Assembly: GCF_035982055.1 (NCBI RefSeq)
Contig: NZ_CP108427.1
Coordinates: 8,431,001 to 8,495,000 of the forward strand
DNA: 64,000 nt
Source of the DNA: Streptomyces sp. NBC_01288
GTDB lineage: Bacteria > Actinomycetota > Actinomycetes > Streptomycetales > Streptomycetaceae
Direction: 5' to 3'
Part shown: in pieces, positions 1 through 64,000 of the stretch
Numbering within the stretch: the first letter of the stretch is position 1
How the letters are laid out: each line of letters starts with the position of its first letter
The notes under the pieces: model-generated
Seen by the model: the letters and a program-made list of their open reading frames with translations, nothing else
Database searches by the model: none
What the model was told of the DNA's origin: nothing
Made by a program: the position numbers and the translations under genes

Positions 1-642
1 ATCAGCACCGAGCAGGACGACGCCAGCATGGCGAAGGCCGTCCTCGATGTGATGGCCAAGACGGTCGGCAAGAACGCGAAGGTCGGCTACGTCAACGTGG
101 CCGGCTACGCGGCTCTCGACAAGCGCAACTCCGTCTGGAAGACCGCGGTCGACGCCAACGGCTGGAAGCAGCAGTTCAAGGTCGGCAAGGTCACCGACTC
201 CACGGCCACGGACAACGTTCCGCTGGTCTCCGCCGCGCTGACCCAACACTCCGACGTGGCGGGCGTGTTCGCCCCCTACGACGAGCTGGCCAAGGGCACC
301 GTCCTCGCCGTGCAGAACAAGAAGCTCCAGAGCAAGGTGAAGGTCTTCGGCGCGGACGTCTCCAACGCCGACATCCAGAACATGACCGCCGCGGGCAGCC
401 CCTGGGTCGCCACCGCCGGCACCGACCCGTCGGCGGTCGGCGCGGCCGTCGTCCGTACGGCGGCCCTTGAGCTGGCGGGCCAGTTGAACAAGACCTCCGT
501 CGACTTCCCGGCCGTCGCCATCACCCAGGACTTCCTGCGCAAGAACAAGATCGCGAACATGGACCAGCTGCGCGCGGCCCTGCCCGCCCTGAACCTCTCC
601 AAGGTGAGCACCGCGGACTGGATCCCCAATGTCGCCCACTGA
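1..642 (+). CDS. Sugar-type ABC transporter substrate-binding protein, C-terminal part (cut at window edge)
   Basis: The reading frame is open from the first base, so the N-terminus, signal peptide and first lobe lie outside the window. The visible 213 residues resemble the second half of ribose/autoinducer-2 type periplasmic binding proteins (family 4): alternating strands and helices, a segment asking whether a ligand state is present (VAGVFAPYDELAKGTV), then VFGADVSNADIQNM and a Thr-Asp-Pro hinge-like segment. The protein would bind the solute outside the cell and hand it to the ATPase and permease encoded next. Its stop overlaps the ATPase start by 14 bases, so the genes are translationally coupled. 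The kinase encoded fourth suggests the ligand is methylthioribose rather than ribose; that is inference. Confidence 0.85.
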   Translation: MSTEQDDASMAKAVLDVMAKTVGKNAKVGYVNVAGYAALDKRNSVWKTAVDANGWKQQFKVGKVTDSTATDNVPLVSAALTQHSDVAGVFAPYDELAKGTVLAVQNKKLQSKVKVFGADVSNADIQNMTAAGSPWVATAGTDPSAVGAAVVRTAALELAGQLNKTSVDFPAVAITQDFLRKNKIANMDQLRAALPALNLSKVSTADWIPNVAH

Positions 643-2173
643 CAAGGCGGTTGACGTGGCGGCCGTCGGCGTCGCGGTCTCGCTCCGCGACGTCAGCATG
701 GCCTTCGGCGGCAAGACGGTGCTGGAGTCCGTCTCGCTGGACATCGCACCGGGCAGCGTGGTCGCGCTGCTCGGCGCGAACGGCGCGGGCAAGTCCACGC
801 TGATCAAGATCCTGTCGGGCGTGCACACGGACCACGGCGGGGAGGTGCGGGTCGCAGGGGAGCCCGCAGCTCTCCAATCGCCGCTTGCCGCCCGACAGTT
901 GGGCATCCAGACGGTCCACCAGCGGATCGGCGAGGGCATCGTGCCCGGCCTCACGGTCGCCGAGAACCTGGTCTTCGAGGAGCTGGCCCAGAAACGCGGC
1001 AACCCGTTCCTGAACGGCCGCCGCGTGCTGGCCCGCGCCCGCGAGATCCAGGCCGGTCTCGAACTGGACTGGAGCGACGCCCTGTTGCGCCGGGACGTCA
1101 CCGAACTGGGCATCTCCGACCGCCAGTTGCTCATCCTGGCCCGCGCCCTCGCCACCCGCCCCCGGCTGCTCATCCTCGACGAACCGACCTCGGCACTCTC
1201 CGCCACCGAGGCCGAGCGGCTGTTCGCGCTCGTCGAGAAGATGCGCGACGACGGCATCGCGGTCCTCTACGTCTCCCACCGCCTCGGCGAGATCGACGCG
1301 CTCGCCGACCGCTTGGTCGTCCTGCGGGACGGCGGTCTCACCGACGACCAGGTCAAGCCCTTCGACTGGGACAGCGCCCTGCGCGCGATGCTCGCCCAGG
1401 CCCACGAGGCGACGAGCGCCCGCCCGCAGCGCAGCGGCGAACACGGCGACATCGTCCTCGGCCTGCACGGCGTCCACCTCTTCGAGGGCCGCGCCCCCCT
1501 CGACCTCGACCTGCGCGCCGGTGAAGTCACCGGCGTCGTAGGCCTGTTGGGCGCGGGCAAGACGGAACTGGCCCGCGGCCTCTTCGGCGCCGAGCCCTTC
1601 CCCACCGGCAAGGTCGACCTCGACGGCAAGCCCTACGCCCCCCGCCGCCCGTCCGATGCCATCCGCGCCGGCGTCCACCTCGTCCCCGAGGACCGGCACG
1701 CCGACGCGCTCGTCCCCGGCTGGTCGGTGGCCCAGAACATCTCGCTGCCGTTCCTCAAGTCCCTGTCCCGGGCGGGGTTGGTGAACACGGCGAGGGAGGA
1801 CGCCCTGGGCCGCGGGACCATCGACGCCCTCGGCGTCGTCGCCCGCGACGAACACAGCACGGTGGAGGAACTCTCCGGCGGCAACCAGCAGAAGGTCGTC
1901 GTCGGCCGCTGGCTCGCCGAGACCCCCCGCGTCCTCATCCTGGACGAACCGTTCCGAGGCGTGGACATCGGCGCACGGCGTGACATCGGCCGCAGGGCGC
2001 GTGCGCTGGCCGCGGAGGGTGCGGCTGTGCTTGTCCTCTCCGCGGACGTGGACGAGGTGCTGGAGATCGCCGACCGGGTCGTCGTACTGGCGGCAGGCGA
2101 GATCCACCTCGACGCGTACGGCGAAGACGCGGAACGCGACCGCGTGATCCAGACCATCTCGGCGTCCGTGTGA
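629..2173 (+). CDS. Sugar ABC transporter ATP-binding protein with two ABC domains (RbsA/MglA type)
   Basis: The 514-residue protein has two fused ATPase domains, as in ribose and galactose importers. The first has Walker A GANGAGKST at about residues 49-57 and Walker B LLILDEPTSAL, but a degenerate signature (GISDRQ). The second has a Walker A-like GLLGAGKT, a clear LSGGNQQK signature and VLILDEPFRGVD. One intact and one degenerate site is normal for this family. It powers solute import at the cytoplasmic face of the membrane. The ATG overlaps the end of the binding-protein gene, and the permease follows after 25 bases. Confidence 0.93.
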   Translation: MSPTDKAVDVAAVGVAVSLRDVSMAFGGKTVLESVSLDIAPGSVVALLGANGAGKSTLIKILSGVHTDHGGEVRVAGEPAALQSPLAARQLGIQTVHQRIGEGIVPGLTVAENLVFEELAQKRGNPFLNGRRVLARAREIQAGLELDWSDALLRRDVTELGISDRQLLILARALATRPRLLILDEPTSALSATEAERLFALVEKMRDDGIAVLYVSHRLGEIDALADRLVVLRDGGLTDDQVKPFDWDSALRAMLAQAHEATSARPQRSGEHGDIVLGLHGVHLFEGRAPLDLDLRAGEVTGVVGLLGAGKTELARGLFGAEPFPTGKVDLDGKPYAPRRPSDAIRAGVHLVPEDRHADALVPGWSVAQNISLPFLKSLSRAGLVNTAREDALGRGTIDALGVVARDEHSTVEELSGGNQQKVVVGRWLAETPRVLILDEPFRGVDIGARRDIGRRARALAAEGAAVLVLSADVDEVLEIADRVVVLAAGEIHLDAYGEDAERDRVIQTISASV

Positions 2174-2198
2174 TGCCGGCCCCTTCAGGAAGCACCCG

Positions 2199-3245
2199 AT
2201 GACCACCACCCAGAGCTCCGAGGCCGCGCCGAAGGCACTGGCCCCGCCTTCCGTCTCCACCGCCGTGCGCGTCCAGAACGCCGTCATCAAGTACGGGTTC
2301 ATCTTCGTCACGGTCGCGCTCTTCCTGTACTTCGCGCTGAGCGAGGGCTCCTTCCGCGAGTCGGCGACCATGCTCGACACCCTCCGGTACGTGTCCGTCG
2401 CCGCGATCCTCGGCCTCGGTGTCACCGTCACCATGGCCGTCGGCGGGATGGACATGTCCGTCGGTGCGGTCGCCGGGCTCGGGGTCACCGTCGCCGCGAA
2501 GACGATGGTGACGTACAACCAGGTAGGCACAGTCGCGATCCTCGCCGTGATCGCGGCAGGCGCGCTCGCCGGACTCCTCAACGCCCTGCTGATCGTGGTC
2601 ATGAAGATCCCCGACATGCTGGCCACCCTCGGCACCATGTTCGTCATCCAGGGCACCAAACTCATCCTGGTCGACGGCCAGTCCATCTCCGCCGGCATGA
2701 CCCAGTCCGACGGCAGCACCGCGCCCGGCAAGTTCACCGACGGTTTCCTGCGTATCGACCGCGGCACGATGCTCGGCATCCCCATCTCCGTGCTGATCTT
2801 CGGCGCGCTGACGGTCATCGCCTGGGTGTTCCTCGCCCGCACCCGCTGGGGCCGCGTCCTGTACGCCATCGGCGCCAACCCCGAGGCCTCCCGCCTGGCG
2901 GGCATCCGCGTCGGCGCGTACCGGGCCCTCGCCTACGTCCTCTCCGGCGTCCTCGCCTCGATCGGCGGCCTGATCCTGGCGTCCCGGATCGGCCAGGGTG
3001 ACGTGTCCGCCGGTACTTCGCAGCTGCTGGAGGCGGTCGCGGTAGCCCTCGTAGGCACCTCGGTCCTCGGCCGGGGCCGCCCGAACGTCTGGGGCACGGC
3101 CCTCGGCGCCGTCCTCATCGGCATCATCACCACCGGTCTCACCATCAAGGGCCTGCCGTACTACACCCAGGACGTCGTCGAGGGCGCGGTCCTCATCCTC
3201 GCCCTGGTCTTCAGCTTCACCCTGTCCAAGCGCCGCACCGCATAA
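2199..3245 (+). CDS. Sugar ABC transporter permease (RbsC type)
   Basis: The 348-residue protein is strongly hydrophobic with roughly eight to ten membrane segments and fits the branched-chain/ribose permease family (BPD_transp_2). The family's central motif is visible as GANPEASRLAGIRV, the cytoplasmic coupling loop that contacts the ATPase. The first 25 residues are polar and cytoplasmic. It is the third gene of a one-directional operon with binding protein and ATPase before it and the kinase 22 bases after it, so a single permease probably forms a homodimer. The transported substrate cannot be read from the sequence. Confidence 0.9.
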   Translation: MTTTQSSEAAPKALAPPSVSTAVRVQNAVIKYGFIFVTVALFLYFALSEGSFRESATMLDTLRYVSVAAILGLGVTVTMAVGGMDMSVGAVAGLGVTVAAKTMVTYNQVGTVAILAVIAAGALAGLLNALLIVVMKIPDMLATLGTMFVIQGTKLILVDGQSISAGMTQSDGSTAPGKFTDGFLRIDRGTMLGIPISVLIFGALTVIAWVFLARTRWGRVLYAIGANPEASRLAGIRVGAYRALAYVLSGVLASIGGLILASRIGQGDVSAGTSQLLEAVAVALVGTSVLGRGRPNVWGTALGAVLIGIITTGLTIKGLPYYTQDVVEGAVLILALVFSFTLSKRRTA

Positions 3246-3267
3246 GGAAGTTCGAGGAGTTCGCACG

Positions 3268-4428
3268 ATGGGCTACCGCATCCTGGAGACCGACGACATC
3301 CCGGCCTACCTGCACGAGCGCGGCCACTGGGACGACGTGACCGACATTCACGTCCGCGAGGTGTCCGACGGCAACATGAACCGGGTGTTCCTCGCCTCCA
3401 GCGCCGACGGCACCCGCAGCCTCGCCCTCAAGCAGGCGCTGCCCTGGGTGCGGGTCGCCGGACCCTCCTGGCCGATGAGCCCCGAGCGCGCCGACGCCGA
3501 GGCCCGGGCCTACGAGCAGGTCGCGCGGGTCGCCCCCGACAAGATCCCGGCGATCCACGGCTACGACGCCGACAACTACGCCCTCGTCATGGAGGACATG
3601 TCCGACCTGGAAGTCCTGCGCACGGTCCTCAACGAGGGCGCGTCCTACGGCCCGGACACCTCGGTCCGTATCGGCGAGTTCGTCGCCCAACTCGCCTTCG
3701 CGACCAGCGACTTCGGCATGGAATCCGCCGAGCGCAAGGCGCTGATCGCGACCTCGGTGAGCCCCGAGCTGTGCAAGATCACCGAGGACGTGGTGCTCTC
3801 CGAGCCGTACATCGAGCACGAACACAACCACTGGCTCCCGGAGTTGGCCGACCTCGCCCTCTCCTTCCGGGCCGACAGCCGCCTGCGCACGGAGGTCGCC
3901 GACCTCCGGTACACCTTCATGACCAGCGCGCAGGCCCTCCTCCACGGCGACCTGCACACCGGCAGCGTCATGGTCGGCGAACGCGAAGGCGCCCCCGTGG
4001 TACGGGTCTTCGACCCCGAGTTCTCCTTCGTCGGCCCGATCGGCTACGACCTCGGCCTGTACTGGGCCAATGTCCTGGTGTCGGAGCAACGCGCCCGCGA
4101 GCTGGGCACGTCGACCGACCACGCCGACCAACTCGCCCTCTCCTGGAAGGCGTTCGAGACCGAGTTCCGCCGCCTCTGGCCGACCCGCGTCGACACCTTC
4201 TTCGACAACACCTACCTCGACCGCTTCCTCTCCCGCGTCTGGACCGACTCGGTCGGCTACGCCGGCACGGAGATCGTCCGCCGCATCATCGGCTTCGCCC
4301 ACCTGACCGACCTGACGACACTGCCAGATCCGGTTCCGGCGTCGAGGCGGACGTTGCTGCTGGGGCGTGAACTGATCGTGCGGCGCGAGGAGTTGACGTC
4401 ACCGGAGCACATCAGGGCGCTCGTCTGA
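3268..4428 (+). CDS. mtnK: S-methyl-5-thioribose kinase
   Basis: This 386-residue protein has the aminoglycoside-phosphotransferase fold and matches methylthioribose kinase in length and motifs: catalytic loop HGDLHTGSV at residues 226-234, metal-binding DPEF at 249-252, followed by GPIGYDLG. The wording HTGS instead of the usual HxxN loop is characteristic of MtnK. It phosphorylates methylthioribose, the by-product of S-adenosylmethionine-dependent polyamine and other reactions, feeding the methionine salvage pathway. No mtnA isomerase follows; the next gene is on the other strand. Its place directly behind a pentose-type importer implies that external methylthioribose is scavenged. An RBS-like GAGGAG precedes the ATG. 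Confidence 0.88.
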   Translation: MGYRILETDDIPAYLHERGHWDDVTDIHVREVSDGNMNRVFLASSADGTRSLALKQALPWVRVAGPSWPMSPERADAEARAYEQVARVAPDKIPAIHGYDADNYALVMEDMSDLEVLRTVLNEGASYGPDTSVRIGEFVAQLAFATSDFGMESAERKALIATSVSPELCKITEDVVLSEPYIEHEHNHWLPELADLALSFRADSRLRTEVADLRYTFMTSAQALLHGDLHTGSVMVGEREGAPVVRVFDPEFSFVGPIGYDLGLYWANVLVSEQRARELGTSTDHADQLALSWKAFETEFRRLWPTRVDTFFDNTYLDRFLSRVWTDSVGYAGTEIVRRIIGFAHLTDLTTLPDPVPASRRTLLLGRELIVRREELTSPEHIRALV

Positions 4429-4452
4429 GGGACGTCACTCCGCTGAGAGGCC

Positions 4453-5013
4453 TCACTCCGCGTCGAACCACTCCTTGTCGGCCGCCCAGTGCGCCACCCA
4501 GCCGGCGAACCCCGGCGCGGAGGTCGTGAACCCGAACTCCGCGCCGAACGGCATGGCGCCCACATCGGTGACATGCCAGACGTGCCCCCGCTGGGGGCCG
4601 GTGACGACCAGGTGCCAGTTCATCGCGCAGCCGTCGGTCCCGAGCACGATCGAGCCGTGGTTGAGAACCTGCTCGACGACCGCGGCGGGGTCCTCGTAGG
4701 GCCCGTCGTCCTCCTCCCACAACCACCCCGCCGCGAGCGGGAAGGGCTTGCCCGGGTCCCGGTCCGCCTCGCCGTCGCCCCAGTCGTCCGGCAACTCGGC
4801 CAGCCCCAACAGGCCGTACTCCGGCGGCCCTTGGAACGACCCGTCGGATATCTCGGCCACGCACGTCCGGTACGGCTCCGGCAGCACCACCCCGTGCTCC
4901 GCCTCGAACGCGCGCACCGCGTCCCAGCCGAGCGCCGACTCCCCGCCGTCGTCCACGCCGAACGCCGCCCGCAGCGCGGCGAGTTCATCGGCGGAGGCTT
5001 GATCGTTGTTCAT
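4453..5013 (-). CDS. SMI1/KNR4 (SUKH)-like protein
   Basis: I chose the ATG at 5013, giving 186 residues; the frame stays open further upstream but that part is not protein-like. The sequence is acidic and Trp/Gly-rich, with the SUKH hallmarks: LPEPYRTCVAEISDGSFQGPPEYGLLGL near the middle, then a WLWEEDD turn and a C-terminal sheet with HVWHVTDVGAMPFG. SUKH proteins are often immunity proteins or binding scaffolds. No toxin gene is adjacent, so a stand-alone regulatory or housekeeping role is as likely. The ATG lies only six bases after a possible -10 element, so the transcript may be leaderless. Confidence 0.7.
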   Translation of the reverse strand: MNNDQASADELAALRAAFGVDDGGESALGWDAVRAFEAEHGVVLPEPYRTCVAEISDGSFQGPPEYGLLGLAELPDDWGDGEADRDPGKPFPLAAGWLWEEDDGPYEDPAAVVEQVLNHGSIVLGTDGCAMNWHLVVTGPQRGHVWHVTDVGAMPFGAEFGFTTSAPGFAGWVAHWAADKEWFDAE

Positions 5014-5019
5014 ACGCCC

Positions 5020-5042
5020 ATGAAAACATCCGGCACTGACAA
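5020..5042 (-). promoter_or_regulatory. Partial PafBC/RecA-NDp-type promoter before the SUKH gene
   Basis: On the minus strand TTGTCAGTG is a nine-of-nine match to the -35 part of the DNA-damage promoter TTGTCRGTG-N8-TANNNT. Exactly eight bases later comes TTTCAT, which fits the -10 part except for the A at position two. Six bases then separate it from the ATG. The weak -10 makes this a candidate only. Confidence 0.4.
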
Positions 5043-5055
5043 CCGGGCACGCCAA

Positions 5056-5087
5056 AGGGGCGGCTCCCTCCGTAAGGAACCGCCCCT
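5056..5087 (-). terminator. Hairpin between glpD and the SUKH gene
   Basis: AGGGGCGG and CCGCCCCT form an eight-base stem, extended by TCC/GGA inside, 46 bases downstream of the glpD stop. It would end the glycerol operon before the next minus-strand gene. The T-tract is short. Confidence 0.55.
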
Positions 5088-5092
5088 GTCAC

Positions 5093-5130
5093 GCCGTAGC
5101 AAAAGCCGCCGTAGCGACCGGCGCCGTAGC
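5093..5130. repeat. Three direct repeats of GCCGTAGC with 15-base period
   Basis: GCCGTAGC occurs at 5093, 5108 and 5123, directly behind the glpD stop codon (minus strand). The surrounding bases are also partly repeated. The copies lie between the stop and the terminator, so they would be in the 3' untranslated part of the glp transcript. Confidence 0.7.
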
Positions 5131-5132
5131 GA

Positions 5133-6749
5133 CTACTTCTTGTCGAGCAGGTCCTGGACCTTCGCGCGGACCTCGTCCGTCGCCAGACCCCGGATCGTCA
5201 GGGTCGTGCGGCGGCGCAGGACGTCGTCCTGGGTCTCGGCCCACTCGTGGTCGCGGGCGTAGACGACCTGGGCCCAGATCTCGGGGGCGTCGGGGTGGAC
5301 GCGCCGGCCCAACTCCGGGTTCTCGTTGGCGAGTCGGGCGATGTCGAAGGCAAGGGAGCCGTAGTGCGTGGCCAGGTGCTTCGCCGTGTCGGCCGCCATG
5401 CGCGGGCCCGGTGCCGGGTTGTCGATCAGGAGGCGGTGGGCGACCGCGCGCGGGTTGGCGACGCCCGGGAGCGGGAGCTTCTTCGGGAGGGAGGAGATCG
5501 GCTCGAAGTCCTCGCCGAGCGGGTGGCCGGGGAGGGCCTCCAGCTTCTGCATGACCGTACGGCCGATGTGCCGGAAGGTCGTCCACTTGCCGCCCGCGAC
5601 GGACAGCATGCCGCCCTTGCCCTCGGTCACCACTGTCTCGCGCTTGGCCTTCGCCGTGCTTCCGGGGCCGCCCGGCAGCACGCGGAGGCCCGCGAACGAG
5701 TACGTGATCAGGTCACGGGAGAGCTGCTGGTCGCGGACCGAGAACGCGGCCTCGTCCAGGATCTGGGATATGTCCTTCTCGGTGACCGAGACGTCCGCCG
5801 GGTCGCCCTCGAACTCCTCGTCGGTCGTGCCGAGCAGCAGCATGTCCTCCCAGGGGAGGGCGAAGGTGATGCGGTACTTGTCGATGGGGGTGGCGAGAGC
5901 GGCCTTCCATGGGGACGTGCGCTTCAGGACCAGGTGCGCGCCCTTGGACAGGCGGATGGACGGCGCCGCGTTCGGGTCCTCCATCTTGCGCAGGTGGTCG
6001 ACCCACGGGCCGGTCGCGTTGAGCACCAGGCGGGCACTCACGCCGAACTCGTCGCCGGAGGTGGTGTCGCGCAGCTCCGCGCCGGTCACCCGGCCCTGGG
6101 TGAAGCGCAGGCCGGTGACCTCGGCGTGGTTGAGGACGACCGCGCCCGCCTCGACGGCCGCGCGGACCGTCATCAGCGCCATGCGCGCGTCGTTCATCTG
6201 GTCGTCGCCGTAGACGGCCACGGCCTTGAGGTTCTGGGTGCGCAGCTCCGGCACGTCCTGCGCCGCCTTGGCGGGGGACAGGAGGTGGCCGACGCCGTCG
6301 CCGAACGCGGAGAGCGCGGAGTAGGCGAAGACGCCCGCCCCGAGCTTCGCCGCACCGTGCGGACCGCCCTTGTACACGGGCAGGTAGAACGTGAGCGGGT
6401 TCGCCAGGTGAGGAGCCACCTGGCGGGACACCGCACGGCGTTCGAAGTGGTTCTCCGCCACCAGCTTCACCGCGCCGGTCTGCAGGTAGCGCAGACCGCC
6501 GTGGAGGAGCTTGGAGGAGGCGGAAGAGGTGGCACCGGCGAAGTCGCCGGCGTCGACCAGGGCCACCCGCAGCCCGGACTGCGCGGCGTGCCAGGCGGTG
6601 GAGATGCCCAGGATGCCGCCGCCGATGACGAGGAGGTCGTACGTCGCCTTGGAGAGCTGCTCCCGGGTCTCGGCCCGGCTCGGGTTCGAGCCGGAGGCCG
6701 GGTGCGTACCGAGGGCAGGCACGGACTGCAGGGTGGACTGACTGGTCAT
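5133..6749 (-). CDS. glpD: Glycerol-3-phosphate dehydrogenase, FAD-dependent
   Basis: The 538-residue flavoprotein oxidises sn-glycerol 3-phosphate to dihydroxyacetone phosphate and passes electrons to the membrane quinone pool. The FAD Rossmann motif GGGILG is at residues 43-48, followed by the family-specific segments SSKLLHGGLRYL and, later, GTTDEEFEGDP and LRVLPGG. A C-terminal helical domain of about 120 residues completes the usual length. It is the last gene of the operon glpF-glpK-glpD, nine bases after glpK, whose last codons carry its ribosome-binding GAGGAG. In S. coelicolor nomenclature this would be gylB. Confidence 0.95.
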   Translation of the reverse strand: MTSQSTLQSVPALGTHPASGSNPSRAETREQLSKATYDLLVIGGGILGISTAWHAAQSGLRVALVDAGDFAGATSSASSKLLHGGLRYLQTGAVKLVAENHFERRAVSRQVAPHLANPLTFYLPVYKGGPHGAAKLGAGVFAYSALSAFGDGVGHLLSPAKAAQDVPELRTQNLKAVAVYGDDQMNDARMALMTVRAAVEAGAVVLNHAEVTGLRFTQGRVTGAELRDTTSGDEFGVSARLVLNATGPWVDHLRKMEDPNAAPSIRLSKGAHLVLKRTSPWKAALATPIDKYRITFALPWEDMLLLGTTDEEFEGDPADVSVTEKDISQILDEAAFSVRDQQLSRDLITYSFAGLRVLPGGPGSTAKAKRETVVTEGKGGMLSVAGGKWTTFRHIGRTVMQKLEALPGHPLGEDFEPISSLPKKLPLPGVANPRAVAHRLLIDNPAPGPRMAADTAKHLATHYGSLAFDIARLANENPELGRRVHPDAPEIWAQVVYARDHEWAETQDDVLRRRTTLTIRGLATDEVRAKVQDLLDKK

Positions 6750-6758
6750 GTGGGGTTC

Positions 6759-8297
6759 TTACTCCTCGTCGTCGAGCCAGCCCATGGTCCGCTCCACGGC
6801 CTTGAGCCAGCTCTTGTACTCACGGTCGCGCTTCTCCGCGGCCATGTTGGGGGTCCACTCGGCGGCCCGGCGCCAGTTGGCACGCAGGTCGTCGGTGCTG
6901 GTCCAGAAGCCGACGGCGAGACCGGCGGCGTAGGCGGCGCCGAGGCAGGTGGTCTCGGCGACCATCGGGCGCACCACGGGGGCGTCGACGAAGTCCGAGA
7001 GCGTCTGCATCAGCAGGTTGTTGGAGGTCATGCCGCCGTCGACCTTGAGCGCGGCGAGCTCGACACCGGAGTCCTTCGTCATGGCGTCCGTGATCTCACG
7101 GGTCTGCCAGGCGGTGGCCTCCAGGACGGCACGCGCGAGGTGCGCCTTGGTGACGTACCGGGTGAGACCGGCGATCACACCGCGGGCGTCGGAGCGCCAG
7201 TACGGGGCGAACAGACCGGAGAAGGCCGGCACGAAGTAGGCGCCGCCGTTGTCCTCGACCGAGAGCGCGAGCGTCTCGATCTCGGCGGCGGTGGAGATGA
7301 GCCCCATCTGGTCGCGCATCCACTGCACCAGCGAACCGGTGACGGCGATCGAACCCTCCAGGGCGTAGACCGGCGCGTCGTTGCCGATCCGGTAGCCGAC
7401 CGTGGTCAGCAGGCCCGAGTAGGAGTTGATGATCTTCTCGCCGGTGTTCATCAGCATGAAGGTGCCGGTGCCGTACGTGGACTTGGCCTCGCCCTCGGCG
7501 AAACAGGTCTGGCCGAACAGGGCCGCCTGCTGGTCGCCGAGCGCGGAGGCGACCGGGATGCCGCCGAGCAGCTCGCCGAGGCGGCCGCCGGTGACCTCGC
7601 CGTAGACCTCGGCGGAGGAGCGGATCTCCGGGAGCATGTTCATCGGGACGCCGATGGACTCGGCGATCTTCTCGTCCCACTCCAGGGTGTGCAGGTTCAT
7701 CAGCATGGTGCGGGAGGCGTTGGTGACGTCGGTGTAGTGCTTGCCGCCGTTCACACCGCCCGTCAGGTTCCAGATGACCCAGCTGTCCATGGTGCCGAAG
7801 AGGATGTCGCCCGCCTCGGCGCGCTCCCGCAGTCCCTCGACGTTGTCGAGCAGCCAGCGGGCCTTGGGCCCGGCGAAGTACGACGCGAGGGGGAGACCCG
7901 TCTCGCGGCGGAAGCGGTCCTGGCCGACGTTGCGCCCCAGCTCCTTGCAGAGCGCGTCGGTACGGGTGTCCTGCCAGACGATGGCGTTGTGGACGGGCTC
8001 ACCGGTGTTCTTGTCCCAGAGCAGCGTGGTCTCGCGCTGGTTGGTGATGCCGATGGCCTTGATGTCGTCGCGGGTGATCCCGGCCTTCTCGATGGCGGAG
8101 GCGACGACCTCCTCGACGTTGGTCCAGATCTCGGTGGCGTTGTGCTCGACCCAGCCCGGCTTCGGGAAGATCTGCTCGTGCTCCTTCTGGTCGACGGAGA
8201 CGATACGGCCGTCCCGGTCGAAGACGATGCAACGGCTGGAGGTCGTGCCCTGGTCGATGGCCGCGATGAACGGTCCGGCGGTGTGCGCGTCGGTCAC
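6759..8297 (-). CDS. glpK: Glycerol kinase
   Basis: The 512-residue protein is a full-length FGGY-family glycerol kinase, phosphorylating glycerol with ATP in the cytoplasm. The N-terminal phosphate loop is DQGTTS (residues 15-20), and the family signatures [11 protein letters not shown] and [12 protein letters not shown](T)L are present. The GTG start at 8297 is preceded by AGGAG with six bases of spacing. It sits between the glycerol channel gene, 83 bases upstream, and glpD. In S. coelicolor nomenclature this is gylA. Confidence 0.96.
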
Positions 8298-8380
8298 TGT
8301 GTGCTCCTGAGGGGTTCCGTGGTCATGAGGACTGGTTCTACTGCTGCTTCAGTGCTCGGAGTTCCGGTTCTCGTCCGGTT

Positions 8381-9160
8381 CTAAGCAAAGGCCAGGTTGT
8401 AGATACCCGCAGCGATCGCGCCGCCGATCAGCGGTCCGACGACCGGGATCCAGGCGTAGCTCCAGTCGGAGCCGCCCTTGTTGGGCAGCGGCAGGAGCGC
8501 GTGCACGATGCGCGGGCCCAGGTCACGGGCCGGGTTGATGGCGTACCCGGTCGGGCCGCCGAGCGACAGACCGATGGAGACGACCACGAACGCGGTGATC
8601 AGGGCGCCCAGGGTGCCGAGACCGTTGCCGTTGGCGTTCAGACCCTGCGTCAGGATGGCGAGGATCAGGACGACGGTGCCGATGATCTCCGTGGCGAGGT
8701 TCTGCACCACGTTGCGGACCTCAGGACCGGTGGAGAAGATGCCCAGGACAGGTCCGGCGCCCTTCTCCTCGGCCTCCACGGACTTGGCCGCCGGCTCGCC
8801 GACGATCTCCTTGTCCGTGAGGTGGGCCTGGAACTGGCCGTAGTAGGCCACCCAGACCAGGGTCGCGCCGATCATGGCGCCGAGCAGCTGCCCGGCCCAG
8901 TAGATCGGGACGTTGTCCCAGCCACCGTCCTTGATCGCGAGGGCGAGCGTCACGGCCGGGTTGAGGTGGGCACCGGAGAGCGGTGCCGAGATGTACACGG
9001 CCGTCATGACGGCGAAACCCCACCCGAAGGCGATGGCGAGCCAGCCGGCGTTACGGGCCTTGGAGGCCTTCAGCGTGACGGCGGCGCAGACGCCACCGCC
9101 CAGCAGGATGAGTACGGCGGTACCTATGGTCTCGCCGATGAAGATGTCGGAGCTGGACAC
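8381..9160 (-). CDS. glpF: Glycerol facilitator (aquaglyceroporin)
   Basis: I place the start at the GTG at 9160 (259 residues) because AAGGAG lies seven bases before it and the protein then begins [13 protein letters not shown], like other MIP channels; an upstream extension of the frame is not channel-like. Six membrane segments and two half-helices are visible. The two pore motifs are LNPAVT and [10 protein letters not shown]; the Asp after the second NPA-R is typical of glycerol rather than water channels. It lets glycerol diffuse into the cell and is the first gene of the glycerol operon. Confidence 0.94.
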
Positions 9161-9282
9161 CCGCGACTCCTTTGTCCTTCGTCCAGGGAAGCCGAACCCC
9201 GGGTCCCGCCGGGGGTTCGTGCGCCCTCGGGGGTGAGAGCGATGCCGGCCTTTGGCGTTGCCACACTCTAGCGCGTATTGCC

Positions 9283-9303
9283 GGTAGGTGTTCGACAATG
9301 CCG
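9283..9303 (-). promoter_or_regulatory. Probable GylR operator before glpF
   Basis: The sequence around GTTCGACAATGCCG is almost the same as one lying before gylR at 10381-10400 when that is read on the other strand, differing by one inserted base and one substitution. Its centre TGTTCGACA is roughly palindromic, as expected for IclR-family sites. A candidate promoter (TTGACG at 9346-9341, AAGACT at 9322-9317, minus strand) lies just upstream, so a bound repressor would sit at the start of transcription. The remaining 9304-9480 is relatively A/T-rich and holds no gene. Confidence 0.6.
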
Positions 9304-9483
9304 ACCGATGGACGGGAGTCTTGCTCCGGGGTTACAGGCGCGTCAAGAGTGCTGTTATCGAAAACACGATCGTTATTGATTGCTGTGGGCTATCGATCTC
9401 GCGGTCGATGCGGACGGCTATCAGATGGACACCGTGTGTGGTGATTTGGCGTTTTGGCCGACTTTGTCATCCAGGGTACGACT

Positions 9484-9520
9484 AGAACCGGAACGTCTTC
9501 ATGACGTTCCGGTTCTTTTT
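9484..9520. terminator. Hairpin behind gylR
   Basis: AGAACCGGAACGTC and GACGTTCCGGTTCT form a perfect 14-base stem with a five-base loop, 35 bases after the gylR stop. The T-run (CTTTTTC) is on the plus strand; read from gylR the run comes as A residues before the stem, so termination of gylR may be leaky and allow read-through into glpF. Confidence 0.7.
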
Positions 9521-9550
9521 CGCTGTGAATCGGGGATGGATCCTGGCTGG

Positions 9551-10324
9551 TCAGAACCGCCCGGCGCCCAGATCCCGGGACACCGCGCGGGCGCAGTCCC
9601 GTACCGCGGCGATCAGCTCGGGGCGCAGCGCGCCGTCCTCGTCGGGCCGGCACAGCCGCTCCACGGCGCCCGTGATGCCGACCGCGCCGACCGGCATGCG
9701 CCGCCGGTCGTGGATGGGGGCGGCGATGGACGCGACGCCCTCCCAGGTCTCCTCGACGTCGGCCGCGTACCCCCGCGCGCGCGTGACGTCGAGGACGTGC
9801 TCGAAGTCGGCCAGCTCGGACACCGTGCGCTCGGTGAAGGGCTTGCGGTCGGCCTCCAGGACCTCGCTGTGCGCGACCGGGTCGTAGGCCGACAGCACCT
9901 TGCCCAGGGCCGTGGAGTGCAGCGGCTGCATGGCCCCGATCTCCAGGACCTGCCGGCTGTCGTCGGGGCGGAAGACGTGGTGCACGATCAGGACGCCGTG
10001 CTGATGCAGCACTCCCAGGTGCACGCTCTCGCCGCTGGAGCGGGCCAGGTCGTCCGTCCACACCAGGGCGCGGGCCCGCAGTTCGTGGACGTCGAGGTAG
10101 GTGGTGCCCAGGCGCAGCAGTTCGGCGCCGAGCTGATAGCGCCCGGAGACGTCGTCCTGCTCGACGAAGCCCTCGTGCTGGAGGGTGCGCAGGATGCCGT
10201 GGGCCGTGCCTTTGGCGAGGCCGAGCGACGAGGCGATGTCCGAGAGGCCGAGCCGTCGCTCGCCGCCCGCGAGCAGGCGCAGCATCGCGGCCGCCCGTTC
10301 GAGCGACTGGATGTTCCGTGCCAT
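9551..10324 (-). CDS. gylR: IclR-family repressor of the glycerol operon
   Basis: The ATG at 10324 is chosen because ACGGAGG precedes it and the protein then begins MARNIQSLERAAAMLRLL, the usual start of this family. It has 257 residues: an N-terminal winged helix-turn-helix (LSDIASSLGLAKGTAHGILRTLQHEGF) and a C-terminal effector domain. It lies directly upstream of, and in the same direction as, glpF-glpK-glpD, the arrangement of GylR in S. coelicolor, which represses the glycerol genes and itself until glycerol or glycerol 3-phosphate appears. The two shared operator-like sequences fit that. Confidence 0.88.
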   Translation of the reverse strand: MARNIQSLERAAAMLRLLAGGERRLGLSDIASSLGLAKGTAHGILRTLQHEGFVEQDDVSGRYQLGAELLRLGTTYLDVHELRARALVWTDDLARSSGESVHLGVLHQHGVLIVHHVFRPDDSRQVLEIGAMQPLHSTALGKVLSAYDPVAHSEVLEADRKPFTERTVSELADFEHVLDVTRARGYAADVEETWEGVASIAAPIHDRRRMPVGAVGITGAVERLCRPDEDGALRPELIAAVRDCARAVSRDLGAGRF

Positions 10325-10380
10325 CGCCGTACTGCCTCCGTCCCGTTCGACCGCCGACGCGCGACGTCGCTGCCGCCGTT

Positions 10381-10400
10381 CGGCAATGTCGAACACTACC
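10381..10400 (-). promoter_or_regulatory. Probable GylR operator before gylR
   Basis: CGGCAATGTCGAACACTACC lies 57 bases upstream of the gylR start and is the near-copy, in opposite orientation, of the element before glpF. This fits autoregulation. Confidence 0.55.
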
Positions 10401-10495
10401 GTTCCATGCCGACCTCCCGCTAATGGTCGGCCGATTCCGGTCACGTCTCCTGTTGCGTCACTTGTCGCGAGAACCTAGACGCCGTTGACCCGCCC

Positions 10496-10586
10496 GTCAC
10501 CTCAGTCGGCCGCCCCGGTCACCCCCATCGCCCGCCCCCGTCACCCCCATCGGCCTCCTGTCACCCCGGTCCGTCTCCCCGTCACC
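10496..10586. repeat. Five phased GTCACC repeats upstream of metH
   Basis: GTCAC(C) occurs at 10496, 10518, 10540, 10560 and 10581, with spacings of 22, 22, 20 and 21 bases, about two helical turns each. The longer unit resembles CCCGTCACCCCCATCGGCC. Apart from this repeat and the gylR control region, 10325-10728 contains no gene I can support. Confidence 0.65.
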
Positions 10587-10728
10587 GCGGTCCGCCCCAT
10601 GGACGCTTCGAGCATCCCTCGGCCCGACCCCGTTACCCTGGCGACGTGCACGCTCCCCGGGGAGTTCCGTGAGAGGTTCCCAGGGAAGCCGCAAAGCCGA
10701 CAGCCGTCGCACTCCAGGGAGCCCCTTC

Positions 10729-13700
10729 ATGGCCTCGTCGCCACTGACCCCTTCTGCCGACAGCCGGACCCGTGTGTCCGCGCTCCGAGAGGCACTCGCC
10801 ACCCGCGTGGTGGTCGCCGACGGAGCCATGGGCACCATGCTCCAGGCACAGGACCCCACCCTTGAGGACTTCGAGAACCTTGAGGGCTGCAACGAGATTC
10901 TGAACATCACCCGCCCGGACATCGTCCGCTCGGTCCACGAGGAGTACTTCGGCGTCGGCGTGGACTGCGTCGAGACGAACACCTTCGGCGCGAACCATTC
11001 CGCGATGGCCGAGTACGACATTCCCGAGCGCGTCCAGGAACTCTCCGAGTCCGGCGCCCGCATCGCCCGCGAGACCGCCGACGACTTCACCGCCCGCGAC
11101 GGCCGCCAGCGCTGGGTCCTCGGCTCGATCGGACCCGGCACGAAGCTGCCCACCCTCGGCCACATCGGCTACGCCACTCTCCGCGACGGCTTCCAGGCCA
11201 ACGCCGAGGGCCTGCTCGCCGGCGGCGCCGACGCCCTGATCGTGGAGACCACCCAGGACCTCCTCCAGACCAAGTCGTCGATCCTGGGCGCCAAGCGCGC
11301 GATGGAGGCGACCGGCGTCGACGTACCCCTGCTCGTCTCGATGGCCTTCGAGACCACCGGCACCATGCTCCTCGGCTCCGAGATCGGCGCCGCGCTCACC
11401 GCGCTGGAACCCCTCGGCATCGACATGATCGGCCTGAACTGCTCGACGGGCCCGGCCGAGATGAGCGAGCACCTGCGCTATCTCGCCCGCCACTCGCGCA
11501 CCCCGCTGCTCTGCATGCCGAACGCCGGTCTGCCCATCCTCACCAAGGACGGCGCCCACTTCCCGCTCGACCCCGAGGGCCTGGCGGACGCCCAGCAGCA
11601 CTTCGTCCACGACTACGGCCTGAACCTGGTCGGCGGCTGCTGCGGTACGACCCCCGAGCACCTGCGCCGGCTCGTCGAGCGGGTCCGCGAGGCCTCGCCG
11701 ACCGAGCGCCACCCCCAGCCCGAGCCGGGCGCCGCGTCGCTCTACCAGACGGTCCCGTTCCGCCAGGACACCGCCTACATGGCGATCGGCGAGCGCACCA
11801 ACGCCAACGGCTCGAAGAAGTTCCGCGAGGCCATGCTGGACGGCCGCTGGGACGACTGTGTGGAGATGGCCCGCGACCAGATCCGCGAGGGCGCCCACAT
11901 GCTGGACCTCTGCGTGGACTACGTCGGCCGCGACGGCGTCGCCGACATGGAGGAACTGGCCGGCCGCTTCGCCACCGCCTCCACCCTCCCCATCGTCCTC
12001 GACTCCACCGAAGTCCCGGTCATCCGGGCCGGGTTGGAGAAGCTCGGCGGACGCGCGGTCATCAACTCCGTCAACTACGAGGACGGCGACGGCCCCGAGT
12101 CCCGCTTCGCGAAGGTCACCAAGCTGGCGCAGGAACACGGCGCCGCCCTCATCGCGCTGACCATCGACGAGGAGGGCCAGGCCCGCACCCCGGAGCACAA
12201 GGTCGCCATCGCCGAGCGGCTCATCGAGGACCTCACGACGAACTGGGGCATCCACGAGTCCGACATCCTCATCGACACCCTGACCTTCACCATCTGCACC
12301 GGCCAGGAGGAGTCCCGCGGCGACGGCATCGCCACCATCGAGGCGATCCGCCGCCTCAAGGCCGGCCACCCGGACGTGCAGACCACGCTGGGCCTCTCGA
12401 ACATCTCCTTCGGCCTCAACCCGGCCGCCCGCGTGCTGCTCAACTCCGTCTTCCTCGACGAATGCGTCAAGGCGGGCCTCGACTCGGCGATCGTGCACGC
12501 CTCGAAGATCCTCCCGATCGCCCGCTTCACCGAGGAAGAGGTCCAGACGGCCCTCGACCTGGTCTACGACCGCCGCCGCGAGGGCTACGACCCGCTCCAG
12601 AAGCTGATGGCCCTCTTCGAAGGCGCCACCACCAAGTCCCGGACGGCGGGCCGCGCCGAGGAGTTGGCCGCCCTCCCGCTGGACGAGCGCCTCAAGCGGC
12701 GGATCATCGACGGCGAGAAGAACGGCCTGGAGACCGACCTCGCCGAGGCGTTGGAGACCCGCCCGGCCCTGGACATCGTCAACGCGACACTCCTGGACGG
12801 CATGAAGGTCGTCGGCGAACTGTTCGGCTCCGGCCAGATGCAGCTGCCGTTCGTGCTCCAGTCCGCCGAGGTCATGAAGACCGCGGTCGCCTATCTCGAA
12901 CCGCACATGGAGAAGTCGGACGCCGAGGGCAAGGGCACCATCGTGCTCGCCACCGTGCGCGGCGACGTCCACGACATCGGCAAGAACCTCGTCGACATCA
13001 TCCTGTCCAACAACGGCTACAACGTCGTCAACCTCGGCATCAAGCAGCCCGTCTCCGCGATCCTGGAGGCCGCCGAGGAGCACCGCGCCGACGTCATCGG
13101 CATGTCGGGCCTCCTGGTCAAGTCCACGGTGATCATGAAGGAGAACCTCCAGGAGCTCAACCAGCGCAAGATGGCCGCCGACTACCCGGTCATCCTGGGC
13201 GGGGCCGCGCTGACCCGCGCCTACGTAGAGCAGGACCTGCACGAGATCTACGAGGGCGAAGTTCGGTACGCCCGCGACGCGTTCGAGGGTCTGCGCCTGA
13301 TGGACGCCCTGATCGGCGTCAAGCGGGGCGTGCCCGGCGCGAAGCTGCCCGAGCTGAAGCAGCGCCGGGTGCGGGCGAGCGCCGCCGTGGAGGTCGAGGA
13401 GCGCCCCGAAGAGGGCCACGTCCGCTCCGACGTGTCCGTCGACAACCCGGTCCCCGAGGCGCCGTTCCGCGGCACCCGGGTCATCAAGGGCATCCAGCTC
13501 AAGGAGTACGCGTCCTGGCTGGACGAGGGCGCCCTCTTCAAGGGCCAGTGGGGCCTCAAGCAGGCCCGCACGGGCGACGGACCGACCTACGAGGAACTGG
13601 TGGAGACCGAGGGCCGCCCCCGCCTGCGCGGCCTCCTGGACAAGCTCCAGACCGACAACCTCCTCGAAGCGGCCGTCGTCTACGGCTACTTCCCCTGCGT

Positions 13701-14244
13701 CTCCAAGGACGACGACCTGATCGTCCTCGACGACGAGGGCAACGAGCGCACCCGGTTCACCTTCCCGCGCCAGCGCCGCGGCCGCCGTCTCTGCCTGGCC
13801 GACTTCTTCCGCCCGGAGGAGTCCGGCGAGACCGACGTCGTCGGCTTCCAGATCGTCACCATGGGCAACCGCATCGGCGAGGAGACCGCGAAGCTCTTCG
13901 AGTCGAACTCCTACCGCGACTACCTCGAACTGCACGGCCTGTCCGTCCAGTTGGCCGAGGCGCTCGCCGAGTACTGGCACGCGCGCGTGCGCTCCGAACT
14001 CGGCTTCGCCGGCGAGGACCCCACCGACGTCGAGGACATGTTCGCCCTCAAGTACCGCGGCGCCCGCTTCTCCCTCGGCTACGGCGCCTGCCCCGACCTG
14101 GAGGACCGCGCGAAGATCGCCGCCCTGCTGGAGCCGGAGCGCATCGGCGTCCACCTCTCGGAGGAGTTCCAGCTGCACCCGGAGCAGTCCACTGACGCGA
14201 TCGTCATCCACCACCCGGAGGCGAAGTACTTCAACGCGCGCTGA
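10729..14244 (+). CDS. metH: Cobalamin-dependent methionine synthase
   Basis: The ATG at 10729 has AGGGAG seven bases before it and yields 1171 residues. Domains in order: homocysteine-binding barrel with zinc ligands Cys238, Cys304 and Cys305 (GLNCS, GGCCGT); pterin-binding barrel beginning near MAIGERTNANGSKKF; B12-binding module with the cobalt ligand His748 in GDVHDIGKN; and the C-terminal activation domain that binds S-adenosylmethionine. It methylates homocysteine using methyltetrahydrofolate. I see no convincing cobalamin riboswitch before it. Together with mtnK 6 kb upstream it belongs to methionine metabolism, but the two are separated by the glycerol genes. Confidence 0.97.
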   Translation: MASSPLTPSADSRTRVSALREALATRVVVADGAMGTMLQAQDPTLEDFENLEGCNEILNITRPDIVRSVHEEYFGVGVDCVETNTFGANHSAMAEYDIPERVQELSESGARIARETADDFTARDGRQRWVLGSIGPGTKLPTLGHIGYATLRDGFQANAEGLLAGGADALIVETTQDLLQTKSSILGAKRAMEATGVDVPLLVSMAFETTGTMLLGSEIGAALTALEPLGIDMIGLNCSTGPAEMSEHLRYLARHSRTPLLCMPNAGLPILTKDGAHFPLDPEGLADAQQHFVHDYGLNLVGGCCGTTPEHLRRLVERVREASPTERHPQPEPGAASLYQTVPFRQDTAYMAIGERTNANGSKKFREAMLDGRWDDCVEMARDQIREGAHMLDLCVDYVGRDGVADMEELAGRFATASTLPIVLDSTEVPVIRAGLEKLGGRAVINSVNYEDGDGPESRFAKVTKLAQEHGAALIALTIDEEGQARTPEHKVAIAERLIEDLTTNWGIHESDILIDTLTFTICTGQEESRGDGIATIEAIRRLKAGHPDVQTTLGLSNISFGLNPAARVLLNSVFLDECVKAGLDSAIVHASKILPIARFTEEEVQTALDLVYDRRREGYDPLQKLMALFEGATTKSRTAGRAEELAALPLDERLKRRIIDGEKNGLETDLAEALETRPALDIVNATLLDGMKVVGELFGSGQMQLPFVLQSAEVMKTAVAYLEPHMEKSDAEGKGTIVLATVRGDVHDIGKNLVDIILSNNGYNVVNLGIKQPVSAILEAAEEHRADVIGMSGLLVKSTVIMKENLQELNQRKMAADYPVILGGAALTRAYVEQDLHEIYEGEVRYARDAFEGLRLMDALIGVKRGVPGAKLPELKQRRVRASAAVEVEERPEEGHVRSDVSVDNPVPEAPFRGTRVIKGIQLKEYASWLDEGALFKGQWGLKQARTGDGPTYEELVETEGRPRLRGLLDKLQTDNLLEAAVVYGYFPCVSKDDDLIVLDDEGNERTRFTFPRQRRGRRLCLADFFRPEESGETDVVGFQIVTMGNRIGEETAKLFESNSYRDYLELHGLSVQLAEALAEYWHARVRSELGFAGEDPTDVEDMFALKYRGARFSLGYGACPDLEDRAKIAALLEPERIGVHLSEEFQLHPEQSTDAIVIHHPEAKYFNAR

Positions 14245-14326
14245 GCGGACGAGTACGCCGATCGGGTGTGCGCACGGAACGGACAAGCACACTGATCGGA
14301 TAAGTCGTACACTGGTCGGTCCACCG

Positions 14327-14367
14327 CAGGCCGGTCGCCCTTGTTGGTATCAGGGGCGGCCGGCCTG
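14327..14367 (+). terminator. Strong hairpin between metH and the HAD gene
   Basis: CAGGCCGGTCGCCC and GGGGCGGCCGGCCTG form a 14-base stem with one imperfect pair and a 12-base loop, without a T-tract. It could end the metH transcript or protect its 3' end. Confidence 0.5.
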
Positions 14368-14393
14368 ATCGTCCCTCAAGGAGGTGCGCCAGG

Positions 14394-15092
14394 ATGACCA
14401 GCACGGTCCCCGCGCTCGGAACCCGTACGGCCGAAGGCTCAGCACTCCAGGCCGTACTCCTCGACATGGACGGCACCCTGGTGGACACCGAGGGCTTCTG
14501 GTGGGAGGTAGAGGTCGAGGTCTTCGCCGCCCTCGGACACACCCTCGACGACTCCTGGCGCCATGTCGTGGTCGGCGGCCCCATGACCCGCAGCGCCGGC
14601 TTCCTGATCGAGGCCACCGGCGCCGACATCACCCTCGCCGAGCTGTCCGTCCTGCTCAACGCGGGCTTCGAGGACCGCATCGGGCGGAGCCTGCCGCTGA
14701 TGCCGGGCGCCGCCAGACTCCTGGCCGAGCTGGCGGAGTACGAGATCCCCACGGCCCTGGTCTCCGCCTCGCACCGGCGCATCATCGACCGCGTCCTGAC
14801 CGCGCTCGGCCCCCAGCACTTCGCGCTGACGGTCGCCGGTGACGAGGTCGCGCGCACCAAGCCGTACCCCGACCCGTATCTGCTCGCCGCCGCCGGACTC
14901 GGCGTCGACCCGGCCCGCTGCGCGGTCGTGGAGGACACCGCGACCGGTGTCGCGGCGGCGGAGGCGGCGGGCTGCCTGGTGGTGGCCGTGCCGTCCGTGG
15001 CACCCATCGCCCCGGCCGACCGGCGCACCGTCGTGACCTCCCTGGAAGTCGTCGACCTGGCATTTCTGCGCGGACTGATGGCCGACCGATGA
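14394..15092 (+). CDS. HAD-superfamily phosphatase (beta-phosphoglucomutase-like)
   Basis: The 232-residue protein starts behind an excellent AAGGAGG. Motif I DMDGT (residues 24-28) carries the nucleophile Asp and the acid/base Asp; motif II is in LVSASHRR, the motif III Lys in RTKPYPDPYLLAA, and motif IV in VVEDTATGVAAAEAAG. A helical cap is inserted after motif I, as in phosphoglucomutase-like and phosphoglycolate phosphatases. The substrate is unknown. It follows metH by 150 bases, and its placement there is conserved in streptomycetes as far as I remember. Confidence 0.85.
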   Translation: MTSTVPALGTRTAEGSALQAVLLDMDGTLVDTEGFWWEVEVEVFAALGHTLDDSWRHVVVGGPMTRSAGFLIEATGADITLAELSVLLNAGFEDRIGRSLPLMPGAARLLAELAEYEIPTALVSASHRRIIDRVLTALGPQHFALTVAGDEVARTKPYPDPYLLAAAGLGVDPARCAVVEDTATGVAAAEAAGCLVVAVPSVAPIAPADRRTVVTSLEVVDLAFLRGLMADR

Positions 15093-15516
15093 CGGAAATG
15101 CGCCAGCTGTTCACCGAGCGTGCAAAGTTCAATGGGACCAAAGGGAAAGGAATTCGGGAGTGATCGACCAGCCGAATTCCGTTGCTCTCCAACCGAGTTG
15201 AAGCGTGTGAGGTTCCCCACGTGCAGGAGGGTCGACATCGCCGTCGCCCTGTGCTGTTCACCCCATTTCTGAGGCCGATCACGCACCCTTGTGTCCCGAT
15301 TGGTGAAAGCCTGCACTAATCCTTCCCTCGGCGGGTTTTCGGTCTGTCCACAGCCGGTTCCGCAGCGTGATGGGAACTCAACTACGGTGACCGTGAACCC
15401 CCGTGCGGGTCCGGACTAATCTCAACGCGAGAACATCGCCCTTATCCCCGTGATCGGCATCACCACCCCATGCATGCCGGGTACACGGACTCGAACAGCT
15501 CTGGAGAAACTCCCGC
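15093..15516. other. Non-coding stretch upstream of the peptide-binding lipoprotein
   Basis: No open frame here looks like a protein. The stretch is less GC-rich than its surroundings and presumably holds the promoter of the next gene; TACGGT near 15383 is a possible -10 element, but no convincing -35 partner can be fixed by eye. Confidence 0.4.
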
Positions 15517-17121
15517 ATGAACCGCAAGACTTTGGTGCTGCCGGTCGTCGTCGGCCTGCTCGCGCCGGTGCTCGCCGCGTGTGGCGGCTCCGGCAGCGGG
15601 AGTTCCAGCGACGATGCGATAGTCGTCGGCACCACGGACCGGTTCGAGGCGACGAAGGACGCTCCGGCGCCGCTCGACCCGGCCTACGCCTACGACGTCG
15701 GCACCTGGAACATCCTGCGCCAGACCGTGCAGACCCTGATGATCCAGCCCAAGGGCGAGGGCGACCCGGTGCCCGAGGCCGCCGAGAAGTGCGGCTTCAC
15801 CGACACCGGCAACGAGCGCTACGCCTGCACCCTGCGCGAGGGTCTGAAGTTCGCCAACGGCGACAAGATCACCGCGGAAGATGTGAAGTACTCCATCGAC
15901 CGCGCGATGCGCATCAAGGCCGACAGCGGTGTGTTCGCCCTGCTGTCGACCGTCGACACCGTCGAGACCCAGGGCGACCGCGAGGTCATCTTCCACCTGA
16001 AGACGGCCGACGCCACGTTCCCGTACAAGCTGTCCACTCCCGTCGCCGGCATCGTGAATCCGGACGACTACCAGAAGGACAAGCTGCGCGACGGCTTCGA
16101 CATCGACGGCTCGGGCCCGTACACCCTCTCGGTGGCCAAGAAGGGCGACGCGATCACCACGGCCACGTTCACCAAGAACCCCAATTACAAGGGTGCCTTG
16201 AAGGTGAACAACAACAAGGTCGAGATGCGTTCCTTCGACGACGCCGACTCCATGGGCAGCGCGATCAGCAAGGGCGACATCGACGTCATGACGCGCACCA
16301 TGTCGCCGGAGCAGATCCAGAAGCTCAGCGACGACACGGACGGCGACGTCGACCTCGTCGAGATGCCCGGCCTCGAAATCCGCTACCTGGGCTTCAACAC
16401 CGACGCCCCGACCGTGAAGACGAAGGCCGTACGCGAGGCGATGGCCCAGATCATCGACCGCGGCGAACTCGTCTCCAAGGTCTACGGCACCGAGGCCGAG
16501 CCGCTCTACTCCATGGTCCCGGCGACCATCACGGGCCACTCGAACTCGTTCTTCAACAAGTACGGCGACCCGAGCGTCGCCAAGGCCAAGCTGACGATGG
16601 AGGGGGCCAACATCACCACTCCGGTGAAGCTGACCCTGAACTACACGACCGACCACTACGGCTCGGCCACCAAGGAAGAGTTCGAGCAGCTCCAGAAGCA
16701 GCTCAACGACAGCGGCCTGTTCGACGTCAGCATCAAGGGCACCCCCTGGGCGACGTTCCGTCCGGCCGAGCAGAAGGGCAAGTACGACGTCTACGGGATG
16801 GGCTGGTTCCCGGACTTCCCCGACGCCGACAACTACCTCGCGCCGTTCCTCGACAAGGACAACACCCTCGGCCTGCCGTACGACAACACCAAGATCAGGA
16901 GCACGCTGATCCCGGAGTCCCGTCGTGAGGCCGACCGGCTCGCCGCGTCCAAGAGCCTCACGGCCATCCAGGACATCGTCGCCACCGACGTCCCGCTGAT
17001 CCCGCTGTGGCAGGGCAAGCAGTACGTCGCCGCCCGCGACGACGTCACGGGCACCGCGTACGTGCTCAACTCCTCCTCGACCCTCCAGCTCTGGGAGCTG
17101 GGCCGAGGCGTGGGCAACTGA
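15517..17121 (+). CDS. Peptide/nickel-type ABC transporter substrate-binding lipoprotein
   Basis: The 534-residue protein begins with a lipoprotein signal: MNRK, a hydrophobic core and lipobox LAAC with Cys22, then a Gly/Ser linker. The rest matches the SBP_bac_5 family: RQTVQTLMIQPK, the hallmark REGLKFANGDKITAEDVKYSIDRAM, and IRYLGFNTDAPTVKTKAVREAM. It binds oligopeptides or similar ligands at the outer face of the membrane. No permease or ATPase gene is adjacent, and two terminators follow, so it is an orphan binding protein that must use a transporter encoded elsewhere or act as a sensor. Confidence 0.9.
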   Translation: MNRKTLVLPVVVGLLAPVLAACGGSGSGSSSDDAIVVGTTDRFEATKDAPAPLDPAYAYDVGTWNILRQTVQTLMIQPKGEGDPVPEAAEKCGFTDTGNERYACTLREGLKFANGDKITAEDVKYSIDRAMRIKADSGVFALLSTVDTVETQGDREVIFHLKTADATFPYKLSTPVAGIVNPDDYQKDKLRDGFDIDGSGPYTLSVAKKGDAITTATFTKNPNYKGALKVNNNKVEMRSFDDADSMGSAISKGDIDVMTRTMSPEQIQKLSDDTDGDVDLVEMPGLEIRYLGFNTDAPTVKTKAVREAMAQIIDRGELVSKVYGTEAEPLYSMVPATITGHSNSFFNKYGDPSVAKAKLTMEGANITTPVKLTLNYTTDHYGSATKEEFEQLQKQLNDSGLFDVSIKGTPWATFRPAEQKGKYDVYGMGWFPDFPDADNYLAPFLDKDNTLGLPYDNTKIRSTLIPESRREADRLAASKSLTAIQDIVATDVPLIPLWQGKQYVAARDDVTGTAYVLNSSSTLQLWELGRGVGN

Positions 17122-17150
17122 CAGCGCGGTCGCGCGCTGAACAAGCTCGA

Positions 17151-17192
17151 CCAGTGGCCGGTCCCGCCGAATCCGGCGGGACCGGCCACTGG
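17151..17192 (+). terminator. Perfect 19-base-pair hairpin after the binding-protein gene
   Basis: The arms 17151-17169 and 17174-17192 are exact inverted copies around AATC. It starts 29 bases after the stop codon. No T-tract follows, as is common in streptomycetes. Confidence 0.75.
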
Positions 17193-17217
17193 CCTGTCGG
17201 CCCGGGCCCGCAGACAC

Positions 17218-17255
17218 GAAGAGGGCGCCCCTGTCAGGAAGGGGCGCCCTCTTTC
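17218..17255. terminator. Second hairpin, between convergent genes
   Basis: AAGAGGGCGCCCCT and AGGGGCGCCCTCTT form a 14-base stem ending in TTTC. It lies between the binding-protein gene and the convergent response-regulator gene and may serve both. Confidence 0.7.
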
Positions 17256-17262
17256 GTACGTA

Positions 17263-17305
17263 AACCGGTGTCTACTGCCTTTAGTGCGTAACCGGTGTCT
17301 ACTGC
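17263..17305. repeat. Direct repeat spanning the end of the response-regulator gene
   Basis: AACCGGTGTCTACTGC occurs at 17263-17278 and 17290-17305, 27 bases apart. The second copy includes the stop codon of the response-regulator gene (minus strand); the first lies just beyond it, as if the gene's last bases had been duplicated. Confidence 0.75.
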
Positions 17306-17970
17306 GCGCCGGGGCGCACCAGCCCGCTCTCGTACGCGTACACCGCGGCCTGGACCCGGTCGCGCAGGCCCAACTTGGTGAGGACGTGCCCCACATGCGT
17401 CTTGACGGTGGTCTCGCTGACGAACAGGTCGGCGGCGATCTCCGCGTTCGACAGCCCGCGCGCCACCAGCTTCAGCACCTCGACCTCACGCTCGGTCAAC
17501 GTGTGCAGGGCGTCCGGGACGGGCTCGTCACCCGACGGCAGATGGCTGGCGTACTTGTCGAGCAGCCGCCGCGTGATGCTGGGCGCGAGCATGGCCTCGC
17601 CGGAGGCCACCACCCGGATCGCCTGCACGAGTTCATTCGCCGGCGCGTCCTTGAGCAGGAAGCCACTGGCTCCGGCCCGCAACGCCTCCACCACGTACTC
17701 GTCGAGATCGAAGGTGGTCAGCACCAGCACCTTCGCCGGACCGTCCCGCCCGGGACCGGTGATCTGCCGGGTCGCCTCCACCCCGTCCATCCGCGGCATA
17801 CGGATGTCCATCAGCACCACATCGGGCTGCAGAGCCCGCACCTGGTCGAGCGCCTGCAGACCGTCACCGGCCTCACCGACGACCGCGAGATCCTGCTCCG
17901 CCTCCAGAATCATCCGGAACCCGGTTCGCAGCAGCGGCTGGTCATCAACCAGTAGGACGCGGATGGCCAC
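17299..17970 (-). CDS. NarL/LuxR-type response regulator (orphan)
   Basis: The 223-residue protein has a receiver domain with acidic pocket VDD at 8-10, phospho-acceptor Asp55 in LMDIRMPRMDG, switch Thr in LVLTTFD and Lys in FLLKDAP. After a linker comes the LuxR helix-turn-helix, LTEREVEVLKLVARGLSNAEIA. It should bind DNA when phosphorylated by a sensor kinase. No histidine kinase gene is adjacent: the convergent neighbour is a binding lipoprotein and the upstream neighbour a nuclease, so the partner is encoded elsewhere. Confidence 0.92.
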   Translation of the reverse strand: MAIRVLLVDDQPLLRTGFRMILEAEQDLAVVGEAGDGLQALDQVRALQPDVVLMDIRMPRMDGVEATRQITGPGRDGPAKVLVLTTFDLDEYVVEALRAGASGFLLKDAPANELVQAIRVVASGEAMLAPSITRRLLDKYASHLPSGDEPVPDALHTLTEREVEVLKLVARGLSNAEIAADLFVSETTVKTHVGHVLTKLGLRDRVQAAVYAYESGLVRPGAQ

Positions 17971-17999
17971 GTGAATCTCCTTCGCTAGCCCGGGCCCAT

Positions 18000-18120
18000 T
18001 CTGCCCTGCGCGGCGCCGGCCGACTCGACCGGCCTTGGGGGAGGCTGTCGGGTCTTGGTGGGAGGGGGTGTCGGGACGCGGTCAGCTGTGTCCGGACTTG
18101 TGGCGGGGCACCCGCCGTAC
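18000..18120. other. Gap between nuclease and response-regulator genes
   Basis: No gene or clear terminator is visible between the two minus-strand genes beyond the repeat described at 18121-18172. Confidence 0.3.
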
Positions 18121-18172
18121 GGACCCTTGGCGGAAGGGCCGGTCCGTCGCCTACGACCCCTTGGCGGAGGGA
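18121..18172. repeat. Direct repeat at the end of the RecB-like nuclease gene
   Basis: ACCCTTGGCGGAAGGG (in 18121-18138) and ACCCCTTGGCGGAGGG (in 18155-18172) are near-identical. The second copy encodes the last residues (SAKGS) of the nuclease; the first lies just beyond its stop codon. Confidence 0.65.
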
Positions 18173-19209
18173 TCGTCCGCAGTCTCCGGACCCGAGGCAC
18201 CTTCAGCGGAAACACCGTCCACGGCCTCAACACCCCCGGCGGAAGCTCCACCCGCCGCCTCGACAACCCCGTCAGAACCGCCGTCGGCCCTCCGCACCGG
18301 CAACGGATACGGCGGGGGAGTGCCGCCGAACTCCGGGCACACGTCCTGGTGGTCGCACCAGCCGCACAGCTTGGTCGGGCGGGGGCGCCAGTCGCCCGTC
18401 TCCGTGGCCAGCCGGATCGCCTCCCACAGGGCCAGCAGCTTGCGCTCCACCCGCTCCAGGTCGGCGATGACGGGGTCGTACGTCACCACGTCCCCGCTGC
18501 CCAGATACACCAGCTGGAGCCGCCGCGGAACGACCTGCCTCAGCCGCCAGACCACCAGGGCGTAGAACTTCATCTGGAACAGCGCGCCCTCGGCGTACTC
18601 GGGCCGCGGCGCCTTCCCTGTCTTGTAGTCGACGATCCGCACATCGCCCGTGGGTGCCACGTCGACCCGGTCGATGATCCCGCGCAGCTTCAGTCCCGAA
18701 TCCAGCTCGGCCTCGACGAACATCTCCCGCTCGGCGGGCTCCAGCCGCGTCGGATCCTCAAGGGAGAACCACCGCTCGACCAGCCGCTCCGCCTCCCCGA
18801 GCCAGCGCGCCAGCCGCTCACCCTCGGGATCGTCGGCGAACAGCTCCACGACCTCCGGCCGGGACTCCCGCAGCCGGTCCCACTGCCCGGGGATCAGCGA
18901 CTTGGCCCGCGGCGCCGTACGCTCGGCCGCCGGCGCGTCGAAGAGCCGCTCCAGCACCGAGTGCACCAGGGTCCCCCTGGTCGCCGCCTCGCTGGGCTTC
19001 TGCGGGAGCCGGTCGATCACCCGGAACCGGTACAGCAACGGGCACTGCATGAAGTCACTGGCACGCGAGGGCGACAACGAGGCGGGCGCTATGGCGACGC
19101 GCTCGACCACGTCCACCGTCCCCGTCTCCACCGTCACCGCCGCGGTCGGCTCCGCCGCCGCGCCCTCGTCGCCGACTGTCCCCGCGACGCCCTCCGCACT
19201 GGTCTCCAT
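18151..19209 (-). CDS. RecB-family exonuclease with probable Fe-S cluster (PD-(D/E)XK fold)
   Basis: With the ATG at 19209 the protein has 352 residues. It shows the single-domain RecB/Cas4-like nuclease plan: SPSRASDFMQCPLLYRF, GTLVHSVLE, catalytic Asp180 in GIIDRVD, and Asp194-Tyr195-Lys196 in IVDYKTGK, then the C-terminal cysteines 282, 285 and 291 in LCGWCDHQDVC. Cys56 plus these three would bind a 4Fe-4S cluster, as in AddB and Cas4. It is expected to trim DNA ends in repair. The N-terminal 40 and C-terminal 45 residues are low-complexity. A DNA-damage-type promoter sits right before it. Confidence 0.88.
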   Translation of the reverse strand: METSAEGVAGTVGDEGAAAEPTAAVTVETGTVDVVERVAIAPASLSPSRASDFMQCPLLYRFRVIDRLPQKPSEAATRGTLVHSVLERLFDAPAAERTAPRAKSLIPGQWDRLRESRPEVVELFADDPEGERLARWLGEAERLVERWFSLEDPTRLEPAEREMFVEAELDSGLKLRGIIDRVDVAPTGDVRIVDYKTGKAPRPEYAEGALFQMKFYALVVWRLRQVVPRRLQLVYLGSGDVVTYDPVIADLERVERKLLALWEAIRLATETGDWRPRPTKLCGWCDHQDVCPEFGGTPPPYPLPVRRADGGSDGVVEAAGGASAGGVEAVDGVSAEGASGPETADDPSAKGS

Positions 19210-19217
19210 GCCCACAG

Positions 19218-19240
19218 ACCTTACGGCCCGCCACTGACAG
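19218..19240 (-). promoter_or_regulatory. PafBC/RecA-NDp-type promoter before the RecB-like nuclease
   Basis: On the minus strand CTGTCAGTG matches eight of nine bases of TTGTCRGTG; after exactly eight bases comes TAAGGT, a full match to TANNNT. Only eight bases separate it from the ATG, so the transcript would be nearly leaderless, in keeping with the lack of a good ribosome-binding site. Confidence 0.6.
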
Positions 19241-19384
19241 TGACCCGATCCCGGCCCGCGAGCCCGCGACGGCCGGGGAAACGCGGGGGGTGCCGGGGCG
19301 GAACGCGTCGCGACCGCCGCATACCATCGACCCGAGACCCCTCCGCCCGGCTGGCGCGGAGGATGCTTCGAACGAGGGGACACC

Positions 19385-21313
19385 GTGGACGAGAGCGGCG
19401 GGAGCGGGCAGCCGCGGTCCGGCACCAACGAGCCGACCGAACACGCCCTGGGTGCCACGACCCCGACCACCGACCCCGGCACTCCCGAACCGAAACCGGA
19501 CGACTCCGCCCACCAGAAGCCCGAGACGTCCCCGCAGGAGCGCGGGCGCGCGAACCCGTCGTCCGCGGAACACGGGAGCGCGACCGAGTCACCCGAGCAC
19601 GCCACGGACGAAGAGGGCAGTGCCACGGGAACGTCGTCCGAGAGCCGCAGGGGCGGGAGCACGTCGTCCGGAGAGCACGGGAACACGGGTACGCCGTCCG
19701 GCGACCGTGCGGACGCGAGCAGGACGTCCCGGGACCACGGCGGCGGGAGCACGTCGTCGGGGGACCGCGAGGAGACGGCCAAGTCGCTCGAACACGCCAC
19801 GCGTGACGGCGACTTGGAGCCGGGCACGTCGTCCGGGCCGGCCGCAGAGAGTCGTACGGAGCCGGGATCACCGGCAGAGTCCCCCGAGAACGGCGCCGCG
19901 GAGACGGAGACGCCCGGCACACTGCCCGGACGTGCGGCACAGGGCCACAGCGAGCCCGCCCCCTCGTCACCCGCCCACCTGAACGGTGAGCCGAAACGTG
20001 ACGGCGCCTCCACGGCCACCGACCACGACGCCGACCGCATCCAGGGCCAAGACGACCACACCCCCAGCCACCCGAACCTCCCCTACGCCCACACCGACCC
20101 CGACACCACCCCCCACGCAGACCCCCGCATCGCCAAGGGCCGCCCCCCGCAGCGCCCCAAGGAGCCCGGCGGCGGCCTGCTGATGGGGCGGCCGTTCGGT
20201 GTGCCCGTCTACGTCGCGCCCAGTTGGTTCCTCGTCGCCGCGCTCATCACCTGGGTGTTCGGCGGTCAGCTGGACCGCGTGCTGCCCGAACTCGGCGCCG
20301 CCCGCTACCTGGTCGCCCTCTTCTTCGCGGTCGCCTTCTACGGCTCGGTCCTGGTGCACGAACTCGCCCACACCGTCGCCGCGCTCCGCTTCAAACTCCC
20401 GGTCCGCCGCATCCAGTTGCAGTTCTTCGGGGGAGTCTCCGAGATCGAGAAGGAGGCCGAGACCCCTGGCAGGGAGTTCGTGCTGGCCTTCGTCGGCCCG
20501 CTGCTCTCGCTGATCCTGTCGGGCATCTTCTACCTGGCCATGCTGCCCGTCGAACCCGGCACCGTCCCGGGCGTCCTGCTGGCCGGCCTGATGGTCTCCA
20601 ACCTCATCGTGGCCGTCTTCAACCTCCTGCCCGGCCTGCCCCTCGACGGCGGCCGCATGCTCCGTGCCGTCGTCTGGAAGATCACCGGCAGGCCCATGAG
20701 CGGCACGATCGCCGCCGCCTGGGTCGGCCGCGCCCTCGCCGTCTCCGTCCTGATCGGCCTCCCGCTGCTCACCCAGACCGGCGCCCTCGGTACCAACACC
20801 GAGGACATCAGCGGCATGGACACCGTCACGGACGCCCTGCTCGCCGCGATCCTCGCCGCGATCATCTGGACCGGGGCCGGCAACAGCCTCCGTATGGCCC
20901 GACTGCGCGAACACCTCCCGGAACTCCGCGCCCGCAACCTCACCCGCCGCGCGGTCCCCGTCGAGACCAACACCCCGCTCTCCGAGGCCCTGCGCCGCGC
21001 CAACGCCGCCGGCGCCCGCGCCCTGGTCGTCGTCGACGCCGACGGCCAGCCCCTCTCTCTCGTCCGCGAGGCCGCCATCGTCGGCGTCCCCGAACACCGC
21101 CGCCCCTGGGTCGTCGTCAGCGGCCTCGCCCAGGACCTCACGGACGGCATGCGCGTCTCCGCGGAACTCGCCGGAGAGGACCTCCTGGACGCCCTGCGCG
21201 CCACCCCCGCCACCGAATACCTCGTGGTCGAGGAGACCGGCGAGATCTACGGCGTCCTGTCCGCCGCCGACGTCGAGCGCGCCTTCGTGAAGGCCATGGC
21301 CCGCCCCAACTGA
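19385..21313 (+). CDS. M50-family membrane metalloprotease with CBS domains and a long disordered N-terminus
   Basis: The GTG start follows GAGGGG. Residues 1 to about 260 are low-complexity, rich in Ser, Gly, Glu, Thr and Pro, with repeats such as GGSTSSGE and GGSTSSGD. The membrane protease begins at about 265: zinc motif HELAH at 325-329 and the third ligand Asp421 in LPLDGGR, within about six membrane segments. A CBS-domain pair fills the C-terminus (RAVPVETNTPLSEALRRANA and onwards). Such site-2 proteases cut proteins inside or at the membrane. The N-terminal extension is unusual; a later start near MGRPFGVPVY is possible, but codon use supports the long frame. Confidence 0.85.
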   Translation: MDESGGSGQPRSGTNEPTEHALGATTPTTDPGTPEPKPDDSAHQKPETSPQERGRANPSSAEHGSATESPEHATDEEGSATGTSSESRRGGSTSSGEHGNTGTPSGDRADASRTSRDHGGGSTSSGDREETAKSLEHATRDGDLEPGTSSGPAAESRTEPGSPAESPENGAAETETPGTLPGRAAQGHSEPAPSSPAHLNGEPKRDGASTATDHDADRIQGQDDHTPSHPNLPYAHTDPDTTPHADPRIAKGRPPQRPKEPGGGLLMGRPFGVPVYVAPSWFLVAALITWVFGGQLDRVLPELGAARYLVALFFAVAFYGSVLVHELAHTVAALRFKLPVRRIQLQFFGGVSEIEKEAETPGREFVLAFVGPLLSLILSGIFYLAMLPVEPGTVPGVLLAGLMVSNLIVAVFNLLPGLPLDGGRMLRAVVWKITGRPMSGTIAAAWVGRALAVSVLIGLPLLTQTGALGTNTEDISGMDTVTDALLAAILAAIIWTGAGNSLRMARLREHLPELRARNLTRRAVPVETNTPLSEALRRANAAGARALVVVDADGQPLSLVREAAIVGVPEHRRPWVVVSGLAQDLTDGMRVSAELAGEDLLDALRATPATEYLVVEETGEIYGVLSAADVERAFVKAMARPN

Positions 21314-21351
21314 CGCACGCGCGCGTGGTCGGCGACCCCGGCAAACGCCGG

Positions 21352-21357
21352 TAGGCT
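21352..21357 (+). promoter_or_regulatory. -10 element for probable leaderless trmI transcript
   Basis: TAGGCT ends exactly six bases before the trmI ATG. Initiation seven bases after a -10 box would start the RNA at or beside the A of ATG. No good ribosome-binding site is present. Confidence 0.5.
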
Positions 21358-21363
21358 GGTCAC

Positions 21364-22272
21364 ATGTCCGAACCGACCGGTGCCGCCCGCAGGCGCGGGC
21401 CCTTCAAGGTCGGGGACCAGGTTCAGCTGACCGACCCCAAGGGCCGCCACTACACGTTCACGCTCGAAGCCGGGAAGAATTTCCACACCCACAAGGGTTC
21501 CTTCCCGCACGACGAACTGATCGGTGCTCCCGAGGGCAGCGTTGTCCGCACCACCGGAAACGTCGCCTACCTCGCGCTGCGCCCCCTGCTCCCCGACTAC
21601 GTCCTGTCCATGCCCCGCGGCGCCGCCGTGGTCTACCCCAAGGACGCGGGGCAGATCCTGGCCTTCGCCGACATCTTCCCCGGCGCACGCGTCGTGGAAG
21701 CGGGCGTCGGCTCCGGCTCGCTCAGCAGCTTCCTGCTGCGCGCCATCGGCGACCAGGGCATGCTGCACTCCTACGAGCGCCGCGAGGACTTCGCCGAGAT
21801 CGCCCAGCAGAACGTGGAGCGCTACTTCGGCGGCCCGCACCCCGCCTGGCAGCTCACCGTCGGCGACCTCCAGGACAACCTGTCCGACCTGGACGTCGAC
21901 CGCGTCATCCTCGACATGCTGGCCCCCTGGGAGTGTCTGGAGGCCGTCTCCAAGGCGCTCGTGCCCGGCGGCATCCTGTGCTGCTACGTCGCGACCACCA
22001 CCCAGCTCGCGCGGACCGTCGAGTCCATCCGCGAGATCGGCTCCTTCAACGAGCCGACCGCCTGGGAGACGATGCTCCGCAACTGGCACGTCGAGGGCCT
22101 CGCCGTCCGCCCCGACCACCGGATGATCGGCCACACCGGCTTCCTCCTCACCGCCCGCCGCCTCGCGGACGGCGTCGAGCCGCCGATGCGCCGACGCCGC
22201 CCTTCCAAGGGTGCCTACGGCGACGACTACACCGGCCCGAACGCCGACGGTGGCGGCGCCGCCGGCCGCTGA
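21364..22272 (+). CDS. trmI: tRNA (adenine-58-N1)-methyltransferase
   Basis: The 302-residue protein has the short N-terminal barrel of TrmI (GPFKVGDQVQLTDPKGRHYTF) and a Rossmann methyltransferase domain with S-adenosylmethionine loop EAGVGSGSL at 112-120. VILDMLAPWE is the catalytic-site strand. It would methylate A58 in the T-loop of tRNAs as a homotetramer. Its neighbourhood upstream of the ARC/Pup locus is the same as in mycobacteria. The last 25 residues are a basic then Gly-rich tail. Confidence 0.92.
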   Translation: MSEPTGAARRRGPFKVGDQVQLTDPKGRHYTFTLEAGKNFHTHKGSFPHDELIGAPEGSVVRTTGNVAYLALRPLLPDYVLSMPRGAAVVYPKDAGQILAFADIFPGARVVEAGVGSGSLSSFLLRAIGDQGMLHSYERREDFAEIAQQNVERYFGGPHPAWQLTVGDLQDNLSDLDVDRVILDMLAPWECLEAVSKALVPGGILCCYVATTTQLARTVESIREIGSFNEPTAWETMLRNWHVEGLAVRPDHRMIGHTGFLLTARRLADGVEPPMRRRRPSKGAYGDDYTGPNADGGGAAGR

Positions 22273-22314
22273 GCCGCACCCAAAGGCGGCCCTGTGCCGC
22301 ACTCAACGTACGAA

Positions 22315-22360
22315 CGCCGTGGCCGAGTTCCCGGAGATCTCCGGGAACTCGGCCACGGCG
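22315..22360 (+). terminator. Terminator after trmI
   Basis: The 22-base arms 22315-22336 and 22339-22360 are perfect inverted copies separated by AT, followed by TCTTTCTTCT. This is one of the strongest intrinsic-terminator-like structures in the window. Confidence 0.85.
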
Positions 22361-22519
22361 TCTTTCTTCTGACGCACCGATTCCTGAAGAACCGATACCG
22401 CCGGACCCTCCCGTGTGACCGGGCGAACGAACTGTCGACCCCGCCGTTCCCCCGCACCGTGCCGTGTGGCAACATGCAGGCCACCCCCACCGGCACAGCC
22501 CTCACAGGAGACACTCCTA

Positions 22520-23101
22520 GTGCAGCACTCCGCCGTCCCGGAACTGGAACTGGCACACACGAACACCCGACCCATCCACTGGGTCGCCACCGCCACGGCT
22601 CTCGCCGGTGTCGTGGCACTCTCCTCGGGGCTCCAGCCCGACTCCGCGCACGCCGCCCAGGCCGCCGGCCCGCAGACCAAGTCCGCGCCCGCCGCCTCGG
22701 CCCCCGCGACCACAGGAGTCGCCTTCCCCCTCGACTGCGGCCCCGTGAAGGCCGTCGTACAGAAGAAGGCGTCCGGGGACCTCGACGGCGACGGACGGCC
22801 GGAGACCGTGGCGGTGGTGCACTGCGACGCGGGCATGGGCACCCCGCCCGACGGCGTCTACGTCCTCACCCAGGGAGCGGGCGCCGCCAAGCCGCGCGTC
22901 GTCGCCACCCTGGTCGCCCCGAAGGCCCGAGAGACCGTCACCGACTTCTCCGTACGCGACGGAGCGGTGCTCGCGACCCTGCTCGGCTACTCGACGGCGG
23001 ACGTGCCCAGTTGCTGCCCCGACGTGAAGGAAACCGCCAAGTGGCAGTGGCAGGACGGCGCGTTCGTCCGCTCCACCCCCGGCAACGCCCAGAACGTCTG
23101 A
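22520..23101 (+). CDS. Secreted protein of unknown function
   Basis: The GTG at 22520 has AGGAG nine bases upstream; it gives 193 residues. After a polar 20-residue lead comes a hydrophobic segment (WVATATALAGVVALSSG) and an Ala-X-Ala site (AHAAQA), so the protein is probably exported. The mature part has a DLDGDGRPETV loop like calcium-binding or FG-GAP repeats, and four cysteines including a Cys-Cys pair near the end, suggesting disulphides. I do not recognise a family with certainty. It stands alone, with a terminator before it and a convergent ferredoxin gene after it. Confidence 0.7.
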   Translation: MQHSAVPELELAHTNTRPIHWVATATALAGVVALSSGLQPDSAHAAQAAGPQTKSAPAASAPATTGVAFPLDCGPVKAVVQKKASGDLDGDGRPETVAVVHCDAGMGTPPDGVYVLTQGAGAAKPRVVATLVAPKARETVTDFSVRDGAVLATLLGYSTADVPSCCPDVKETAKWQWQDGAFVRSTPGNAQNV

Positions 23102-23118
23102 CGACGACCCGCTGAACC

Positions 23119-23418
23119 TCAGGCCGCGTCGGGCCCGTACACCTCGACCCGGTCCGCGACCCGGCGCACATGAATGCAGTCACCGGGGCACTCCTTGGCG
23201 GAGTCCACGACATCGACCAACAGCGGCAGCGGCACGATCGTGGTGGCACCCTTGTCCTGCAACAGCTCGTCGTCCGGGCTCTTCACATAGGCCAGACCGT
23301 CGATGTCCAGCTCGAAGACCTCGGGGGCGTACTGGGCGCAGATGCCGTCGCCGGTACAGAGGTCCTGGTCGATCCAGACCTCCAGCGCCTCGCCGTCGGC
23401 CGCGGCCTCGTCCTGCAC
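23119..23418 (-). CDS. Single-cluster ferredoxin
   Basis: The 99-residue protein starts at a GTG with AGGAGA before it. Ligand pattern: Cys in LCTGDGIC (two cysteines six apart) and the third in ECPGDC, with the APEVF segment typical of the small 3Fe-4S or 4Fe-4S ferredoxins that feed cytochromes P450. The acidic character fits an electron carrier in the cytoplasm. No P450 or reductase gene is adjacent; the nearest P450 is cvnE 30 kb away. A ferredoxin gene at this position next to the ARC gene is, as far as I recall, common in streptomycetes. Confidence 0.88.
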   Translation of the reverse strand: MQDEAAADGEALEVWIDQDLCTGDGICAQYAPEVFELDIDGLAYVKSPDDELLQDKGATTIVPLPLLVDVVDSAKECPGDCIHVRRVADRVEVYGPDAA

Positions 23419-23720
23419 GGTGATGTCTCCTGTTTCCGCCGGGTGTTGAACATCGTCGACCCTACCTCCGCCCGCCCGAACGACCTTTCTCCGCGATCTC
23501 AGGTTTCATGCCCCCGCATGACGGACACTGTCCGCATGGACACTCTCAGTCAGGAGCGGATTGGCCGGTTTCCGTAGGGTGCAGAACCCGCCCGCACGGC
23601 AACTCACGTCCACCGTGAAGGGTTTTGACCAACCCGGCCTTGGAACAGTCCGCTTCTGAATCACGTTGAGTGGGTATCCACTCGGCGTGAGGGAGAGCGC
23701 AGGGTGACCGACGACACACC

Positions 23721-23744
23721 TTGACAGTCTTTGTGATCTAGGGG
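23721..23744 (+). promoter_or_regulatory. Possible promoter of the ARC gene
   Basis: TTGACAGTC followed after nine bases by TAGGGG resembles the damage-type promoter but with one extra spacer base and mismatches. TAGGGT at 23767 is an alternative -10. Otherwise 23419-23810 shows no gene. Confidence 0.25.
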
Positions 23745-23810
23745 TTTCAATCGACACCCACCCAGGTAGGGTCTGGAAGCGTCCAGCTCCCCTTGGAGGA
23801 GGTGAGGACC

Positions 23811-25577
23811 GTGGCAGCCCACGACGACGACATGAACCGCGGCATCCGCCCGGGACGAGGGTCCGACGACCCGTCCGGGCAGATTGCCTACCTTGAGCAG
23901 GAGATCGCCGTCCTGCGACGTAAGCTCGCCGACTCTCCGCGACACACGAGGATTCTCGAAGAGCGGATCGTCGAGCTGCAGACCAATCTGGCCGGGGTGT
24001 CCGCCCAGAACGAGCGACTCGCCAACACGCTCCGTGAGGCCCGCGACCAGATCGTGGCCCTCAAGGAAGAAGTCGACCGGCTCGCACAGCCGCCGGCCGG
24101 CTTCGGTGTCTTCCTCGTGGCCAACGAGGACGGCACAGCGGACATCTTCACCGGCGGTCGCAAACTGCGGGTGAACGTCAGCCCAAGCGTGGAACTCGAA
24201 GAGCTCCGCCGCGGCCAGGAAGTAATGCTCAACGAAGCGCTCAACGTGGTCGAGGCCATGGAGTACGAGCGTGTCGGCGACATCGTCACCCTCAAGGAGA
24301 TCCTGGAGGACGGCGAACGCGCCCTCGTGGTGGGGCACACCGACGAGGAGCGGGTGGTGCGGCTCGCCGAGCCGCTGCTGGACATCACCATCCGCCCCGG
24401 CGACGCCCTGCTGCTCGAACCCCGTTCCGGCTATGTCTACGAGATCGTTCCGAAGAGCGAGGTCGAGGAACTCGTCCTCGAAGAGGTCCCCGACATCGGC
24501 TACGAGCAGATCGGCGGTCTGGGCGGCCAGATCGAGATGATCCGCGACGCGGTCGAACTGCCGTACCTCTACCCCGAGCTCTTCAAGGAGCACGAACTGC
24601 GGCCGCCCAAGGGCGTCCTGCTGTACGGGCCCCCCGGATGCGGCAAGACGCTCATCGCCAAGGCCGTCGCCAACTCGCTGGCCAAAAAGGTCGCCGAGGT
24701 CACCGGCCAGGCCACCGGCAAGAGCTTCTTCCTCAACATCAAGGGCCCCGAGCTCCTCAACAAGTACGTCGGTGAGACCGAGCGGCAGATCCGCCTGGTC
24801 TTCCAGCGCGCTCGGGAAAAGGCCAGCGAGGGCACCCCCGTCATCGTCTTCTTCGACGAGATGGAGTCCCTCTTCCGCACCCGTGGTTCCGGTGTCAGCT
24901 CGGACGTGGAGAACACCATCGTCCCCCAGCTGCTCGCCGAGATCGACGGCGTGGAAGGCCTGCAGAACGTGGTCGTCATCGGCGCCTCGAACCGCGAGGA
25001 CATGATCGACCCCGCCATCCTGCGCCCCGGCCGCCTGGACGTGAAGATCAAGATCGAGCGTCCCGGCGCCGAGGCCGCCAAGGACATCTTCGGCAAGTAC
25101 CTCACCGAGCGCCTTCCCCTCCACCCCGACGACGTGGGCGAGCACGGCGGCGACAAGACCACCACCGTCCAGAGCATGATCCAGACGGCCGTGGAGCACA
25201 TGTACACGGAATCCGAGGAGAACCGCTTCCTGGAGGTCACCTACGCCAACGGTGACAAGGAAGTCCTCTACTTCAAGGACTTCAACTCCGGCGCCATGAT
25301 CGAGAACATCGTGGGCCGGGCCAAGAAGATGGCCATCAAGGACTTCCTCGACCACAAGCAGAAGGGCATCCGCGTCTCGCACCTCCTCCAGGCGTGCGTG
25401 GACGAGTTCAAGGAGAACGAGGACCTGCCCAACACCACCAACCCGGACGACTGGGCCCGGATCTCCGGAAAGAAGGGCGAACGGATCGTCTACATCCGTA
25501 CGCTCATCACCGGCAAGCAGGGCGCCGACACCGGACGCTCCATCGACACGGTGGCGAACACCGGTCAGTACCTGTAA
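23811..25577 (+). CDS. arc: Proteasomal AAA+ ATPase ARC/Mpa
   Basis: I take the GTG at 23811, which has GGAGGAGGTGAGG before it, over a TTG 18 bases upstream; the protein has 588 residues. Residues about 24-92 form a coiled coil that recognises Pup. Two OB-like interdomains follow, then the AAA module with Walker A GPPGCGKT (273-280), Walker [13 protein letters not shown] and arginine-finger region [10 protein letters not shown]. The C-terminus is GQYL, the penultimate-Tyr motif that docks into the proteasome ring. The hexamer unfolds pupylated proteins and feeds them to PrcAB. It is separated from dop by a terminator-like hairpin. Confidence 0.97.
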
Positions 25578-25630
25578 AAAGCAGGGTGGCTGCGGGTGCC
25601 CTCGGCGGGTACCCGCAGCTGACTGTTTTT
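25575..25630 (+). terminator. Terminator after the ARC gene
   Basis: GCTGCGGGTGCCC and GGGTACCCGCAGC pair (one wobble) around TCGGC, flanked by AAAAA on the left and TTTTT on the right, so it can work in both directions. Confidence 0.8.
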
Positions 25631-25822
25631 CAGGCCATGGCCGCAACAAGGGGCGCGTGAGGCAATGACGCAAATGATCTCCCCACCAGCGCAAAGCCGT
25701 TCTAGGCTCTTCGGTACCGCCGAGTCGCGCAGTGCGGGGACGGGCACCGCACACGCACCGGAGCGCCAGCGGTACTTGAGCGGCGCCCCCGACCGAGGGC
25801 GCCGCCGGGCAAGGAGGGCCGC

Positions 25823-27334
25823 ATGACCGTACGGCGAGTAATGGGCATCGAGACGGAGTACGGGATCTCCGTCCCCGGCCACCCCAACGCCAATGCCATG
25901 CTCACCTCGTCCCAGATCGTCAACGCCTACGCGGCGGCGATGCACCGGGCCCGGCGGGCCCGCTGGGACTTCGAGGAGGAGAACCCGCTGCGGGACGCGC
26001 GAGGCTTCGACCTCGCCCGGGAGACCGCCGACTCCAGCCAGCTCACCGACGAGGACATCGGCCTCGCCAATGTCATCCTCACCAACGGCGCACGGCTCTA
26101 CGTCGACCACGCACACCCGGAGTACAGCTCCCCCGAAGTCACCAACCCCATGGACGCCGTCCTGTGGGACAAGGCCGGCGAGCGCATCATGGCGGAGGCC
26201 GCCGAGCGCGCGGCCCAACTCCCGGGCGCGCAGCCGATCCACCTCTACAAGAACAACACCGACAACAAGGGCGCCTCCTACGGCACGCACGAGAACTACC
26301 TGATGAAGCGGGAGACCCCCTTCTCGGACATCGTGCGCCACCTGACACCCTTCTTCGTCTCGCGCCAGGTCGTCACCGGAGCGGGCCGGGTCGGCATCGG
26401 CCAGGACGGGCACGAGCACGGCTTCCAGCTCAGCCAGCGCGCCGACTACTTCGAGGTCGAGGTCGGCCTGGAGACCACGCTCAAGCGCCCGATCATCAAC
26501 ACCCGCGACGAACCGCACGCGGACGCCGAGAAGTACCGCCGCCTGCACGTGATCATCGGCGACGCGAACCTCTCCGAGATCTCGACCTACCTCAAACTGG
26601 GCACGACAGCGCTGGTCCTCTCCATGATCGAGGACGGCTTCATCGCCGTCGACCTGGCCGTGGACCAGCCCGTCCGCACCCTCCACCAGGTCTCCCACGA
26701 CCCCACCCTCAAGCGCCTGGTCACCCTCCGCAGCGGCCGGACCCTCACCGCGGTCCAGCTCCAGATGGAGTACTTCGAGCTCTCCCGCAAATACGTCGAG
26801 GAGCGCTACGGCTCCGACGCGGACGACCAGACCAAGGACGTCCTGGCCCGCTGGGAGGACACGCTCAACCGCCTGGAGAACGACCCGATGAGCCTGGCCG
26901 GCGAGCTGGACTGGGTCGCCAAGCGCGAGCTCATGGAGGGCTACCGGCGCCGCGACGGCCTCGACTGGGACGCGGCCCGGCTGCAACTGGTCGACCTCCA
27001 GTACGCGGACGTACGGGCCGAGAAGGGCCTCTACAACCGCCTGGTGGCCCGCGGCCGTATCAAGCGCCTGCTGGACGAGGACGCGGTCGAGCGGGCGCGT
27101 ACGACGCCTCCGGAGGACACGCGCGCGTACTTCCGCGGACGCTGCCTGGAGCAGTACGCCGACGACGTCGCGGCGGCCTCCTGGGACTCCGTGATCTTCG
27201 ACCTCCCGGGCCGGGACTCGCTCCAGCGGGTCCCAACCCTGGAACCGCTTCGCGGAACGCGTAATCACGTCAAGGAGCTCCTTGACCGCTGTCGAACCGC
27301 GGAAGACCTGGTCAGGGTCCTGTCGGGCGGCTGA
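25823..27334 (+). CDS. dop: Pup deamidase/depupylase
   Basis: The 503-residue protein starts behind AAGGAGGG. It belongs to the carboxylate-amine ligase fold shared with PafA: nucleotide/metal motif MGIETEYG near residue 10 and catalytic Asp95 in [15 protein letters not shown]. The Dop-specific loop (about residues 42-76) is present, distinguishing it from PafA at 32388. It converts the C-terminal Gln of Pup to Glu and also removes Pup from tagged proteins. It is followed by pup after about 150 bases that contain a damage-type promoter. Confidence 0.96.
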
Positions 27335-27430
27335 CAGGACTCTCGGATCCGGGGCTCCGGACAGGGTGGAATGTCCGGTGGCCGGGAATCATCGAGGTGG
27401 CCGCCGTACGTTGTAGGAACTGCGGGGCCG

Positions 27431-27453
27431 ATGTCAGTCCCTGCAAGTAGGGT
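27431..27453 (+). promoter_or_regulatory. PafBC/RecA-NDp-like promoter before pup
   Basis: ATGTCAGTC matches seven of nine bases of TTGTCRGTG; exactly eight bases later comes TAGGGT, a full TANNNT match. The pup start codon is 36 bases downstream of the -10. Confidence 0.5.
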
Positions 27454-27489
27454 CTGATCAAGAACGTCGAACCGAGCGGGGTGAGGGTT

Positions 27490-27708
27490 ATGGCGACCAA
27501 GGACACCGGCGGCGGACAGCAGAAGGCGACGCGCTCCACGGAGGAGGTCGAAGAGCAGGCGGAGGAAGCGCAGGCGACCGACGACCTCAAGGAGCGCCAC
27601 GAGAAGCTGAGCGACGATGTCGACTCGGTTCTGGACGAGATCGACGACGTACTCGAAGAGAACGCCGAGGACTTCGTGCGGTCATTTGTGCAAAAGGGCG
27701 GGCAATAG
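27490..27708 (+). CDS. pup: Prokaryotic ubiquitin-like protein Pup
   Basis: The ATG at 27490 with GGGTGAGGG before it gives 72 residues (a GTG nine bases upstream is less likely). The protein is highly acidic and disordered, with the helix-forming Mpa-binding region DLKERHEKLSDDVDSVLDEIDDVLEENAEDFVRSFVQKGG. It ends Gly-Gly-Gln, so it must be deamidated by Dop before PafA can attach it through the new Glu to lysines of target proteins. It stands between dop and the proteasome subunits. Confidence 0.97.
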   Translation: MATKDTGGGQQKATRSTEEVEEQAEEAQATDDLKERHEKLSDDVDSVLDEIDDVLEENAEDFVRSFVQKGGQ

Positions 27709-27713
27709 CGGAC

Positions 27714-28283
27714 ATGTCGGACCCGCTTGAATCGAAGCGGTGTACCGGATGTGGGCGAGAGTTGCCGCTCGGTTCGTGCGCTGTCGGGAGTGTGTGGCGG
27801 AACATTCTGCCGCGCACTACCGGCGGCGCAGGGAATCGCTCGGCAGGACTGTGCGCGAGAAGGTGGACATCCCCGTGGGGCACAAGTTGTGCCGAACCTG
27901 CGGGGAGGTGAAGCCCGCACAGCGAGTGGCACCGAAACTCGTCGGCATCGGACGGCCTGTCCACCCGGTGCAAGGCGTGTGGGGCCATCAAGGGGCGCGA
28001 GGATCATTTGAAGCGCAACTACGGCCTCACCGAAGCCGAGCGTGACGCGATGGTCGCCTCTCAAATGGGGCTCTGCGTTATCTGTTTGAAAGCCCCTGCC
28101 GTTCATGTGGATCACTGCCACGAGACGGGTAGGGTCCGTGGCGTACTGTGCTTCAACTGCAATTCGGCCATCGGCAAGTTGGGAGATGATCCCGACGCTG
28201 TTCGTCGGGCTGCCGCCTACTTGGAAGGATCCTCGTGGAAGCCAACACTCGTAGCACAGGGCGTCTACCAGCTGCCTTCCTGA
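27714..28283 (+). pseudogene. Zinc-finger/endonuclease VII-type HNH protein, disrupted by two frame changes
   Basis: Three consecutive reading-frame pieces form one recognisable protein. Piece 1 (27714 to about 27775) has CTGC; piece 2 (about 27776-27917, frame shifted) has CREC and CRTCGEVKP; piece 3 (27918-28283, back in the first frame) has HSEWHRN, CKAC and the HNH core CVIC, VDHCHETGRVRGVLCFNCN. The second change looks like one extra C in a CCC run at 27914-27916; the first looks like a small deletion. In the original frame a TGA at 27909 would stop translation. Only the HNH part (from 28008) could be made intact. The end overlaps prcB by 49 bases. Confidence 0.75.
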
Positions 28284-29080
28284 CGCCTGGGTCGTCGTCC
28301 TTCATGGACTTCCTCTCCGACCACCAGCCGGCGATGCTTCCGGGCAACCGGCAACTGCCGCCCACCCAGGGCGTCATCGAGGCTCCGCACGGCACGACGA
28401 TCGTCGCCGTCACGTTCCCCGGCGGGGTCGTGCTCGCCGGTGACCGGCGGGCCACCATGGGCAATGTCATCGCGCAGCGGGACATCGAGAAGGTCTTCCC
28501 GGCCGACGAGTACTCGGCGGTGGGTATCGCCGGCACCGCCGGTCTGGCCGTCGAGATGGTCAAGCTCTTCCAACTGGAGCTGGAGCACTTCGAGAAGGTC
28601 GAAGGCGCCCAACTCTCCCTGGAGGGCAAGGCGAACCGACTGTCCACCATGATCCGTTCCAACCTCGGCATGGCCATGCAGGGCCTCGCCGTGGTCCCCC
28701 TCTTCGCCGGCTTCGACGTGGACCGCGGCATCGGTCGCATCTTCTCCTACGACGTGACGGGCGGCCGTTCCCAGGAGCTCGGCTACGCGTCCACCGGCTC
28801 CGGTTCGGTGTTCGCGCGGGGCGCCATGAAGAAGCTCTTCCACGACCAGCTGACCGAGAGCGAGGCCACGACCCTCGTGGTCCAGGCCCTCTACGACGCG
28901 GCCGACGACGACTCGGCGACCGGTGGTCCCGATGTCGCCCGCCGGATCTACCCGATCGTCACCGTGATCACCGAGGACGGCTTCCGTCGGCTCACCGACG
29001 ACGAGTCCTCCGAGATCGCCCGCTCGATCCTGGAGCGGCGACTGCAGCAGCCCGACGGCCCGCGCGCCGCGCTGCTCTGA
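28235..29080 (+). CDS. prcB: Proteasome subunit beta (precursor)
   Basis: The GTG at 28235 follows GGAAGGA. The 281-residue precursor carries a 53-residue propeptide; autocleavage between Gly53 and Thr54 in [12 protein letters not shown] exposes the catalytic threonine. GDRRATMGN supplies the active-site Asp/Arg region and the conserved Lys follows in IEKVF. Fourteen subunits form the two inner rings of the 20S core. The gene starts inside the end of the disrupted HNH gene, so it is probably translated by coupling or from its own RBS. Confidence 0.97.
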
Positions 29081-29147
29081 CCCGGCTCGTTCTCATCCAG
29101 GTGATCCAGTGACTTCGACGGAACTTTAAAGAGAGGGACGGATACCG

Positions 29148-29894
29148 GTGTCGACGCCGTTCTATGTCTCACCCCAGCAGGCCATGGCCGACCGGGCGGA
29201 GTACGCCCGCAAGGGCATCGCCCGTGGCCGCAGCCTGGTCGTGCTGCAGTTCGCCGACGGCATCGTCTTCGTCGGCGAGAACCCGTCCCGTGCGCTGCAC
29301 AAGTTCAGCGAGATCTACGACCGGATCGGGTTCGCGGCCGCCGGAAAGTACAACGAGTACGAGAACCTGCGGATCGGCGGCGTCAGGTACGCCGACATGC
29401 GCGGTTACACCTACGACCGTGCGGATGTGACCGCGCGCGGTCTCGCCAACGTCTACGCCCAGACGCTCGGCACGATCTTCTCCAGTGCGGCCGAGAAGCC
29501 GTACGAGGTGGAGCTGGTCGTCGCGGAGGTCGGGGACACGCCGGACGGCGACCAGATCTACCGGCTGCCGCACGACGGTTCGATCGTGGACGAGCACGGC
29601 TCGGTCGCGGTCGGTGGCAACGCCGAGACGATCAGCACCTATCTGGACCAGCGCCACCGCGACGGCATGACGCTCGCGGAGGCGCTCAAGCTGGCCGTGC
29701 AGTCCCTGTCCCGTGACACGAACGGCAGCGAGCGGGAGATCCCCGCCGAGCGCCTGGAGGTCGCGGTCCTGGACCGTACGCGTCCGCAGGCCCGCAAGTT
29801 CCGGCGCATCGTCGGCCCGCAGCTGTCCCGCCTGCTGGAGGGCGAGAACGCGGACACGTCGTCCGAGGAGTCCGACGCCGACGACGAGGAGTGA
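29148..29894 (+). CDS. prcA: Proteasome subunit alpha
   Basis: The 248-residue protein starts at a GTG preceded by GAGAGGGACGG. It has the N-terminal gate segment [29 protein letters not shown] and the Ntn fold without a catalytic Thr. It forms the outer rings that dock the ARC hexamer. The C-terminal 20 residues are a highly acidic tail ([11 protein letters not shown]). It is the last gene of the locus, followed by a perfect terminator hairpin. Confidence 0.97.
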
Positions 29895-29914
29895 GTCGAC
29901 CTCACCCAGCTTTT

Positions 29915-29949
29915 CGCGTGCCCCGGCCGGTCATCGGCCGGGGCACGCG
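29915..29949. terminator. Terminator between prcA and the LacI gene
   Basis: CGCGTGCCCCGGCCG and CGGCCGGGGCACGCG form a perfect 15-base stem with loop GTCAT. The genes on both sides converge on it. Confidence 0.8.
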
Positions 29950-29972
29950 GCGTTGCGGGGGCCACAGGGGCG

Positions 29973-30989
29973 TCAGGCGGCGCCTGGTGGCGCCGTGGAG
30001 CCGCGGACGACCAGTTCCACCGGGATGTCCCCGTCCTCCGGTACGCGGCCGTCCAGGACGGCCAGGAGGGCGCGCATGCCGTGTTCGCCGAAGAGTTCGG
30101 CGTCGAGGCGGACCGTGGTGAGTTCCGGGTCGATGGCGGTGGCGAGGGCGAGGTCGTCGAGGCCGGTGATCGAGAGGTCGTCCGGGATGCGCAGGCCCAG
30201 GCGGCGGGCGGCCTTGTAGGCGCCGGCGGCGAGTTTGTCGTCGTCGCAGACCAGGGCGGTCACCCGTGATCCCGGTGCCGCGAGCGCGGCTTCGGCGGCG
30301 GCCAGGGCGCCCTCGATCGAAATGGGGGCGCGGGTCGTACGGACCGAGGTGCCCTCGAACTCGCCGACCCGTGCGGCCAGTTCACGCGCGCGTACCTCGA
30401 AGGTCCAGGACGGGACGTCGGCGGCCAGGTGCAGGAAGTGGCGGTGGCCCAGGGTCAGCAGGTGGTCGGCGACCTGGCGGATGCCGTCGGCGATGTCCAG
30501 GTTGACGGTGGCCGCGCCGAGGCTGCCCTCGGGGTCGCTGTCGAGCATGACCAGGGGGAGTTGGTCGCCGCGGATCGCGGTGAGGGCGTCGGCGGCCATG
30601 GAGGAGGCGATCACGCCGTCCAGGGCGGCCTGGGCGGAGGCGAAGGGGTCGCGGGCGGGGCCGATGCCCTCGGGGGAGGGGTAGAGGACCACGCCGAAGC
30701 CGTGTTCGGCGGCGACCCGGGCGGCGCCGGTGTAGACGCCGGCGAAGAACTCCGTCGTCAGCACCGGGACGACGAGCAGGACGGTGCGGGTGCGGCCGAG
30801 GCGGAGGTTGCGGGCGGCGAGGTTGGGGCGGTAGCCCAGGTCGCGGGCGGCCTCGCGGACGCGTTCGGCGGTCGTGGCCGAGACCCGGCCGCGCCACTTG
30901 TCGCCGAGCACCAGGGAGACCGCGGCCTGGGAGACGCCGGCGGCCTGCGCGACGTCGCGGCTCGTGGGGCGGGTGCTGGCTGGTGCCAC
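29973..30989 (-). CDS. LacI-family transcription regulator
   Basis: The GTG at 30989 follows AAGGAG. The 338-residue protein has the LacI helix-turn-helix (TSRDVAQAAGVSQAAVSLVLGDKWRGRVS), hinge helix (GYRPNLAARNLR) and a periplasmic-binding-protein-like effector domain. It should repress its own gene and the divergent MFS gene from sites in the 135-base gap between them. The ligand is unknown. This regulator/MFS pair lies between prcA and pafA, an order I remember as conserved in streptomycetes. Confidence 0.9.
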   Translation of the reverse strand: MAPASTRPTSRDVAQAAGVSQAAVSLVLGDKWRGRVSATTAERVREAARDLGYRPNLAARNLRLGRTRTVLLVVPVLTTEFFAGVYTGAARVAAEHGFGVVLYPSPEGIGPARDPFASAQAALDGVIASSMAADALTAIRGDQLPLVMLDSDPEGSLGAATVNLDIADGIRQVADHLLTLGHRHFLHLAADVPSWTFEVRARELAARVGEFEGTSVRTTRAPISIEGALAAAEAALAAPGSRVTALVCDDDKLAAGAYKAARRLGLRIPDDLSITGLDDLALATAIDPELTTVRLDAELFGEHGMRALLAVLDGRVPEDGDIPVELVVRGSTAPPGAA

Positions 30990-31010
30990 GGTCGGCCTGC
31001 TCCTTGGTGA

Positions 31011-31042
31011 GGACTCCGTAGGGACTCCGTATGGACTCGCGA
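31011..31042. repeat. Short tandem repeat in the LacI/MFS gap
   Basis: GGACTCCGTA occurs at 31011 and 31022, with a third partial copy (GGACTCGCG) at 31033, an 11-base period of about one helical turn. Confidence 0.6.
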
Positions 31043-31056
31043 ACAGCGCACATGGT

Positions 31057-31081
31057 ACGTATGACTGCAGACGTTATACGT
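31057..31081. promoter_or_regulatory. Possible LacI-type operator
   Basis: ACGTAT (31057-31062) and ATACGT (31076-31081) are inverted half-sites 13 bases apart, midway between the divergent LacI and MFS genes in the most A/T-rich part of the gap. Confidence 0.4.
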
Positions 31082-31124
31082 AAAACCTCATGCGCGACGG
31101 TGAGGGGGAGGGCGGGACGAGGCC

Positions 31125-32378
31125 GTGGGATATCTGGAGATCCTCAGGGCGAGGCACGCCACCCGCCTGCTGGTGGGCACGCTGGTGGGACGGCTGCCGA
31201 ACGCCACCGCCGCGATCGCGATCGTGCTGTTCATCCGCGCGGAGGGCGGCACCTACAGCCTCGCGGGCGCGTTGGCGGCCGTGTACGGCATCGCCAACGC
31301 GGTCGGACAGCCCCTCCTGGGGCGCCTGGTGGATGTCCACGGGCAGCCGCGTGTGCAGCTGCCCGCCGCGGTCCTGTCGGCGCTCTCGATGGCCGTCTTC
31401 GCCTTCTGGGGGACCGATCCGCTGCCGCTCGCCTACGTGGCCGTCGCGGCCGCCGGTCTCTTCGCGCCGCCCCTGGAGGGCGGTCTGCGGGCGCTGTGGC
31501 CGGCTGTGCTGCGCCGGGAGGAGCAGGTGCACACGGCGTACGCGATGGACGCGGTCGCCCAGGAAGTCATGTTCACCGTGGGGCCGTTGCTCGTGACGGT
31601 GTTCGTGTCGCTGTGGTCCGCCCCCGTCGCGCTGCTCGTGCTGAACGTCATCGGGGTGCTGGGCGCCCTCTCCGTAGTCGTGTCGCCGCCCTCGCGCGCG
31701 TGGCGTTCGGCTCCGCGCGAGGCGCACTGGCTGGGCGCCCTGCGCTCGCCGGGGCTGCTGGCGCTGCTCGGCGCGTTCCTGTTCGTCGGGATGGCGCTCG
31801 GGTCGATCACGGTCGCGTCCGTGCCGTACGCCGACGGGCACGGCGGTGACGTGGTGTACGGCTGGCTGATGGCGGCGATCGGGCTGGGCGCGCTGCTGGG
31901 CGGGACCGTCTACGGGGCGCGGCAGTGGAGCGGGGTGCCGGAGCGCCGACTGCGGGTCCTGGTGGGGCTGCTGGCGGTGTGTTACCTGCCGTTGATGCTG
32001 ATGCCGGGCGCGGTCGGCATGGTGCTGCTGACCGTGCTCGCCGGGGTGTTCCTCGCGCCCGCTCTCGCCTGCGCCTTCATCATCGTCGACCGGCACGCCC
32101 CGAAGGGCACGGTCACCGAGGCTTTCTCGTGGCTTGTGACCACGTTCACCGTGGGGGCGTCGGTCGGAACGGGCGTCGCGGGGCCGGTCGTACAGGCCGG
32201 TGGGGCCCTGTGGGGGTTCGTCGTGCCGGGGGCCGCGGGGGCCGTCTCGTTGCTGGTTCTGCTGACCACCGGGCGGGTCCTCGCAGCTCCCGCCGTGGGT
32301 GCGGTGGTTGCGGCTTCATCGGAAAATGATCCAAACCGTGCCGCCGAACCCCGTTTCAGCACAGGCGATCGGGCGTAA
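31125..32378 (+). CDS. MFS transporter
   Basis: The 417-residue protein has twelve predicted membrane segments and the loop 2-3 motif LGRLVDVHGQPRV of the major facilitator superfamily. It resembles drug or sugar efflux permeases of actinobacteria, but the substrate cannot be told. The GTG start is used; the ribosome-binding site is weak (GGACGAGG). It is divergent from the LacI gene and probably controlled by it. Its stop codon TAA lies within the -10 box of the pafA promoter. Confidence 0.85.
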   Translation: MGYLEILRARHATRLLVGTLVGRLPNATAAIAIVLFIRAEGGTYSLAGALAAVYGIANAVGQPLLGRLVDVHGQPRVQLPAAVLSALSMAVFAFWGTDPLPLAYVAVAAAGLFAPPLEGGLRALWPAVLRREEQVHTAYAMDAVAQEVMFTVGPLLVTVFVSLWSAPVALLVLNVIGVLGALSVVVSPPSRAWRSAPREAHWLGALRSPGLLALLGAFLFVGMALGSITVASVPYADGHGGDVVYGWLMAAIGLGALLGGTVYGARQWSGVPERRLRVLVGLLAVCYLPLMLMPGAVGMVLLTVLAGVFLAPALACAFIIVDRHAPKGTVTEAFSWLVTTFTVGASVGTGVAGPVVQAGGALWGFVVPGAAGAVSLLVLLTTGRVLAAPAVGAVVAASSENDPNRAAEPRFSTGDRA

Positions 32379-32381
32379 TGT
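32376..32381 (+). promoter_or_regulatory. -10 element for probable leaderless pafA transcript
   Basis: TAATGT ends six bases before the pafA ATG, and no ribosome-binding site is present. The T-A-A is also the stop of the MFS gene. Confidence 0.4.
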
Positions 32382-32387
32382 TCAGTC

Positions 32388-33749
32388 ATGGACCGCCGCA
32401 TTTTCGGGCTGGAGAACGAGTACGGCGTCACGTGTACGTTCAGGGGACAGCGGCGTCTGTCTCCCGACGAAGTGGCTCGGTACCTCTTCCGCCGTGTCGT
32501 GTCATGGGGCCGCAGCAGCAATGTCTTTCTGCGAAACGGCGCCCGGCTCTATCTCGACGTGGGCTCACATCCGGAATACGCGACCCCCGAATGTGACAAC
32601 TTGACCGAACTGGTCACCCACGACAAAGCCGGCGAGCGCATTCTCGAAGGACTCCTGGTGGACGCCGAACGACGCCTGCACGAGGAGGGAATCGCGGGCG
32701 ACGTCTACCTCTTCAAGAACAACACCGACTCGGCGGGCAACTCGTACGGCTGCCACGAGAACTACCTGGTGGCACGGCACGGCGAGTTCTCCCGGCTCGC
32801 GGACATCCTCATCCCGTTCCTGGTCACGCGTCAGCTTCTGTGCGGCGCGGGCAAGGTGCTTCAGACTCCGCGTGGCGCCGTGTACTGCGTCAGCCAGCGC
32901 GCCGAACACATCTGGGAGGGCGTCTCCTCGGCGACGACGCGTTCCCGACCCATCATCAACACCCGGGACGAACCGCACGCGGACGCCGAGCGCTACCGCC
33001 GTCTCCACGTCATCGTGGGCGACTCGAACATGTCCGAGACGACCATGCTGCTCAAGGTCGGCGCCACCGACCTGGTGCTGCGCATGATCGAGGCGGGCAC
33101 GGTGATGCGCGACCTGACCCTGGAGAACCCGATCCGGGCGATCCGCGAGGTCAGCCACGACATCACGGGCCGGCGCAAGGTGCGTCTGGCCAGCGGACGC
33201 GAGGCATCCGCGATCGAGGTGCAGCGCGAGTACTACGAGAAGGCCGTGGACTTCGTCGACCGCCGCGGCATCCGTACCGGCACCGTCGCGCAGGTCCTCG
33301 AACTGTGGGGCCGGGTGCTGGACTCGATCGAGGCCGAGGACCTCGACCGGATCGGCACCGAGATCGACTGGGTCATGAAGTACCAGCTCATCGAGCGGTA
33401 CCGGGCGAAGCACAACATGACCATGTCCCACCCGCGGGTGGCGCAGATCGACCTCGCCTACCACGACATCCACCGTCGCCGAGGGCTCTACTACCTCCTG
33501 GAGAGGAAGGGCCAAGCCGCCCGGATCTGCAACGACTTGAAGATCTTCGAGGGCAAGTCCGTTCCGCCGCAGACCACTCGGGCCAGGCTCCGCGGCGACT
33601 TCATCCGCAGGGCTCAGGAACAGCGGCGGGACTTCACCGTCGACTGGGTCCATCTCAAGCTCAACGACCAGGCCCAGCGCACGGTGTTGTGCAAGGACCC
33701 GTTCCGTTCCGTGGACGACAGGGTGGAGAAACTGATCGCCGGAATGTAG
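32388..33749 (+). CDS. pafA: Pup-protein ligase
   Basis: The 453-residue protein has the same fold as Dop but lacks the Dop loop: [15 protein letters not shown] at the start with the metal/ATP Glu residues, catalytic Asp57 in [16 protein letters not shown], and [27 protein letters not shown]. With ATP it joins the C-terminal Glu of Pup to lysine side chains of target proteins. It is 2.5 kb away from prcA, separated by the LacI/MFS pair, and heads a run of genes pafA-FKBP-FKBP-pafB-pafC in one direction. Confidence 0.97.
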
Positions 33750-33795
33750 GCGAAAGTATCCGGATATCGACGTCCGGATGCATATTCGGTACGCC

Positions 33796-33832
33796 ACACG
33801 GGCCCCGTACGTTTCACGTACGGGGCCCGTGT
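33796..33832 (+). terminator. Terminator after pafA
   Basis: ACACGGGCCCCGTACG and CGTACGGGGCCCGTGT form a perfect 16-base stem with loop TTTCA, 47 bases after the pafA stop. Confidence 0.8.
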
Positions 33833-33891
33833 CGCACCGTAGAGTTGCGCGCACGCCATCAACAAGATCGACCGATTACGAGGCCTTCACC

Positions 33892-34905
33892 GTGCGCCGA
33901 CGCTCCGTTCTTATCGCTGTTCCCGCAGGACTTGTGACGCTCGCGGGGTGCGGTGACAGCGATTCCTCCTCCAGCAAGGCCAGCGCGTCGCCGTCGCCCT
34001 CGCCGTCCTCCTCGGCCTCGACCGTGCCGCCGCCGAAGCTCGTGGACGGTCCGCTGCCGGCGATCACCGCGGGCACCAAGTTCGACGAGAAGCCGACCGT
34101 CGCCAAGGGCACCGGCACTCCGTCGAAGGACCTCGCGGTGAAGACGGTGATCGCGGGCGGCGGCAAGGCCGTGGCGGAGGGCGACTTCGTCAAGGTGAAC
34201 TACCTGGGCCAGATCTGGTCGACGGCCAAGGTCTTCGACAACTCCTACGACCGCAAGACCTCGTTGGTCATCCAGCTCGCCCAGGGCGGCATCATCGACG
34301 GCTGGCGCTACGGCCTGGCGGGCAGGAAGGTCGGCAGCCGCGTCGAGATGGCGATCCCGCCGACCTGGGGATACGGCACGGCGGGCAGCCCCCAAGCGGG
34401 CATCAAGGGCACCGACACGCTGGTCTTCGTGATCGACATCCAGGACTCCTTCAACGCCAAGAGCTCCGCCAAGGGTTCGACCGTCGCGCAGTCCGACGCC
34501 GATCTGCCCAAGGTCGGCACGAACACCGACGGCAAGGCCCCCTCGGTCACCATCCCCAAGGCGGACCCGCCGAAGAAGCTGGTGTCGAACTACGTCCTGG
34601 AGGGCGACGGAGCCGTCGTCAAGGAGGCGCAGTCGATCCTCTGCCAGTTCAAGGGCGTGGTCTGGTCCACCGGCAAGGAGTTCGAATCGACGTACTCCCA
34701 GGGGCGGTTGAGCCAGTTCGCGATCAAGGACATGGAGTCGGTCGTCAAGGGTCTGGCCCAGGGCATCACCGGCAAGAAGGTCGGCAGCCGCATCATGATC
34801 GTGGCGCCCGCGGACCTGGCCTACGGGGACACCCCGCCGAGCGGCGGTGCCATCAAGAAGGGCGACACCCTGGTGTTCTCCGTGGACATCCTGGCGGCCA
34901 TGTGA
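33892..34905 (+). CDS. Lipoprotein with two FKBP-type peptidyl-prolyl isomerase domains
   Basis: The GTG at 33892 gives a proper lipoprotein signal (VRRRSVLIAV...LAGC, Cys20) and is preceded by GAGG; the longer upstream frame is not a signal peptide. A Ser/Pro-rich linker follows. FKBP domain 1 spans about residues 85-190 (GDFVKVNYLGQIWSTAKVFDNSY, IPPTWGYGTAG) and domain 2 about 235-337 (VVWSTGKEFESTY, VAPADLAYGDTPPSGG). The first is shorter in some motifs. It would help fold exported proteins at the outer membrane face. The full-length protein has 337 residues. Confidence 0.88.
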   Translation: MRRRSVLIAVPAGLVTLAGCGDSDSSSSKASASPSPSPSSSASTVPPPKLVDGPLPAITAGTKFDEKPTVAKGTGTPSKDLAVKTVIAGGGKAVAEGDFVKVNYLGQIWSTAKVFDNSYDRKTSLVIQLAQGGIIDGWRYGLAGRKVGSRVEMAIPPTWGYGTAGSPQAGIKGTDTLVFVIDIQDSFNAKSSAKGSTVAQSDADLPKVGTNTDGKAPSVTIPKADPPKKLVSNYVLEGDGAVVKEAQSILCQFKGVVWSTGKEFESTYSQGRLSQFAIKDMESVVKGLAQGITGKKVGSRIMIVAPADLAYGDTPPSGGAIKKGDTLVFSVDILAAM

Positions 34906-34999
34906 CCCCTGCGGGGATCGGCCTGGCCGGAGCGCGACCCCGGCTGGGATGCGAGACTGTCCGAGTTGTCTTGTCGTACACATAGCAGGAGCCAGAGAC

Positions 35000-35371
35000 G
35001 TGAGCATCGAGAAGCCCGAGATCGACTTCCCGGAGGGCGAAGCCCCGGCCGACCTGGAGATCGTGGATCTCTGGGAGGGTGACGGAGAGATCGCGGTGGC
35101 GGGCCAGAACGTCACCGTTCACTACGTGGGAGTCGCCTTCAGCACCGGCGAGGAGTTCGACGCCAGCTGGAACCGCGGCACCCCGTTCAAGTTCCCGCTC
35201 GGTGGCGGCCGTGTCATCAAGGGCTGGGACAAGGGCGTGCAGGGCATGAAGGTCGGCGGCCGCCGCCGGCTGACCATCCCGGCGCACCTCGCCTACGGCA
35301 ACCAGAGCCCGACCCCGGCGATCAAGCCGGGCGAGACCCTGATCTTCGTGGTCGACCTCATCGCCGTCTGA
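35000..35371 (+). CDS. Cytoplasmic FKBP-type peptidyl-prolyl isomerase
   Basis: The GTG at 35000 with AGGAG eight bases before it gives a 123-residue single FKBP domain beginning VSIEKPEIDFPEGEAP. Core motifs: VTVHYVGVAFSTGEEFDASW, FPLGGGRVIKGWDKGVQGMKVGGRRRLTIP and AYGNQSPTPAIKPGETLIFVVDLI. No signal peptide. It catalyses proline isomerisation and would bind FK506-like macrolides. It follows the two-domain FKBP lipoprotein after 94 bases. Confidence 0.94.
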   Translation: MSIEKPEIDFPEGEAPADLEIVDLWEGDGEIAVAGQNVTVHYVGVAFSTGEEFDASWNRGTPFKFPLGGGRVIKGWDKGVQGMKVGGRRRLTIPAHLAYGNQSPTPAIKPGETLIFVVDLIAV

Positions 35372-35401
35372 TCACCGGTTCCGACCGGACCCGATCACCT
35401 G

Positions 35402-35436
35402 GGGCCCATGCCTGCGAGGGCATGGGCCCTCGGCTT
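35402..35436 (+). terminator. Terminator after the FKBP gene
   Basis: GGGCCCATGCC pairs with GGCATGGGCCC around a short loop and is followed by TCGGCTTTT. Confidence 0.8.
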
Positions 35437-35503
35437 TTGCCAGGCCTCCGCGGGGCGGTACGGTCATCGTTCGTAAGCACATACAGGGAGGCGAAGGGCG
35501 TCG

Positions 35504-36457
35504 ATGGCCATTGCCAAGGCCGAGCGGCTGATGAACCTCGCGCTGTGTCTGCTCGGGACACGGCGGCCGCTCAGCAAGCGTGAGCTGCGCGAATCCATCG
35601 AGGCCTATCTCGAAGCGGGCAGCGACGACTCCTTCAACCGGATGTTCGAGCGCGACAAGGACGATCTGCGCGAACTCGGCCTCGTCATCGAGACGGTGGA
35701 GAACCTGGACGGCGAGGTCGGCTATCTCGCCCGCCGCGACAGCAACCGCCTCCCGCCCATCACCCTCGACGCCGAGGAGGCCGCCGCGCTCGGTCTCGCC
35801 GCCAAGGTGTGGCAGCAGGCCCGGCTCGCCGGCGCCGCGAGCGGCGCGCTACAGAAGCTGCGCGCGGCCGGGATGCCCGAGGACCTCGACCCGTACGAGC
35901 CGCACGGCGCCCTGGAGCCGCGCATCCCGGTGCACGAGGCGTCGTTCGAGCCGCTGATGCTGGCCTGCCGCGACCGCCGGCCCGTCCTCTTCGACTACCG
36001 CAAGGCCACCGCCGCCCGCCCCGAACCCCGCAACGTCGAGCCGTGGGCGCTGGAGTGCTGGCGCGGCCACTGGTACCTCGCCGGCTGGGACCGGGACCGG
36101 GGCGCCGAGCGGGTCTTCCGGCTGTCCCGGATCACCGGCAAGGTGCGCTCGCGCAACGGGCGGTTCACCGCGGACATCCCCGACGTCGTCACCGTGCGCG
36201 AGACCGTCGCGAGCTGGGCGGGGGAGACCGCCGACCGCTCCGCGCTGATCCGGCTGCGCACGGGCTCCGGGTACCCCTTGCGGGCGAAAGCCGCGGCGGT
36301 TCGGGAACTCGCGGACGGCTGGGACGAGTTGGAGATTCCGTACGGCCACGGGCTGGACGCCTGGCTGGTGGAGTTCGGGCCCGACGTGGTCGTCCTGGAG
36401 CCCGCCGAGCTGCGGGCCGACGTGGTGGACCGGCTGCGCGCTGTGGCCAAGGGCTGA
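35504..36457 (+). CDS. pafB: WYL-domain transcription activator PafB
   Basis: The 317-residue protein has an N-terminal winged helix-turn-helix (KAERLMNLALCLLGTRRPLSKRELRESIEAY), a helical linker, and a WYL domain with PLMLACRDRRPVLFDYRKA and WALECWRGHWYLAGWDRDRGAERVFRLSRI. PafB works with PafC as a heteromeric activator of the DNA-damage response, recognising TTGTCRGTG-N8-TANNNT promoters, probably after binding single-stranded DNA with the WYL domains. It is followed 19 bases later by pafC, and possible target promoters lie within the same cluster. Confidence 0.93.
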   Translation: MAIAKAERLMNLALCLLGTRRPLSKRELRESIEAYLEAGSDDSFNRMFERDKDDLRELGLVIETVENLDGEVGYLARRDSNRLPPITLDAEEAAALGLAAKVWQQARLAGAASGALQKLRAAGMPEDLDPYEPHGALEPRIPVHEASFEPLMLACRDRRPVLFDYRKATAARPEPRNVEPWALECWRGHWYLAGWDRDRGAERVFRLSRITGKVRSRNGRFTADIPDVVTVRETVASWAGETADRSALIRLRTGSGYPLRAKAAAVRELADGWDELEIPYGHGLDAWLVEFGPDVVVLEPAELRADVVDRLRAVAKG

Positions 36458-36476
36458 GGGGGAGCGGAAGAGAACT

Positions 36477-37493
36477 GTGGCAGGCAAACCGGTCAGGCCC
36501 GTCAACGCCATCGACCAGACCCGGCGGATGCTCTCCCTGGTGACCTATCTGAAGGAGCGCCCCGGAGCACGTATCGAGGACGTCGCCCGTGCCTTCGGGA
36601 TCACCGAGGACGAGCTGGTCTCCGACCTCGACGTGCTGCCCATGTGCGGAACCAGCTTCCGGGGCGGCGACCTGCTCGACATCGACACCGACGGCGACCG
36701 CATCTGGTGGCACAACCCGGACGACGTCGCCGAACCGCTCCGGCTCGCCGCCGACGAGGCGACCGCCCTCCTGGTGGCCGCCCGCGCCGTGTCGACCCTC
36801 CCGGGCCTGCGCGAGAGCGACCGGCAGGCGCTGCTGCGGGCCAACGCCAAGGTGGAGGCGGCGGCCGGTGAGGCGGCCGGGGCCAGCGCACGCCTCTCGG
36901 TGACCTTCGAGTCCGAGGGCGGGGTCTTCGCGGACGTCGACCGCGCGATCTCGGAGCGCCGCCGCCTGTGGATCCGCTACTACTCGCCCGCCCGCGACGA
37001 GTTGAGCGAGCGGGAGATCGACCCCATCCGGCTGGTCAGCGTCGGGCACACGTACGTGGAGGCCTGGTGCCGGCGCTCCGAGGCGCGGCGCACCTTCCGC
37101 CTCGACCGGGTCGCCGAGATCAAGATCCTCGACGAGCCGTCCGCCCCGCCCGAGATTGAACTGCGGGATCTGTCGGAGGCGCTGGTCCAGCCCGCCGCCG
37201 AGGACCCCGAGGTCGTCGTCGAGGTCGGCCCGGGTGGGCGCTGGGTCGCCGAGTACTACCCGCACGACAGTGCCGATGAGCTTCCCGACGGCGGGCTGCG
37301 TATTACCTTGCGCACCCCCGACCCGACGTCCCTGAGACGCCTGGCCCTGCGGCTCGGGCGCGACGGCCGGATCGTCTCCCCGAGCGACCTCGCCGACAGC
37401 GCCCGCCGGGCCGCCCGCGAGGCGTTGGCCGCCTACGACGGTCCGCAGGGTGTTGCTGACGCGGTGCACGGTGTTGACGAGAGGCCGGAGTGA
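36477..37493 (+). CDS. pafC: WYL-domain transcription activator PafC
   Basis: The 338-residue partner of PafB starts at a GTG. Winged helix-turn-helix: TRRMLSLVTYLKERPGARIEDVARAFGITEDELVSDLDVL. WYL domain: ERRRLWIRYYSPARDELSEREIDPIRLV and YVEAWCRRSEARRTFRLDRVAEI. The C-terminal extension after the WYL domain is characteristic. PafB and PafC are separate proteins here, as in mycobacteria; some other actinobacteria have them fused. Confidence 0.93.
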   Translation: MAGKPVRPVNAIDQTRRMLSLVTYLKERPGARIEDVARAFGITEDELVSDLDVLPMCGTSFRGGDLLDIDTDGDRIWWHNPDDVAEPLRLAADEATALLVAARAVSTLPGLRESDRQALLRANAKVEAAAGEAAGASARLSVTFESEGGVFADVDRAISERRRLWIRYYSPARDELSEREIDPIRLVSVGHTYVEAWCRRSEARRTFRLDRVAEIKILDEPSAPPEIELRDLSEALVQPAAEDPEVVVEVGPGGRWVAEYYPHDSADELPDGGLRITLRTPDPTSLRRLALRLGRDGRIVSPSDLADSARRAAREALAAYDGPQGVADAVHGVDERPE

Positions 37494-37552
37494 GCCGTAA
37501 CGGCTGAAAGCGCCCCGGAGGCGAACGACCAAGGAAAGAGGGAGCAGGGGCT

Positions 37553-37873
37553 GTGAGCGAGTCGACTATGACGGGTGTCCCGGGGGTCTCTGGTGTCCCG
37601 GGTGGTCCGGAGATGACGGTGGCCGCCGCGTTCGCCGGGATGAAGAGCGTGGTCCCCGTGATGTTCAGAGCGGGCTGCCCGGACTGCCGGGGCAACTTCG
37701 AACTGGCGGCGAGCGCCCTGCGCCTCGCCATCGGCGCCACCAGCCGCACCACCTTCTACTCGTTCACCTGCCCCGACTGCGGCACGGCCGTACGCAAGCC
37801 CGCGGGGGAGCGGATCGTCGAACTGCTCACCGGCGGCGGGGTCCGGACCCTGCGGCTGACCTCCGTCGGGTAG
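37553..37873 (+). CDS. Small zinc-ribbon protein of unknown function
   Basis: The 106-residue protein starts at a GTG behind GGGAGCAGGGG. After a Gly/Val-rich lead, CPDC and CPDC pairs (CPDCRGNFELAAS and CPDCGTAVRKP, about 34 residues apart) form a zinc ribbon. The rest is short and basic. It may bind nucleic acid or protein. It follows pafC by 59 bases in the same direction and is likely in the same transcript. Confidence 0.75.
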   Translation: MSESTMTGVPGVSGVPGGPEMTVAAAFAGMKSVVPVMFRAGCPDCRGNFELAASALRLAIGATSRTTFYSFTCPDCGTAVRKPAGERIVELLTGGGVRTLRLTSVG

Positions 37874-37880
37874 CAGGGTC

Positions 37881-37886
37881 TAGGCT
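37881..37886 (+). promoter_or_regulatory. -10 element for a probable leaderless gene
   Basis: TAGGCT ends exactly six bases before the ATG of the small membrane protein, the same layout as trmI. It lies just behind the zinc-ribbon gene's stop. Confidence 0.4.
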
Positions 37887-37892
37887 CGCCCC

Positions 37893-38087
37893 ATGTTCTG
37901 GGCGATGGTCGCGGTAGCTGTTGGTTTCCTGGGTCTCGCCGTGCTCGGCGTGCTCGCCGTCCGGGTCTTCCTGGAGGCGCGGCGGCTCGGACTCCAGGTC
38001 ACGGACTCCGCGCAGCGCATCAACCGGGCGGCAGAGGACCTGGAGCGGGCGGCGGCATCCACGGCGCGTTCCGTGGACGCACTGTGA
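37893..38087 (+). CDS. Small membrane protein of unknown function
   Basis: The 64-residue protein has one N-terminal membrane segment (MFWAMVAVAVGFLGLAVLGVLAVRVF) followed by a charged amphipathic helix. Its plan resembles that of TatA, encoded 260 bases further on, but the characteristic Phe-Gly hinge of TatA is missing. The short gene has good streptomycete codon use and no overlapping competing frame. It could be a membrane anchor or an accessory factor; that is a guess. Confidence 0.6.
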   Translation: MFWAMVAVAVGFLGLAVLGVLAVRVFLEARRLGLQVTDSAQRINRAAEDLERAAASTARSVDAL

Positions 38088-38151
38088 GTCACATATGGGC
38101 GGGGTGTGAGTTGCGCGCCTCATGCGCTTCGCGTCACTTTGCCCTGTCACG

Positions 38152-38174
38152 TTGTCGGTGGAGGCGGGTACGCT
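38152..38174 (+). promoter_or_regulatory. Perfect PafBC/RecA-NDp promoter motif before tatA
   Basis: TTGTCGGTG, then exactly eight bases, then TACGCT: every defined position of TTGTCRGTG-N8-TANNNT is matched. The tatA start lies about 170 bases downstream. The rest of 38088-38346 contains no gene. Confidence 0.75.
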
Positions 38175-38289
38175 GCTGATCGCGGTCCGGATAACGAGGC
38201 CCGGAGCGCGGACCGGGAGTACGCACGGGGATTGCCTCACGTTTACCCCTGAGCGTTACGATCGCTGGCAGCACGAAGGTCGGACAGAT

Positions 38290-38305
38290 GTCCGATCGAT
38301 CGGAC
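38290..38305. promoter_or_regulatory. 16-base perfect palindrome before tatA
   Basis: GTCCGATCGATCGGAC is self-complementary. With the TCGGACA just upstream (38280) it forms direct copies 20 bases apart. It lies 42 bases before the tatA start, a position fit for an operator or an RNA hairpin. Confidence 0.4.
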
Positions 38306-38346
38306 AGCACCCCACCCCAGCCGCCTCGGTGAGAAGGTAAAGACTT

Positions 38347-38628
38347 ATGTTCGGAAGGCTCGGAGCACCCGAGATCATTCTCATCCTCGTCGTCATCGTG
38401 CTCCTGTTCGGCGCGAAGAAGCTTCCGGACATGGCCCGCTCGCTCGGCAAGTCCGCCCGCATCCTCAAGAGCGAAGCCAAGGCGATGAAGGAAGAGGGCA
38501 ACACCACGCCCACCCCCGCCGGCCCGCCGAACACCGACGAGTCCGTGCAGCGCACCATCCAGGCGGCCCCCGGCGACGTGACCAGTGCGCGTCCCGTCAC
38601 CGAGCCGTCGGACACGACCAAGCGCTGA
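38347..38628 (+). CDS. tatA: Twin-arginine translocase subunit TatA
   Basis: The 93-residue protein begins MFGRLGAPEIILILVVIVLLFGAKKLPDMARSLGKS: a short membrane helix, the FGAKKLP hinge and an amphipathic helix, which is the complete TatA signature. A disordered Pro/Thr tail follows. TatA multimers form the channel for folded proteins with twin-arginine signals. tatC follows after 48 bases. A GAGAAGG ribosome-binding site is present. Confidence 0.96.
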   Translation: MFGRLGAPEIILILVVIVLLFGAKKLPDMARSLGKSARILKSEAKAMKEEGNTTPTPAGPPNTDESVQRTIQAAPGDVTSARPVTEPSDTTKR

Positions 38629-38676
38629 CGCAGGGCCGGGACCCCCTCGGCCTGCCGCACGAGATGAGGACGTGGG

Positions 38677-39639
38677 TTGCCTAAGTCTGCCCGCACGAAG
38701 GAGAAGGACCCCGAGGGGCGGATGCCCCTCGCGGACCATCTGCGCGAGCTGCGCAACCGGCTCGCGAAGGCGATGCTCGCCATCATCGTGGTGACCTGCG
38801 TGGCCGCCTTCTTCTACAACGACATCGTCAACATCATCACCAAGCCGGTGTTGCACTCGGTCGGTTGCTCCCAGAACTTCGAGCAGTTGTCGAGGTCGTC
38901 GGCGAAGACCCAGCAGTGTGCGCAGATCACGATCAACGGTCTGCTGACGCCGTTCACGCTGGCGTTGAAGGTGTCCCTGATGGCCGGTGTCGTACTGGCC
39001 TCCCCGGTCTGGCTGTACCAGCTCTGGGGCTTTGTCGCGCCGGGCCTGCACAAGAACGAGAAGAAGTACGCGCTCTCCTTCGTCGGCACCGGCGTTCCGC
39101 TGTTCCTCGGCGGCGCCTACTTCGCCTACAAGGTGCTGCCCACCACGGCTAAGGTGCTGATCGGCTTCACGCCGAGCGGTGTCGACAACCTGCTGCCACT
39201 GGACGACCTGCTCGACCTGGTCACGCGCATGGTGCTGGTCTTCGGCCTCTCCTTCGAGCTGCCGCTGCTGCTGATCATGCTCAACCTCACGGGGGCGCTG
39301 ACCGGCAAGCGGATGCTCGGCTGGTGGCGCGCCATGATCCTCGGCATCACGGTCTTCGCGGCCGTCGCCACCCCCAGCACCGACCCGCTGACCATGCTGG
39401 CGCTGGCCGGGCCGATCTGGGTGCTGTACTTCGGCGCCGTCGTCTTCTCTCTGCTCAACGACCGGCGCAAGCGCCGCCGCGAGGCGGACGGACCGGACGA
39501 CGACGAGGCCTCGGACCTGGACCTGACCCCCGAGGACATCGGCGACATCGAAGCCGTCTCGGCCGGCCGGGCAGCTCTGCCCGAGCAGGCGAGCGGCACG
39601 GGTTCCGACCGGGTCAACGGGTATGACGACGTGACCTGA
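38677..39639 (+). CDS. tatC: Twin-arginine translocase subunit TatC
   Basis: The 320-residue protein starts at a TTG with AGGA before it. The N-terminal signature MPLADHLRELRNRLAKAMLAI is that of TatC. Six membrane segments follow, with SPVWLYQLWGFVAPGLHKNEKKYA between segments 2 and 3, where the receptor site for the RR motif lies. The C-terminal 60 residues form a long acidic cytoplasmic tail. With TatA (and TatB encoded elsewhere) it builds the Tat receptor. Confidence 0.96.
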   Translation: MPKSARTKEKDPEGRMPLADHLRELRNRLAKAMLAIIVVTCVAAFFYNDIVNIITKPVLHSVGCSQNFEQLSRSSAKTQQCAQITINGLLTPFTLALKVSLMAGVVLASPVWLYQLWGFVAPGLHKNEKKYALSFVGTGVPLFLGGAYFAYKVLPTTAKVLIGFTPSGVDNLLPLDDLLDLVTRMVLVFGLSFELPLLLIMLNLTGALTGKRMLGWWRAMILGITVFAAVATPSTDPLTMLALAGPIWVLYFGAVVFSLLNDRRKRRREADGPDDDEASDLDLTPEDIGDIEAVSAGRAALPEQASGTGSDRVNGYDDVT

Positions 39640-39658
39640 TCACCTTCCGAACTCCACC

Positions 39659-39695
39659 GAGACCGGCCGTTCCCGCAGCGCGGGCGGCCGGTCTC
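39659..39695 (+). terminator. Terminator after tatC
   Basis: GAGACCGGCCG pairs with CGGCCGGTCTC and CCCGC with GCGGG inside, giving a 16-base stem with a two-base bulge, just before the helicase promoter. Confidence 0.75.
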
Positions 39696-39736
39696 CGTGT
39701 GTGGAGGACTCGTGGGAACGGATAATGATCGTCCTG

Positions 39737-39759
39737 TTGTCAGTGGCGCCCGGTACGCT
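39737..39759 (+). promoter_or_regulatory. Perfect PafBC/RecA-NDp promoter motif before the helicase gene
   Basis: TTGTCAGTG, exactly eight bases, TACGCT: a full match to TTGTCRGTG-N8-TANNNT. The -10 ends ten bases before the helicase ATG at 39770, so the leader would be a few bases long. Confidence 0.8.
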
Positions 39760-39769
39760 CGAAAGCACG

Positions 39770-42589
39770 ATGACAGAGGACCTCTCCCCGGCCGAGCGGT
39801 ACGCGGCAGCCCGCCTGCGGGCAGCCGAGCAGGCCACCGCGCTCGCGGACTTCCGCGAGATGTACGACTTCGGTCTCGACCCCTTCCAGATCGAGGCCTG
39901 CCAGGCGCTCGAAGCGGGGAAGGGCGTGCTGGTCGCGGCGCCCACCGGCTCCGGCAAGACGATCGTCGGCGAGTTCGCCGTCCACCTCGCCCTCCAGCAG
40001 GGCAAGAAGTGCTTCTACACGACCCCGATCAAGGCACTGTCGAACCAGAAGTACGCCGACCTGTGCCGCCGTTACGGCGCGGACAAGGTCGGCCTGCTCA
40101 CGGGCGACAACAGCGTCAACTCCGAAGCCCCGGTGGTCGTGATGACCACCGAGGTGCTGCGCAACATGCTGTACGCGGGTTCGCAGACCCTCCTCGGCCT
40201 CGGCTATGTGGTCATGGACGAGGTGCACTACCTCTCCGACCGCTTCCGCGGCGCCGTATGGGAAGAGGTGATCATCCACCTCCCCGAGTCGGTGACCCTG
40301 GTCTCCCTGTCGGCGACCGTGTCGAACGCGGAGGAGTTCGGCGACTGGCTCGACACCGTCCGCGGTCACACCGAGGTGATCGTCTCCGAGCACCGGCCCG
40401 TGCCGCTGTTCCAGCACGTGCTCGCCGGGCGGCGGATGTACGACCTCTTCGAGGAGGGCGAGGGCAGCAAGAAGGCGGTCAACCCCGACCTCACGCGCCT
40501 GGCCCGCATGGAGGCGCAGCGCCCCTCGTACCAGGACCGCAAGCGCGGCCGTGCCATGCGCGAGGCCGACCGGGAGCGGGAGCGCAGATCGCGGTCACGG
40601 GTGTGGACACCGGGCCGCCCCGAGGTCATCGAGCGGCTGGACAACGAGGACCTGCTGCCCGCCATCACGTTCATCTTCAGCCGCGCCGCCTGCGAGGCCG
40701 CCGTACAGCAGTGTCTGTACGCCGGGCTGCGGCTCAACGACGACGAGGCACGGGAGAAGGTGCGGGCGCTCGTCGAGGAGCGCACGGCGTCCATCCCGAA
40801 CGAGGACCTGCATGTCCTCGGGTACTACGAGTGGCTGGAAGGCCTGGAGCGCGGCATCGCGGCCCACCACGCGGGCATGCTGCCGACGTTCAAGGAGGTC
40901 GTGGAGGAGCTGTTCCTGCGCGGGCTCGTGAAGGCCGTGTTCGCCACGGAGACACTGGCGCTCGGCATCAACATGCCCGCGCGCTCGGTGGTGTTGGAGA
41001 AGCTCGTCAAGTGGAACGGCGAGCAGCACGCCGACATCACCCCCGGCGAGTACACCCAGCTGACCGGCCGGGCCGGCCGTCGCGGCATCGATGTCGAGGG
41101 CCACGCCGTCGTGCTGTGGCAGCGCGGGATCAGCCCCGAGCACCTCGCCGGACTGGCCGGCACGCGCACGTATCCGCTGCGCTCCAGCTTCAAGCCGTCG
41201 TACAACATGGCGGTCAACCTCGTCGAGCAGTTCGGGCGGCACCGGTCGCGGGAGCTGCTGGAGACGTCCTTCGCGCAGTTCCAGGCCGACCGGTCGGTCG
41301 TCGGGATCTCGCGGCAGGTGCAGAGGAACGAGGAGGGTCTGGAGGGCTACAAGGACTCCATGACCTGCCACCTGGGCGACTTCGACGACTACATGCGGCT
41401 GCGCCGCGAGCTCAAGGACCGCGAGACCGAGCTGGCCCGGCAGGGCGTGGCACAGCGCCGTACTGAGGCCGCCGTGGCGCTGGAGAAGCTCAAGCCGGGT
41501 GACGTCATCCATGTCCCGACCGGCAAGTACGCCGGTCTGGCGCTGGTGTTGGACCCGGGACTGCCCGCCGGGCGGTCCAACGGGCATCGCGGATTCGAGC
41601 AGCACGACGGACCGCGTCCGCTGGTCCTGACCGTCGAGCGGCAGGTCAAGCGGCTCGCGTCGATGGACTTCCCCGTCCCCGTCGAGGCGTTGGAGCGGAT
41701 GCGGATCCCGAAGTCCTTCAACGCCCGTTCCCCGCAGTCCCGTCGGGACCTCGCCGCCGCGCTGCGCACCAAGGCCGGGCACATTCCGCCGGAGCGGGCC
41801 CGCAAGCAGCGCTCGCAGGCCGCGGACGACCGGGAGATCGCGCAGTTGCGTACGGCGATCCGGGCGCATCCGTGTCATGGGTGCAACGACCGTGAGGATC
41901 ACGCGCGTTGGGCCGAGCGGTATCACCGGCTGCAGCGGGACACCACGCAGTTGGAGCGGCGGATCGAGGGGCGGACGAACACGATCGCCCGGACCTTCGA
42001 CCGGATCGTCGCGCTGCTGACCGACCTTGACTATCTGCGGGGCAACGAGGTCACCGAGCACGGGAAGCGGCTGGCGCGGCTGTACGGCGAGCTTGATCTG
42101 CTGGCCAGTGAGTGTCTGCGGGAGGGGGTCTGGGAGGGGCTTGCTCCTGCCGAACTCGCCGCGTGTGTCTCGGCGTTGGTGTTCGAGGCGCGGGTCAGCG
42201 ACGACGCGACTGTTCCCAAGGTGCCGTCGGGTGCGGCCAAGGCCGCGCTCGGGGAGATGGTGCGGATCTGGGGGCGGCTCGACGCCCTTGAGGAGGACTT
42301 CCGGATCACTCAGACCGAGGGGGTCGGGCAGCGGGAGCCTGATCTTGGGTTTGCCTGGGCCGCGTATATGTGGGCCAGTGGGAAGGGGTTGGACGAGGTG
42401 CTTCGGGAGGTTGAGATGCCTGCCGGGGACTTTGTTCGGTGGTGTAAGCAGGTGATCGATGTGTTGGGGCAGATTTCTGCTGCGGCGCCGGTTACTGGCG
42501 GGGAGGCGTCATCTACCGTGGCCAAGAATGCGCGTAAGGCTGTGGAGTTGTTGCTGCGGGGGGTTGTGGCGTACTCGTCGGTGGGGTAG
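39770..42589 (+). CDS. helY: HelY-like Ski2-type DEAD/DEAH RNA/DNA helicase
   Basis: I take the ATG at 39770 (939 residues) since the upstream frame runs through the promoter. Walker A APTGSGKT is at 57-64, box DEVH at 150-153, motif III SLSATVSN, and the C-terminal helicase lobe has FATETLALGINMPARSVV and TGRAGRRGID. Ski2/DSHCT-like regions fill the C-terminus, including a CHGCNDREDHARW segment. Mycobacterial HelY has the same plan and also follows tatC. It is thought to unwind structured nucleic acid. The last 500 bases use more T-ending codons than the rest. Confidence 0.92.
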   Translation: MTEDLSPAERYAAARLRAAEQATALADFREMYDFGLDPFQIEACQALEAGKGVLVAAPTGSGKTIVGEFAVHLALQQGKKCFYTTPIKALSNQKYADLCRRYGADKVGLLTGDNSVNSEAPVVVMTTEVLRNMLYAGSQTLLGLGYVVMDEVHYLSDRFRGAVWEEVIIHLPESVTLVSLSATVSNAEEFGDWLDTVRGHTEVIVSEHRPVPLFQHVLAGRRMYDLFEEGEGSKKAVNPDLTRLARMEAQRPSYQDRKRGRAMREADRERERRSRSRVWTPGRPEVIERLDNEDLLPAITFIFSRAACEAAVQQCLYAGLRLNDDEAREKVRALVEERTASIPNEDLHVLGYYEWLEGLERGIAAHHAGMLPTFKEVVEELFLRGLVKAVFATETLALGINMPARSVVLEKLVKWNGEQHADITPGEYTQLTGRAGRRGIDVEGHAVVLWQRGISPEHLAGLAGTRTYPLRSSFKPSYNMAVNLVEQFGRHRSRELLETSFAQFQADRSVVGISRQVQRNEEGLEGYKDSMTCHLGDFDDYMRLRRELKDRETELARQGVAQRRTEAAVALEKLKPGDVIHVPTGKYAGLALVLDPGLPAGRSNGHRGFEQHDGPRPLVLTVERQVKRLASMDFPVPVEALERMRIPKSFNARSPQSRRDLAAALRTKAGHIPPERARKQRSQAADDREIAQLRTAIRAHPCHGCNDREDHARWAERYHRLQRDTTQLERRIEGRTNTIARTFDRIVALLTDLDYLRGNEVTEHGKRLARLYGELDLLASECLREGVWEGLAPAELAACVSALVFEARVSDDATVPKVPSGAAKAALGEMVRIWGRLDALEEDFRITQTEGVGQREPDLGFAWAAYMWASGKGLDEVLREVEMPAGDFVRWCKQVIDVLGQISAAAPVTGGEASSTVAKNARKAVELLLRGVVAYSSVG

Positions 42590-42608
42590 CGGTTTGGGGG
42601 CGGGTGCG

Positions 42609-42670
42609 GGTTCGCTGTGGCTGGTCGCGCCCACGCGGCGGAGCCGCATATCGACACAGCCCCGCGCCCC
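42609..42670. repeat. Dispersed Streptomyces intergenic repeat, long form
   Basis: The stretch reads CTGTGGCTGGTCGCGCCCAC, a GCGGCGGAGCCGC hairpin core, then ACAGCCCCGCGCCCC. A short form sharing the ends (GGGGCGCGGGG and GCGCGACCAGCCACA) lies at 62429-62460. Many streptomycete genomes carry such intergenic copies, as I recall. Confidence 0.65.
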
Positions 42671-42694
42671 TAAGAGGGTTGGCCTCGCGCCTCT

Positions 42695-44347
42695 TCAAGA
42701 GCTCAGGTACGGTCGCCAGCCGCCGTGGCTTGTGATGTCCTCGGCGTTTTTCAGCGCCGCCGGCTCGCACAAGAAACCCGGGACGCTTGTGCCGTCTGCC
42801 AGCTCTACGCTGCCCAAGGTCATGGGGCGGGGCAGGGTCGCCAGCAGGCGGCCCAGGCCCTCTGCCGGTAGGTGCCATACCTCCGTCTCTATCGTCGCTC
42901 CGCCCTCGCCGACGTGAACCAAGCCCGGCTTGGGCGGAGTTGTTGTCAGGGCGTGTAGGCGGTAGACCGGGGCCGTTGTGGTCGTGCGGTCCAAGGTGGC
43001 GCCCAGGGACAGGAGTTGGGGGTTCAGGGGCTGGCCCGTCAAGTGGGCTCCTACGACTGCCAGTTGGACCGTTGAGTTCAGGTCGCGGGCGATCTGCGCC
43101 AGGCGGTTGTCCGTGAACGTCGGGCCGATCAGCATTACCCCGAAGGGGAGGCCGTTCACCTCGCCCGACGGGACTGCTACTGCCGCCAGGTCGAAGAGGT
43201 TGGTGGAGTTGGTGAAGCGGCCCAGGCGGGCGTTCGCGCCGAGGGGGTCTTCGGCTACTTCGGCCAGGGTCGGGTGACCTGGAGTTGTCGGGAGCAACAG
43301 GGCGTCCGCGTCGGCCAGTTCGGAGAGGGCTCGGGTGCGGAGGGCGGCCAGGCGCTCCTCGTCCGCGTACAGCTGGTGGGCCGGGATGTCTCGGGCTCGG
43401 GTGATGATGCCGGTGACCGTGGGGTCTAGGCCCTCGGTGCCGGATGCGATCGCCTTGTCGATAAATGCCCCCACCGCTGTGTAGCGCTCGGCCACGAACG
43501 CCCCCTGGTAGAGCATCGCCGCCGCTTCCGTGAACGGGGTGAGGTCCAGGGGGCGGATCTCGGCGCCTGCCGTTCGGAGGCGGGTGACTGCCTCCTCGTA
43601 GGCCTCCGCCCAGCCCTCGTCCAGTTCGCCCAGTTGGTCTCGTGGGGGGACCGCTATGCGCCAGGGGCCCGGCGCTCGTTGGGGGAGGGGCGGGAGGGCG
43701 CGGGCGGGTGGGGAGGTCATGAAGGACAGGGCCTGTTCGGCCTCGGGGAGGGTGCGGGCGAAGACCGTCACGCAGTCGATCGAGGCGCAGGCCGGGACCA
43801 CGCCCGCCGTCGGGACCAGGCCCCGGGTGGGCTTGAGGCCGACGATGCCGTTGAACGCGGCGGGGACCCGGCCCGAGCCCGCGGTGTCGGTGCCGAGGGC
43901 GAAGTCGACGATGCCCAGGGCCACCGCTACCGCCGAACCCGCGCTGGAGCCGCCGCTGATCCGCTCGGGATCGTGGGCGTTGCGGACCGCGCCGTACGGG
44001 GAGCGGGTGCCGACCAGGCCCGTGGCGAACTGGTCGAGGTTCGTGGTGCCGAGCACGATCGCGCCGGCCGCGCGGAGGCGGGCCACCACCGGGGCGTCGG
44101 CCGACGGCTCGTAGGCGTAGGCGGGGCAGCCCGCCGTTGTCGGTAGGCCGTGGACGTCTATGTTGCCCTTGGCCGCGAACAGGCGGCCCGCGAGAGGGAG
44201 TTGATCGCCTGCCGATACACGCTCGTCGATCGCCCTCGCCTCGGACTCCACGTCCGGTTGCCGGCGTAGGTCGATCCAGATCTCTGGGCGGTTCACCGCC
44301 TCTATGCGGGCGTAGGCGGCTCGGACTCGGGACACGGTGGTCGACAT
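42695..44347 (-). CDS. atzF: Allophanate hydrolase
   Basis: The ATG at 44347 follows AAGGAG; 550 residues. The amidase-signature triad is visible: Lys60 in FAAKGNIDVHG, cis-Ser in SGGSSAGS (131-138) and nucleophile Ser158 in GTDTAGSGR. A C-terminal domain of about 110 residues (VVGAHLTGQPLNPQLL..., GWRPYLSS) is the allophanate-hydrolase-specific domain. It cleaves allophanate (urea-1-carboxylate) to ammonia and CO2. It is the last gene of a four-gene operon with the biotin carboxylase 20 bases upstream. T-ending codons are more frequent here than in its neighbours. Confidence 0.92.
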   Translation of the reverse strand: MSTTVSRVRAAYARIEAVNRPEIWIDLRRQPDVESEARAIDERVSAGDQLPLAGRLFAAKGNIDVHGLPTTAGCPAYAYEPSADAPVVARLRAAGAIVLGTTNLDQFATGLVGTRSPYGAVRNAHDPERISGGSSAGSAVAVALGIVDFALGTDTAGSGRVPAAFNGIVGLKPTRGLVPTAGVVPACASIDCVTVFARTLPEAEQALSFMTSPPARALPPLPQRAPGPWRIAVPPRDQLGELDEGWAEAYEEAVTRLRTAGAEIRPLDLTPFTEAAAMLYQGAFVAERYTAVGAFIDKAIASGTEGLDPTVTGIITRARDIPAHQLYADEERLAALRTRALSELADADALLLPTTPGHPTLAEVAEDPLGANARLGRFTNSTNLFDLAAVAVPSGEVNGLPFGVMLIGPTFTDNRLAQIARDLNSTVQLAVVGAHLTGQPLNPQLLSLGATLDRTTTTAPVYRLHALTTTPPKPGLVHVGEGGATIETEVWHLPAEGLGRLLATLPRPMTLGSVELADGTSVPGFLCEPAALKNAEDITSHGGWRPYLSS

Positions 44348-44367
44348 CTCTTCTTGCTCCTTGCGGT

Positions 44368-47300
44368 TCAGCTTGCGGGGGCCAGGACGAGCAGCGCCGT
44401 GCCCGCCTCGACCTGGTCTCCGGGCCTGGCCAGGATTTCCGTGACTATGCCGGCCATCGGGGCGTGGACCCTGGACTCCATCTTCATCGCCTCCAGGGCC
44501 AGGAGGGGTTGGCCGACTGTCACCTCGTCGCCCGGCTCCACATTCAACTGCCATACCGACGCGGCGAATTCGGCTTCCACCAGGCGTCCGCCGGCCGGGA
44601 CCGTCACCTCGGCCTGCGGTGGTGCCGGGGTGGCTGCGGCCTCCGCGCGTGTGAACTCGCCCGCCGCCTCCCAGGCATCGCGTTCCGCGCCGAACGCGGT
44701 CTGCTGGCGGGATCTGAACTCCGCGATGGACTCGGCGTTCTCGGTGAGGAACGCCTCGTACTCGGCGAGCGAGAACGTGCCCTCCTCGATGCGCGGGACG
44801 AAGCGGCCGGAGATGATGTCGGCCCGGAGATCGAGGAGTTCGTCCGCTTCCACCGGGTACCACTTGATGCGGTCGAAGAAGCGGAGCAGCCACGGGGAGC
44901 CCTGCTCGAACGCGCCGCGCTGTTGCCAGCCCGACCACACCTGGGTCGTACGGCCCACGAACTGGTAGCCGCCGGGGCCCTCCATGCCGTAGACGCAGAG
45001 GTACGCCCCGCCGATGCCGACCGAGTTCTCGGCCGTCCAGGTGCGGGCCGGGTTGTACTTCGTCGTCACCAGGCGGTGGCGGGGGTCCAGGGGGGTGGCC
45101 ACGGGTGCGCCCAAGTAGACGTCTCCCAGGCCGAGTACGAGGTATTCCGCGTCGAAGACCGTGCCGTAGACGTCCTCGACCGAGTCCAGGCCGTTCACGC
45201 GGCGGATGAACTCGATGTTCCAGGGGCACCAGGGCGCGTCGTCGCGGACGCCTGCCATGTAGCGGGCGATCGCCTCGCGCGTTGCCGGGTCGTCCCAGGA
45301 GAGGGGGAGGTGGACCGTGCGGGAGGGGACGATCAGTTGGTCCGTGGGCGGGAGTGCCGCCGCTGTCTCCCTTACGGAGCTGAGGAGTTCGGACTGGGGG
45401 AGACGGCTCGGGTCCGTTTGGATCTGGAGGGAGCGGATGCCTGGGGTGAGGTCCGTGACGCCCTCGAAGTCGGCCTCCGCCACCGCTTCCATCAGGGCGT
45501 GGACCCGCATGCGTTGCGCCAAGTCCAGTTGCATGGGGCCGAATTCGACGAGGAGGTTGTCGTCGCCGCTGCGGCGGAAGGTGACGTCTCCGTCCCTGGC
45601 GAGGATGCCGCCGTCCACTATGTCGGGGCGGGGCGAGCCGTCGACGTTCACCGGGGCGAAGCGGACCGTGTCGCCCGGCCTGAACTGGCCCAGTTTCCAA
45701 CGCTCTTGGCTGATGACCGTCGCGGGACAGACGAAGCCGCCGAGGGACGGGCCGTCGGGGCCGAGGAGCACCGGCATGTCACCCGTGTAGTCGACGGCGC
45801 CGACCGAGTACGGGGTGTCGTGGATGTTGGACGGGTGCAGGCCCGCCTCGCCGCCGTCGGTGCGGGCCCAGCGGGGCTTCGGGCCGACCAGGCGGACGCC
45901 CGTGCGCGCCGAGTTGAAGTGGACCTTCCAGTCGGCCGCGTAGAAGTCGCGGATGTCGTCCGCGGTGAAGAACTCCGGTGCCGCGTGCGGGCCTTCGACC
46001 GCTGCTACGTCCCAGACGGCGGTGAAGGTCGGGCGGTCGGCGGTGGGTACGGGTGTGCCCTCGGTGATCGTGCCGCCGTGCAGGACGTCGCCGGTGCGCA
46101 GGGCCCGGCCGCCGTGGCCGCCGAAGCGGCCCAGGGTGAAGGTGCTCGCGCTGCCGAGGAAGGCGGGGACGTCCAGGCCGCCCGCGAACAACACGTAGGT
46201 GCGCAGGCCGTGTTCGGCCGGGGCGCCGATCTCCAGGGTGGCGCCCGCGGGTACCGTCACCGGCTCCCACTGCGGGACCGGAGTTCCGTCGATCGTCACC
46301 GGTGCCGGGGCGCCCGTCACGCACACCGTGGTGGCGTGGGTGAACCTCAACGTCGGTCCCTGGAGCGTGCATTCGAGGCCGGGGGTGCCTTCGTCGTTGC
46401 CGAGTGCGCGGTTGCCGAGGCGGAAGGAGAGGTCGTCCATCGGGCCGCACGGGGGGACGCCGACCTGCCAGTAGCCGGTGCGCCCTGGCCAGTCCTGGAC
46501 CGTGGTGAGGGTGCCGCCGGAGACGATCTCGATGCGAGAGGTGGGGTCGGTGATGGTGGCGAGGGTCGCCGTGGAGTGGGTGGCCGCTTTGAAGTCCGGT
46601 TCGGCCAGCGCCGCTTGGAGCAGGCCGAGGTTCGTCTCGATGCCGTCCATGCGGGTGCGGGCCAGTGCCTCGTCGAGGCGTTGGAGCGCGTGGGCGCGGT
46701 CGGGGCCGTAGGCGATGACCTTCGCGAGCATCGGGTCGTACGACGTGGTCACCTCGGTGCCGGTCTCCACCCAGCCGTCGACGCGTACGCCGTCCGGGAA
46801 CTCGACCCGGGTCAACAGGCCCGCGCTGGGCCGGTGTTCGCGGGACGGGTCCTCGGCGTAGACGCGGGCCTCGACGGCGTGACCGCGCGGGGTGCCGGGG
46901 TCGCGGACGACGTCGGGCTCGCCCTGGGCCAGCCGTAGCATCCAGGCGACCAGGTCGACGCCGTATATCTCCTCGGTGACCGGATGTTCCACCTGGAGGC
47001 GGGTGTTGACCTCCAGGAAGTAGGCCTCCTCGCGGGCGGCGTCGTAGACGAACTCGACGGTGCCGGCGGAGCGGTAGCCGACCGAGGCGCACAAGTCGCG
47101 GGCGGAGGTGGCCAGTTGGGTGCGTATGTGGTCGGGGAGGCCGGGTGCGGGGGCTTCCTCCACCACCTTCTGGTTGCGGCGCTGGAGGGAGCAGTCGCGG
47201 TCGCCGAAGGTGACGACCTTGCCCTCGCCGTCGCCGAAGACCTGTACCTCGACATGGCGGGCGTGTTCGACGAGGCGTTCCAGGAAGACGCCGGCGGAGG

Positions 47301-47877
47301 AGAAGGAGGCGGCGGCGACACGCTGCACGCGCTCCCAGGACTCGGTGAGTTCGGCGGGGGAGTGGCAGGCCGACATGCCGATGCCGCCGCCTCCGCCTGT
47401 TGCCTTGAGCATGACGGGGTAGTCGATCAGGGCGGCTTGGGCGAGCGCCTCGTCCAGGTCTGCCAACAGGCCTGTGCCGGGCGCCAGTTGGACTCCTGCC
47501 GCCTCGGCCGCCGCGCGCGCTGTGTGTTTCGCGCCGAAGAGCTCCAGTTGTGCGGGAGTCGGTCCCACGAACACGATTCCGGCGTCCTCGCAGCGGCGTG
47601 CGAAGGCCGCGTCCTCGGAGAGGAAGCCGTAGCCGGGGTGGATCGCGCCCGCGCCCGTGTCCTTGGCCGCCTTGAGGACCAGGTCGGCGTCCAGGTACGA
47701 CTCTTTGGCGGGTGCCGGGCCGAGTCGTACCGCTTCGTCGGCGAGCCGTACGTGGGGTGCCGAGCGGTCGGCGTCGGAGTACACGGCGACCGTGCGGAGG
47801 TCGAGTTCGCGGGCCGTGCGGATGACGCGGACGGCGATCTCGCCCCGGTTGGCGATCAGCAGCGTGTCGAAGGTCAT
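44368..47877 (-). CDS. Biotin-dependent urea/guanidine carboxylase
   Basis: 1169 residues. Domains in order: biotin carboxylase (from MTFDTLLIANRGEIAVRVIR; ATP-grasp with KATGGGGGIGM), carboxyltransferase halves of the AHS type (GTLTTVQDWPGRTGYWQVGVPPCGPMDDL ... ENSVGIGGAYLCVYGMEGPGGYQFVGRTTQVW) and a C-terminal biotin domain with Lys1132 in EAMKMES. It is the stand-alone form of urea amidolyase. Its ATG overlaps the stop of the DUF1989 gene before it. Close relatives linked to paired DUF1989 proteins carboxylate guanidine rather than urea; the substrate-determining residue (Asp in guanidine, Asn in urea enzymes) needs an alignment I cannot do. Confidence 0.93.
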   Translation of the reverse strand: MTFDTLLIANRGEIAVRVIRTARELDLRTVAVYSDADRSAPHVRLADEAVRLGPAPAKESYLDADLVLKAAKDTGAGAIHPGYGFLSEDAAFARRCEDAGIVFVGPTPAQLELFGAKHTARAAAEAAGVQLAPGTGLLADLDEALAQAALIDYPVMLKATGGGGGIGMSACHSPAELTESWERVQRVAAASFSSAGVFLERLVEHARHVEVQVFGDGEGKVVTFGDRDCSLQRRNQKVVEEAPAPGLPDHIRTQLATSARDLCASVGYRSAGTVEFVYDAAREEAYFLEVNTRLQVEHPVTEEIYGVDLVAWMLRLAQGEPDVVRDPGTPRGHAVEARVYAEDPSREHRPSAGLLTRVEFPDGVRVDGWVETGTEVTTSYDPMLAKVIAYGPDRAHALQRLDEALARTRMDGIETNLGLLQAALAEPDFKAATHSTATLATITDPTSRIEIVSGGTLTTVQDWPGRTGYWQVGVPPCGPMDDLSFRLGNRALGNDEGTPGLECTLQGPTLRFTHATTVCVTGAPAPVTIDGTPVPQWEPVTVPAGATLEIGAPAEHGLRTYVLFAGGLDVPAFLGSASTFTLGRFGGHGGRALRTGDVLHGGTITEGTPVPTADRPTFTAVWDVAAVEGPHAAPEFFTADDIRDFYAADWKVHFNSARTGVRLVGPKPRWARTDGGEAGLHPSNIHDTPYSVGAVDYTGDMPVLLGPDGPSLGGFVCPATVISQERWKLGQFRPGDTVRFAPVNVDGSPRPDIVDGGILARDGDVTFRRSGDDNLLVEFGPMQLDLAQRMRVHALMEAVAEADFEGVTDLTPGIRSLQIQTDPSRLPQSELLSSVRETAAALPPTDQLIVPSRTVHLPLSWDDPATREAIARYMAGVRDDAPWCPWNIEFIRRVNGLDSVEDVYGTVFDAEYLVLGLGDVYLGAPVATPLDPRHRLVTTKYNPARTWTAENSVGIGGAYLCVYGMEGPGGYQFVGRTTQVWSGWQQRGAFEQGSPWLLRFFDRIKWYPVEADELLDLRADIISGRFVPRIEEGTFSLAEYEAFLTENAESIAEFRSRQQTAFGAERDAWEAAGEFTRAEAAATPAPPQAEVTVPAGGRLVEAEFAASVWQLNVEPGDEVTVGQPLLALEAMKMESRVHAPMAGIVTEILARPGDQVEAGTALLVLAPAS

Positions 47878-48473
47878 TCCGGGACCCCGATGGTCATCTC
47901 CACGGCCGTCGGCTCGAAGCCGTTGCAAGGGTTGTTGATCTGGGGGCAGTTGGAGACCAGGACCAGGACGTCGCGATCGGCGCGCAGGGTCAGTTTGAGG
48001 CCCGGGGAGGAGAGGCCGTCGACGATGCCGAGGGTGCCGTCCTTCTCGACCGGCACGTTCATGTACCAGTTGATGTTGGAGACCAGGTCGCGCTTGCCGA
48101 GGCCGTAACGGGCGCCCTCCGCGAGGAAGTTGTCCACGCACGCGTGCTGCGACCAGGTGTGGTGGCCGTAGCGCAGGGTGTTGGACTCCTTGGAGCAGGC
48201 GCCGCCGACCGTGTCGTGGCGGCCGACCTCGTCGGCGGTGACGGTCATCAGCGGGGTGTGCTCGTTGGACATCAGCACGCTGCCGGTGGTGAGGAAGAGG
48301 TTGCCCTGGGCGTGGATGGTGTCGGGGGCGCTGTAGCGGACCGAGGTGTCGTGGGCGTCGTAGACGAGGAAGTCGACGGCCTGGTTGCCGTGCAGGTCGG
48401 TGACGGTGAGGGTCTCGCCGGTGCGGATGACGGCGGACCAGGCGGCGCGGGCGGGAACGACGGTCGTGCTCAT
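47874..48473 (-). CDS. DUF1989 protein (UAAP2; probable carboxyguanidine deiminase subunit)
   Basis: 199 residues from the ATG at 48473. It has conserved DUF1989 features: LTVTDLHGNQAVDFLVYDAHD, ERYSAPDT-like TIHAQGNLFLTTGSVLMSNEHTPL, GGACSKESNTLRYG, and two cysteines (SNCPQINNPCNGF) that coordinate a metal in this family. Formerly 'urea amidolyase-associated protein 2'; its family pairs are now known to deiminate carboxyguanidine (CgdA/CgdB). Stop and start codons overlap its neighbours on both sides, which indicates tight coupling. Confidence 0.85.
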   Translation of the reverse strand: MSTTVVPARAAWSAVIRTGETLTVTDLHGNQAVDFLVYDAHDTSVRYSAPDTIHAQGNLFLTTGSVLMSNEHTPLMTVTADEVGRHDTVGGACSKESNTLRYGHHTWSQHACVDNFLAEGARYGLGKRDLVSNINWYMNVPVEKDGTLGIVDGLSSPGLKLTLRADRDVLVLVSNCPQINNPCNGFEPTAVEMTIGVPE

Positions 48474-49294
48474 GCGAGCCCCCTTGCGGCAAGGAATTCC
48501 GTGGTGTTGAGGAACGCGTGGTGGCCTTCGGGCGTGGCCTCCCACAGCGGGTCGCCCGGCTCGGTGGGCTCGGCGCGCCAAGCGAGCACCTCCAGCGGGG
48601 AGTTGACGTAGTCGTCGCGCGGGTCGGCCGGGTGCGGCACGTTCGCGATCAGTACCGTCACGTCCTGTTCGGCGCGCAGGGTCACGCTGCCGCCGGGGCC
48701 GGTCGAGCCGGTGAAGTCGAGGGAGCCGTCGTCGCGGATCTCGACGCCCTGGAAGAAGGAGAGCGAGGGCGGCAAGTCCCGTGGTTCCAGGCCGTTCTTG
48801 GCGGCGGCGAGCTTGAACAACTCGCGTCCGGCGGGGGAGTCGGACTGCGGAGTGCCGTCGCCGTAGCGCTCGGTGTTGCGGACCAGGGTGGAGGTGCCGC
48901 ACAGCGCGTCGTGGCGGCCGGAGGTGTCGGCGACGAGGGAGGCGAGGACGCGGCCCTGGTCGGAGAGGAGGAGCCGGCCCTCGCCGAGGTAGGCGTTCCA
49001 CTGGACCTTGACCGTGTCGGCGACGTTCAGGCGCTCCCACGGGCGGTCGGCCGCGTACAGGAGCAGGTGGGCGCAGGCGTCGCCGCGCAGGTCGGTCAGG
49101 CGGAGTTCGGTGCCGCGGGCCAGGACGCGGTGGGTGTAGTTGCCGCCCGCCACCGTCTCGGCCCAGACCAGGTGGCCCGCCTCGCAGGGCGGGGCCGGCC
49201 AGTCGCCGGCCGGGACGACGGGCATCGCCTCGGCCCGCTTGCCCTCCTGGGCGCGGGCGTGGTCGCGGGCTCCGTAAGTGGTCGCTGTCGCCAT
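48470..49294 (-). CDS. DUF1989 protein (UAAP1; probable carboxyguanidine deiminase subunit)
   Basis: 274 residues from the ATG at 49294, preceded by GGAGG. Family motifs: GNYTHRVLARGTELRLTDLRGDACAHLLLY, LNVADTVKVQWNAYLGEGRLLLSDQGRVL, SGRHDALCGTSTL and PSLSFFQGVEI. It is the first gene of the operon UAAP1-UAAP2-carboxylase-allophanate hydrolase; the order and overlaps match a catabolic pathway from guanidine to ammonia. The operator-like palindrome is 43 bases upstream of its start. Confidence 0.86.
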   Translation of the reverse strand: MATATTYGARDHARAQEGKRAEAMPVVPAGDWPAPPCEAGHLVWAETVAGGNYTHRVLARGTELRLTDLRGDACAHLLLYAADRPWERLNVADTVKVQWNAYLGEGRLLLSDQGRVLASLVADTSGRHDALCGTSTLVRNTERYGDGTPQSDSPAGRELFKLAAAKNGLEPRDLPPSLSFFQGVEIRDDGSLDFTGSTGPGGSVTLRAEQDVTVLIANVPHPADPRDDYVNSPLEVLAWRAEPTEPGDPLWEATPEGHHAFLNTTEFLAARGLA

Positions 49295-49336
49295 CGCGGG
49301 GGACCTCCGGCTGCGGGGACGTCGTGGTCGTGCGGC

Positions 49337-49358
49337 ATTTCTGTCGCTCGACAGAAAT
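49337..49358. promoter_or_regulatory. Palindromic operator between the carboxylase operon and tetR
   Basis: ATTTCTGTCG and CGACAGAAAT are perfect inverted arms around CT. On the minus strand TAATTT, a possible -10 element, overlaps one arm, so a bound repressor would block the operon promoter. 18 of 22 positions, and the following AAATTAGG, recur at 59641-59662 before the APC permease gene. Confidence 0.75.
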
Positions 49359-49502
49359 TAGGAGGCGGGCGGGTCGCCGGGGTTGCCCGGGTGTTGCCGC
49401 TCGGTTACCGAGCCCTCACGAAGATCACCGGGAGTCCGGCGGCCACTCGGCGCGCATTCGGTGGGCGTTCGCCGTCCGGGGCCGTGTGCGAGGATCGAAC
49501 GC

Positions 49503-50138
49503 ATGGGGACAACGGGTGCACAGGGGGGCCGCCGGGTCGGCAGGCCGCGGGCCGATCAGCGGCCGGACAGCGGGCTCGCACCGCGTGCCGAACTCCTCTC
49601 CGCCGCCGCCGAGTTGTTCACCACCCGCGGCTACGCGGCCACCACCACCCGGGCCGTCGCCGAGCGCGCGGGCATGCGGCAGGCGTCGATGTACCACTAC
49701 GTCTCCGGCAAGGAGGAGCTGCTCGCGGACCTCCTGGAGTCCACGGTCACGCCCTCGCTGGCGTACGCCCGGGAACTCCTCGCGGACGACGCCACGTCGG
49801 CCGAGGGTCGGCTGTGGGAGCTGTGCCGTACGGATGTCGAGCTGCTGTGCGGCGGTTCGCACAACCTGGGCGGGCTGTATCTGCTGCCCGAAGTGCGCGC
49901 CGAGCGGTTCGCCGGCTTCCATGCCGTACGCGCCGAACTCAAGGACGCCTACCGGCAGTTGCTCGCCGCGACGGCCGCCGGTGGAGCGCTCGCGAAGAGC
50001 GAGTTGGAGCTGCGGACGGATCTGGTGTTCGGGCTGATCGAGGGCGTCATCCTCGTGCACCGCTCCGACCCCGAGCGGCCGGTGTCCGCCTTCGCGGAGG
50101 CGACGGCCGACGCCGCGCTGCGCATCGCGGGAATCTGA
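49503..50138 (+). CDS. TetR-family regulator
   Basis: 211 residues from the ATG at 49503. The DNA-binding helices are RAELLSAAAELFTTRGYAATTTRAVAERAGMRQASMYHYVSGKEELLADLL, fully typical of TetR. The ligand-binding half ends with ADAALRIAGI. It is divergent from the carboxylase operon with the palindrome in the gap, so it is the probable repressor. A nearby GAGGAT is a possible -10 or ribosome-binding element. Confidence 0.9.
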   Translation: MGTTGAQGGRRVGRPRADQRPDSGLAPRAELLSAAAELFTTRGYAATTTRAVAERAGMRQASMYHYVSGKEELLADLLESTVTPSLAYARELLADDATSAEGRLWELCRTDVELLCGGSHNLGGLYLLPEVRAERFAGFHAVRAELKDAYRQLLAATAAGGALAKSELELRTDLVFGLIEGVILVHRSDPERPVSAFAEATADAALRIAGI

Positions 50139-50173
50139 GCCGCGATCCGGCCCTGAACCCGAGCCGGAACCGG

Positions 50174-50243
50174 GGCTTCACTCCTTACGGTGAGTGATAT
50201 TCGCATGTCCGTACGCCGTAACTCGCTGTGTGCGAATGAAGCC
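50174..50243 (+). other. Nested inverted repeats in the leader of the conservon
   Basis: GGCTTCA (50174) pairs with TGAAGCC (50237), ATTCGCA (50199) with TGCGAAT (50231), and TTACGG (50185) with CCGTAA (50216). The last pair crosses the second, so either a pseudoknot or two exclusive structures form. It lies behind the tetR stop and 215 bases before cvnA. Otherwise 50139-50457 shows only a pyrimidine-rich run and no gene. Confidence 0.4.
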
Positions 50244-50457
50244 TCAGCGTGTAAATGGGCTGAGGGTACTCCTCTTCCATGTCCCTTTTCAGGGGCTTGC
50301 TGAATATGACACAGCGGTGATCCGGTCGGACTAAGCTCGCCCGCAGCGCACCGAGTTGGGCTGTATTCGTGCGCTTGTTCCCAAACATGCAAAAGATACA
50401 GAAGCTCCCCCCAGATTTCCCCCTTCCCCCCAGCCGACCTGTCTTTAGAGGGCATAC

Positions 50458-52044
50458 ATGGTGAGTGTTCAATCGCCCCCCCGTGGCCGTGAACTTCCCT
50501 ACGCGCGCGTGTTGTTGCCGCCTGCCATAGTGATGGCCGCGGCGACCGGGGCCGCCGTCGCCCTGGTGGCGGGGCCTGCCCGGATCGCCGTCGGCTGGTG
50601 CGGAGCCGTCGCCACCCTCCTGGTGATCGTGACAGCGGCCGAAGCCGTACGCCGCGGACGCAACCTGCGGGACGCCCGCGCCGAGCACGACCGTCACACC
50701 GCGTATCTGGAGCGGCGGCTGGCCGACCAGAACGTGGAGATGCTCCGGCTCGGCAAGGAGATCCTGCCCGCCACGCTCTACCGGCTCAGCAGCGGAGAAT
50801 CCCCCGGAGAGGTGATTCGCCAAGTCGTCGACGCCGATCCGGACTGGCGGCAACTTCCGCAGCCGCAGCGCGACTTGCTCAGGACGGTGCTCAACATCGT
50901 CCAGCGCGAGGAGAACATGCGTGACTCCGCGCAGCGTTCCTTCGTCAGCATCGCCCGCCGTGTCCAGGCCATCGTCCACCAACAGGCCAAGGAACTCCGG
51001 GAGATGGAGGAGGACCACGGACGCAACCCCGAGGTCTTCGACGACCTCCTGCGCATCGACCACGGCACCGCGCTGATCGGTCGTCTCGCCGACTCCATCT
51101 CGGTGCTCGGCGGTGGCCGCCCGGGCCGCCAGTGGCCCGAACCGGTGCCGCTGTACAGCGTGTTGCGCGGCGCCATGTCCCGCATCCTGGAGTACCGGCG
51201 CATCGAGCTGCACTCCATCGCCAAGGTCAACATCCGCGGCATCTCCGTCGAGCCGGTCATCCACGCGGCGGCCGAACTCCTCGACAACGCCACGCGTTAC
51301 TCGCCCCCGCAGACCAAGGTGCACGTCACCGCCGTAGAGGTGCAGACCGGTGTCGCCATCGAGATCGAGGACGGCGGCGTCAGCCTCAGCGAGGAGTCGC
51401 GCGCGCGGGCCGAGGGCATGCTGGAGCGCGCCAAGGCCGGCACCGACCTCCAGGACCTCGGCGAGAGTCCGCGCCTGGGCCTCCAGGTCGTCGGCCGGCT
51501 CTGCGCGACGTACAACATGCAGATCTCGCTGCGCGCCTCGGCCTACGGCGGCGTCCGCGCCGTCCTCATCGTGCCCAGCGAGATGCTCACCCCCGGCACC
51601 GCACCCGGACTCGCCCACGGCATCGGCGCCACCGCCATGCCCAAGGCCGAACTCGGCGCGGTCGACGGCCCCAAGCGCACGATCAAGCGGCGCCGCCCCA
51701 CGAGCCCGCGCATCCCGGCCTCGGTGAGCATGGAGGACGAGGTTCCCGAGGTCACCGAGTGGACGGCGGGCGGCCTGCCGCAGCGCCGCAGCCGGGTCAA
51801 GGTCCCGCTCGCCCAGCGGTACGCCGAACAGGCCGCCGCCGAGCGCGCCGAGGCCGCCGCACGGGAGGCCCGCTCCGCCTGGGGCACGCCCGAGCCCGAG
51901 CCGGAGAAGAAGGACGAACCCGAACCGGGCCTGTGGGTCGAGGCGTTCATGGAAGGCCTCAAGGGTGACCCGGACCCGACCGCTTTCACCCAGAAGACCG
52001 AGCCGGCCCGAGTCGAGGCCGACGACGAGGGGGACCTCAAGTGA
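50458..52044 (+). CDS. cvnA: Conservon sensor-kinase-like protein CvnA (RarA-like)
   Basis: 528 residues: two N-terminal membrane segments (about 18-38 and 44-62), a helical dimerisation region, a histidine-kinase-type ATPase domain with Asn277 in ELLDNATRYSPP, then a disordered charged tail. The second ATP-binding motif is in IEDGGVSLS and the third in LGESPRLGLQVVGRL. Such proteins start the five-gene conservons of streptomycetes (cvnA-E); in S. coelicolor the copy next to the tat/helicase locus is rarA-E (cvn9). It is thought to work with the roadblock and GTPase proteins like a receptor complex. Confidence 0.93.
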   Translation: MVSVQSPPRGRELPYARVLLPPAIVMAAATGAAVALVAGPARIAVGWCGAVATLLVIVTAAEAVRRGRNLRDARAEHDRHTAYLERRLADQNVEMLRLGKEILPATLYRLSSGESPGEVIRQVVDADPDWRQLPQPQRDLLRTVLNIVQREENMRDSAQRSFVSIARRVQAIVHQQAKELREMEEDHGRNPEVFDDLLRIDHGTALIGRLADSISVLGGGRPGRQWPEPVPLYSVLRGAMSRILEYRRIELHSIAKVNIRGISVEPVIHAAAELLDNATRYSPPQTKVHVTAVEVQTGVAIEIEDGGVSLSEESRARAEGMLERAKAGTDLQDLGESPRLGLQVVGRLCATYNMQISLRASAYGGVRAVLIVPSEMLTPGTAPGLAHGIGATAMPKAELGAVDGPKRTIKRRRPTSPRIPASVSMEDEVPEVTEWTAGGLPQRRSRVKVPLAQRYAEQAAAERAEAAAREARSAWGTPEPEPEKKDEPEPGLWVEAFMEGLKGDPDPTAFTQKTEPARVEADDEGDLK

Positions 52045-52448
52045 TCCAGCAGCGAGCCAACTTCGACTGGATGCTCAAGGATCTCGCCGACGGCGTGCCC
52101 GGCATCCAGCAGATCGTCGTGCTCTCCGCCGACGGACTCCGCATCGCCCGCTACGGCGGCGACCCCGATGCCGCCGACCGCGTCGCCGCGGCCTGTGCCG
52201 GACTTCAGAGCCTGGCGGGTGCCGTCGCCTCGGAGATCCCGGGCAGCGACGGCCGGATGAAGATGGTCATCATCGAGATCAACGGCGGCTACTTCTATCT
52301 GATGGCCGCGGGCGCCAACGCCTACCTGGCCGTCCTGTCCGACGTCGTCGCCGAGCCCGGCCTGATGAGCAACCGCATGCGCGACCTCGTCGTCAGAATC
52401 GGCGCCCACCTCACCAGCCCGCCGAGGCGCAACGGGCAGACCGTATGA
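52041..52448 (+). CDS. cvnB: Conservon roadblock/LC7 protein CvnB
   Basis: 135 residues from a GTG that overlaps the cvnA stop (GTGA). Roadblock fold: FDWMLKDLADGVPGIQQIVVLSADGLRIARYG and a central sheet KMVIIEINGGYFYLMAAG. It would bridge CvnA and the GTPase CvnD, probably as an exchange or activating factor. Confidence 0.93.
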   Translation: MIQQRANFDWMLKDLADGVPGIQQIVVLSADGLRIARYGGDPDAADRVAAACAGLQSLAGAVASEIPGSDGRMKMVIIEINGGYFYLMAAGANAYLAVLSDVVAEPGLMSNRMRDLVVRIGAHLTSPPRRNGQTV

Positions 52449-52849
52449 CTCCTCCGCAACGCCAGCGGCGACATCCGACGGACGGGCCGCCGCCCGAGCC
52501 CGCCAAGAAGCAGGGCGAAGGAAAGATCCCGGAGCGGCTGTACGTGCTCACCGGCGCGACCGAGGACGGTGACCGGGCCGAACTCGACCTGGTCACGCTG
52601 ATCGTGGCGCGTTCCGACGCGCCGCAGTCGGCCACTCCGGAGCAGGCGGCCCTGCTCGGGCTCTGTATCGCCCCCCTGTCCGTGGCCGAGCTGTCGGCCT
52701 ATCTCAACCTGCCGTACAGCGTGGTGACCGTCCTGCTCACCGAGCTGCTGACGGCCGAACTGGTGCAGGCGCGCGCCCCGATCGTCCGCCAGGCGCTCCC
52801 CGACCGTTCCCTCCTCGAAGCGGTGATGCATGGACTTCAAAAGCTCTGA
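52445..52849 (+). CDS. cvnC: Conservon DUF742 protein CvnC
   Basis: 134 residues from an ATG overlapping the cvnB stop. After a disordered basic start it has the DUF742 core RLYVLTGATEDGDRAELDLVTLIVARSD and a winged-helix-like part (PLSVAELSAYLNLPYSVVTVLLTELL). Its role is not known biochemically; the family always stands in conservons. Confidence 0.93.
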   Translation: MTPPQRQRRHPTDGPPPEPAKKQGEGKIPERLYVLTGATEDGDRAELDLVTLIVARSDAPQSATPEQAALLGLCIAPLSVAELSAYLNLPYSVVTVLLTELLTAELVQARAPIVRQALPDRSLLEAVMHGLQKL

Positions 52850-53450
52850 CACCGTCACGGGCCCTCGGACCGAGGACCATCTCCCGCACACGGCCCAGGC
52901 CGCGGTGAAGATCGTGATCGTCGGCGGCTTCGGGGTCGGCAAGACGACCATGGTCGGTTCGGTCAGCGAGATCAGGCCGCTGACCACCGAGGAGACCATG
53001 ACGCAGGCCGGCGTCGGCGTCGACGACAACTACGGCTCGGAGAGCAAGACGGCCACCACCGTCGCGATGGACTTCGGCCGCATCAGCATCACCGACCAAC
53101 TGGTGCTGTACCTGTTCGGCACCCCCGGCCAGGAACGCTTCTGGTTCCTGTGGAACGGGCTGTTCGAGGGCGCGCTCGGCGCGGTGGTGCTCATCGACAC
53201 GCGGCGCCTCGAAGTCAGCTTCGACGTCATAGGACGGCTGGAGGAGCGCGGGGTGCCGTTCGTGATCGCCGTCAACTCCTTCCCGGACGGCCCGCATTAC
53301 CCCATCGAGGACCTGCGTACGGCGCTCGACCTGTCCCCGGACATCCCCATCATCGAGTGCGACGCGCGCCGCCGCGCCTCCAGCCGGGACGTCCTGATGA
53401 CCCTGATGCGCTTCCTGCACTCCCTGGCGATGACGGGCTCACTGACCTGA
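52830..53450 (+). CDS. cvnD: Conservon GTPase CvnD
   Basis: 206 residues; the ATG lies inside the end of cvnC (20-base overlap). P-loop GGFGVGKT at 32-39, switch motif TPGQERF, and NSF in place of the NKxD specificity loop. The small Ras-like GTPase is the proposed signalling output of the conservon. Confidence 0.94.
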   Translation: MDFKSSDTVTGPRTEDHLPHTAQAAVKIVIVGGFGVGKTTMVGSVSEIRPLTTEETMTQAGVGVDDNYGSESKTATTVAMDFGRISITDQLVLYLFGTPGQERFWFLWNGLFEGALGAVVLIDTRRLEVSFDVIGRLEERGVPFVIAVNSFPDGPHYPIEDLRTALDLSPDIPIIECDARRRASSRDVLMTLMRFLHSLAMTGSLT

Positions 53451-53502
53451 CCCGCCCAACTCCCCCGACACCGGATCCACTTCAGCTCCCGGAGCGATCA
53501 CC

Positions 53503-54990
53503 GTGACGCCTGAACACCACTTTCCGACCGATACGGACGACACCAGGCTCGGCCCGCCCCCCGGCTGCCCCGCGCACGGCCAGGGGCCCGGGGGACTGCA
53601 CCGGCTGTACGGCCCCGAAGCGGCGGACCTGGGCGCCCTCTACGAGAAGCTCCGCGCCGAACACGGCCCCGTAGCACCGGTGTTGCTGCATGACGACGTG
53701 CCGATCTGGGTCGTCCTCGGCCACACCGAGAACCTGCACATGGTGCGTACGCCCTCGCAGTTCAGCCGGGACAGCCGGGTCTGGACACCGCTGCGTGAGG
53801 GCATGGTCAAGCCCGACCACCCGCTGATGCCGCACATCGCCTGGCAGCCCATCGCCTCGCACGCCGAGGGCGACGAACACCTGCGGCTGCGCGGCGCGGT
53901 CACCGGCGCCATGTCGACCATCGACCCGCGCGGCATCCGCCGGCACATCAACCGCTACACCCAGATCCTCGCCAACACCTTCTGCGAGCAGGGCCACGCC
54001 GAACTCGTTAGCCAGTTCTGCGAACACCTGCCGATGGCCGTGCTGTGCGAGATCCTCGGCATGCCCGACGAGTACAACGACCAGATGGTGGAGGCGGCCC
54101 GCGACGCCCTCAAGGGCACCGCCACCGCGATCGTCAGCCACCAGTACGTCATGGACGCGCTCAGCCGGCTCACCGCGCTGCGCCGGGCCGAACCCGCGGA
54201 CGACTTCACCAGCCACCTCGTCATGCACCCGGCGGGGCTCAGCGACGACGAGGTCAGGGAGCACCTGCGGCTCGTCCTCTTCGCCGCCTACGAGGCCACC
54301 ACCAACCTCCTCGCCAACGCGCTGCGCATGGTCATCACCGACCCGCGCTTCCGCGCCCAGCTCAACGGCGGGCAGATGACGGTGCCGGAGGCGGTCGAGC
54401 AGTCCCTGTGGGACGAGCCGCCGTTCTCCACCGTCTTCGCCTACTTCGCCAAGCAGGACACGGAGTTGGGCGGCCAGCGCATCCGCAAGGGCGACGGCCT
54501 GCTCTTCGCGCCGGCGCCGGGCAACGTCGACCCCCGGGTACGCCCCGACCTCAAGGCCAACATGATGGGCAACCGCTCCCACCTGGCCTTCGGCGGCGGC
54601 CCGCACGAGTGCCCCGGCCAGGACATCGGCCGCGCCATCGCCGACACCGGGGTGGACGCGCTGCTGATGCGTCTCCCGGACATCGAACTCGACTGCGACG
54701 AGGCCGAGTTGAGCTGGACGGCGTCGATCGCGTCCCGCCACCTGGTGGAGCTGCCGGTGCAGTTCGCCCCGAAGCCCCCGCAGGACGTCTCGGAGAAGCC
54801 GGGCCACGCGGCGGTTCCGCAACCCCGCCACACCTGGCACGTCGGCATGCAGTCCGACCCGCAGCCGACATCGGCGGCGATGCCCGGGGCCGCCGAGCCG
54901 ACGGCACCGCCGGAGCCGGTGGTGACTCCGGAACCGGTACACCAACTCGGCGCGTGGCAGCGGTTCTTGAGGTGGTGGCGGGGCTACTGA
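53503..54990 (+). CDS. cvnE: Conservon cytochrome P450 CvnE
   Basis: 495 residues from a GTG behind GGAG. Heme-binding loop FGGGPHECPG with Cys370 and the K-helix-like segment after it are present. The I-helix reads FAAYEATTN, in which the usual A-G-x-E-T has Ala for Gly and one extra residue. A Pro-rich tail of about 90 residues ends in a Trp-rich amphipathic stretch (LGAWQRFLRWWRGY) that may touch the membrane. P450s at this position have no known substrate. Its end overlaps the convergent rluA-like gene by seven bases. Confidence 0.92.
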   Translation: MTPEHHFPTDTDDTRLGPPPGCPAHGQGPGGLHRLYGPEAADLGALYEKLRAEHGPVAPVLLHDDVPIWVVLGHTENLHMVRTPSQFSRDSRVWTPLREGMVKPDHPLMPHIAWQPIASHAEGDEHLRLRGAVTGAMSTIDPRGIRRHINRYTQILANTFCEQGHAELVSQFCEHLPMAVLCEILGMPDEYNDQMVEAARDALKGTATAIVSHQYVMDALSRLTALRRAEPADDFTSHLVMHPAGLSDDEVREHLRLVLFAAYEATTNLLANALRMVITDPRFRAQLNGGQMTVPEAVEQSLWDEPPFSTVFAYFAKQDTELGGQRIRKGDGLLFAPAPGNVDPRVRPDLKANMMGNRSHLAFGGGPHECPGQDIGRAIADTGVDALLMRLPDIELDCDEAELSWTASIASRHLVELPVQFAPKPPQDVSEKPGHAAVPQPRHTWHVGMQSDPQPTSAAMPGAAEPTAPPEPVVTPEPVHQLGAWQRFLRWWRGY

Positions 54991-55931
54991 CCGGCCCAGT
55001 CCTCGTACGAGGACCAGGCTTCGAGCACCCGCCCGCTACGGAACCGGTGCTCGGCCCCCGTGACCGGATCGGTGAACTCCAGGGCCCGCGCCAGCAGTTG
55101 GAGGGGCCGCCGGAAATCACCGTCCGCCACGGGGTCGTCGACCACGGGATACAGCGGATCACCGAGGATGGGCACGCCCAACGCGCTCATGTGCAACCGC
55201 AGTTGATGAGTCTGCCCGGTACTGGGCGTCAACCGGTACCGGGCAAGCCCGTCCCCCCGCTCTTCCTCCAACTCGACCCGGCTGACGGCATTGACCTCAC
55301 CCTCGACCTGCTGCGCGGCCATCACCCCGCGCTCTTTGAGAATCCGGGACCGCACGGTGGTCGGCAGGTCCAGCCCGGAGTCGTACGGCGCGACGGCCTC
55401 GTACTCCTTCCGCACCCGCTTCTCCCGGAACAGCGCCTGGTACGCGCCCCGTTCCTCGGGCCGCACCGTGAACAGCACGAGCCCCGCGGTGAGTCGGTCG
55501 AGCCGGTGCGCGGCCCCGAGCGCCGGGATCCCCAACTCCCTGCGCAGCCGCGCCAATGCCGTCTCGACGACGTGGCTGCCACGCGGGGTGGTCGCGAGGA
55601 AGTGCGGCTTGTCGGCGACGACGATGTGCTCGTCGCGGTACACGACGTCCACGGGAAAGGGCACCGGCACTTCGACGGGCAGCTCCCGGTGGAACCACAC
55701 GAACATCCCGGGTTCGTACGGCGACCCGGCCACACTCGTCCCGTCCACCCCGACGAACAGCCCGTCGTCCATCATCTGATCGACGACCCCGTCGCCCGCC
55801 CCTGAGAGCCGGTCCACCAGGTACTCGCGCACGGTGGTCCAGGCCTCATCGGGGGGCAGACGGACCCGCACCGGGTCCACTCCGTCGCGTTGGGGGAGGG
55901 GGGAGGGCGGGATACGGCGCTTTCGGGTCAT
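54984..55931 (-). CDS. RluA-family pseudouridine synthase
   Basis: 315 residues from the ATG at 55931. The catalytic motif HRLD with Asp145 stands in GAAHRLDRLTAGLVLF; GQTHQLRLHMSALGVPILGDPLYP is the second family motif. It isomerises uridine in ribosomal or transfer RNA. The N-terminal 60 residues are not S4-like, so it is an RluA/RluE-type protein with an extra segment. Target position unknown. Confidence 0.9.
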   Translation of the reverse strand: MTRKRRIPPSPLPQRDGVDPVRVRLPPDEAWTTVREYLVDRLSGAGDGVVDQMMDDGLFVGVDGTSVAGSPYEPGMFVWFHRELPVEVPVPFPVDVVYRDEHIVVADKPHFLATTPRGSHVVETALARLRRELGIPALGAAHRLDRLTAGLVLFTVRPEERGAYQALFREKRVRKEYEAVAPYDSGLDLPTTVRSRILKERGVMAAQQVEGEVNAVSRVELEEERGDGLARYRLTPSTGQTHQLRLHMSALGVPILGDPLYPVVDDPVADGDFRRPLQLLARALEFTDPVTGAEHRFRSGRVLEAWSSYEDWAGQ

Positions 55932-56016
55932 TGGGGTCAAGGGTAGGCGGTGGGGTCGGGCGGGGGGCTGCTTCGAGAGCCAGCGCAGAGCCAGCGCAGA
56001 GGCGGCACCGAGGCGG

Positions 56017-56511
56017 TCACCCGTGGTACGGCTCGCAGGCGACGCCGTCTCCGTCTCGATCCAACTCGGGTCGGTACCCGGGATCTCCTCGGTGGAGCGG
56101 CGCGGCGCCGGCGGCTCGGGCGGCATCGCAGTCCTCGTAGTACGCGTAACCGTTGTCCGAGGGCTCGGCGGGCTTCGACGGCCTGACTGAGTGCTCGGTC
56201 GGCTGTGACGGCTTGGTTGTGTGCTTGGCCGGTACGGTTTCCTCGATCGTCTCGGTGGAGGTGACGGTCGGCCCGGGTACCAGCTCTGTCTTCGTCTCGG
56301 TTTCGGTCGCTGTCACCGTGTCCGAGGGCGACGGCCTGGACGCGGAGGACGGATCCGTGACGAGAGCGAGCACCATGATCACCGTGAACGCGCCGATGAC
56401 GTAGAGCCACCACGGCACTCGGCGCCACGGATTGCGTTCGGGCGGCGGTTGGTCCGGACCGCCGTGCGACGTCGTTCTGTTCCCCCACCCGCGCTGCTGC
56501 GAACTGTCCAT
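56017..56511 (-). CDS. Membrane-anchored excalibur calcium-binding protein
   Basis: 164 residues; start ATG behind GGAGG. One membrane segment (about 34-52), a Thr/Pro/Glu-rich outer stalk and a C-terminal excalibur domain (EDCDAARAAG ... RDGDGVACE, residues about 125-160) with the DxDxDG calcium loop and the two cysteines. Probably exposed on the cell surface. Function unknown. Confidence 0.85.
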   Translation of the reverse strand: MDSSQQRGWGNRTTSHGGPDQPPPERNPWRRVPWWLYVIGAFTVIMVLALVTDPSSASRPSPSDTVTATETETKTELVPGPTVTSTETIEETVPAKHTTKPSQPTEHSVRPSKPAEPSDNGYAYYEDCDAARAAGAAPLHRGDPGYRPELDRDGDGVACEPYHG

Positions 56512-56637
56512 GGCCGCCTCCGGGTTCCCCTTTCAGGGGAGCACCCCAACGGCTTTTCCGCGCGGCGAGGAAGCTGCCGAGGATCACGCACGTCCGCTCT
56601 GCGGCTCAGGCTCTGGCGGCCTGCCCGGTGTCATATG

Positions 56638-57104
56638 TCACCGAAGACCGTTTCCCGCGAGGAACCGACGGGCTGCCCGCAGACCTACCTCGTCCCTGGC
56701 CCACAGGCCCCACTTGGCCTGCCCCTCCTGCTGGAACAGTTCCGCGAACGTCCGCCACAGGTGTACGCGAAACCCGTCGGGTGCGCCACCTCGTGGGCGA
56801 TGAACCCCGCCAGCGGCCCGTGCTCCGCGCTTTTCTCGAAGGACGGCCACGGCTGGAAACGAATCTCCTCCTGGAACGACCAGGCAGAGGTGGGATAGAC
56901 CAGCCCGCCGTAGCGGTGTTGGGCCTGCCGGAGCCCGGCGAGCAGCACCGTGGCGTCCGCCTCGGGAAACGGTGCGAGCCGGGCGATGACCTCGGTGTCG
57001 TCCGGGTTGTCCCGCGTGGGGAAAGGAACGGTGCGGGCTCGTGCGGCGAGGAAACGCCGACCCCGGTCCGTCAGCCGTCCTGGTGTGTCGAGGATGTGCT
57101 GCAT
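56638..57104 (-). pseudogene. Frameshifted hypothetical gene
   Basis: From the ATG at 57104 the frame reads sensibly (MQHILDTPGRLTDRGRRFLAARARTVPF ... GFIAHEVAHPTGFA) until about 56770, then turns into Arg/Cys-rich nonsense to a stop at 56685. In the next frame the same stretch continues plausibly (VHLWRTFAELFQQEGQAKWGLWARDEVGLRAARRFLAGNGLR, stop at 56638). So one frameshift, or a sequencing error, separates the halves. I do not recognise the family. Confidence 0.6.
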
Positions 57105-57231
57105 GAGGTCGTCATCATCTCTCCGGCGGAGGGAACGGGCCCTGTCCGAGGGCCCCGCGATCCCGAACACTTTCGACGGCGGTACAGCGGTACAGCGGAC
57201 CCGCAACCAGCCCGTACTGCCGACGAGGCTG

Positions 57232-57729
57232 TCAACTGACCTTACTGAGAGCCGTCTTGTACTCGGCGGCCTGCTTCGGGGTCAGGTAGTGCGACACCCT
57301 GACGAGCACGGGCCCGTGGACGTAGTCGTACTCGGTGAACGCCGGGATCGACTTGGTGATGGCCTGGATGTACTTGGCGCGTGACGTCGCGTCCGCCGGG
57401 TCGGTGAACACCTCGATCGCGCCACCACGCTCCACATCTCCCTTCGACGTACCCGCCACATCGGACGCCGCGATCCGCGAATCGGTGAACGTCACCTTCG
57501 ACGTGTACTGATTCGGCCGGCCGAGGAGATGGTTCGGATCGTCGGCCGCGGTGACGGTGCCGGACTGTTTCGCGGACGTCACGGTCACGGAGAGCTTCGT
57601 GAACGCGCTGCCGGCCGTGAGGGGCTCGGCCGCTCTGCCGCCCGAGTCGACGGCCGTGCCGGCCTTCGGGCTGCCACTGCAAGCGGCGGTCAGCAGGATG
57701 ACGGTGATGGGCAGGACGGTACGGCGCAT
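57232..57729 (-). CDS. Putative lipoprotein
   Basis: 165 residues from the ATG at 57729 behind AGGGGGA. Signal peptide with lipobox LTAAC (Cys at 17). The mature part has a DUF-like pattern: TKLSVTVTSAKQSG, GRPNQYTSKVTFTDSRIA and EVFTDPADATSRAKYIQAI; it may be a small surface beta-protein. Function unknown. The next gene (a permease) is 296 bases upstream. Confidence 0.75.
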   Translation of the reverse strand: MRRTVLPITVILLTAACSGSPKAGTAVDSGGRAAEPLTAGSAFTKLSVTVTSAKQSGTVTAADDPNHLLGRPNQYTSKVTFTDSRIAASDVAGTSKGDVERGGAIEVFTDPADATSRAKYIQAITKSIPAFTEYDYVHGPVLVRVSHYLTPKQAAEYKTALSKVS

Positions 57730-58025
57730 GAAGTCCCCCTGGTGGTGCGGGTGTTGCGTGGGGTCACAGTGCCAGGCCGCTTACCGAGCGCGGGCGGTTG
57801 TTGCCGGTCCGTGATGGTTCGTTCGGATCCGTTCCCCTTCGAGGTGCGCGAAGCGGGAGCGCATCGGGAAGCCCGCGAGCGCGGAGCCGGAACGTGTGCG
57901 AGTCCCGGAGGGGTGCACACCGCACAGCCCTCCGGGACCTTCTGGACCCGCCCACTCGAAGCCGAGCATCACGCTCGACAGGTACACGTGCCCCCGTCCG
58001 ACCGGAGAGAACACCGCAGTGGACG
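57730..58025. other. Gap between the lipoprotein gene and the permease gene
   Basis: No gene, strong hairpin or repeat is visible here; it presumably holds the promoter of the lipoprotein gene and the end of the permease transcript. Confidence 0.35.
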
Positions 58026-59588
58026 CTACATAGTCGCTTCCGGAAGGACCGCCTCAGGAGCCTCCGTCGCGACCGTGCGGGCCCGGTACGCCCGGTACCC
58101 GAAGCCGGCCCCGACCGTCACCACCAGGAACAACACCGTGAACCACTGGAAGTACCAGTGCCCACCCGCCGGGTCGTACACGGCAGCCCGCGGCCACGCC
58201 AGGTTGACCGTCATGACAAGGCCGTAGAGCAGCGCCAGCGCGTTGACCGGTACCCCCCACCGGCCCAGGGAGAAGAGGCGCGCGCCCGTCTCGTCCGTGC
58301 CCGCCACCTCGAACTCGCCCCGCACGCGGCGGAACAGCAACGGGCCCGTCACCATCGCGTAGGCCAGGTACAGCATCACGATGCAGGTGGTGCCGATGGC
58401 GAGGAACGCGTCCGGGGAGGCGAAGTTGAGGAGGAGCAGGGCGGCCGAGAGGATGCCCACGACGATGGCCGGGGCGCTGGGCATGCCGGTGCGGGGGTTG
58501 ACCTTGGACAGGCGGGCGGAGAAGGGGAGTTGGCCGTCTCGGGCCATCGAGAAGAGCATGCGGCAGGCCGCCGTCTGGATGGCGAGGGTCGCTACCGCGA
58601 TCGCCACCACCACGTCCGCCAACAGGGCCTTGCCGACGCCGTCGCCGAGGCTGCTCGTGAGGACGTAGCTGAGGCCGTCGACGCCCAGGTGGCCGTCGGT
58701 CAGGCTGGGGGCGGCGAGGAGGCCGCCGAGGATGATCAGGCCGCCGAGCAGGCCCGCCGCGGTGAGCGCGGTGAGGATCGTGCGGGGCGCGGTGCGGCGC
58801 GGGTTGTGGGTCTCCTCGCTCATCTCGCCCGCGCTGTCGAAGCCGATCATCACGTACGCCGCCGTGAACGAGCCGACCAGCAGGGCGCCGAGCAGTCCGC
58901 CCTCCAGGCTGCCGGTCGTGTGGAAGGTGATGGTCGGGGTGCGCTTCGAGTGGGTCAGGAGGAGAACGACGATCAGGATCGCGCCGATGATCTCGGCCGT
59001 CACCCCGACCCGGTTGATCACCGACATCACGCGGTTGTCGAGGATGTTCACCAGCGTCGTCAGGACCAGCAGGATCACGCCCAGGACCGCCGCGTTCGCC
59101 GCGCCGTCCGGTGAGGTGGGTGCCGGGTCGCCGCCCACCAGCTGGAAGCCCGACCAGATCGCCGGCAGCACCATCTGGAGGGCCAGGGCGGCCGCTCCCA
59201 CCACCACGATCTGGCCGATCACCATGATCCAGCCCGCGAACCAGCCGAAGGTCGCGTTGGAGAGGCGGGACGACCACTGGTAGATCGCGCCCGAGATCGG
59301 GTAGCGCGCGGCCAGTTCCGCGAAGCAGGCGGCCACCAGGAGCTGGCCGGCCAGCACGATCGGCCAGGCCCAGAAGAAGACGGGGCCGCCGAACGCGTAC
59401 CCGAAGGCGAAGAACTGGAAGACGGTCGTCAGTACGGAGATGAAGGAGAAACCGGCCGCGAACGACGCGTACCGGCCGAGGCTGCGGTGCAACTCCTGGC
59501 GGTAGCCGAACTCCGCGAGGGAGCCGTCGTCGGGGGAGGGGGAGTGGGGCGGGTCGGGGCGTATGTCGGAGGGGGCTGTGGTGGTCAC
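58026..59588 (-). CDS. APC-superfamily permease (probably for the carboxylase pathway substrate)
   Basis: I take the GTG at 59588 (520 residues). Twelve predicted membrane segments. The first helix region FAAGFSFISVLTTVFQFFAFG and SGAIYQWSSRLSN are typical of amino-acid/choline/GABA-type permeases, and related permeases are associated with urea-carboxylase genes in other bacteria. The same palindrome that lies before the carboxylase operon lies 53 bases upstream of this start, so it is probably the importer of guanidine, urea or a related compound. This is inference. Confidence 0.88.
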   Translation of the reverse strand: MTTTAPSDIRPDPPHSPSPDDGSLAEFGYRQELHRSLGRYASFAAGFSFISVLTTVFQFFAFGYAFGGPVFFWAWPIVLAGQLLVAACFAELAARYPISGAIYQWSSRLSNATFGWFAGWIMVIGQIVVVGAAALALQMVLPAIWSGFQLVGGDPAPTSPDGAANAAVLGVILLVLTTLVNILDNRVMSVINRVGVTAEIIGAILIVVLLLTHSKRTPTITFHTTGSLEGGLLGALLVGSFTAAYVMIGFDSAGEMSEETHNPRRTAPRTILTALTAAGLLGGLIILGGLLAAPSLTDGHLGVDGLSYVLTSSLGDGVGKALLADVVVAIAVATLAIQTAACRMLFSMARDGQLPFSARLSKVNPRTGMPSAPAIVVGILSAALLLLNFASPDAFLAIGTTCIVMLYLAYAMVTGPLLFRRVRGEFEVAGTDETGARLFSLGRWGVPVNALALLYGLVMTVNLAWPRAAVYDPAGGHWYFQWFTVLFLVVTVGAGFGYRAYRARTVATEAPEAVLPEATM

Positions 59589-59640
59589 GGCGGCACCTGC
59601 CTTCGGCGCAGGAGAGCGGAATCCTGACGGCGACAGCTGA

Positions 59641-59662
59641 ATTCCTGTCGGGTGACAGAAAT
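59641..59662. promoter_or_regulatory. Palindromic operator before the APC permease gene
   Basis: CCTGTCG and TGACAGA arms separated by GG, matching 18 of 22 positions of the palindrome at 49337-49358, again followed by AAATTAGG. As there, TAATTT on the minus strand overlaps one arm as a possible -10 box. Confidence 0.7.
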
Positions 59663-59763
59663 TAGGGAGAGGCTGTTTCGGCCGCGTCACGCCGCCGTGT
59701 CCGCGGCGGGCCTAAGTCCTCACGCTCTTGCCTTCGCCACCAAAACGCGATACATCGTGTGTG

Positions 59764-59791
59764 TTGACGCTCGCCGCGCACTCGCGATATG
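59764..59791 (+). promoter_or_regulatory. Possible promoter of the PadR gene
   Basis: TTGACG, 16 bases, then GATATG. Downstream, GATATG and GGATATTCG give inverted ATAT-containing half-sites, like PadR operators. Read by eye only. Confidence 0.4.
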
Positions 59792-59825
59792 TTCGGCCAC
59801 GGATATTCGGAAGCGAGGTATGGCC

Positions 59826-60446
59826 ATGCCGCCCAAGCGCCGCAAGCTCGGCAACCCGCTGGCACTCACCGTGCTGGTCACCCTCTGGCAGGGCCCGATG
59901 CATCCGTACGAGATCGCCCAGACCCTGCGGCGCCAGGGCAAGGACAGCACCACGAAGATCAACTACGGCTCGCTCTACACGGTCGTCCAGAACCTGGAGA
60001 AGCACGGCTTCGTCGAGGTCACCGACGTGGAGCGGCAGGGCAACCGCCCCGAACGCACGGTCTACGGCATCACCGACGCGGGGCGCGAGGAAGCCGTCGA
60101 GTGGCTCTCCGACCTGCTGGCCGTGCCGGTCAAGGAGTTCCCGATCTTCGAGACCGCGCTCCCGCTCGTCGGGGTCATCCACCCCGACGAGGTGGTGCGG
60201 CTCCTGGAGGAGCGGGTGCAGAACCTCGACCTCCAGGCGGCGAGCGCGCGCGGTGCGCTGGAGAAGTTGTACGAGACGCTGCCCCGGCTCTTCCTGGTGG
60301 AGAGCGAGTACCAGTTGCACATGGTGCGGGCGCAGGCGGAGTGGATCCGGGGTCTCGTCGACGAGATCAAGAAGGGCTCACTGCCCGGCGTAGAGGGCTG
60401 GCGCCACTTCCACGAGACGGGGGAGCTGCCGACGGAGTTCACCTAG
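59826..60446 (+). CDS. PadR-family regulator
   Basis: 206 residues from the ATG at 59826 (a second ATG six bases upstream is nearly as good). The winged helix domain LGNPLALTVLVTLWQGPMHPYEIAQTLRRQGKDSTTKINYGSLYTVVQNLEKHGF is diagnostic, and the C-terminal part is a long helix for dimerisation. It lies upstream of the ABC exporter genes, and such regulators usually control a linked transporter. Confidence 0.92.
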   Translation: MPPKRRKLGNPLALTVLVTLWQGPMHPYEIAQTLRRQGKDSTTKINYGSLYTVVQNLEKHGFVEVTDVERQGNRPERTVYGITDAGREEAVEWLSDLLAVPVKEFPIFETALPLVGVIHPDEVVRLLEERVQNLDLQAASARGALEKLYETLPRLFLVESEYQLHMVRAQAEWIRGLVDEIKKGSLPGVEGWRHFHETGELPTEFT

Positions 60447-60455
60447 ACACGAAGA

Positions 60456-60491
60456 ACCCCGACCGGGCTGTTGGAGCAGCCCCGCCGGGGT
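60456..60491 (+). terminator. Imperfect hairpin after the PadR gene
   Basis: ACCCCGACCGGGCTG and CAGCCCCGCCGGGGT pair with two mismatches around TTGGAG. No T-tract. It may weaken but need not stop transcription into the exporter genes. Confidence 0.4.
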
Positions 60492-60629
60492 CACGAACCC
60501 CGAACTGACCCGCCGTGCGGCGAAGCCAGGCGATCGAGGTGCGGCACACCCAGGATAGCCGGGCGCTCTTCACGCGGATCAGTCGTGACCTTTCACATCG
60601 CACATCCGCTCATTCCTTGGAGAGCTGTC

Positions 60630-61646
60630 ATGGGCAGTACCCGTGCGCCCGCGGTCGAGGCGCGTCAACTGATCAAGACCTATTCCCGCGATGTCACCGC
60701 CCTCAACGGCATGGACATCACCGTCGAGCCCGGCACCGTCTTCGGCCTCCTCGGGCCGAACGGCGCCGGCAAGTCCACCACCGTCAAGATCCTCACCACC
60801 CTCGCCAGGCCCGACTCCGGCACGGCCACGGTCGCCGGCCACGACGTGCTGCGCCACCCCGACCGGGTCCGCCGCGCGATCGGCGTGGTCGCCCAGAACT
60901 CCGGTGCCGACCCGACGGCGACCGGCCGCGAGAACCTCCAACTCCAGGGCAGGCTCTACGGCTTGAGGGGCACCGCCCTCACGGAGCGGGTGGACGAGCT
61001 CCTCGACCGCTTCACCCTCGCCGACGCCGCGAAGCGCCCGGTGAAGGGCTACTCCGGCGGTATGCGCCGCCGCCTGGACGTGGCGCTCGGCCTGGTGCAC
61101 CGGCCCGAGGTGCTCTTCCTCGACGAACCCACCACCGGCCTCGACCCGGAGGCCCGCACCGCGATGTGGGACGAGATCGGCCGGCTCGCGGGGGAGGAGG
61201 GGCTGACCATCCTGCTCACCACGCACTACCTCGAAGAGGCCGACCGGCTCGCCGAACGCGTCGCGATCGTCGACCGCGGCCGGGTCGTCGTGGAGGGCAC
61301 CCCCGACTCGCTCAAGGGCGAACTCCGTGGCGACGCCGTCCACTTGGAGCTGCGGGAAGCGGTCGGCGACGCCGGTCGTACGCTGCTGCGGAACACCCTC
61401 GTCGGACTGCCGGGCGTGCGCGAGGTGCTGGTCGACGGGCGCCGGGTCAGTGCCCGCGCCGACGACGGAGCGGCCGCGATGCCCGTCCTGCTGGCGGCGT
61501 TCGAGCGGGCCGGCGTCGGGGTCGCCAGCGCGACCGTCGCCCGCCCCTCGCTGGACGACGTCTATCTCCGCTACGCGGGCCGCCGTTACTCGGAGGCCGA
61601 CGCGAACAGCACCGGGCAGTTCGCGGTCGCCGGAGGTGCGCGATGA
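60630..61646 (+). CDS. ABC exporter ATP-binding protein (DrrA-like)
   Basis: 338 residues from the ATG at 60630 behind GGAGAG. Walker A GPNGAGKST (42-50), signature YSGGMRRRL, Walker B LLFLDEPTTGLD and switch histidine THYLEEAD are present. The C-terminal extension resembles DrrA-type ATPases that export drugs. Its stop overlaps the start of the permease gene. Confidence 0.93.
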   Translation: MGSTRAPAVEARQLIKTYSRDVTALNGMDITVEPGTVFGLLGPNGAGKSTTVKILTTLARPDSGTATVAGHDVLRHPDRVRRAIGVVAQNSGADPTATGRENLQLQGRLYGLRGTALTERVDELLDRFTLADAAKRPVKGYSGGMRRRLDVALGLVHRPEVLFLDEPTTGLDPEARTAMWDEIGRLAGEEGLTILLTTHYLEEADRLAERVAIVDRGRVVVEGTPDSLKGELRGDAVHLELREAVGDAGRTLLRNTLVGLPGVREVLVDGRRVSARADDGAAAMPVLLAAFERAGVGVASATVARPSLDDVYLRYAGRRYSEADANSTGQFAVAGGAR

Positions 61647-62419
61647 GCACCGCCGTCTCGCAGACCTGGTACATGACGCAGCGTCAACTCATGGTGTTCG
61701 CACGGCAGCCCGCCTTCGCGATCATCACCCTCATCCAGCCGGTGATCTGGCTGTTCCTGTTCGGCAACCTCTTCAAGAAGGTCGTCGAACTCGGCGGCTT
61801 CGGCACCACCTCGTACCTGGACTACCTCGTCCCGGGCGTGGTCGTGATGAGCGCCCTCAGCTCCAACATGTGGGCGGGCATGGGCACGTTGGAGGAGATC
61901 CAGCGCGGCACGCTGAACCGCTTCCTGACCACTCCGGTCAGCCGGGCCGCGCTGATGAACGGCAACGTCGTCAACAACGGCCTCGTCACCGCGCTCCAGT
62001 CCGCGATCATCGTGCTCCTCGGACTGCTCGGCGGCGCCGACTACCCGGGCGGCATCGGCGGCATCACGATCCTGATCGTGGCCTCCGTGCTGCTGGGGAC
62101 CATCTTCGGGGCACTGTCCAACGCGCTCGGCATGCTGGTGCAGCAACGGGAGTCGATCATCGGCATCAACACCTTCCTGCTGCTGCCCCTGACGTTCCTG
62201 TCCAGCGCCTTCATGGCGCCGTCCCAGATGCCCTCGTGGATGCGGCACATCGCCGACTTCAACCCACTCAACTGGGCGATGGTGGCGGGTCGTTCGGCGA
62301 TGAGCGAGCATCCGGACTGGGGTGACGTGCTCAGCCGTGGCGGCGCACTGCTGGGGCTCGCGGTGGCGGCGGTATGGCTGTCGATCCGCACATTCAGGTC
62401 ATACCAACGCTCGGTGTAG
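61643..62419 (+). CDS. ABC-2 type exporter permease (DrrB-like)
   Basis: 258 residues; start ATG overlapping the ATPase stop (ATGA). Six membrane segments, with RGTLNRFLTTPVSRAALM and the C-terminal FSSAFM-like LSSAFMAPSQMP loop typical of ABC-2 permeases. Together with the ATPase it should export a lipid-like or drug-like molecule, under PadR control. It ends at the start of a terminator hairpin. Confidence 0.93.
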   Translation: MSTAVSQTWYMTQRQLMVFARQPAFAIITLIQPVIWLFLFGNLFKKVVELGGFGTTSYLDYLVPGVVVMSALSSNMWAGMGTLEEIQRGTLNRFLTTPVSRAALMNGNVVNNGLVTALQSAIIVLLGLLGGADYPGGIGGITILIVASVLLGTIFGALSNALGMLVQQRESIIGINTFLLLPLTFLSSAFMAPSQMPSWMRHIADFNPLNWAMVAGRSAMSEHPDWGDVLSRGGALLGLAVAAVWLSIRTFRSYQRSV

Positions 62420-62435
62420 CGCCCCAAAGGGGCGC
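62419..62435 (+). terminator. Terminator after the exporter genes
   Basis: GCGCCCC and GGGGCGC form a seven-base stem with loop AAA. The permease stop codon overlaps its left arm. It merges with the dispersed repeat described next. Confidence 0.6.
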
Positions 62436-62460
62436 GGGGAACGGCGCGACCAGCCACAAC
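62429..62460. repeat. Dispersed Streptomyces intergenic repeat, short form
   Basis: GGGGCGCGGGG, a few bases, then GCGCGACCAGCCACA matches the ends of the element at 42609-42670 without its internal hairpin. Confidence 0.6.
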
Positions 62461-62508
62461 ACCGCCGCAGACGCCAAACAACCCAACCCGGCACCCCCAT
62501 AGGCGCAC

Positions 62509-63348
62509 CTACGCGGCAACGCCCTCCTGCTCCGCCTCGATCTTCGCGTTCCAATCCCGCTTCGACGCCTGCCACCCGTCCTCGTTGTGGCCAAGCCGCC
62601 AGTACCCGGAGATCGAAAGATCCTCGCGAGGGATCGCCAACTCGACGCGCAGCAGGGCCCGCAGGTCCTTCACGAAGGCCGCCTCGCCGTGCACGAAGGC
62701 GTGCATCCGGCCGTCCGGGAACTCCAGCGCCCGTACGGCCTCGGCCAGCGCCTCGCCGACGGGACGGTCCCCGCGGTGCAGCCAGACGACCTCGATGGCG
62801 GAGTCGATCTTCTGCTCCTCCTCGGGGCCGGAGATCTCCACGAAGGCGTGGGCCGTCGCGCCCTCGGGCAGCGACTCCAGCGCGCGGGCGATCGCGGGCA
62901 GCGCGCTCTCGTCCCCGGCGAGCAGATGCCAGTCGGCGCCCGCGTCGGGGGCGTAGGCGCCACCGGGACCATTGAAGTGGACGGTCTCGCCCGGCTGGAC
63001 CCGGGTCGCCCACGGGCCGGCGAGGCCCTCGTCGCCGTGGATCACGAAGTCCAGGGTCATCTCGCGGTGCTCGGGGTCCCAGGCGCGCACGGTGTAGGTG
63101 CGGGTCACCGGCCACTGCTCGCGCGGGAACTCGGCGCGGATACGCTCCACGTCGAAGGGCTCGGGGTAGACCGCACCCCCGGCCGGGAACAGCAGTTTCA
63201 CGTAATGGTCGGTGCAGGTGTCCGCCGAGAACTCGGCCAGACCCTCGCCACCGAGCACCACGCGCTGCATGTGAGGAGTCAGGCGCTCGGTGCGGACGAC
63301 CTGCGCGGAGTGGGGCTTACGCGGCTTCCGTGCCGGACGTTCTGCCAT
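62509..63348 (-). CDS. Siderophore-interacting (SIP) flavoprotein
   Basis: 279 residues from the ATG at 63348 behind GGGAGG. The FAD-binding domain shows RTYTVRAW and PGETVHFNGPGG, and the C-terminal NAD-binding domain has WHLLAGDESALPAI and ISGYWRLGHNEDGW. It reduces ferric siderophores to release iron in the cytoplasm. The iron-box-like palindrome 24 bases upstream of the start suggests control by a DmdR/IdeR-type repressor. Confidence 0.92.
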   Translation of the reverse strand: MAERPARKPRKPHSAQVVRTERLTPHMQRVVLGGEGLAEFSADTCTDHYVKLLFPAGGAVYPEPFDVERIRAEFPREQWPVTRTYTVRAWDPEHREMTLDFVIHGDEGLAGPWATRVQPGETVHFNGPGGAYAPDAGADWHLLAGDESALPAIARALESLPEGATAHAFVEISGPEEEQKIDSAIEVVWLHRGDRPVGEALAEAVRALEFPDGRMHAFVHGEAAFVKDLRALLRVELAIPREDLSISGYWRLGHNEDGWQASKRDWNAKIEAEQEGVAA

Positions 63349-63371
63349 GACGGCCTCCCAGATTCCCATGC

Positions 63372-63390
63372 TTAGGCTTACCTAAGTTAG
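63372..63390 (-). promoter_or_regulatory. Iron-box-like site before the SIP gene
   Basis: TTAGGCTTACCTAAGTTAG resembles the 19-base iron box of DmdR1/IdeR, with TTAGG and CCTAA halves. By my count 13 of 19 positions match on the minus strand. Confidence 0.5.
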
Positions 63391-63437
63391 CACTAGATTC
63401 TTTGTGATAGGCAAGAAGGCGAGAGCAATAACAATGC

Positions 63438-64000
63438 TTACGCGCCCAGCGTGGTGAGCAGTCGCTGCAATGATCCGCCCAGCCCCCAGCGCTCCGCCAG
63501 CGCGCTCACCAGCTCCGGGTCACGCGGGGCGTGCGGCAGTGTCGTGTCGACATCCGGCAGCGGTACGTCGTCGGCGACCCGGACGACCTTGGGCGCGACC
63601 GCGACATACGGCCGCGACTCGTCGAGGCGCTTGCGCTGCGAGGGGGTCAGCTTGGACTTGGGGTTGTCGATCGCGGCCATGATCCCGGGCACGTCACCGA
63701 ACTCGGCGAGGAGTTTCGCCGCCGTCTTCTCACCGATCCCGGGGACGCCCGGCAGACCGTCGCTCGGGTCGCCGCGCAGCAGCGCCAGATCCACGTAGCC
63801 GCGCCCGTCGACGCCGTACTTCTCGCGCAGGAACGCCTCGTCGGTGACTTGGAGCATGCCGACGCCCTTGATCGGATACAGGACGCGGATGCCTCGGGCG
63901 TCGTCGACGAGCTGGTACAGGTCGCGGTCGCCGGTGACGATGTCGACCGGGCCCTTGGCGTGCGCCGTGAACGTGCCGATCACGTCGTCCGCCTCGTACC
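63438..64000 (-). CDS. 5'-3' exonuclease (PolA N-terminal type), cut at the window edge
   Basis: The C-terminal 187 residues are visible; the frame is open through the window's right edge. FEN-type features: YEADDVIGT (metal-binding Asp-Asp), TGDRDLYQLV, and the helix-hairpin-helix DGLPGVPGIGEKTAAKLLAEFG. No polymerase domain follows, so it is a stand-alone exonuclease acting on DNA flaps or RNA primers. The stop at 63438 is 48 bases beyond the SIP promoter region. Confidence 0.93.
   Translation of the reverse strand, partial: YEADDVIGTFTAHAKGPVDIVTGDRDLYQLVDDARGIRVLYPIKGVGMLQVTDEAFLREKYGVDGRGYVDLALLRGDPSDGLPGVPGIGEKTAAKLLAEFGDVPGIMAAIDNPKSKLTPSQRKRLDESRPYVAVAPKVVRVADDVPLPDVDTTLPHAPRDPELVSALAERWGLGGSLQRLLTTLGA

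Follow-up and report, generated by a model that had tools for sequence, protein, structure and literature searches.

A PafBC-type motif ahead of tatA in Streptomyces sp. NBC_01288 lies within a conserved, probably housekeeping-type promoter followed by a candidate structured leader

Introduction

The RecA-NDp promoter motif, described in Streptomyces as well as in Mycobacterium (Ahel 2002; Gamulin 2004; both as cited in PMC5087735), was afterwards attributed to PafBC (PMC8223512). For the macrodomain gene SCO6735, a RecA-NDp promoter and induction by UV have been published (PMC5087735), and Stratton et al. (PMC9380542) remarked that, going by an initial search, the PafBC motif did not seem to be conserved in S. 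venezuelae. Promoters of the PafBC type and of the housekeeping type are both known kinds. The site considered here is located in front of the tatA-tatC genes in a 64,000-nucleotide stretch (hereinafter the window) of the DNA of Streptomyces sp. NBC_01288; a first-pass annotation had marked it as a perfect PafBC-type motif and raised the prospect of a Tat export system under a DNA-damage promoter. The features of the locus are listed in Table 1.

Table 1. Features of the pafBC-tat-helY region, with coordinates in the window
Feature	Position	Strand	Evidence
pafB	35504..36457	+	WYL and WCX domains; adjoins pafC
pafC	36477..37493	+	HTH_PafC 2.2e-30, WYL, WCX
P1 -35-like element CTGTCA, 19 nt ahead of the -10	38144..38149	+	CCTGTC 91-100% in 110 loci; no change in own clade
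TTGTCGGTG, G-form match to the PafBC "-26" half-site	38152..38160	+	Exact match; not conserved
P1 -10 element TACGCT, with GG in front	38169..38174	+	GGTA and final T 100% in 110 loci; in most of 165 loci
Predicted P1 start	38181	+	Inferred from -10 spacing; conserved hairpin begins at 38182
Hairpin H1, arms 38182-38189 and 38202-38209	38182..38209	+	Double changes at 6 of 8 pairs; 89.7% of cells paired
CGAGGC in the H1 loop, 5' partner of the long-range pairing	38195..38200	+	RNAalifold; 97.3% of cells paired; compensatory at 2 pairs
Putative promoter P2, TTGCCT 38232-38237 and TACGAT 38257-38262	38232..38262	+	Most positions 92-100% in 110 loci
Second leader hairpin TGTCCGA/TCGGACA	38289..38306	+	5 pairs changed on both sides vs 2.2 in shuffled; 0 of 500 shuffles reach this
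GCCTCG, 3' partner, 2 nt ahead of the Shine-Dalgarno GAGAAGG (38331-38337)	38323..38328	+	RNAalifold, covariation
tatA	38347..38628	+	Pfam TatA_B_E 3.5e-17; NCBIfam TatA equivalog above cut-off
tatC	38677..39639	+	Pfam TatC 1.6e-66
helY PafBC-type promoter (comparison site)	39737..39759	+	Perfect motif, conserved
helY-type DEAD-box/DSHCT helicase	39770..42589	+	Pfam DSHCT 6e-42, DEAD 1.4e-26

PafBC-type motifs in the genome and the genus

The perfect pattern TTGTCRGTG-N8-TANNNT occurs 48 times in the 10.56-Mb genome, and with one mismatch allowed the number of matches rises to 158, against 9 for a reversed-pattern control searched at the same tolerance. When the spacer of the G form was allowed to vary from 0 to 30 nt, five of the six genome matches had a spacer of 8. 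The perfect A form is present in all 26 sampled Streptomyces genomes, at 5 to 43 copies each, whereas the reversed control yields two matches in all over the same genomes. The control counts, the spacer-8 bias and the presence in 26 of 26 genomes rule out pure chance as the source of the motif class, which is far above chance in this Streptomyces. PafBC-type promoters are abundant in Streptomyces, and their motif in every sampled genome sits badly with the published remark on S. venezuelae.

The 46 other sites that were read include those ahead of recA, uvrA, uvrB, uvrD, radA, dnaX, rarA, ung, ruvC, an ogt-type methyltransferase gene and a macrodomain gene (all named from their sequences rather than by family search), and helY is likewise among the genes preceded by a perfect motif. 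Two of the four remaining G-form sites with a spacer of 8 are at plausible promoters, namely those of ruvC and of an MFS-like gene at 6 nt. Approximately half of the PafBC-type sites end 6-9 nt ahead of a likely start codon, a spacing that suggests leaderless damage-response messages. At the genome's other PafBC-type sites no separate -35 was seen, and the fourth T of the half-site is invariant. Elsewhere in the window, a near-perfect motif, CTGTCAGTGGCGGGCCGTAAGGT, was observed on the minus strand (19218-19240) just ahead of an ORF that, by eye, resembles a RecB-family exonuclease.

The motif at tatA coincides with promoter P1

The exact-pattern search of the window recovered TTGTCGGTGGAGGCGGGTACGCT at 38152-38174 on the plus strand, in the form TTGTCGGTG-N8-TACGCT; the expected number of occurrences of this pattern in the shuffled window is 0.00. 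The first-pass annotation had thus read the motif correctly, and its assignment to the PafBC/RecA-NDp type is shared here: the match to TTGTCRGTG-N8-TANNNT is exact, and both PafB and PafC are encoded just upstream (35504-37493, with WYL/WCX and HTH_PafC domains). The genome's other sites share with it a G at -30 and a G at -20. The distances that it had given as about 170 and 64 bases were measured as 172 nt between the 3' end of the motif and the tatA ATG (38347) and 63 nt between the stop of the small upstream ORF (38088) and the start of the motif. The tatA copy carries the minority G form and, with a matrix built from the genome's other sites, scores 24.3 bits, the fifth lowest value among the 48.

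In the alignment of 110 tatA upstream regions, GGTACGCT (38167-38174) is nearly invariant and CCTGTC (38143-38148) is retained in 91-100%, whereas TTGTCGGTG is among the most variable parts. Conservation shows the -10 and the -35-like elements of a predicted promoter, P1; the same pattern is found in most of the 165 loci when the sequences are inspected individually, and in a basal Streptomyces group another block takes the position of the -35. Since the -10 is conserved and the half-site variable, the TACGCT half of the motif is, judged by this pattern, the -10 of P1 itself, whose variable spacer is filled by the PafBC half. PafBC-type promoters, in which contact is made via the -26 element, have no separate -35, but at tatA the conserved CTGTCA occupies -37 to -32. 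The suggestion that transcription starts near 38181 is strongly backed by the conservation of P1, the start itself being predicted. Immediately upstream of P1 and extending into its -35, a conserved block, GTCACTTYGCCCTGTCA (38133-38149), contains two GTCA steps 12 nt apart and is possibly a regulator site. Farther downstream, the P2 block, for which a promoter role is putative, has a single genome copy with up to three mismatches allowed, which rules it out as a repeated regulator site.

The half-site is not conserved at tatA

When 392 Streptomyces genomes were scanned for the pattern, six matches were recovered, two of which are unrelated sequence, leaving the motif at tatA in four genomes; among the 110 relatives, it is intact in just a few close ones. 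The S. violaceoruber locus L060 is one of those without the half-site. By comparison, in 92 of the 94 loci (from the same 110 relatives) that reach helY, the helY motif is at a fixed place and matches at least 11 of the 12 positions. In the window, this helY motif (39737-39759) is perfect and stands 10 nt ahead of the helY ATG, 1.6 kb from the tatA motif. Two perfect matches this close had been regarded as hard to ascribe to chance; that the motif class exceeds chance is borne out, but the inference from the pair fails because the helY site is conserved almost throughout the genus and the tatA site is not.

Within the strain's own clade (nine genomes), the nine positions of the half-site have accumulated 4 changes (0.44 per site) and the third codon positions of tatC 0.54 changes per site; the P1 -35 is unchanged, and all nine genomes have an identical helY motif. 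By this nine-taxon parsimony test, which has low power, TTGTCGGTG at tatA appears to behave like an unconstrained stretch. The half-site is perfect in five of the nine and altered in four, with TTGTC unchanged throughout. Two further genomes (L157 and L158) that are poorly placed on the tree, and whose stretches cover tatC incompletely, have a perfect half-site with a differing spacer. Across the 110 aligned loci, T is found at the fourth position in 17%, and the A form is absent at tatA from all loci examined. Lack of conservation between species, named by the first-pass annotation as the outcome that would speak against its proposal, is accordingly what was observed, and the data do not support a DNA-damage promoter for Tat that is conserved and under selection, given the four genomes among 392, the position of the half-site in a spacer and its rate of change, which in the closest relatives is that of third codon positions.

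The same data bear on the narrower possibility that in this species group tatA-tatC is a true PafBC target, with PafBC activated by single-stranded DNA and RNA polymerase using TTGTCGGTG at P1 and raising Tat export after damage. The full motif with the correct spacing at a real promoter, the G residues at -30 and -20, the presence of pafB and pafC, the excess over chance of G-form sites with a spacer of 8 (five, that of ruvC included, vs one at all other spacers) and the perfect half-site in five of nine close relatives as well as in L157 and L158, where the spacer differs, would all fit such a target. Yet the half-site is altered in four genomes of the clade and the motif is all but missing from the rest of the genus, the A form is never found at tatA in the examined loci, a conserved -35 is present, unlike at real PafBC sites, and the distance of 172 nt departs from the proximity to the start codon that is typical of most real sites (6-9 nt in about half of them). 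In addition, a literature search found no published link between PafBC and tatA. Taken together, we consider this reading unlikely.

Outside the clade, the P1 spacer matches the half-site at a mean of 4.15 of 9 positions, compared with 2.69 when the motif is permuted (a value as high is obtained with 12 of 2520 permutations), and the resemblance peaks at the exact register (4.20 vs at most 3.06 at neighbouring registers), scores that are inflated by the shared ancestry of the sequences. Descent from a PafBC promoter that once served tatA, since lost by decay in most Streptomyces but surviving in a few lineages, would account for this weak genus-wide likeness and for TTGTCGG in several branches, but it is very unlikely, given that the fourth T, which never varies in real sites, is found in just 8% of the other lineages, that basal Streptomyces and other genera, by eye, have no such half-site, and that likeness among kindred sequences is overstated by their common descent.

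A structured leader between P1 and tatA

Conservation extends over most of the interval between P1 and tatA, and H1 begins one base past the predicted P1 start. Covariation shows both this hairpin and the predicted pairing of its loop beside the ribosome site. RNAalifold applied to 109 leaders yields the CGAGGC-GCCTCG pairing with an energy of -10.97, as opposed to -2.88 +/- 2.21 for column-shuffled alignments, 1 of 60 of which reaches the observed value. Among 55 diverse leaders, 93.0% of cells are paired (88.5% in shuffled alignments) and changes on both sides affect 8 pairs and 27 cells (3.5 and 6.4, respectively, in shuffled alignments); none of the 500 shuffles reaches any of the pairing measures, and versions of the structure slid along the alignment are 34-52% paired. 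Among the compensatory replacements, C-G has become U-A twice, once in a clade and independently in L211, and G-C has become A-U in L197. The folding energy of a single leader is unremarkable (z -0.77). An alternative, 5' version of the TCGGACA/TGTCCGA hairpin was dropped, having no covariation support.

A covariance model of the leader has a single strong match in the genome, at tatA, and further matches in 9 of 17 sampled genera of the family, a number of which are weak and incomplete; in 14 of the 20 loci from other genera tatA is located downstream, and in the other six it was not found. The strict loop/Shine-Dalgarno pattern has no match in 66 genomes of other genera. In these genera, GCGGCG or GCGGUG in the loop and CGCCGC or CACCGC ahead of the Shine-Dalgarno look pairable, with mixed results for the best duplexes. 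Rfam 15 contains no match to the leader up to an E value of 5. The leader, which combines covariation support with a consistent position upstream of one gene, appears to be undescribed in Rfam and in the limited open literature, and is a candidate structured leader.

Discussion

The explanation that we favour, with a probability of about 0.68, is that the motif lies within a conserved housekeeping-type promoter, P1, that the half-site is an unselected part of its variable spacer, and that the structured leader probably adjusts translation of tatA. The 23-mer would then be part of an ordinary conserved tatA promoter, CTGTCA-N19-TACGCT, and TTGTCGGTG would have arisen within that promoter's spacer in a few species, with no detectable selection holding it. 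P1 would yield a long tatA leader RNA from approximately 38181, in which, as the covariation shows, the H1 loop pairs directly beside the tatA Shine-Dalgarno and most likely adjusts translation; P2 would yield a shorter transcript that lacks the 5' hairpin.

In the strain itself, a biochemical response to PafBC may well occur, with a perfect site at what looks like a real promoter, and PafBC may add some damage induction over P1 in the strain's own clade; an effect on tatA of twofold or more in this clade is doubtful. A more far-reaching proposal, which we put forward tentatively and rate somewhat short of an even chance, is that the P1 leader of tatA is a new cis-regulatory RNA of Streptomycetaceae that sets Tat levels through the pairing of its 5' hairpin loop, operates on P1 transcripts only, is bypassed by P2 and, in this species group, is linked to DNA damage through the PafBC half-site. 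Under the favoured explanation, the tempting idea that protein export is tied to DNA damage is weak and can be set aside, and the case illustrates that even a perfect match to a motif may be deceptive if one half of it is the -10 of another promoter. For bacteria of industrial importance, a conserved leader on the Tat operon could, for its part, be a control point of secretion.

Among the known systems, P1 shares with housekeeping Streptomyces promoters of the sigma-HrdB type a -35-like CTGTCA and a -10 TACGCT that are kept through much of the genus; it differs in its spacer of 19 nt, which is longer than usual, and the likeness is one of sequence. With PafBC (RecA-NDp) promoters the locus has in common the pattern TTGTCRGTG-N8-TANNNT and a genome that encodes PafB and PafC and contains recA, uvrA, uvrB, ruvC and SCO6735-like macrodomain sites, whereas the tatA copy is of the rare G form, stands 172 nt away from tatA, shares its position with a conserved -35/-10 promoter and is itself not conserved. 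The leader resembles 5' leaders with loop-to-ribosome-site pairing in its conserved hairpin, its long-range pairing at the Shine-Dalgarno and its gene-specific position; unlike them, it matches no Rfam family.

Follow-up and report, generated by a model that had tools for sequence, protein, structure and literature searches.

In mycobacteria, PafBC that has been activated by single-stranded DNA (ssDNA) is reported to insert between sigma region 4 and the DNA and to read an element near position −26 (PMC11804915), and the tie between PafBC and the promoter motif TTGTCRGTG-N8-TANNNT comes from ChIP and structural work (PMC6789036, PMC11804915). The motif is also called RecA-NDp and is known from the recA promoter of Streptomyces rimosus (Ahel 2002, as cited in later papers). 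In Streptomyces coelicolor, a RecA-NDp promoter precedes SCO6735, which encodes a macrodomain protein of the DarG/TARG1 branch and is reported to rise about 5-fold after UV (PMC5087735, PMC9411070). The SIGffRid study took the motif as a possible sigma site and predicted 67 such S. coelicolor genes, including dinP, priA, radA, dinG, recQ, ung, and uvrB (PMC2375139); helY, the gene examined here, may be among those in its table. The occurrence of the motif in Streptomyces is already known and is not new. The original prediction for this locus described the motif as known from mycobacteria, which is correct but too narrow, given the S. rimosus and S. coelicolor examples. In a study of DNA damage and LexA in Streptomyces venezuelae, a first search for the M. 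smegmatis PafBC motif did not show it to be conserved, and the main text never names helY (PMC9380542). That study left open a LexA-independent PafBC-type damage response in Streptomyces after its seemingly negative motif search.

A second regulator, WblC (WhiB7), is reported to bind GAAAWY 3 bp upstream of the −35 element in S. coelicolor, with a further 16 to 19 bp before TANNNT (PMC7157823). According to the same source, the direct targets of WblC in S. coelicolor include HelY (SCO1631); its RNA is 5.1-fold higher in the wild type than in a wblC mutant under tetracycline, and the protein is found with ribosomes. SCO2532, described there as a YbeZ orthologue, is also a WblC target (PMC7157823). 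By their titles, none of the papers listed for PafBC with WhiB7, or for WblC with DNA damage in Streptomyces, is on helY. Here, we describe the helY promoter of Streptomyces sp. NBC_01288 within a window of 64,000 nucleotides, the whole stretch of DNA that was analyzed, and compare it with promoters in other genomes of the genus, order, class, and phylum.

Results

Just upstream of helY, the plus strand carries TTGTCAGTG-N8-TACGCT at positions 39737 to 39759 (full letters, TTGTCAGTGGCGCCCGGTACGCT), and every defined base of TTGTCRGTG-N8-TANNNT is matched there, as the original prediction had stated. The −10 element TACGCT (39754 to 39759) ends 10 nt before the ATG of the helicase gene at 39770. 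The scan of the 64-kb window returned two perfect matches, compared to none in 100 dinucleotide shuffles; the second, at 38152 to 38174, was absent from the original prediction. No sigma-70 −35/−10 pair was found between 39500 and 39800. Control of helY by LexA was ruled out, the best SOS-like match having 5 mismatches. Thirteen columns downstream of the T of the −10 element lies an A that is conserved in 77 of 79 Streptomyces genomes and that corresponds to 39767 in the window, 3 nt 5′ of the ATG. This position, adjacent to the 39766 given in the original prediction, is the predicted transcription start, which would leave helY with a leader of about 3 nt and place the start almost on the ATG.

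The host genome (10.56 Mb in one contig) contains 48 perfect matches to the motif versus 0 for the pattern read backwards, and recA is among the genes preceded by one; the genome-wide count against chance that had been proposed with the original prediction thus came out in its favor. Across 81 Streptomyces genomes, the host included, there are 2,021 matches (9 to 48 per genome, the host having the highest count) versus 8 for the control. Of 198 genomes sampled across the phylum, 53 carry one match or more, and all counts above 3 belong to the same class. The negative motif search reported for S. venezuelae does not fit the 81 genomes, a comparison made for the genus as a whole and not for S. 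venezuelae in particular.

From the DNA flanking the 48 sites, an open reading frame could be assigned to 47 of them, the site at L123 having none. At 27 of the 47 assigned sites, the −10 element is followed by a start codon 6 to 10 nt downstream, mostly at 6 to 8 nt; in addition to these 27, a short frame of 45 amino acids begins 7 nt after the −10 element at L013. The 27 sites point to a class of near-leaderless promoters. The DNA-repair genes behind them include recA, uvrA, uvrB, uvrD/pcrA, ruvC, dnaX, and genes encoding a RarA/MgsA-type ATPase, a RecD2-like helicase, a uracil-DNA glycosylase (UDG), an O6-alkylguanine transferase, and an AlkZ-like glycosylase. A RadA-like ATPase (named from its domains) and a DarG-like macrodomain protein, the type to which SCO6735 belongs, are also encoded behind sites. 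At L114, some 2 kb separate uvrB from the O6-alkylguanine transferase gene on the other strand, and each of the two has a perfect PafBC site of its own. The remaining genes encode PhoH, MurC, FolB, an ECF sigma factor, transporters, regulators, and proteins without a family; perfect sites thus also stand before the non-repair genes murC (L007), folB (L020), and that of the SigX5-type ECF sigma factor (L014). Because each of the 81 Streptomyces genomes sampled has an excess of the motif, and the genes behind it, resolved in one genome, are rich in repair functions, the question of a PafBC response in Streptomyces is directly testable. We propose that the site at 39737 to 39759 belongs to a genus-wide Streptomyces PafBC regulon, in which it would serve as a PafBC-dependent, near-leaderless helY promoter.

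To compare helY promoters within the genus, we used orthologues with at least 85% identity over 200 residues, which were present in 79 of the 81 Streptomyces genomes; the two genomes left out (G050, 82% complete, and G079, 78% complete) have no close helY orthologue among the matches listed. TANNNT lies 8 to 10 nt before the helY ATG in all 79 genomes. TGTC occurs at one exact PafBC offset in 78 of the 79, the exception being L108/G037, and in none of the 79 at 20 slid offsets, sampled at every third base to 30 bases on either side. All nine bases of TTGTCRGTG are retained in 25 genomes, and the element has 1 mismatch in 17, 2 in 22, 3 in 8, and 4 in 7. The divergent elements often read CTGTCAGAG, which counts against a full PafBC reading genus-wide. 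Among 80 named closest relatives, whose helicases are up to 94% identical to the window protein, TGTC is found in all 80 and the perfect motif in 65, in a set that is biased to conservation and that overlaps the 79 genomes and is not independent of them. Columns −50 to −33 of the helY promoters hold at most 0.25 bit.

Outside Streptomyces, we examined 60 helY loci, comprising 13 of the 15 same-order genomes listed and 47 members of the class picked by hand for their spread of families. TANNNT is located 5 to 11 nt before a start codon in 47 of the 60 (2.9 expected from shuffles). TGTC-N12-TANNNT is near helY in only 7 of the 60: 4 of 13 in the same order, where the true start of several loci lies well upstream of the search anchor and misses within the 220 to 270 bases searched are less certain in place, not in presence, and 3 of 47 elsewhere in the class, including one that is 199 nt from the anchor. 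In family f3, a PafBC-like motif close to helY is seen at two of seven loci, both from genus g4 (L250 and L259), and not at the other five; an independent gain in genus g4 is possible. Because TGTC is mostly absent outside the genus and the −10 element is retained, PafBC control looks as if it had been grafted onto an older near-leaderless promoter. The PafBC element at helY therefore looks like a largely Streptomyces-side addition, and the near-leaderless −10 element appears to be old.

Just upstream of where a −35 element would lie, the window has an AT-rich box, GATAATGATC (39721 to 39730, plus strand), which we propose as a WblC/WhiB7 site. Within it, GATAAT agrees with GAAAWY at 5 of 6 positions, and 18 bp separate the putative −35 and −10 elements. 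Across helY promoters, the box, which lies 25 to 33 bp before the −10 element, is 75% AT; the flank has 26%, and the corresponding place in the other 47 PafBC sites has 27%. Its typical forms are ATAATGATC and TAAAGATC. GAAAWY is matched at 4 or more of 6 positions at WblC spacing in 69 of 79 helY promoters, in 4 of the other 47 PafBC sites, and in about 12% of random sequences. All six positions match in 1 of the 79, and the literal fit is weak in many species. The GAAAWY test used the published consensus; a regular expression for the AT-rich box, which matches 72 of the 79, was written after the sequences had been seen. An AT-rich element general to PafBC sites was ruled out, as the columns upstream of the motif are nearly without information across the 48 sites, with the exception of G/A at −1. 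New here is the conserved AT-rich box at the WblC position of the helY promoter, a box that is absent from most other PafBC sites. A different arrangement was seen at G056:C5:239295-239341 and 13 similar places in about 14 genomes, where another PafBC site lies behind a conserved, inverted-repeat-like CTCTGGCCAGGGGC box, and a different second regulator may share that promoter.

Among the other 47 PafBC sites, the best fit to GAAAWY precedes phoH/ybeZ (L112), the counterpart of S. coelicolor SCO2532, with ybeY as the next gene. In the phoH loci of the best 30 of 61 genomes, TGTC and TA are present in 20 and the WblC fit is at least 5 of 6 in 23. The phoH/ybeZ frame at L112 (821 to 2947) contains a LAGLIDADG intein within PhoH, and across 61 Streptomyces genomes the phoH open frames form one group of about 342 to 557 amino acids and another of about 693 to 1,194, which suggests a scattered intein. 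Before perfect PafBC sites, GAAA occurs at the WblC register 31 times in the 81 genomes versus 18 times at a shifted register; the genes behind the 31 include phoH, uvrA, an MFS gene, and an ABC exporter gene, the last two named from their first residues. Because the 31 and the 18 both come from few orthologous groups, we do not claim a general link between PafBC and WblC sites. Given the AT-rich box at WblC spacing, the status of SCO1631 as a WblC target, and the parallel at phoH, we propose that the helY promoter is composite, with PafBC acting upon DNA damage, WblC probably acting through the GATAATGATC box upon translation stress, and TACGCT as the −10 element common to both activators.

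Could the helY promoter be essentially a WblC/HrdB promoter, with TGTC kept for another reason, for example as part of an extended −10 or −35 element for HrdB, and no PafBC control in most species? The demonstration that helY is a WblC target in S. coelicolor (PMC7157823) speaks for this explanation, as does the loss of the nine-base element in 54 of 79 genomes where TGTC, the AT-rich box, and the −10 element stay. We nevertheless consider it unlikely. Most of the 48 perfect TTGTCRGTG sites have no AT-rich box, which shows that TTGTC also occurs independently of it, and the helY promoters outside the genus retain the −10 element mostly without TGTC, so TGTC is not simply a need of the −10 element. 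In the host species, moreover, the PafBC element is perfect.

The genes for the proposed activator lie 2 to 4 kb upstream of helY, where the original prediction had put them, and their coordinates and domains agree: pafB at 35504 to 36457 (WYL and WCX domains) and pafC at 36477 to 37493 (HTH_PafC, WYL, and WCX domains), both on the plus strand. The window PafB and PafC match the PafBC chains of the solved structures 7p5x, 9fnd, and 6sj9, and their alignment to the M. smegmatis and A. aurescens chains spans nearly the whole length. When read from the alignments against the residues named in PMC11804915 and PMC6789036, the ssDNA-binding residues R181, Y196, R204, R208, R211, and R214 of PafB and R201 and R204 of PafC (M. 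smegmatis numbering) are kept, as are the recognition-helix arginines R44 and R48 (A. aurescens numbering). Reading of the motif by a regulator other than PafBC has some basis in the literature: ClgR, which has been proposed for recA P1 in mycobacteria, is cited as recognizing the P1 region in M. smegmatis, and an alternative sigma factor would fit the SIGffRid description of the motif as a possible sigma site. Since ChIP and structure tie the motif to PafBC in mycobacteria, and since the DNA-reading and ssDNA-binding residues are conserved in the window proteins, we regard such a regulator as improbable.

The gene order on the plus strand is pafA (32388 to 33749), two FKBP-type isomerases, pafB, pafC, a small unknown gene, tatA (38347 to 38628; TatA_B_E), tatC (38677 to 39639; TIGR00945), and helY. 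The two FKBP-type prolyl isomerase frames between pafA and pafB span 33778 to 34905 and 34847 to 35371. The second perfect PafBC-type match (38152 to 38174, plus strand) lies 172 nt before the tatA ATG. Between this match and tatA, at 38280 to 38295, there is also a palindrome, TCGGACAGATGTCCGA, 2 mismatches from TCGAAC-N4-GTTCGA. As tatA, tatC, and helY are on the same strand behind a second perfect motif, helY might be transcribed mainly from a tat promoter that includes the 38152 site, with the proximal motif of little weight. In the 129 loci (window included) that extend 2 kb or more upstream of helY, however, a perfect match 200 to 2,700 nt before helY is found only in the window and in L125, and the match at 38152 is ruled out as a second control point of a tatAC-helY unit. 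A tatA-anchored scan agrees, but 74 of its 130 loci lack a tatA call, and the conclusion relies on the 129-locus scan. Between tatC and the helY promoter there is, in addition, a GC-rich stem-loop without a U-tract (39655 to 39699, plus strand; −36.2 kcal/mol, z = −4.5), matched in stability by 1 of 200 shuffles; a search that requires a T-run found no terminator-like site near it. The stem-loop may insulate helY from tatAC transcription. With the proximal promoter conserved genus-wide and the tatA-side match confined to the host species and L125, transcription mainly from the tat side is very improbable. A chance match has nothing for it except the short length of the motif and virtually no probability left, given the absence of matches in shuffles and for the reversed pattern and the fixed orthologous position in 78 of 79 genomes, which by itself already refutes it.

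The helY gene (39770 to 42589, plus strand) encodes a 939-amino-acid protein with DEAD, Helicase_C, and DSHCT domains, an Mtr4/Ski2-like RNA helicase whose N terminus, MTEDLSP, is conserved from the ATG at 39770. Its nearest solved structures are Mtr4/Dob1 and Ski2, the Mtr4/Dob1 chains being matched at an E value of about 1e−101. RNA-stimulated ATPase activity and RNA:DNA unwinding are published for M. smegmatis HelY only (Uson 2015, quoted in PMC8931766). Because HelY falls by sequence in the Mtr4/Ski2 group of RNA helicases, a “DNA-damage gene” may in this case mean one that clears RNA or RNA:DNA hybrids, rather than one that unwinds DNA. We therefore suggest that, after damage, HelY may remove RNA:DNA hybrids or stalled RNA.

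Discussion

Taken as a whole, the observations are best explained by a PafBC-dependent, near-leaderless helY promoter that is part of a Streptomyces regulon, combined with a WblC box and an RNA role for HelY, and we hold this explanation to be probable. PafBC would let the housekeeping RNA polymerase (HrdB) use a promoter that has no −35 element: PafB would read TTGTCRGTG near −26, by sigma adaptation as shown in mycobacteria, and transcription would begin at about 39767. Under translation stress, WblC at the box just upstream of the missing −35 element would bring HrdB to the same −10 element. Since sigma region 4 is where each of the two activators acts, PafBC and WblC would probably form an either/or switch at helY. 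HelY itself would remove structured RNA or RNA:DNA hybrids from stalled replication, transcription, or translation, so that DNA breakage and inhibitors of protein synthesis may both turn on a single helicase. The claim of the original prediction that a PafBC-type promoter drives the helicase as a DNA-damage gene fares well as a prediction, being in line with the genome-wide signal, the repair-rich genes, the fixed geometry, and the conserved PafBC residues, and induction of helY by damage is what these would lead one to expect. As a description it was incomplete, for it lacked the second box at the WblC position.

A broader reading, which we advance tentatively and to which we give somewhat less than an even chance, treats the helY and phoH/ybeZ promoters alike as composite, with the HrdB-remodeling activators PafBC (responding to ssDNA) and WblC (responding to a translation block) competing for the sigma-4 surface at a common −10 element. 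If so, RNA-handling proteins associated with ribosomes would be the common endpoint of DNA damage and of antibiotics that target the ribosome, and the promoters would work as either/or gates that guard against R-loops and against stalled complexes of transcription and translation; at helY, this control would be an addition made in the Streptomyces lineage to an older leaderless promoter. A composite promoter would offer a simple case of two RNA-polymerase-remodeling activators with one −10 element, and would tie an RNA helicase to genotoxic and antibiotic stress alike.

Compared to the known RecA-NDp/PafBC promoters (recA P1 of S. rimosus and of mycobacteria, and SCO6735), the helY promoter has the same two-part motif and spacing and likewise lacks a −35 element; as in those systems, the motif is linked to DNA-repair genes, and the genome encodes PafBC with its key residues. 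What sets helY apart is an additional AT-rich box upstream of where a −35 element would lie, and a product that is an RNA helicase. The gap between its −10 element and the ATG is 10 nt, compared to 6 to 9 nt at other near-leaderless PafBC sites. Relative to the WblC/WhiB7 promoters of S. coelicolor (GAAAWY-N3-[-35]-N16-19-TANNNT), the AT-rich box of helY is at the right distance from TANNNT, but it often agrees with GAAAWY at 4 or 5 of 6 positions and a PafBC element lies between the box and the −10 element. Mycobacterial HelY, compared here by description, shares the gene name and the DEAD/DEAH helicase description, and the window HelY belongs with the Mtr4/Ski2 relatives.

Follow-up and report, generated by a model that had tools for sequence, protein, structure and literature searches.

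Near-identical palindromes at a carboxylase operon and a distant permease gene of Streptomyces sp. NBC_01288 as probable AmtR operators

Two near-identical 22-bp palindromes in Streptomyces sp. NBC_01288, one upstream of a carboxylase operon and one upstream of an APC permease gene, are very probably operators of the TetR-family regulator AmtR, which would repress both operon and permease while GlnR would activate them, the encoded enzymes most likely using guanidine. Both sites lie in the window, the whole stretch of DNA that was analysed (64,000 nucleotides; contig NZ_CP108427.1, positions 8,431,001 to 8,495,000). The preliminary description had assigned them to a two-site regulon of the TetR protein encoded at 49503. 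This assignment is supported by the co-occurrence of site, carboxylase and regulator in the genus, by the orthology of the protein with AmtR and by the match of the sites to the AmtR consensus. What had been overlooked is that the regulator is a known one with a described regulon, that the carboxylase carries a guanidine signature and that GlnR-type boxes are present. The link between the two sites is real but was already known, since the AmtR regulon, that of Streptomyces avermitilis included, was listed in work of 2013. Added to it here, from sequence comparison, are a conserved GlnR-type box, the guanidine-type Asp and ten genomes that keep AmtR but lack both site and enzyme.

The two sites, their genes and the regulator

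Both palindromes were found where they had been described, with 18 of 22 positions identical (Table 1). Site 1, ATTTCTGTCGCTCGACAGAAAT, consists of perfect 10-bp arms around a central CT, and site 2, ATTCCTGTCGGGTGACAGAAAT, has 9-bp arms with one mismatch. TAGG follows each of them, so that the flank AAATTAGG is common to both. The distance to a minus-strand start, given earlier as 43-53 bases, was measured as 43 bp to the ATG of UAAP1 (49294) and 53 bp to the GTG of the permease (59588), and the overlap of each site with a TAATTT box was seen as well. TAATTT is likely the -10 element of both promoters.

Table 1 Features of the locus (positions in the window)
Feature	Position	Strand	Remarks
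Allophanate hydrolase	42695..44347	-	Family match
Biotin-dependent carboxylase TIGR02712, guanidine-type	44368..47874	-	Asp at K. lactis 1330 position
UAAP2 (DUF1989-type), second carboxyguanidine deiminase subunit	47874..48473	-	33-36% identical to UAAP1
UAAP1 (DUF1989), one carboxyguanidine deiminase subunit	48470..49294	-	Family match; function from literature
AmtR operator 1 (predicted)	49337..49358	.	22-bp palindrome upstream of UAAP1, between UAAP1 and divergent amtR
TAATTT (AAATTA on +)	49355..49360	-	Overlaps site 1; within CCTAATTT (CTTAATTT in some); invariant in UAAP1 promoters compared
GlnR-type box a-b-a-b, GTAAC-n6-GCAAC-n6-GCAAC-n6-GACCC	49371..49408	-	Upstream of operator 1; 14/18 consensus positions
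amtR, TetR-family regulator, 211 aa	49503..50138	+	TetR_N 58 bits; structure-relative match
Intervening genes: conservon kinase, DUF742, GTPase, P450, pseudouridine synthase	50458..56126	.	Outside regulon
APC-superfamily permease, putative guanidine importer	58026..59588	-	Full-length match to TIGR03428
AmtR operator 2 (predicted)	59641..59662	.	Upstream of APC permease
TAATTT (AAATTA on +)	59659..59664	-	Overlaps site 2; near-invariant in permease promoters compared
GlnR-type box	59675..59712	-	Upstream of operator 2; second pair GTGAC-n6-GAAAC perfect; 15/18 consensus positions

The carboxylase scored 1841 bits against TIGR02712 (cut-off 1304). The permease matched TIGR03428, the urea carboxylase system permease family, over its full length and far better than any other family, but its 649 bits lie under the curated cut-off of 740.45, so that it is termed of TIGR03428 type and not a member. 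Between the two sites about 9 kb of unrelated genes, a conservon among them, had been described; this is correct, and genes for a P450 and a pseudouridine synthase are present there too. The conservon block parts amtR from the permease in most genomes, while in six relatives without the block amtR and the permease gene adjoin or nearly so. In view of its absence from these six, the 9-kb block is an insertion or a loss-prone block outside the regulon.

Site and flank together are highly specific. A search with 18 fixed bases and at most one mismatch found the two sites and no others in the 10.56-Mb genome; the dozens of unrelated copies that had been named as evidence against a regulon did not occur, and a reversed control pattern had 0 matches in 150 Streptomyces genomes. 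The bare core CTGTC-N4-GACAG, by comparison, was present at 15 places in the genome versus 9 for a control and is therefore unspecific, so that a genome scan needs the flank. The scan suggested earlier thus works for the flanked core and fails for the core by itself. The best other candidates for a third site elsewhere in the genome had 2 mismatches in 16, and none of these was clearly upstream of a nitrogen gene.

The best solved relatives of the TetR protein are AmtR of Mycobacterium smegmatis (5e57, E 2e-35) and AmtR of Corynebacterium glutamicum (5dxz). Its best PDB relatives also include 5dy0 and 5dy1, of the same set as 5dxz, as well as 5mqq and 6gy3, all of them AmtR, and the next group is far weaker. 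An AmtR-type TetR gene was met only once in the genome at E 1e-25. By these comparisons the protein is an AmtR orthologue. The AmtR consensus, the 22-bp palindrome TAtCTGTCa-n2-cGACAGATAT, is available as quoted in a paper that cites Chen et al. (2013) on S. avermitilis AmtR; in the quoted form its CTGTC-N4-GACAG core is identical to that of both sites.

Plan of the two promoters

Promoters were aligned on the operator, 35 of UAAP1 and 32 of the permease. Upstream of the invariant TAATTT, both sets showed blocks that recur every 11 bp. For GlnR, the consensus in the literature is gTnAc-n6-GaAAc-n6-GtnAC-n6-GAAAc, and the best four-part GlnR register was found at -46 from CCTAATTT in both promoter classes, with means of 13.4 (UAAP1) and 14.4 (permease) of 18 positions, while the maximum in 200 column permutations was 8.9 and 9.9 of 18, respectively. 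In an operator-only scan, 83 of the 85 sites in the listed loci scored at least 12 at this fixed place, in a set that overlaps in part with the genomes where the GlnR-type pattern was first seen. Two genomes from a second family of the class showed the same plan, with one promoter shifted by one base. As judged from the alignments, a four-part GlnR-type box stands at equal distance upstream of the operator in both promoters and is conserved across the genus. At one locus (L058), which seemingly holds two partial gene sets on different contigs, the GlnR-type pattern is absent at the best-matching site.

An activator at a box that ends just upstream of the -10 element would be placed to contact RNA polymerase, and a repressor whose operator covers the -10 element and the start region would be placed to block it.

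Substrate, distribution and competing explanations

Guanidine carboxylases have Asp at the position of K. lactis residue 1330, where urea carboxylases have Asn, and a further Asp at 1584. In the window carboxylase, D693 and D916 of the protein fragment align with K. lactis 1330 and 1584 (5i8i). Asp was present at the 1330 position in 44 of the 46 related loci that had a readable stretch, including every AmtR-linked relative that was read; one locus (L096) has Asn and one fragment is unreadable. UAAP1 and UAAP2 belong to the carboxyguanidine deiminase group, and in nitrifiers the import of guanidine is predicted to run through an APC permease. Given the Asp signature, the UAAP group and the nitrifier permease, the enzymes most likely act on guanidine, which the permease would most likely import. 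The preliminary description had held that the link predicts the substrate class of the permease, which is fair, as the protein is of urea-carboxylase-system type; the signature indicates guanidine over urea. The family names TIGR02712 and TIGR03428 as well as the older literature do say urea, and the sites could be AmtR operators of a pathway with a urea carboxylase and a urea or amide permease. This is improbable in view of the guanidine-type Asp in the window and in all AmtR-linked relatives read, and because UAAP1 and UAAP2, as carboxyguanidine deiminase subunits, are not required for urea. Moreover, the sole Asn enzyme found, that of L096, occurs without UAAP1/2, AmtR and operator. Neither the window nor the six related loci scanned had a guanidine-I, -II, -III or -IV riboswitch at the Rfam gathering score. 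The only Rfam match at gathering score in the window was Streptomyces-metH, located elsewhere.

Of the 150 Streptomyces genomes, 36 contain the extended site, most of them with two copies that share one orientation and are 2.4-12 kb from each other. Each of these 36 has the carboxylase (35 with a score over the cut-off of the family, the other with a gene split between contigs), which is present in 42 of the 150 genomes overall; none of the 108 genomes without it has the extended site. Six genomes have the carboxylase but no extended site. In five of these, the TetR protein encoded downstream of the allophanate hydrolase is more distant (40-44%), and the permease is preceded by a variant palindrome, TACCTGTC-N4-GACAGGTA. 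The sixth (G069, locus L096) has no AmtR, no UAAP genes and no operator, and its enzyme is of the urea type. A wider scan covered one genome per species for 84,980 species. Among the 80 loci listed from it, only actinomycetes are represented: Streptomyces, Streptacidiphilus, Actinacidiphila, Kitasatospora, Microbispora, a mycobacterium and one further actinobacterium. In these loci, 75 of 85 sites stand immediately before UAAP1 or the permease, and several of the remaining 10 are near the edge of the fetched stretch.

Ten genomes retain an AmtR of 65-80% identity while the carboxylase is absent, and a search of the fetched locus found no matching operator near AmtR in any of them. Regulator and site are thus separable, and it might be argued that AmtR is a bystander and that another regulator, either a different TetR-family protein or GlnR, binds the palindromes. 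This is still less probable than a urea pathway: all ten genomes also lack the target genes, and wherever amtR and the site are both present, the site lies between amtR and the targets. Furthermore, the sites match the AmtR consensus as quoted, whereas the GlnR consensus differs and is matched by the box upstream of the palindrome. That the similarity of the sites is an effect of chance or of a repeat element, as the 15 occurrences of the core in the genome might suggest, is refuted by the conservation tests and can practically be dismissed: across dozens of species the site keeps its position and orientation at both genes although the flanking DNA diverges, and it is tied to the presence of the carboxylase.

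Known AmtR systems and the proposed circuit

In S. avermitilis, sav6697, sav6698, sav6701 (amtR) and sav6709 (permease) are listed as the AmtR regulon (Jessberger et al. 2013). The gene set of that regulon, the subject of two papers of 2013 (Jessberger et al.; Chen et al.), comprises sav6697-6700, sav6701 and sav6709 and is the same as in the window. AmtR and permease genes are likewise separated there, by eight gene numbers, and the operator is of the same 22-bp kind. Chen and colleagues are said to have defined both S. avermitilis operators by gel shift and mutation. The window differs in being from another species, and the pathway is treated as one for urea or amides in the 2013 papers. The literature search found no paper in which AmtR and guanidine appear together. 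Neither a fixed layout of GlnR box and AmtR operator in Streptomyces nor a trial of guanidine as an AmtR effector was found in the literature searched.

M. smegmatis has permease, UAAP, carboxylase and allophanate hydrolase genes like those of the window (msmeg_2184-2189), and repression by AmtR and a nitrogen response through GlnR have been demonstrated there. AmtR binds at the promoter of the permease gene; the genes for permease, carboxylase and allophanate hydrolase are repressed by it, and their nitrogen response depends on GlnR (Jessberger et al. 2013). The M. smegmatis amtR gene is located elsewhere in the genome and its targets form one permease-first operon, whereas in the window amtR stands between its targets and there are two operators. 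AmtR of C. glutamicum is a homologous regulator with an operator of similar form, CTAT-N6-ATAG. It is a global nitrogen regulator of at least 30 genes that is released by the PII protein GlnK, in contrast to the two sites found here. Guanidine riboswitch operons of Proteobacteria and nitrifiers encode the same enzyme set with an APC permease as probable guanidine importer; they have a riboswitch where the window has a predicted protein repressor and predicted activator boxes.

We propose that AmtR, encoded between its two operators, represses the UAAP1-UAAP2-carboxylase-allophanate hydrolase operon and, in trans, the single permease gene. The GlnR-type box ends 8 bp upstream of CCTAATTT, in which TAATTT would be the -10 element overlapped by the AmtR operator. 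During nitrogen shortage GlnR would activate both promoters, while AmtR, bound across the -10 element and the start region, would obstruct RNA polymerase until released by a signal, perhaps guanidine. The permease would then import guanidine, and the enzymes of the operon would turn it into ammonia, with carboxyguanidine and allophanate as intermediates. In vitro, M. smegmatis AmtR was released neither by urea nor by amino acids (Jessberger et al. 2013), so that any inducer linked to the enzymes is hypothetical. It is a tentative suggestion, with the chances rather against it, that Streptomyces AmtR is a repressor responsive to guanidine (or to carboxyguanidine or allophanate) and that GlnR box and AmtR operator form a fixed AND-NOT module for guanidine use, in the role that guanidine riboswitches have outside the actinomycetes.

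The analysis bears out, from the sequence alone, a link between genes that looked distant, and gives its regulator a name, AmtR. A regulon once called urea-related is recast as most likely one for guanidine, with a precise promoter design of GlnR box, -10 element and AmtR operator. If AmtR does sense guanidine or its product, actinomycetes would possess a protein counterpart to the guanidine riboswitches.

A conserved GTGAG upstream of the operators

In the promoters of the window a GTGAG sequence is conserved ~57 bp upstream of CCTAATTT. It lies 11 bp before the position of the first GlnR-type half-site, in register with this half-site, and is shared by nearly every UAAP1 promoter and permease promoter, the two classes compared. 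The upstream GTGAG is perhaps a further GlnR half-site.

AmtR and its surroundings in other genomes

AmtR, 65-80% identical, is retained in ten Streptomyces genomes (loci L079-L089; G012, G038, G039, G046, G054, G074, G078, G083, G085 and G094) from which the guanidine/urea carboxylase is absent, and no matching operator was found within their fetched loci. Several of these genomes display the gene order helicase-amtR-pseudouridine synthase. The conservon and the genes following it separate amtR from the permease gene in most relatives and are absent from six, indicating that this block is mobile or easily lost. The G097 assembly, which contains locus L058, appears to harbour a second partial set of carboxylase-system genes on another contig.

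Coordinates of additional elements
Feature	Sequence	Position	Score
Conservon and following genes	window	50458-53450	
Streptomyces-metH RNA (RF03076)	window	10587-10731	87.8 bits
Near-perfect 30-bp palindrome CCTAATTTCTGCCGAACGACAGAAATTAGG, ~1.7 kb from amtR	L058 (G097)	9493-9522	

Divergent and urea-type carboxylase loci

The TetR protein encoded in five carboxylase loci (L090-L094) is 40-44% identical. In this divergent version its gene lies downstream of the allophanate hydrolase gene, and the permease is the first gene of the operon. Only one operator is predicted in these loci, TACCTGTC-N4-GACAGGTA, and GlnR-like matches occur at a different distance. The carboxylase of locus L096 (G069) is urea-type, with Asn at the 1330 position, and is accompanied by allophanate hydrolase. 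This locus, devoid of UAAP1/2, AmtR and the operator, provides a naturally occurring contrast with the guanidine-type set.
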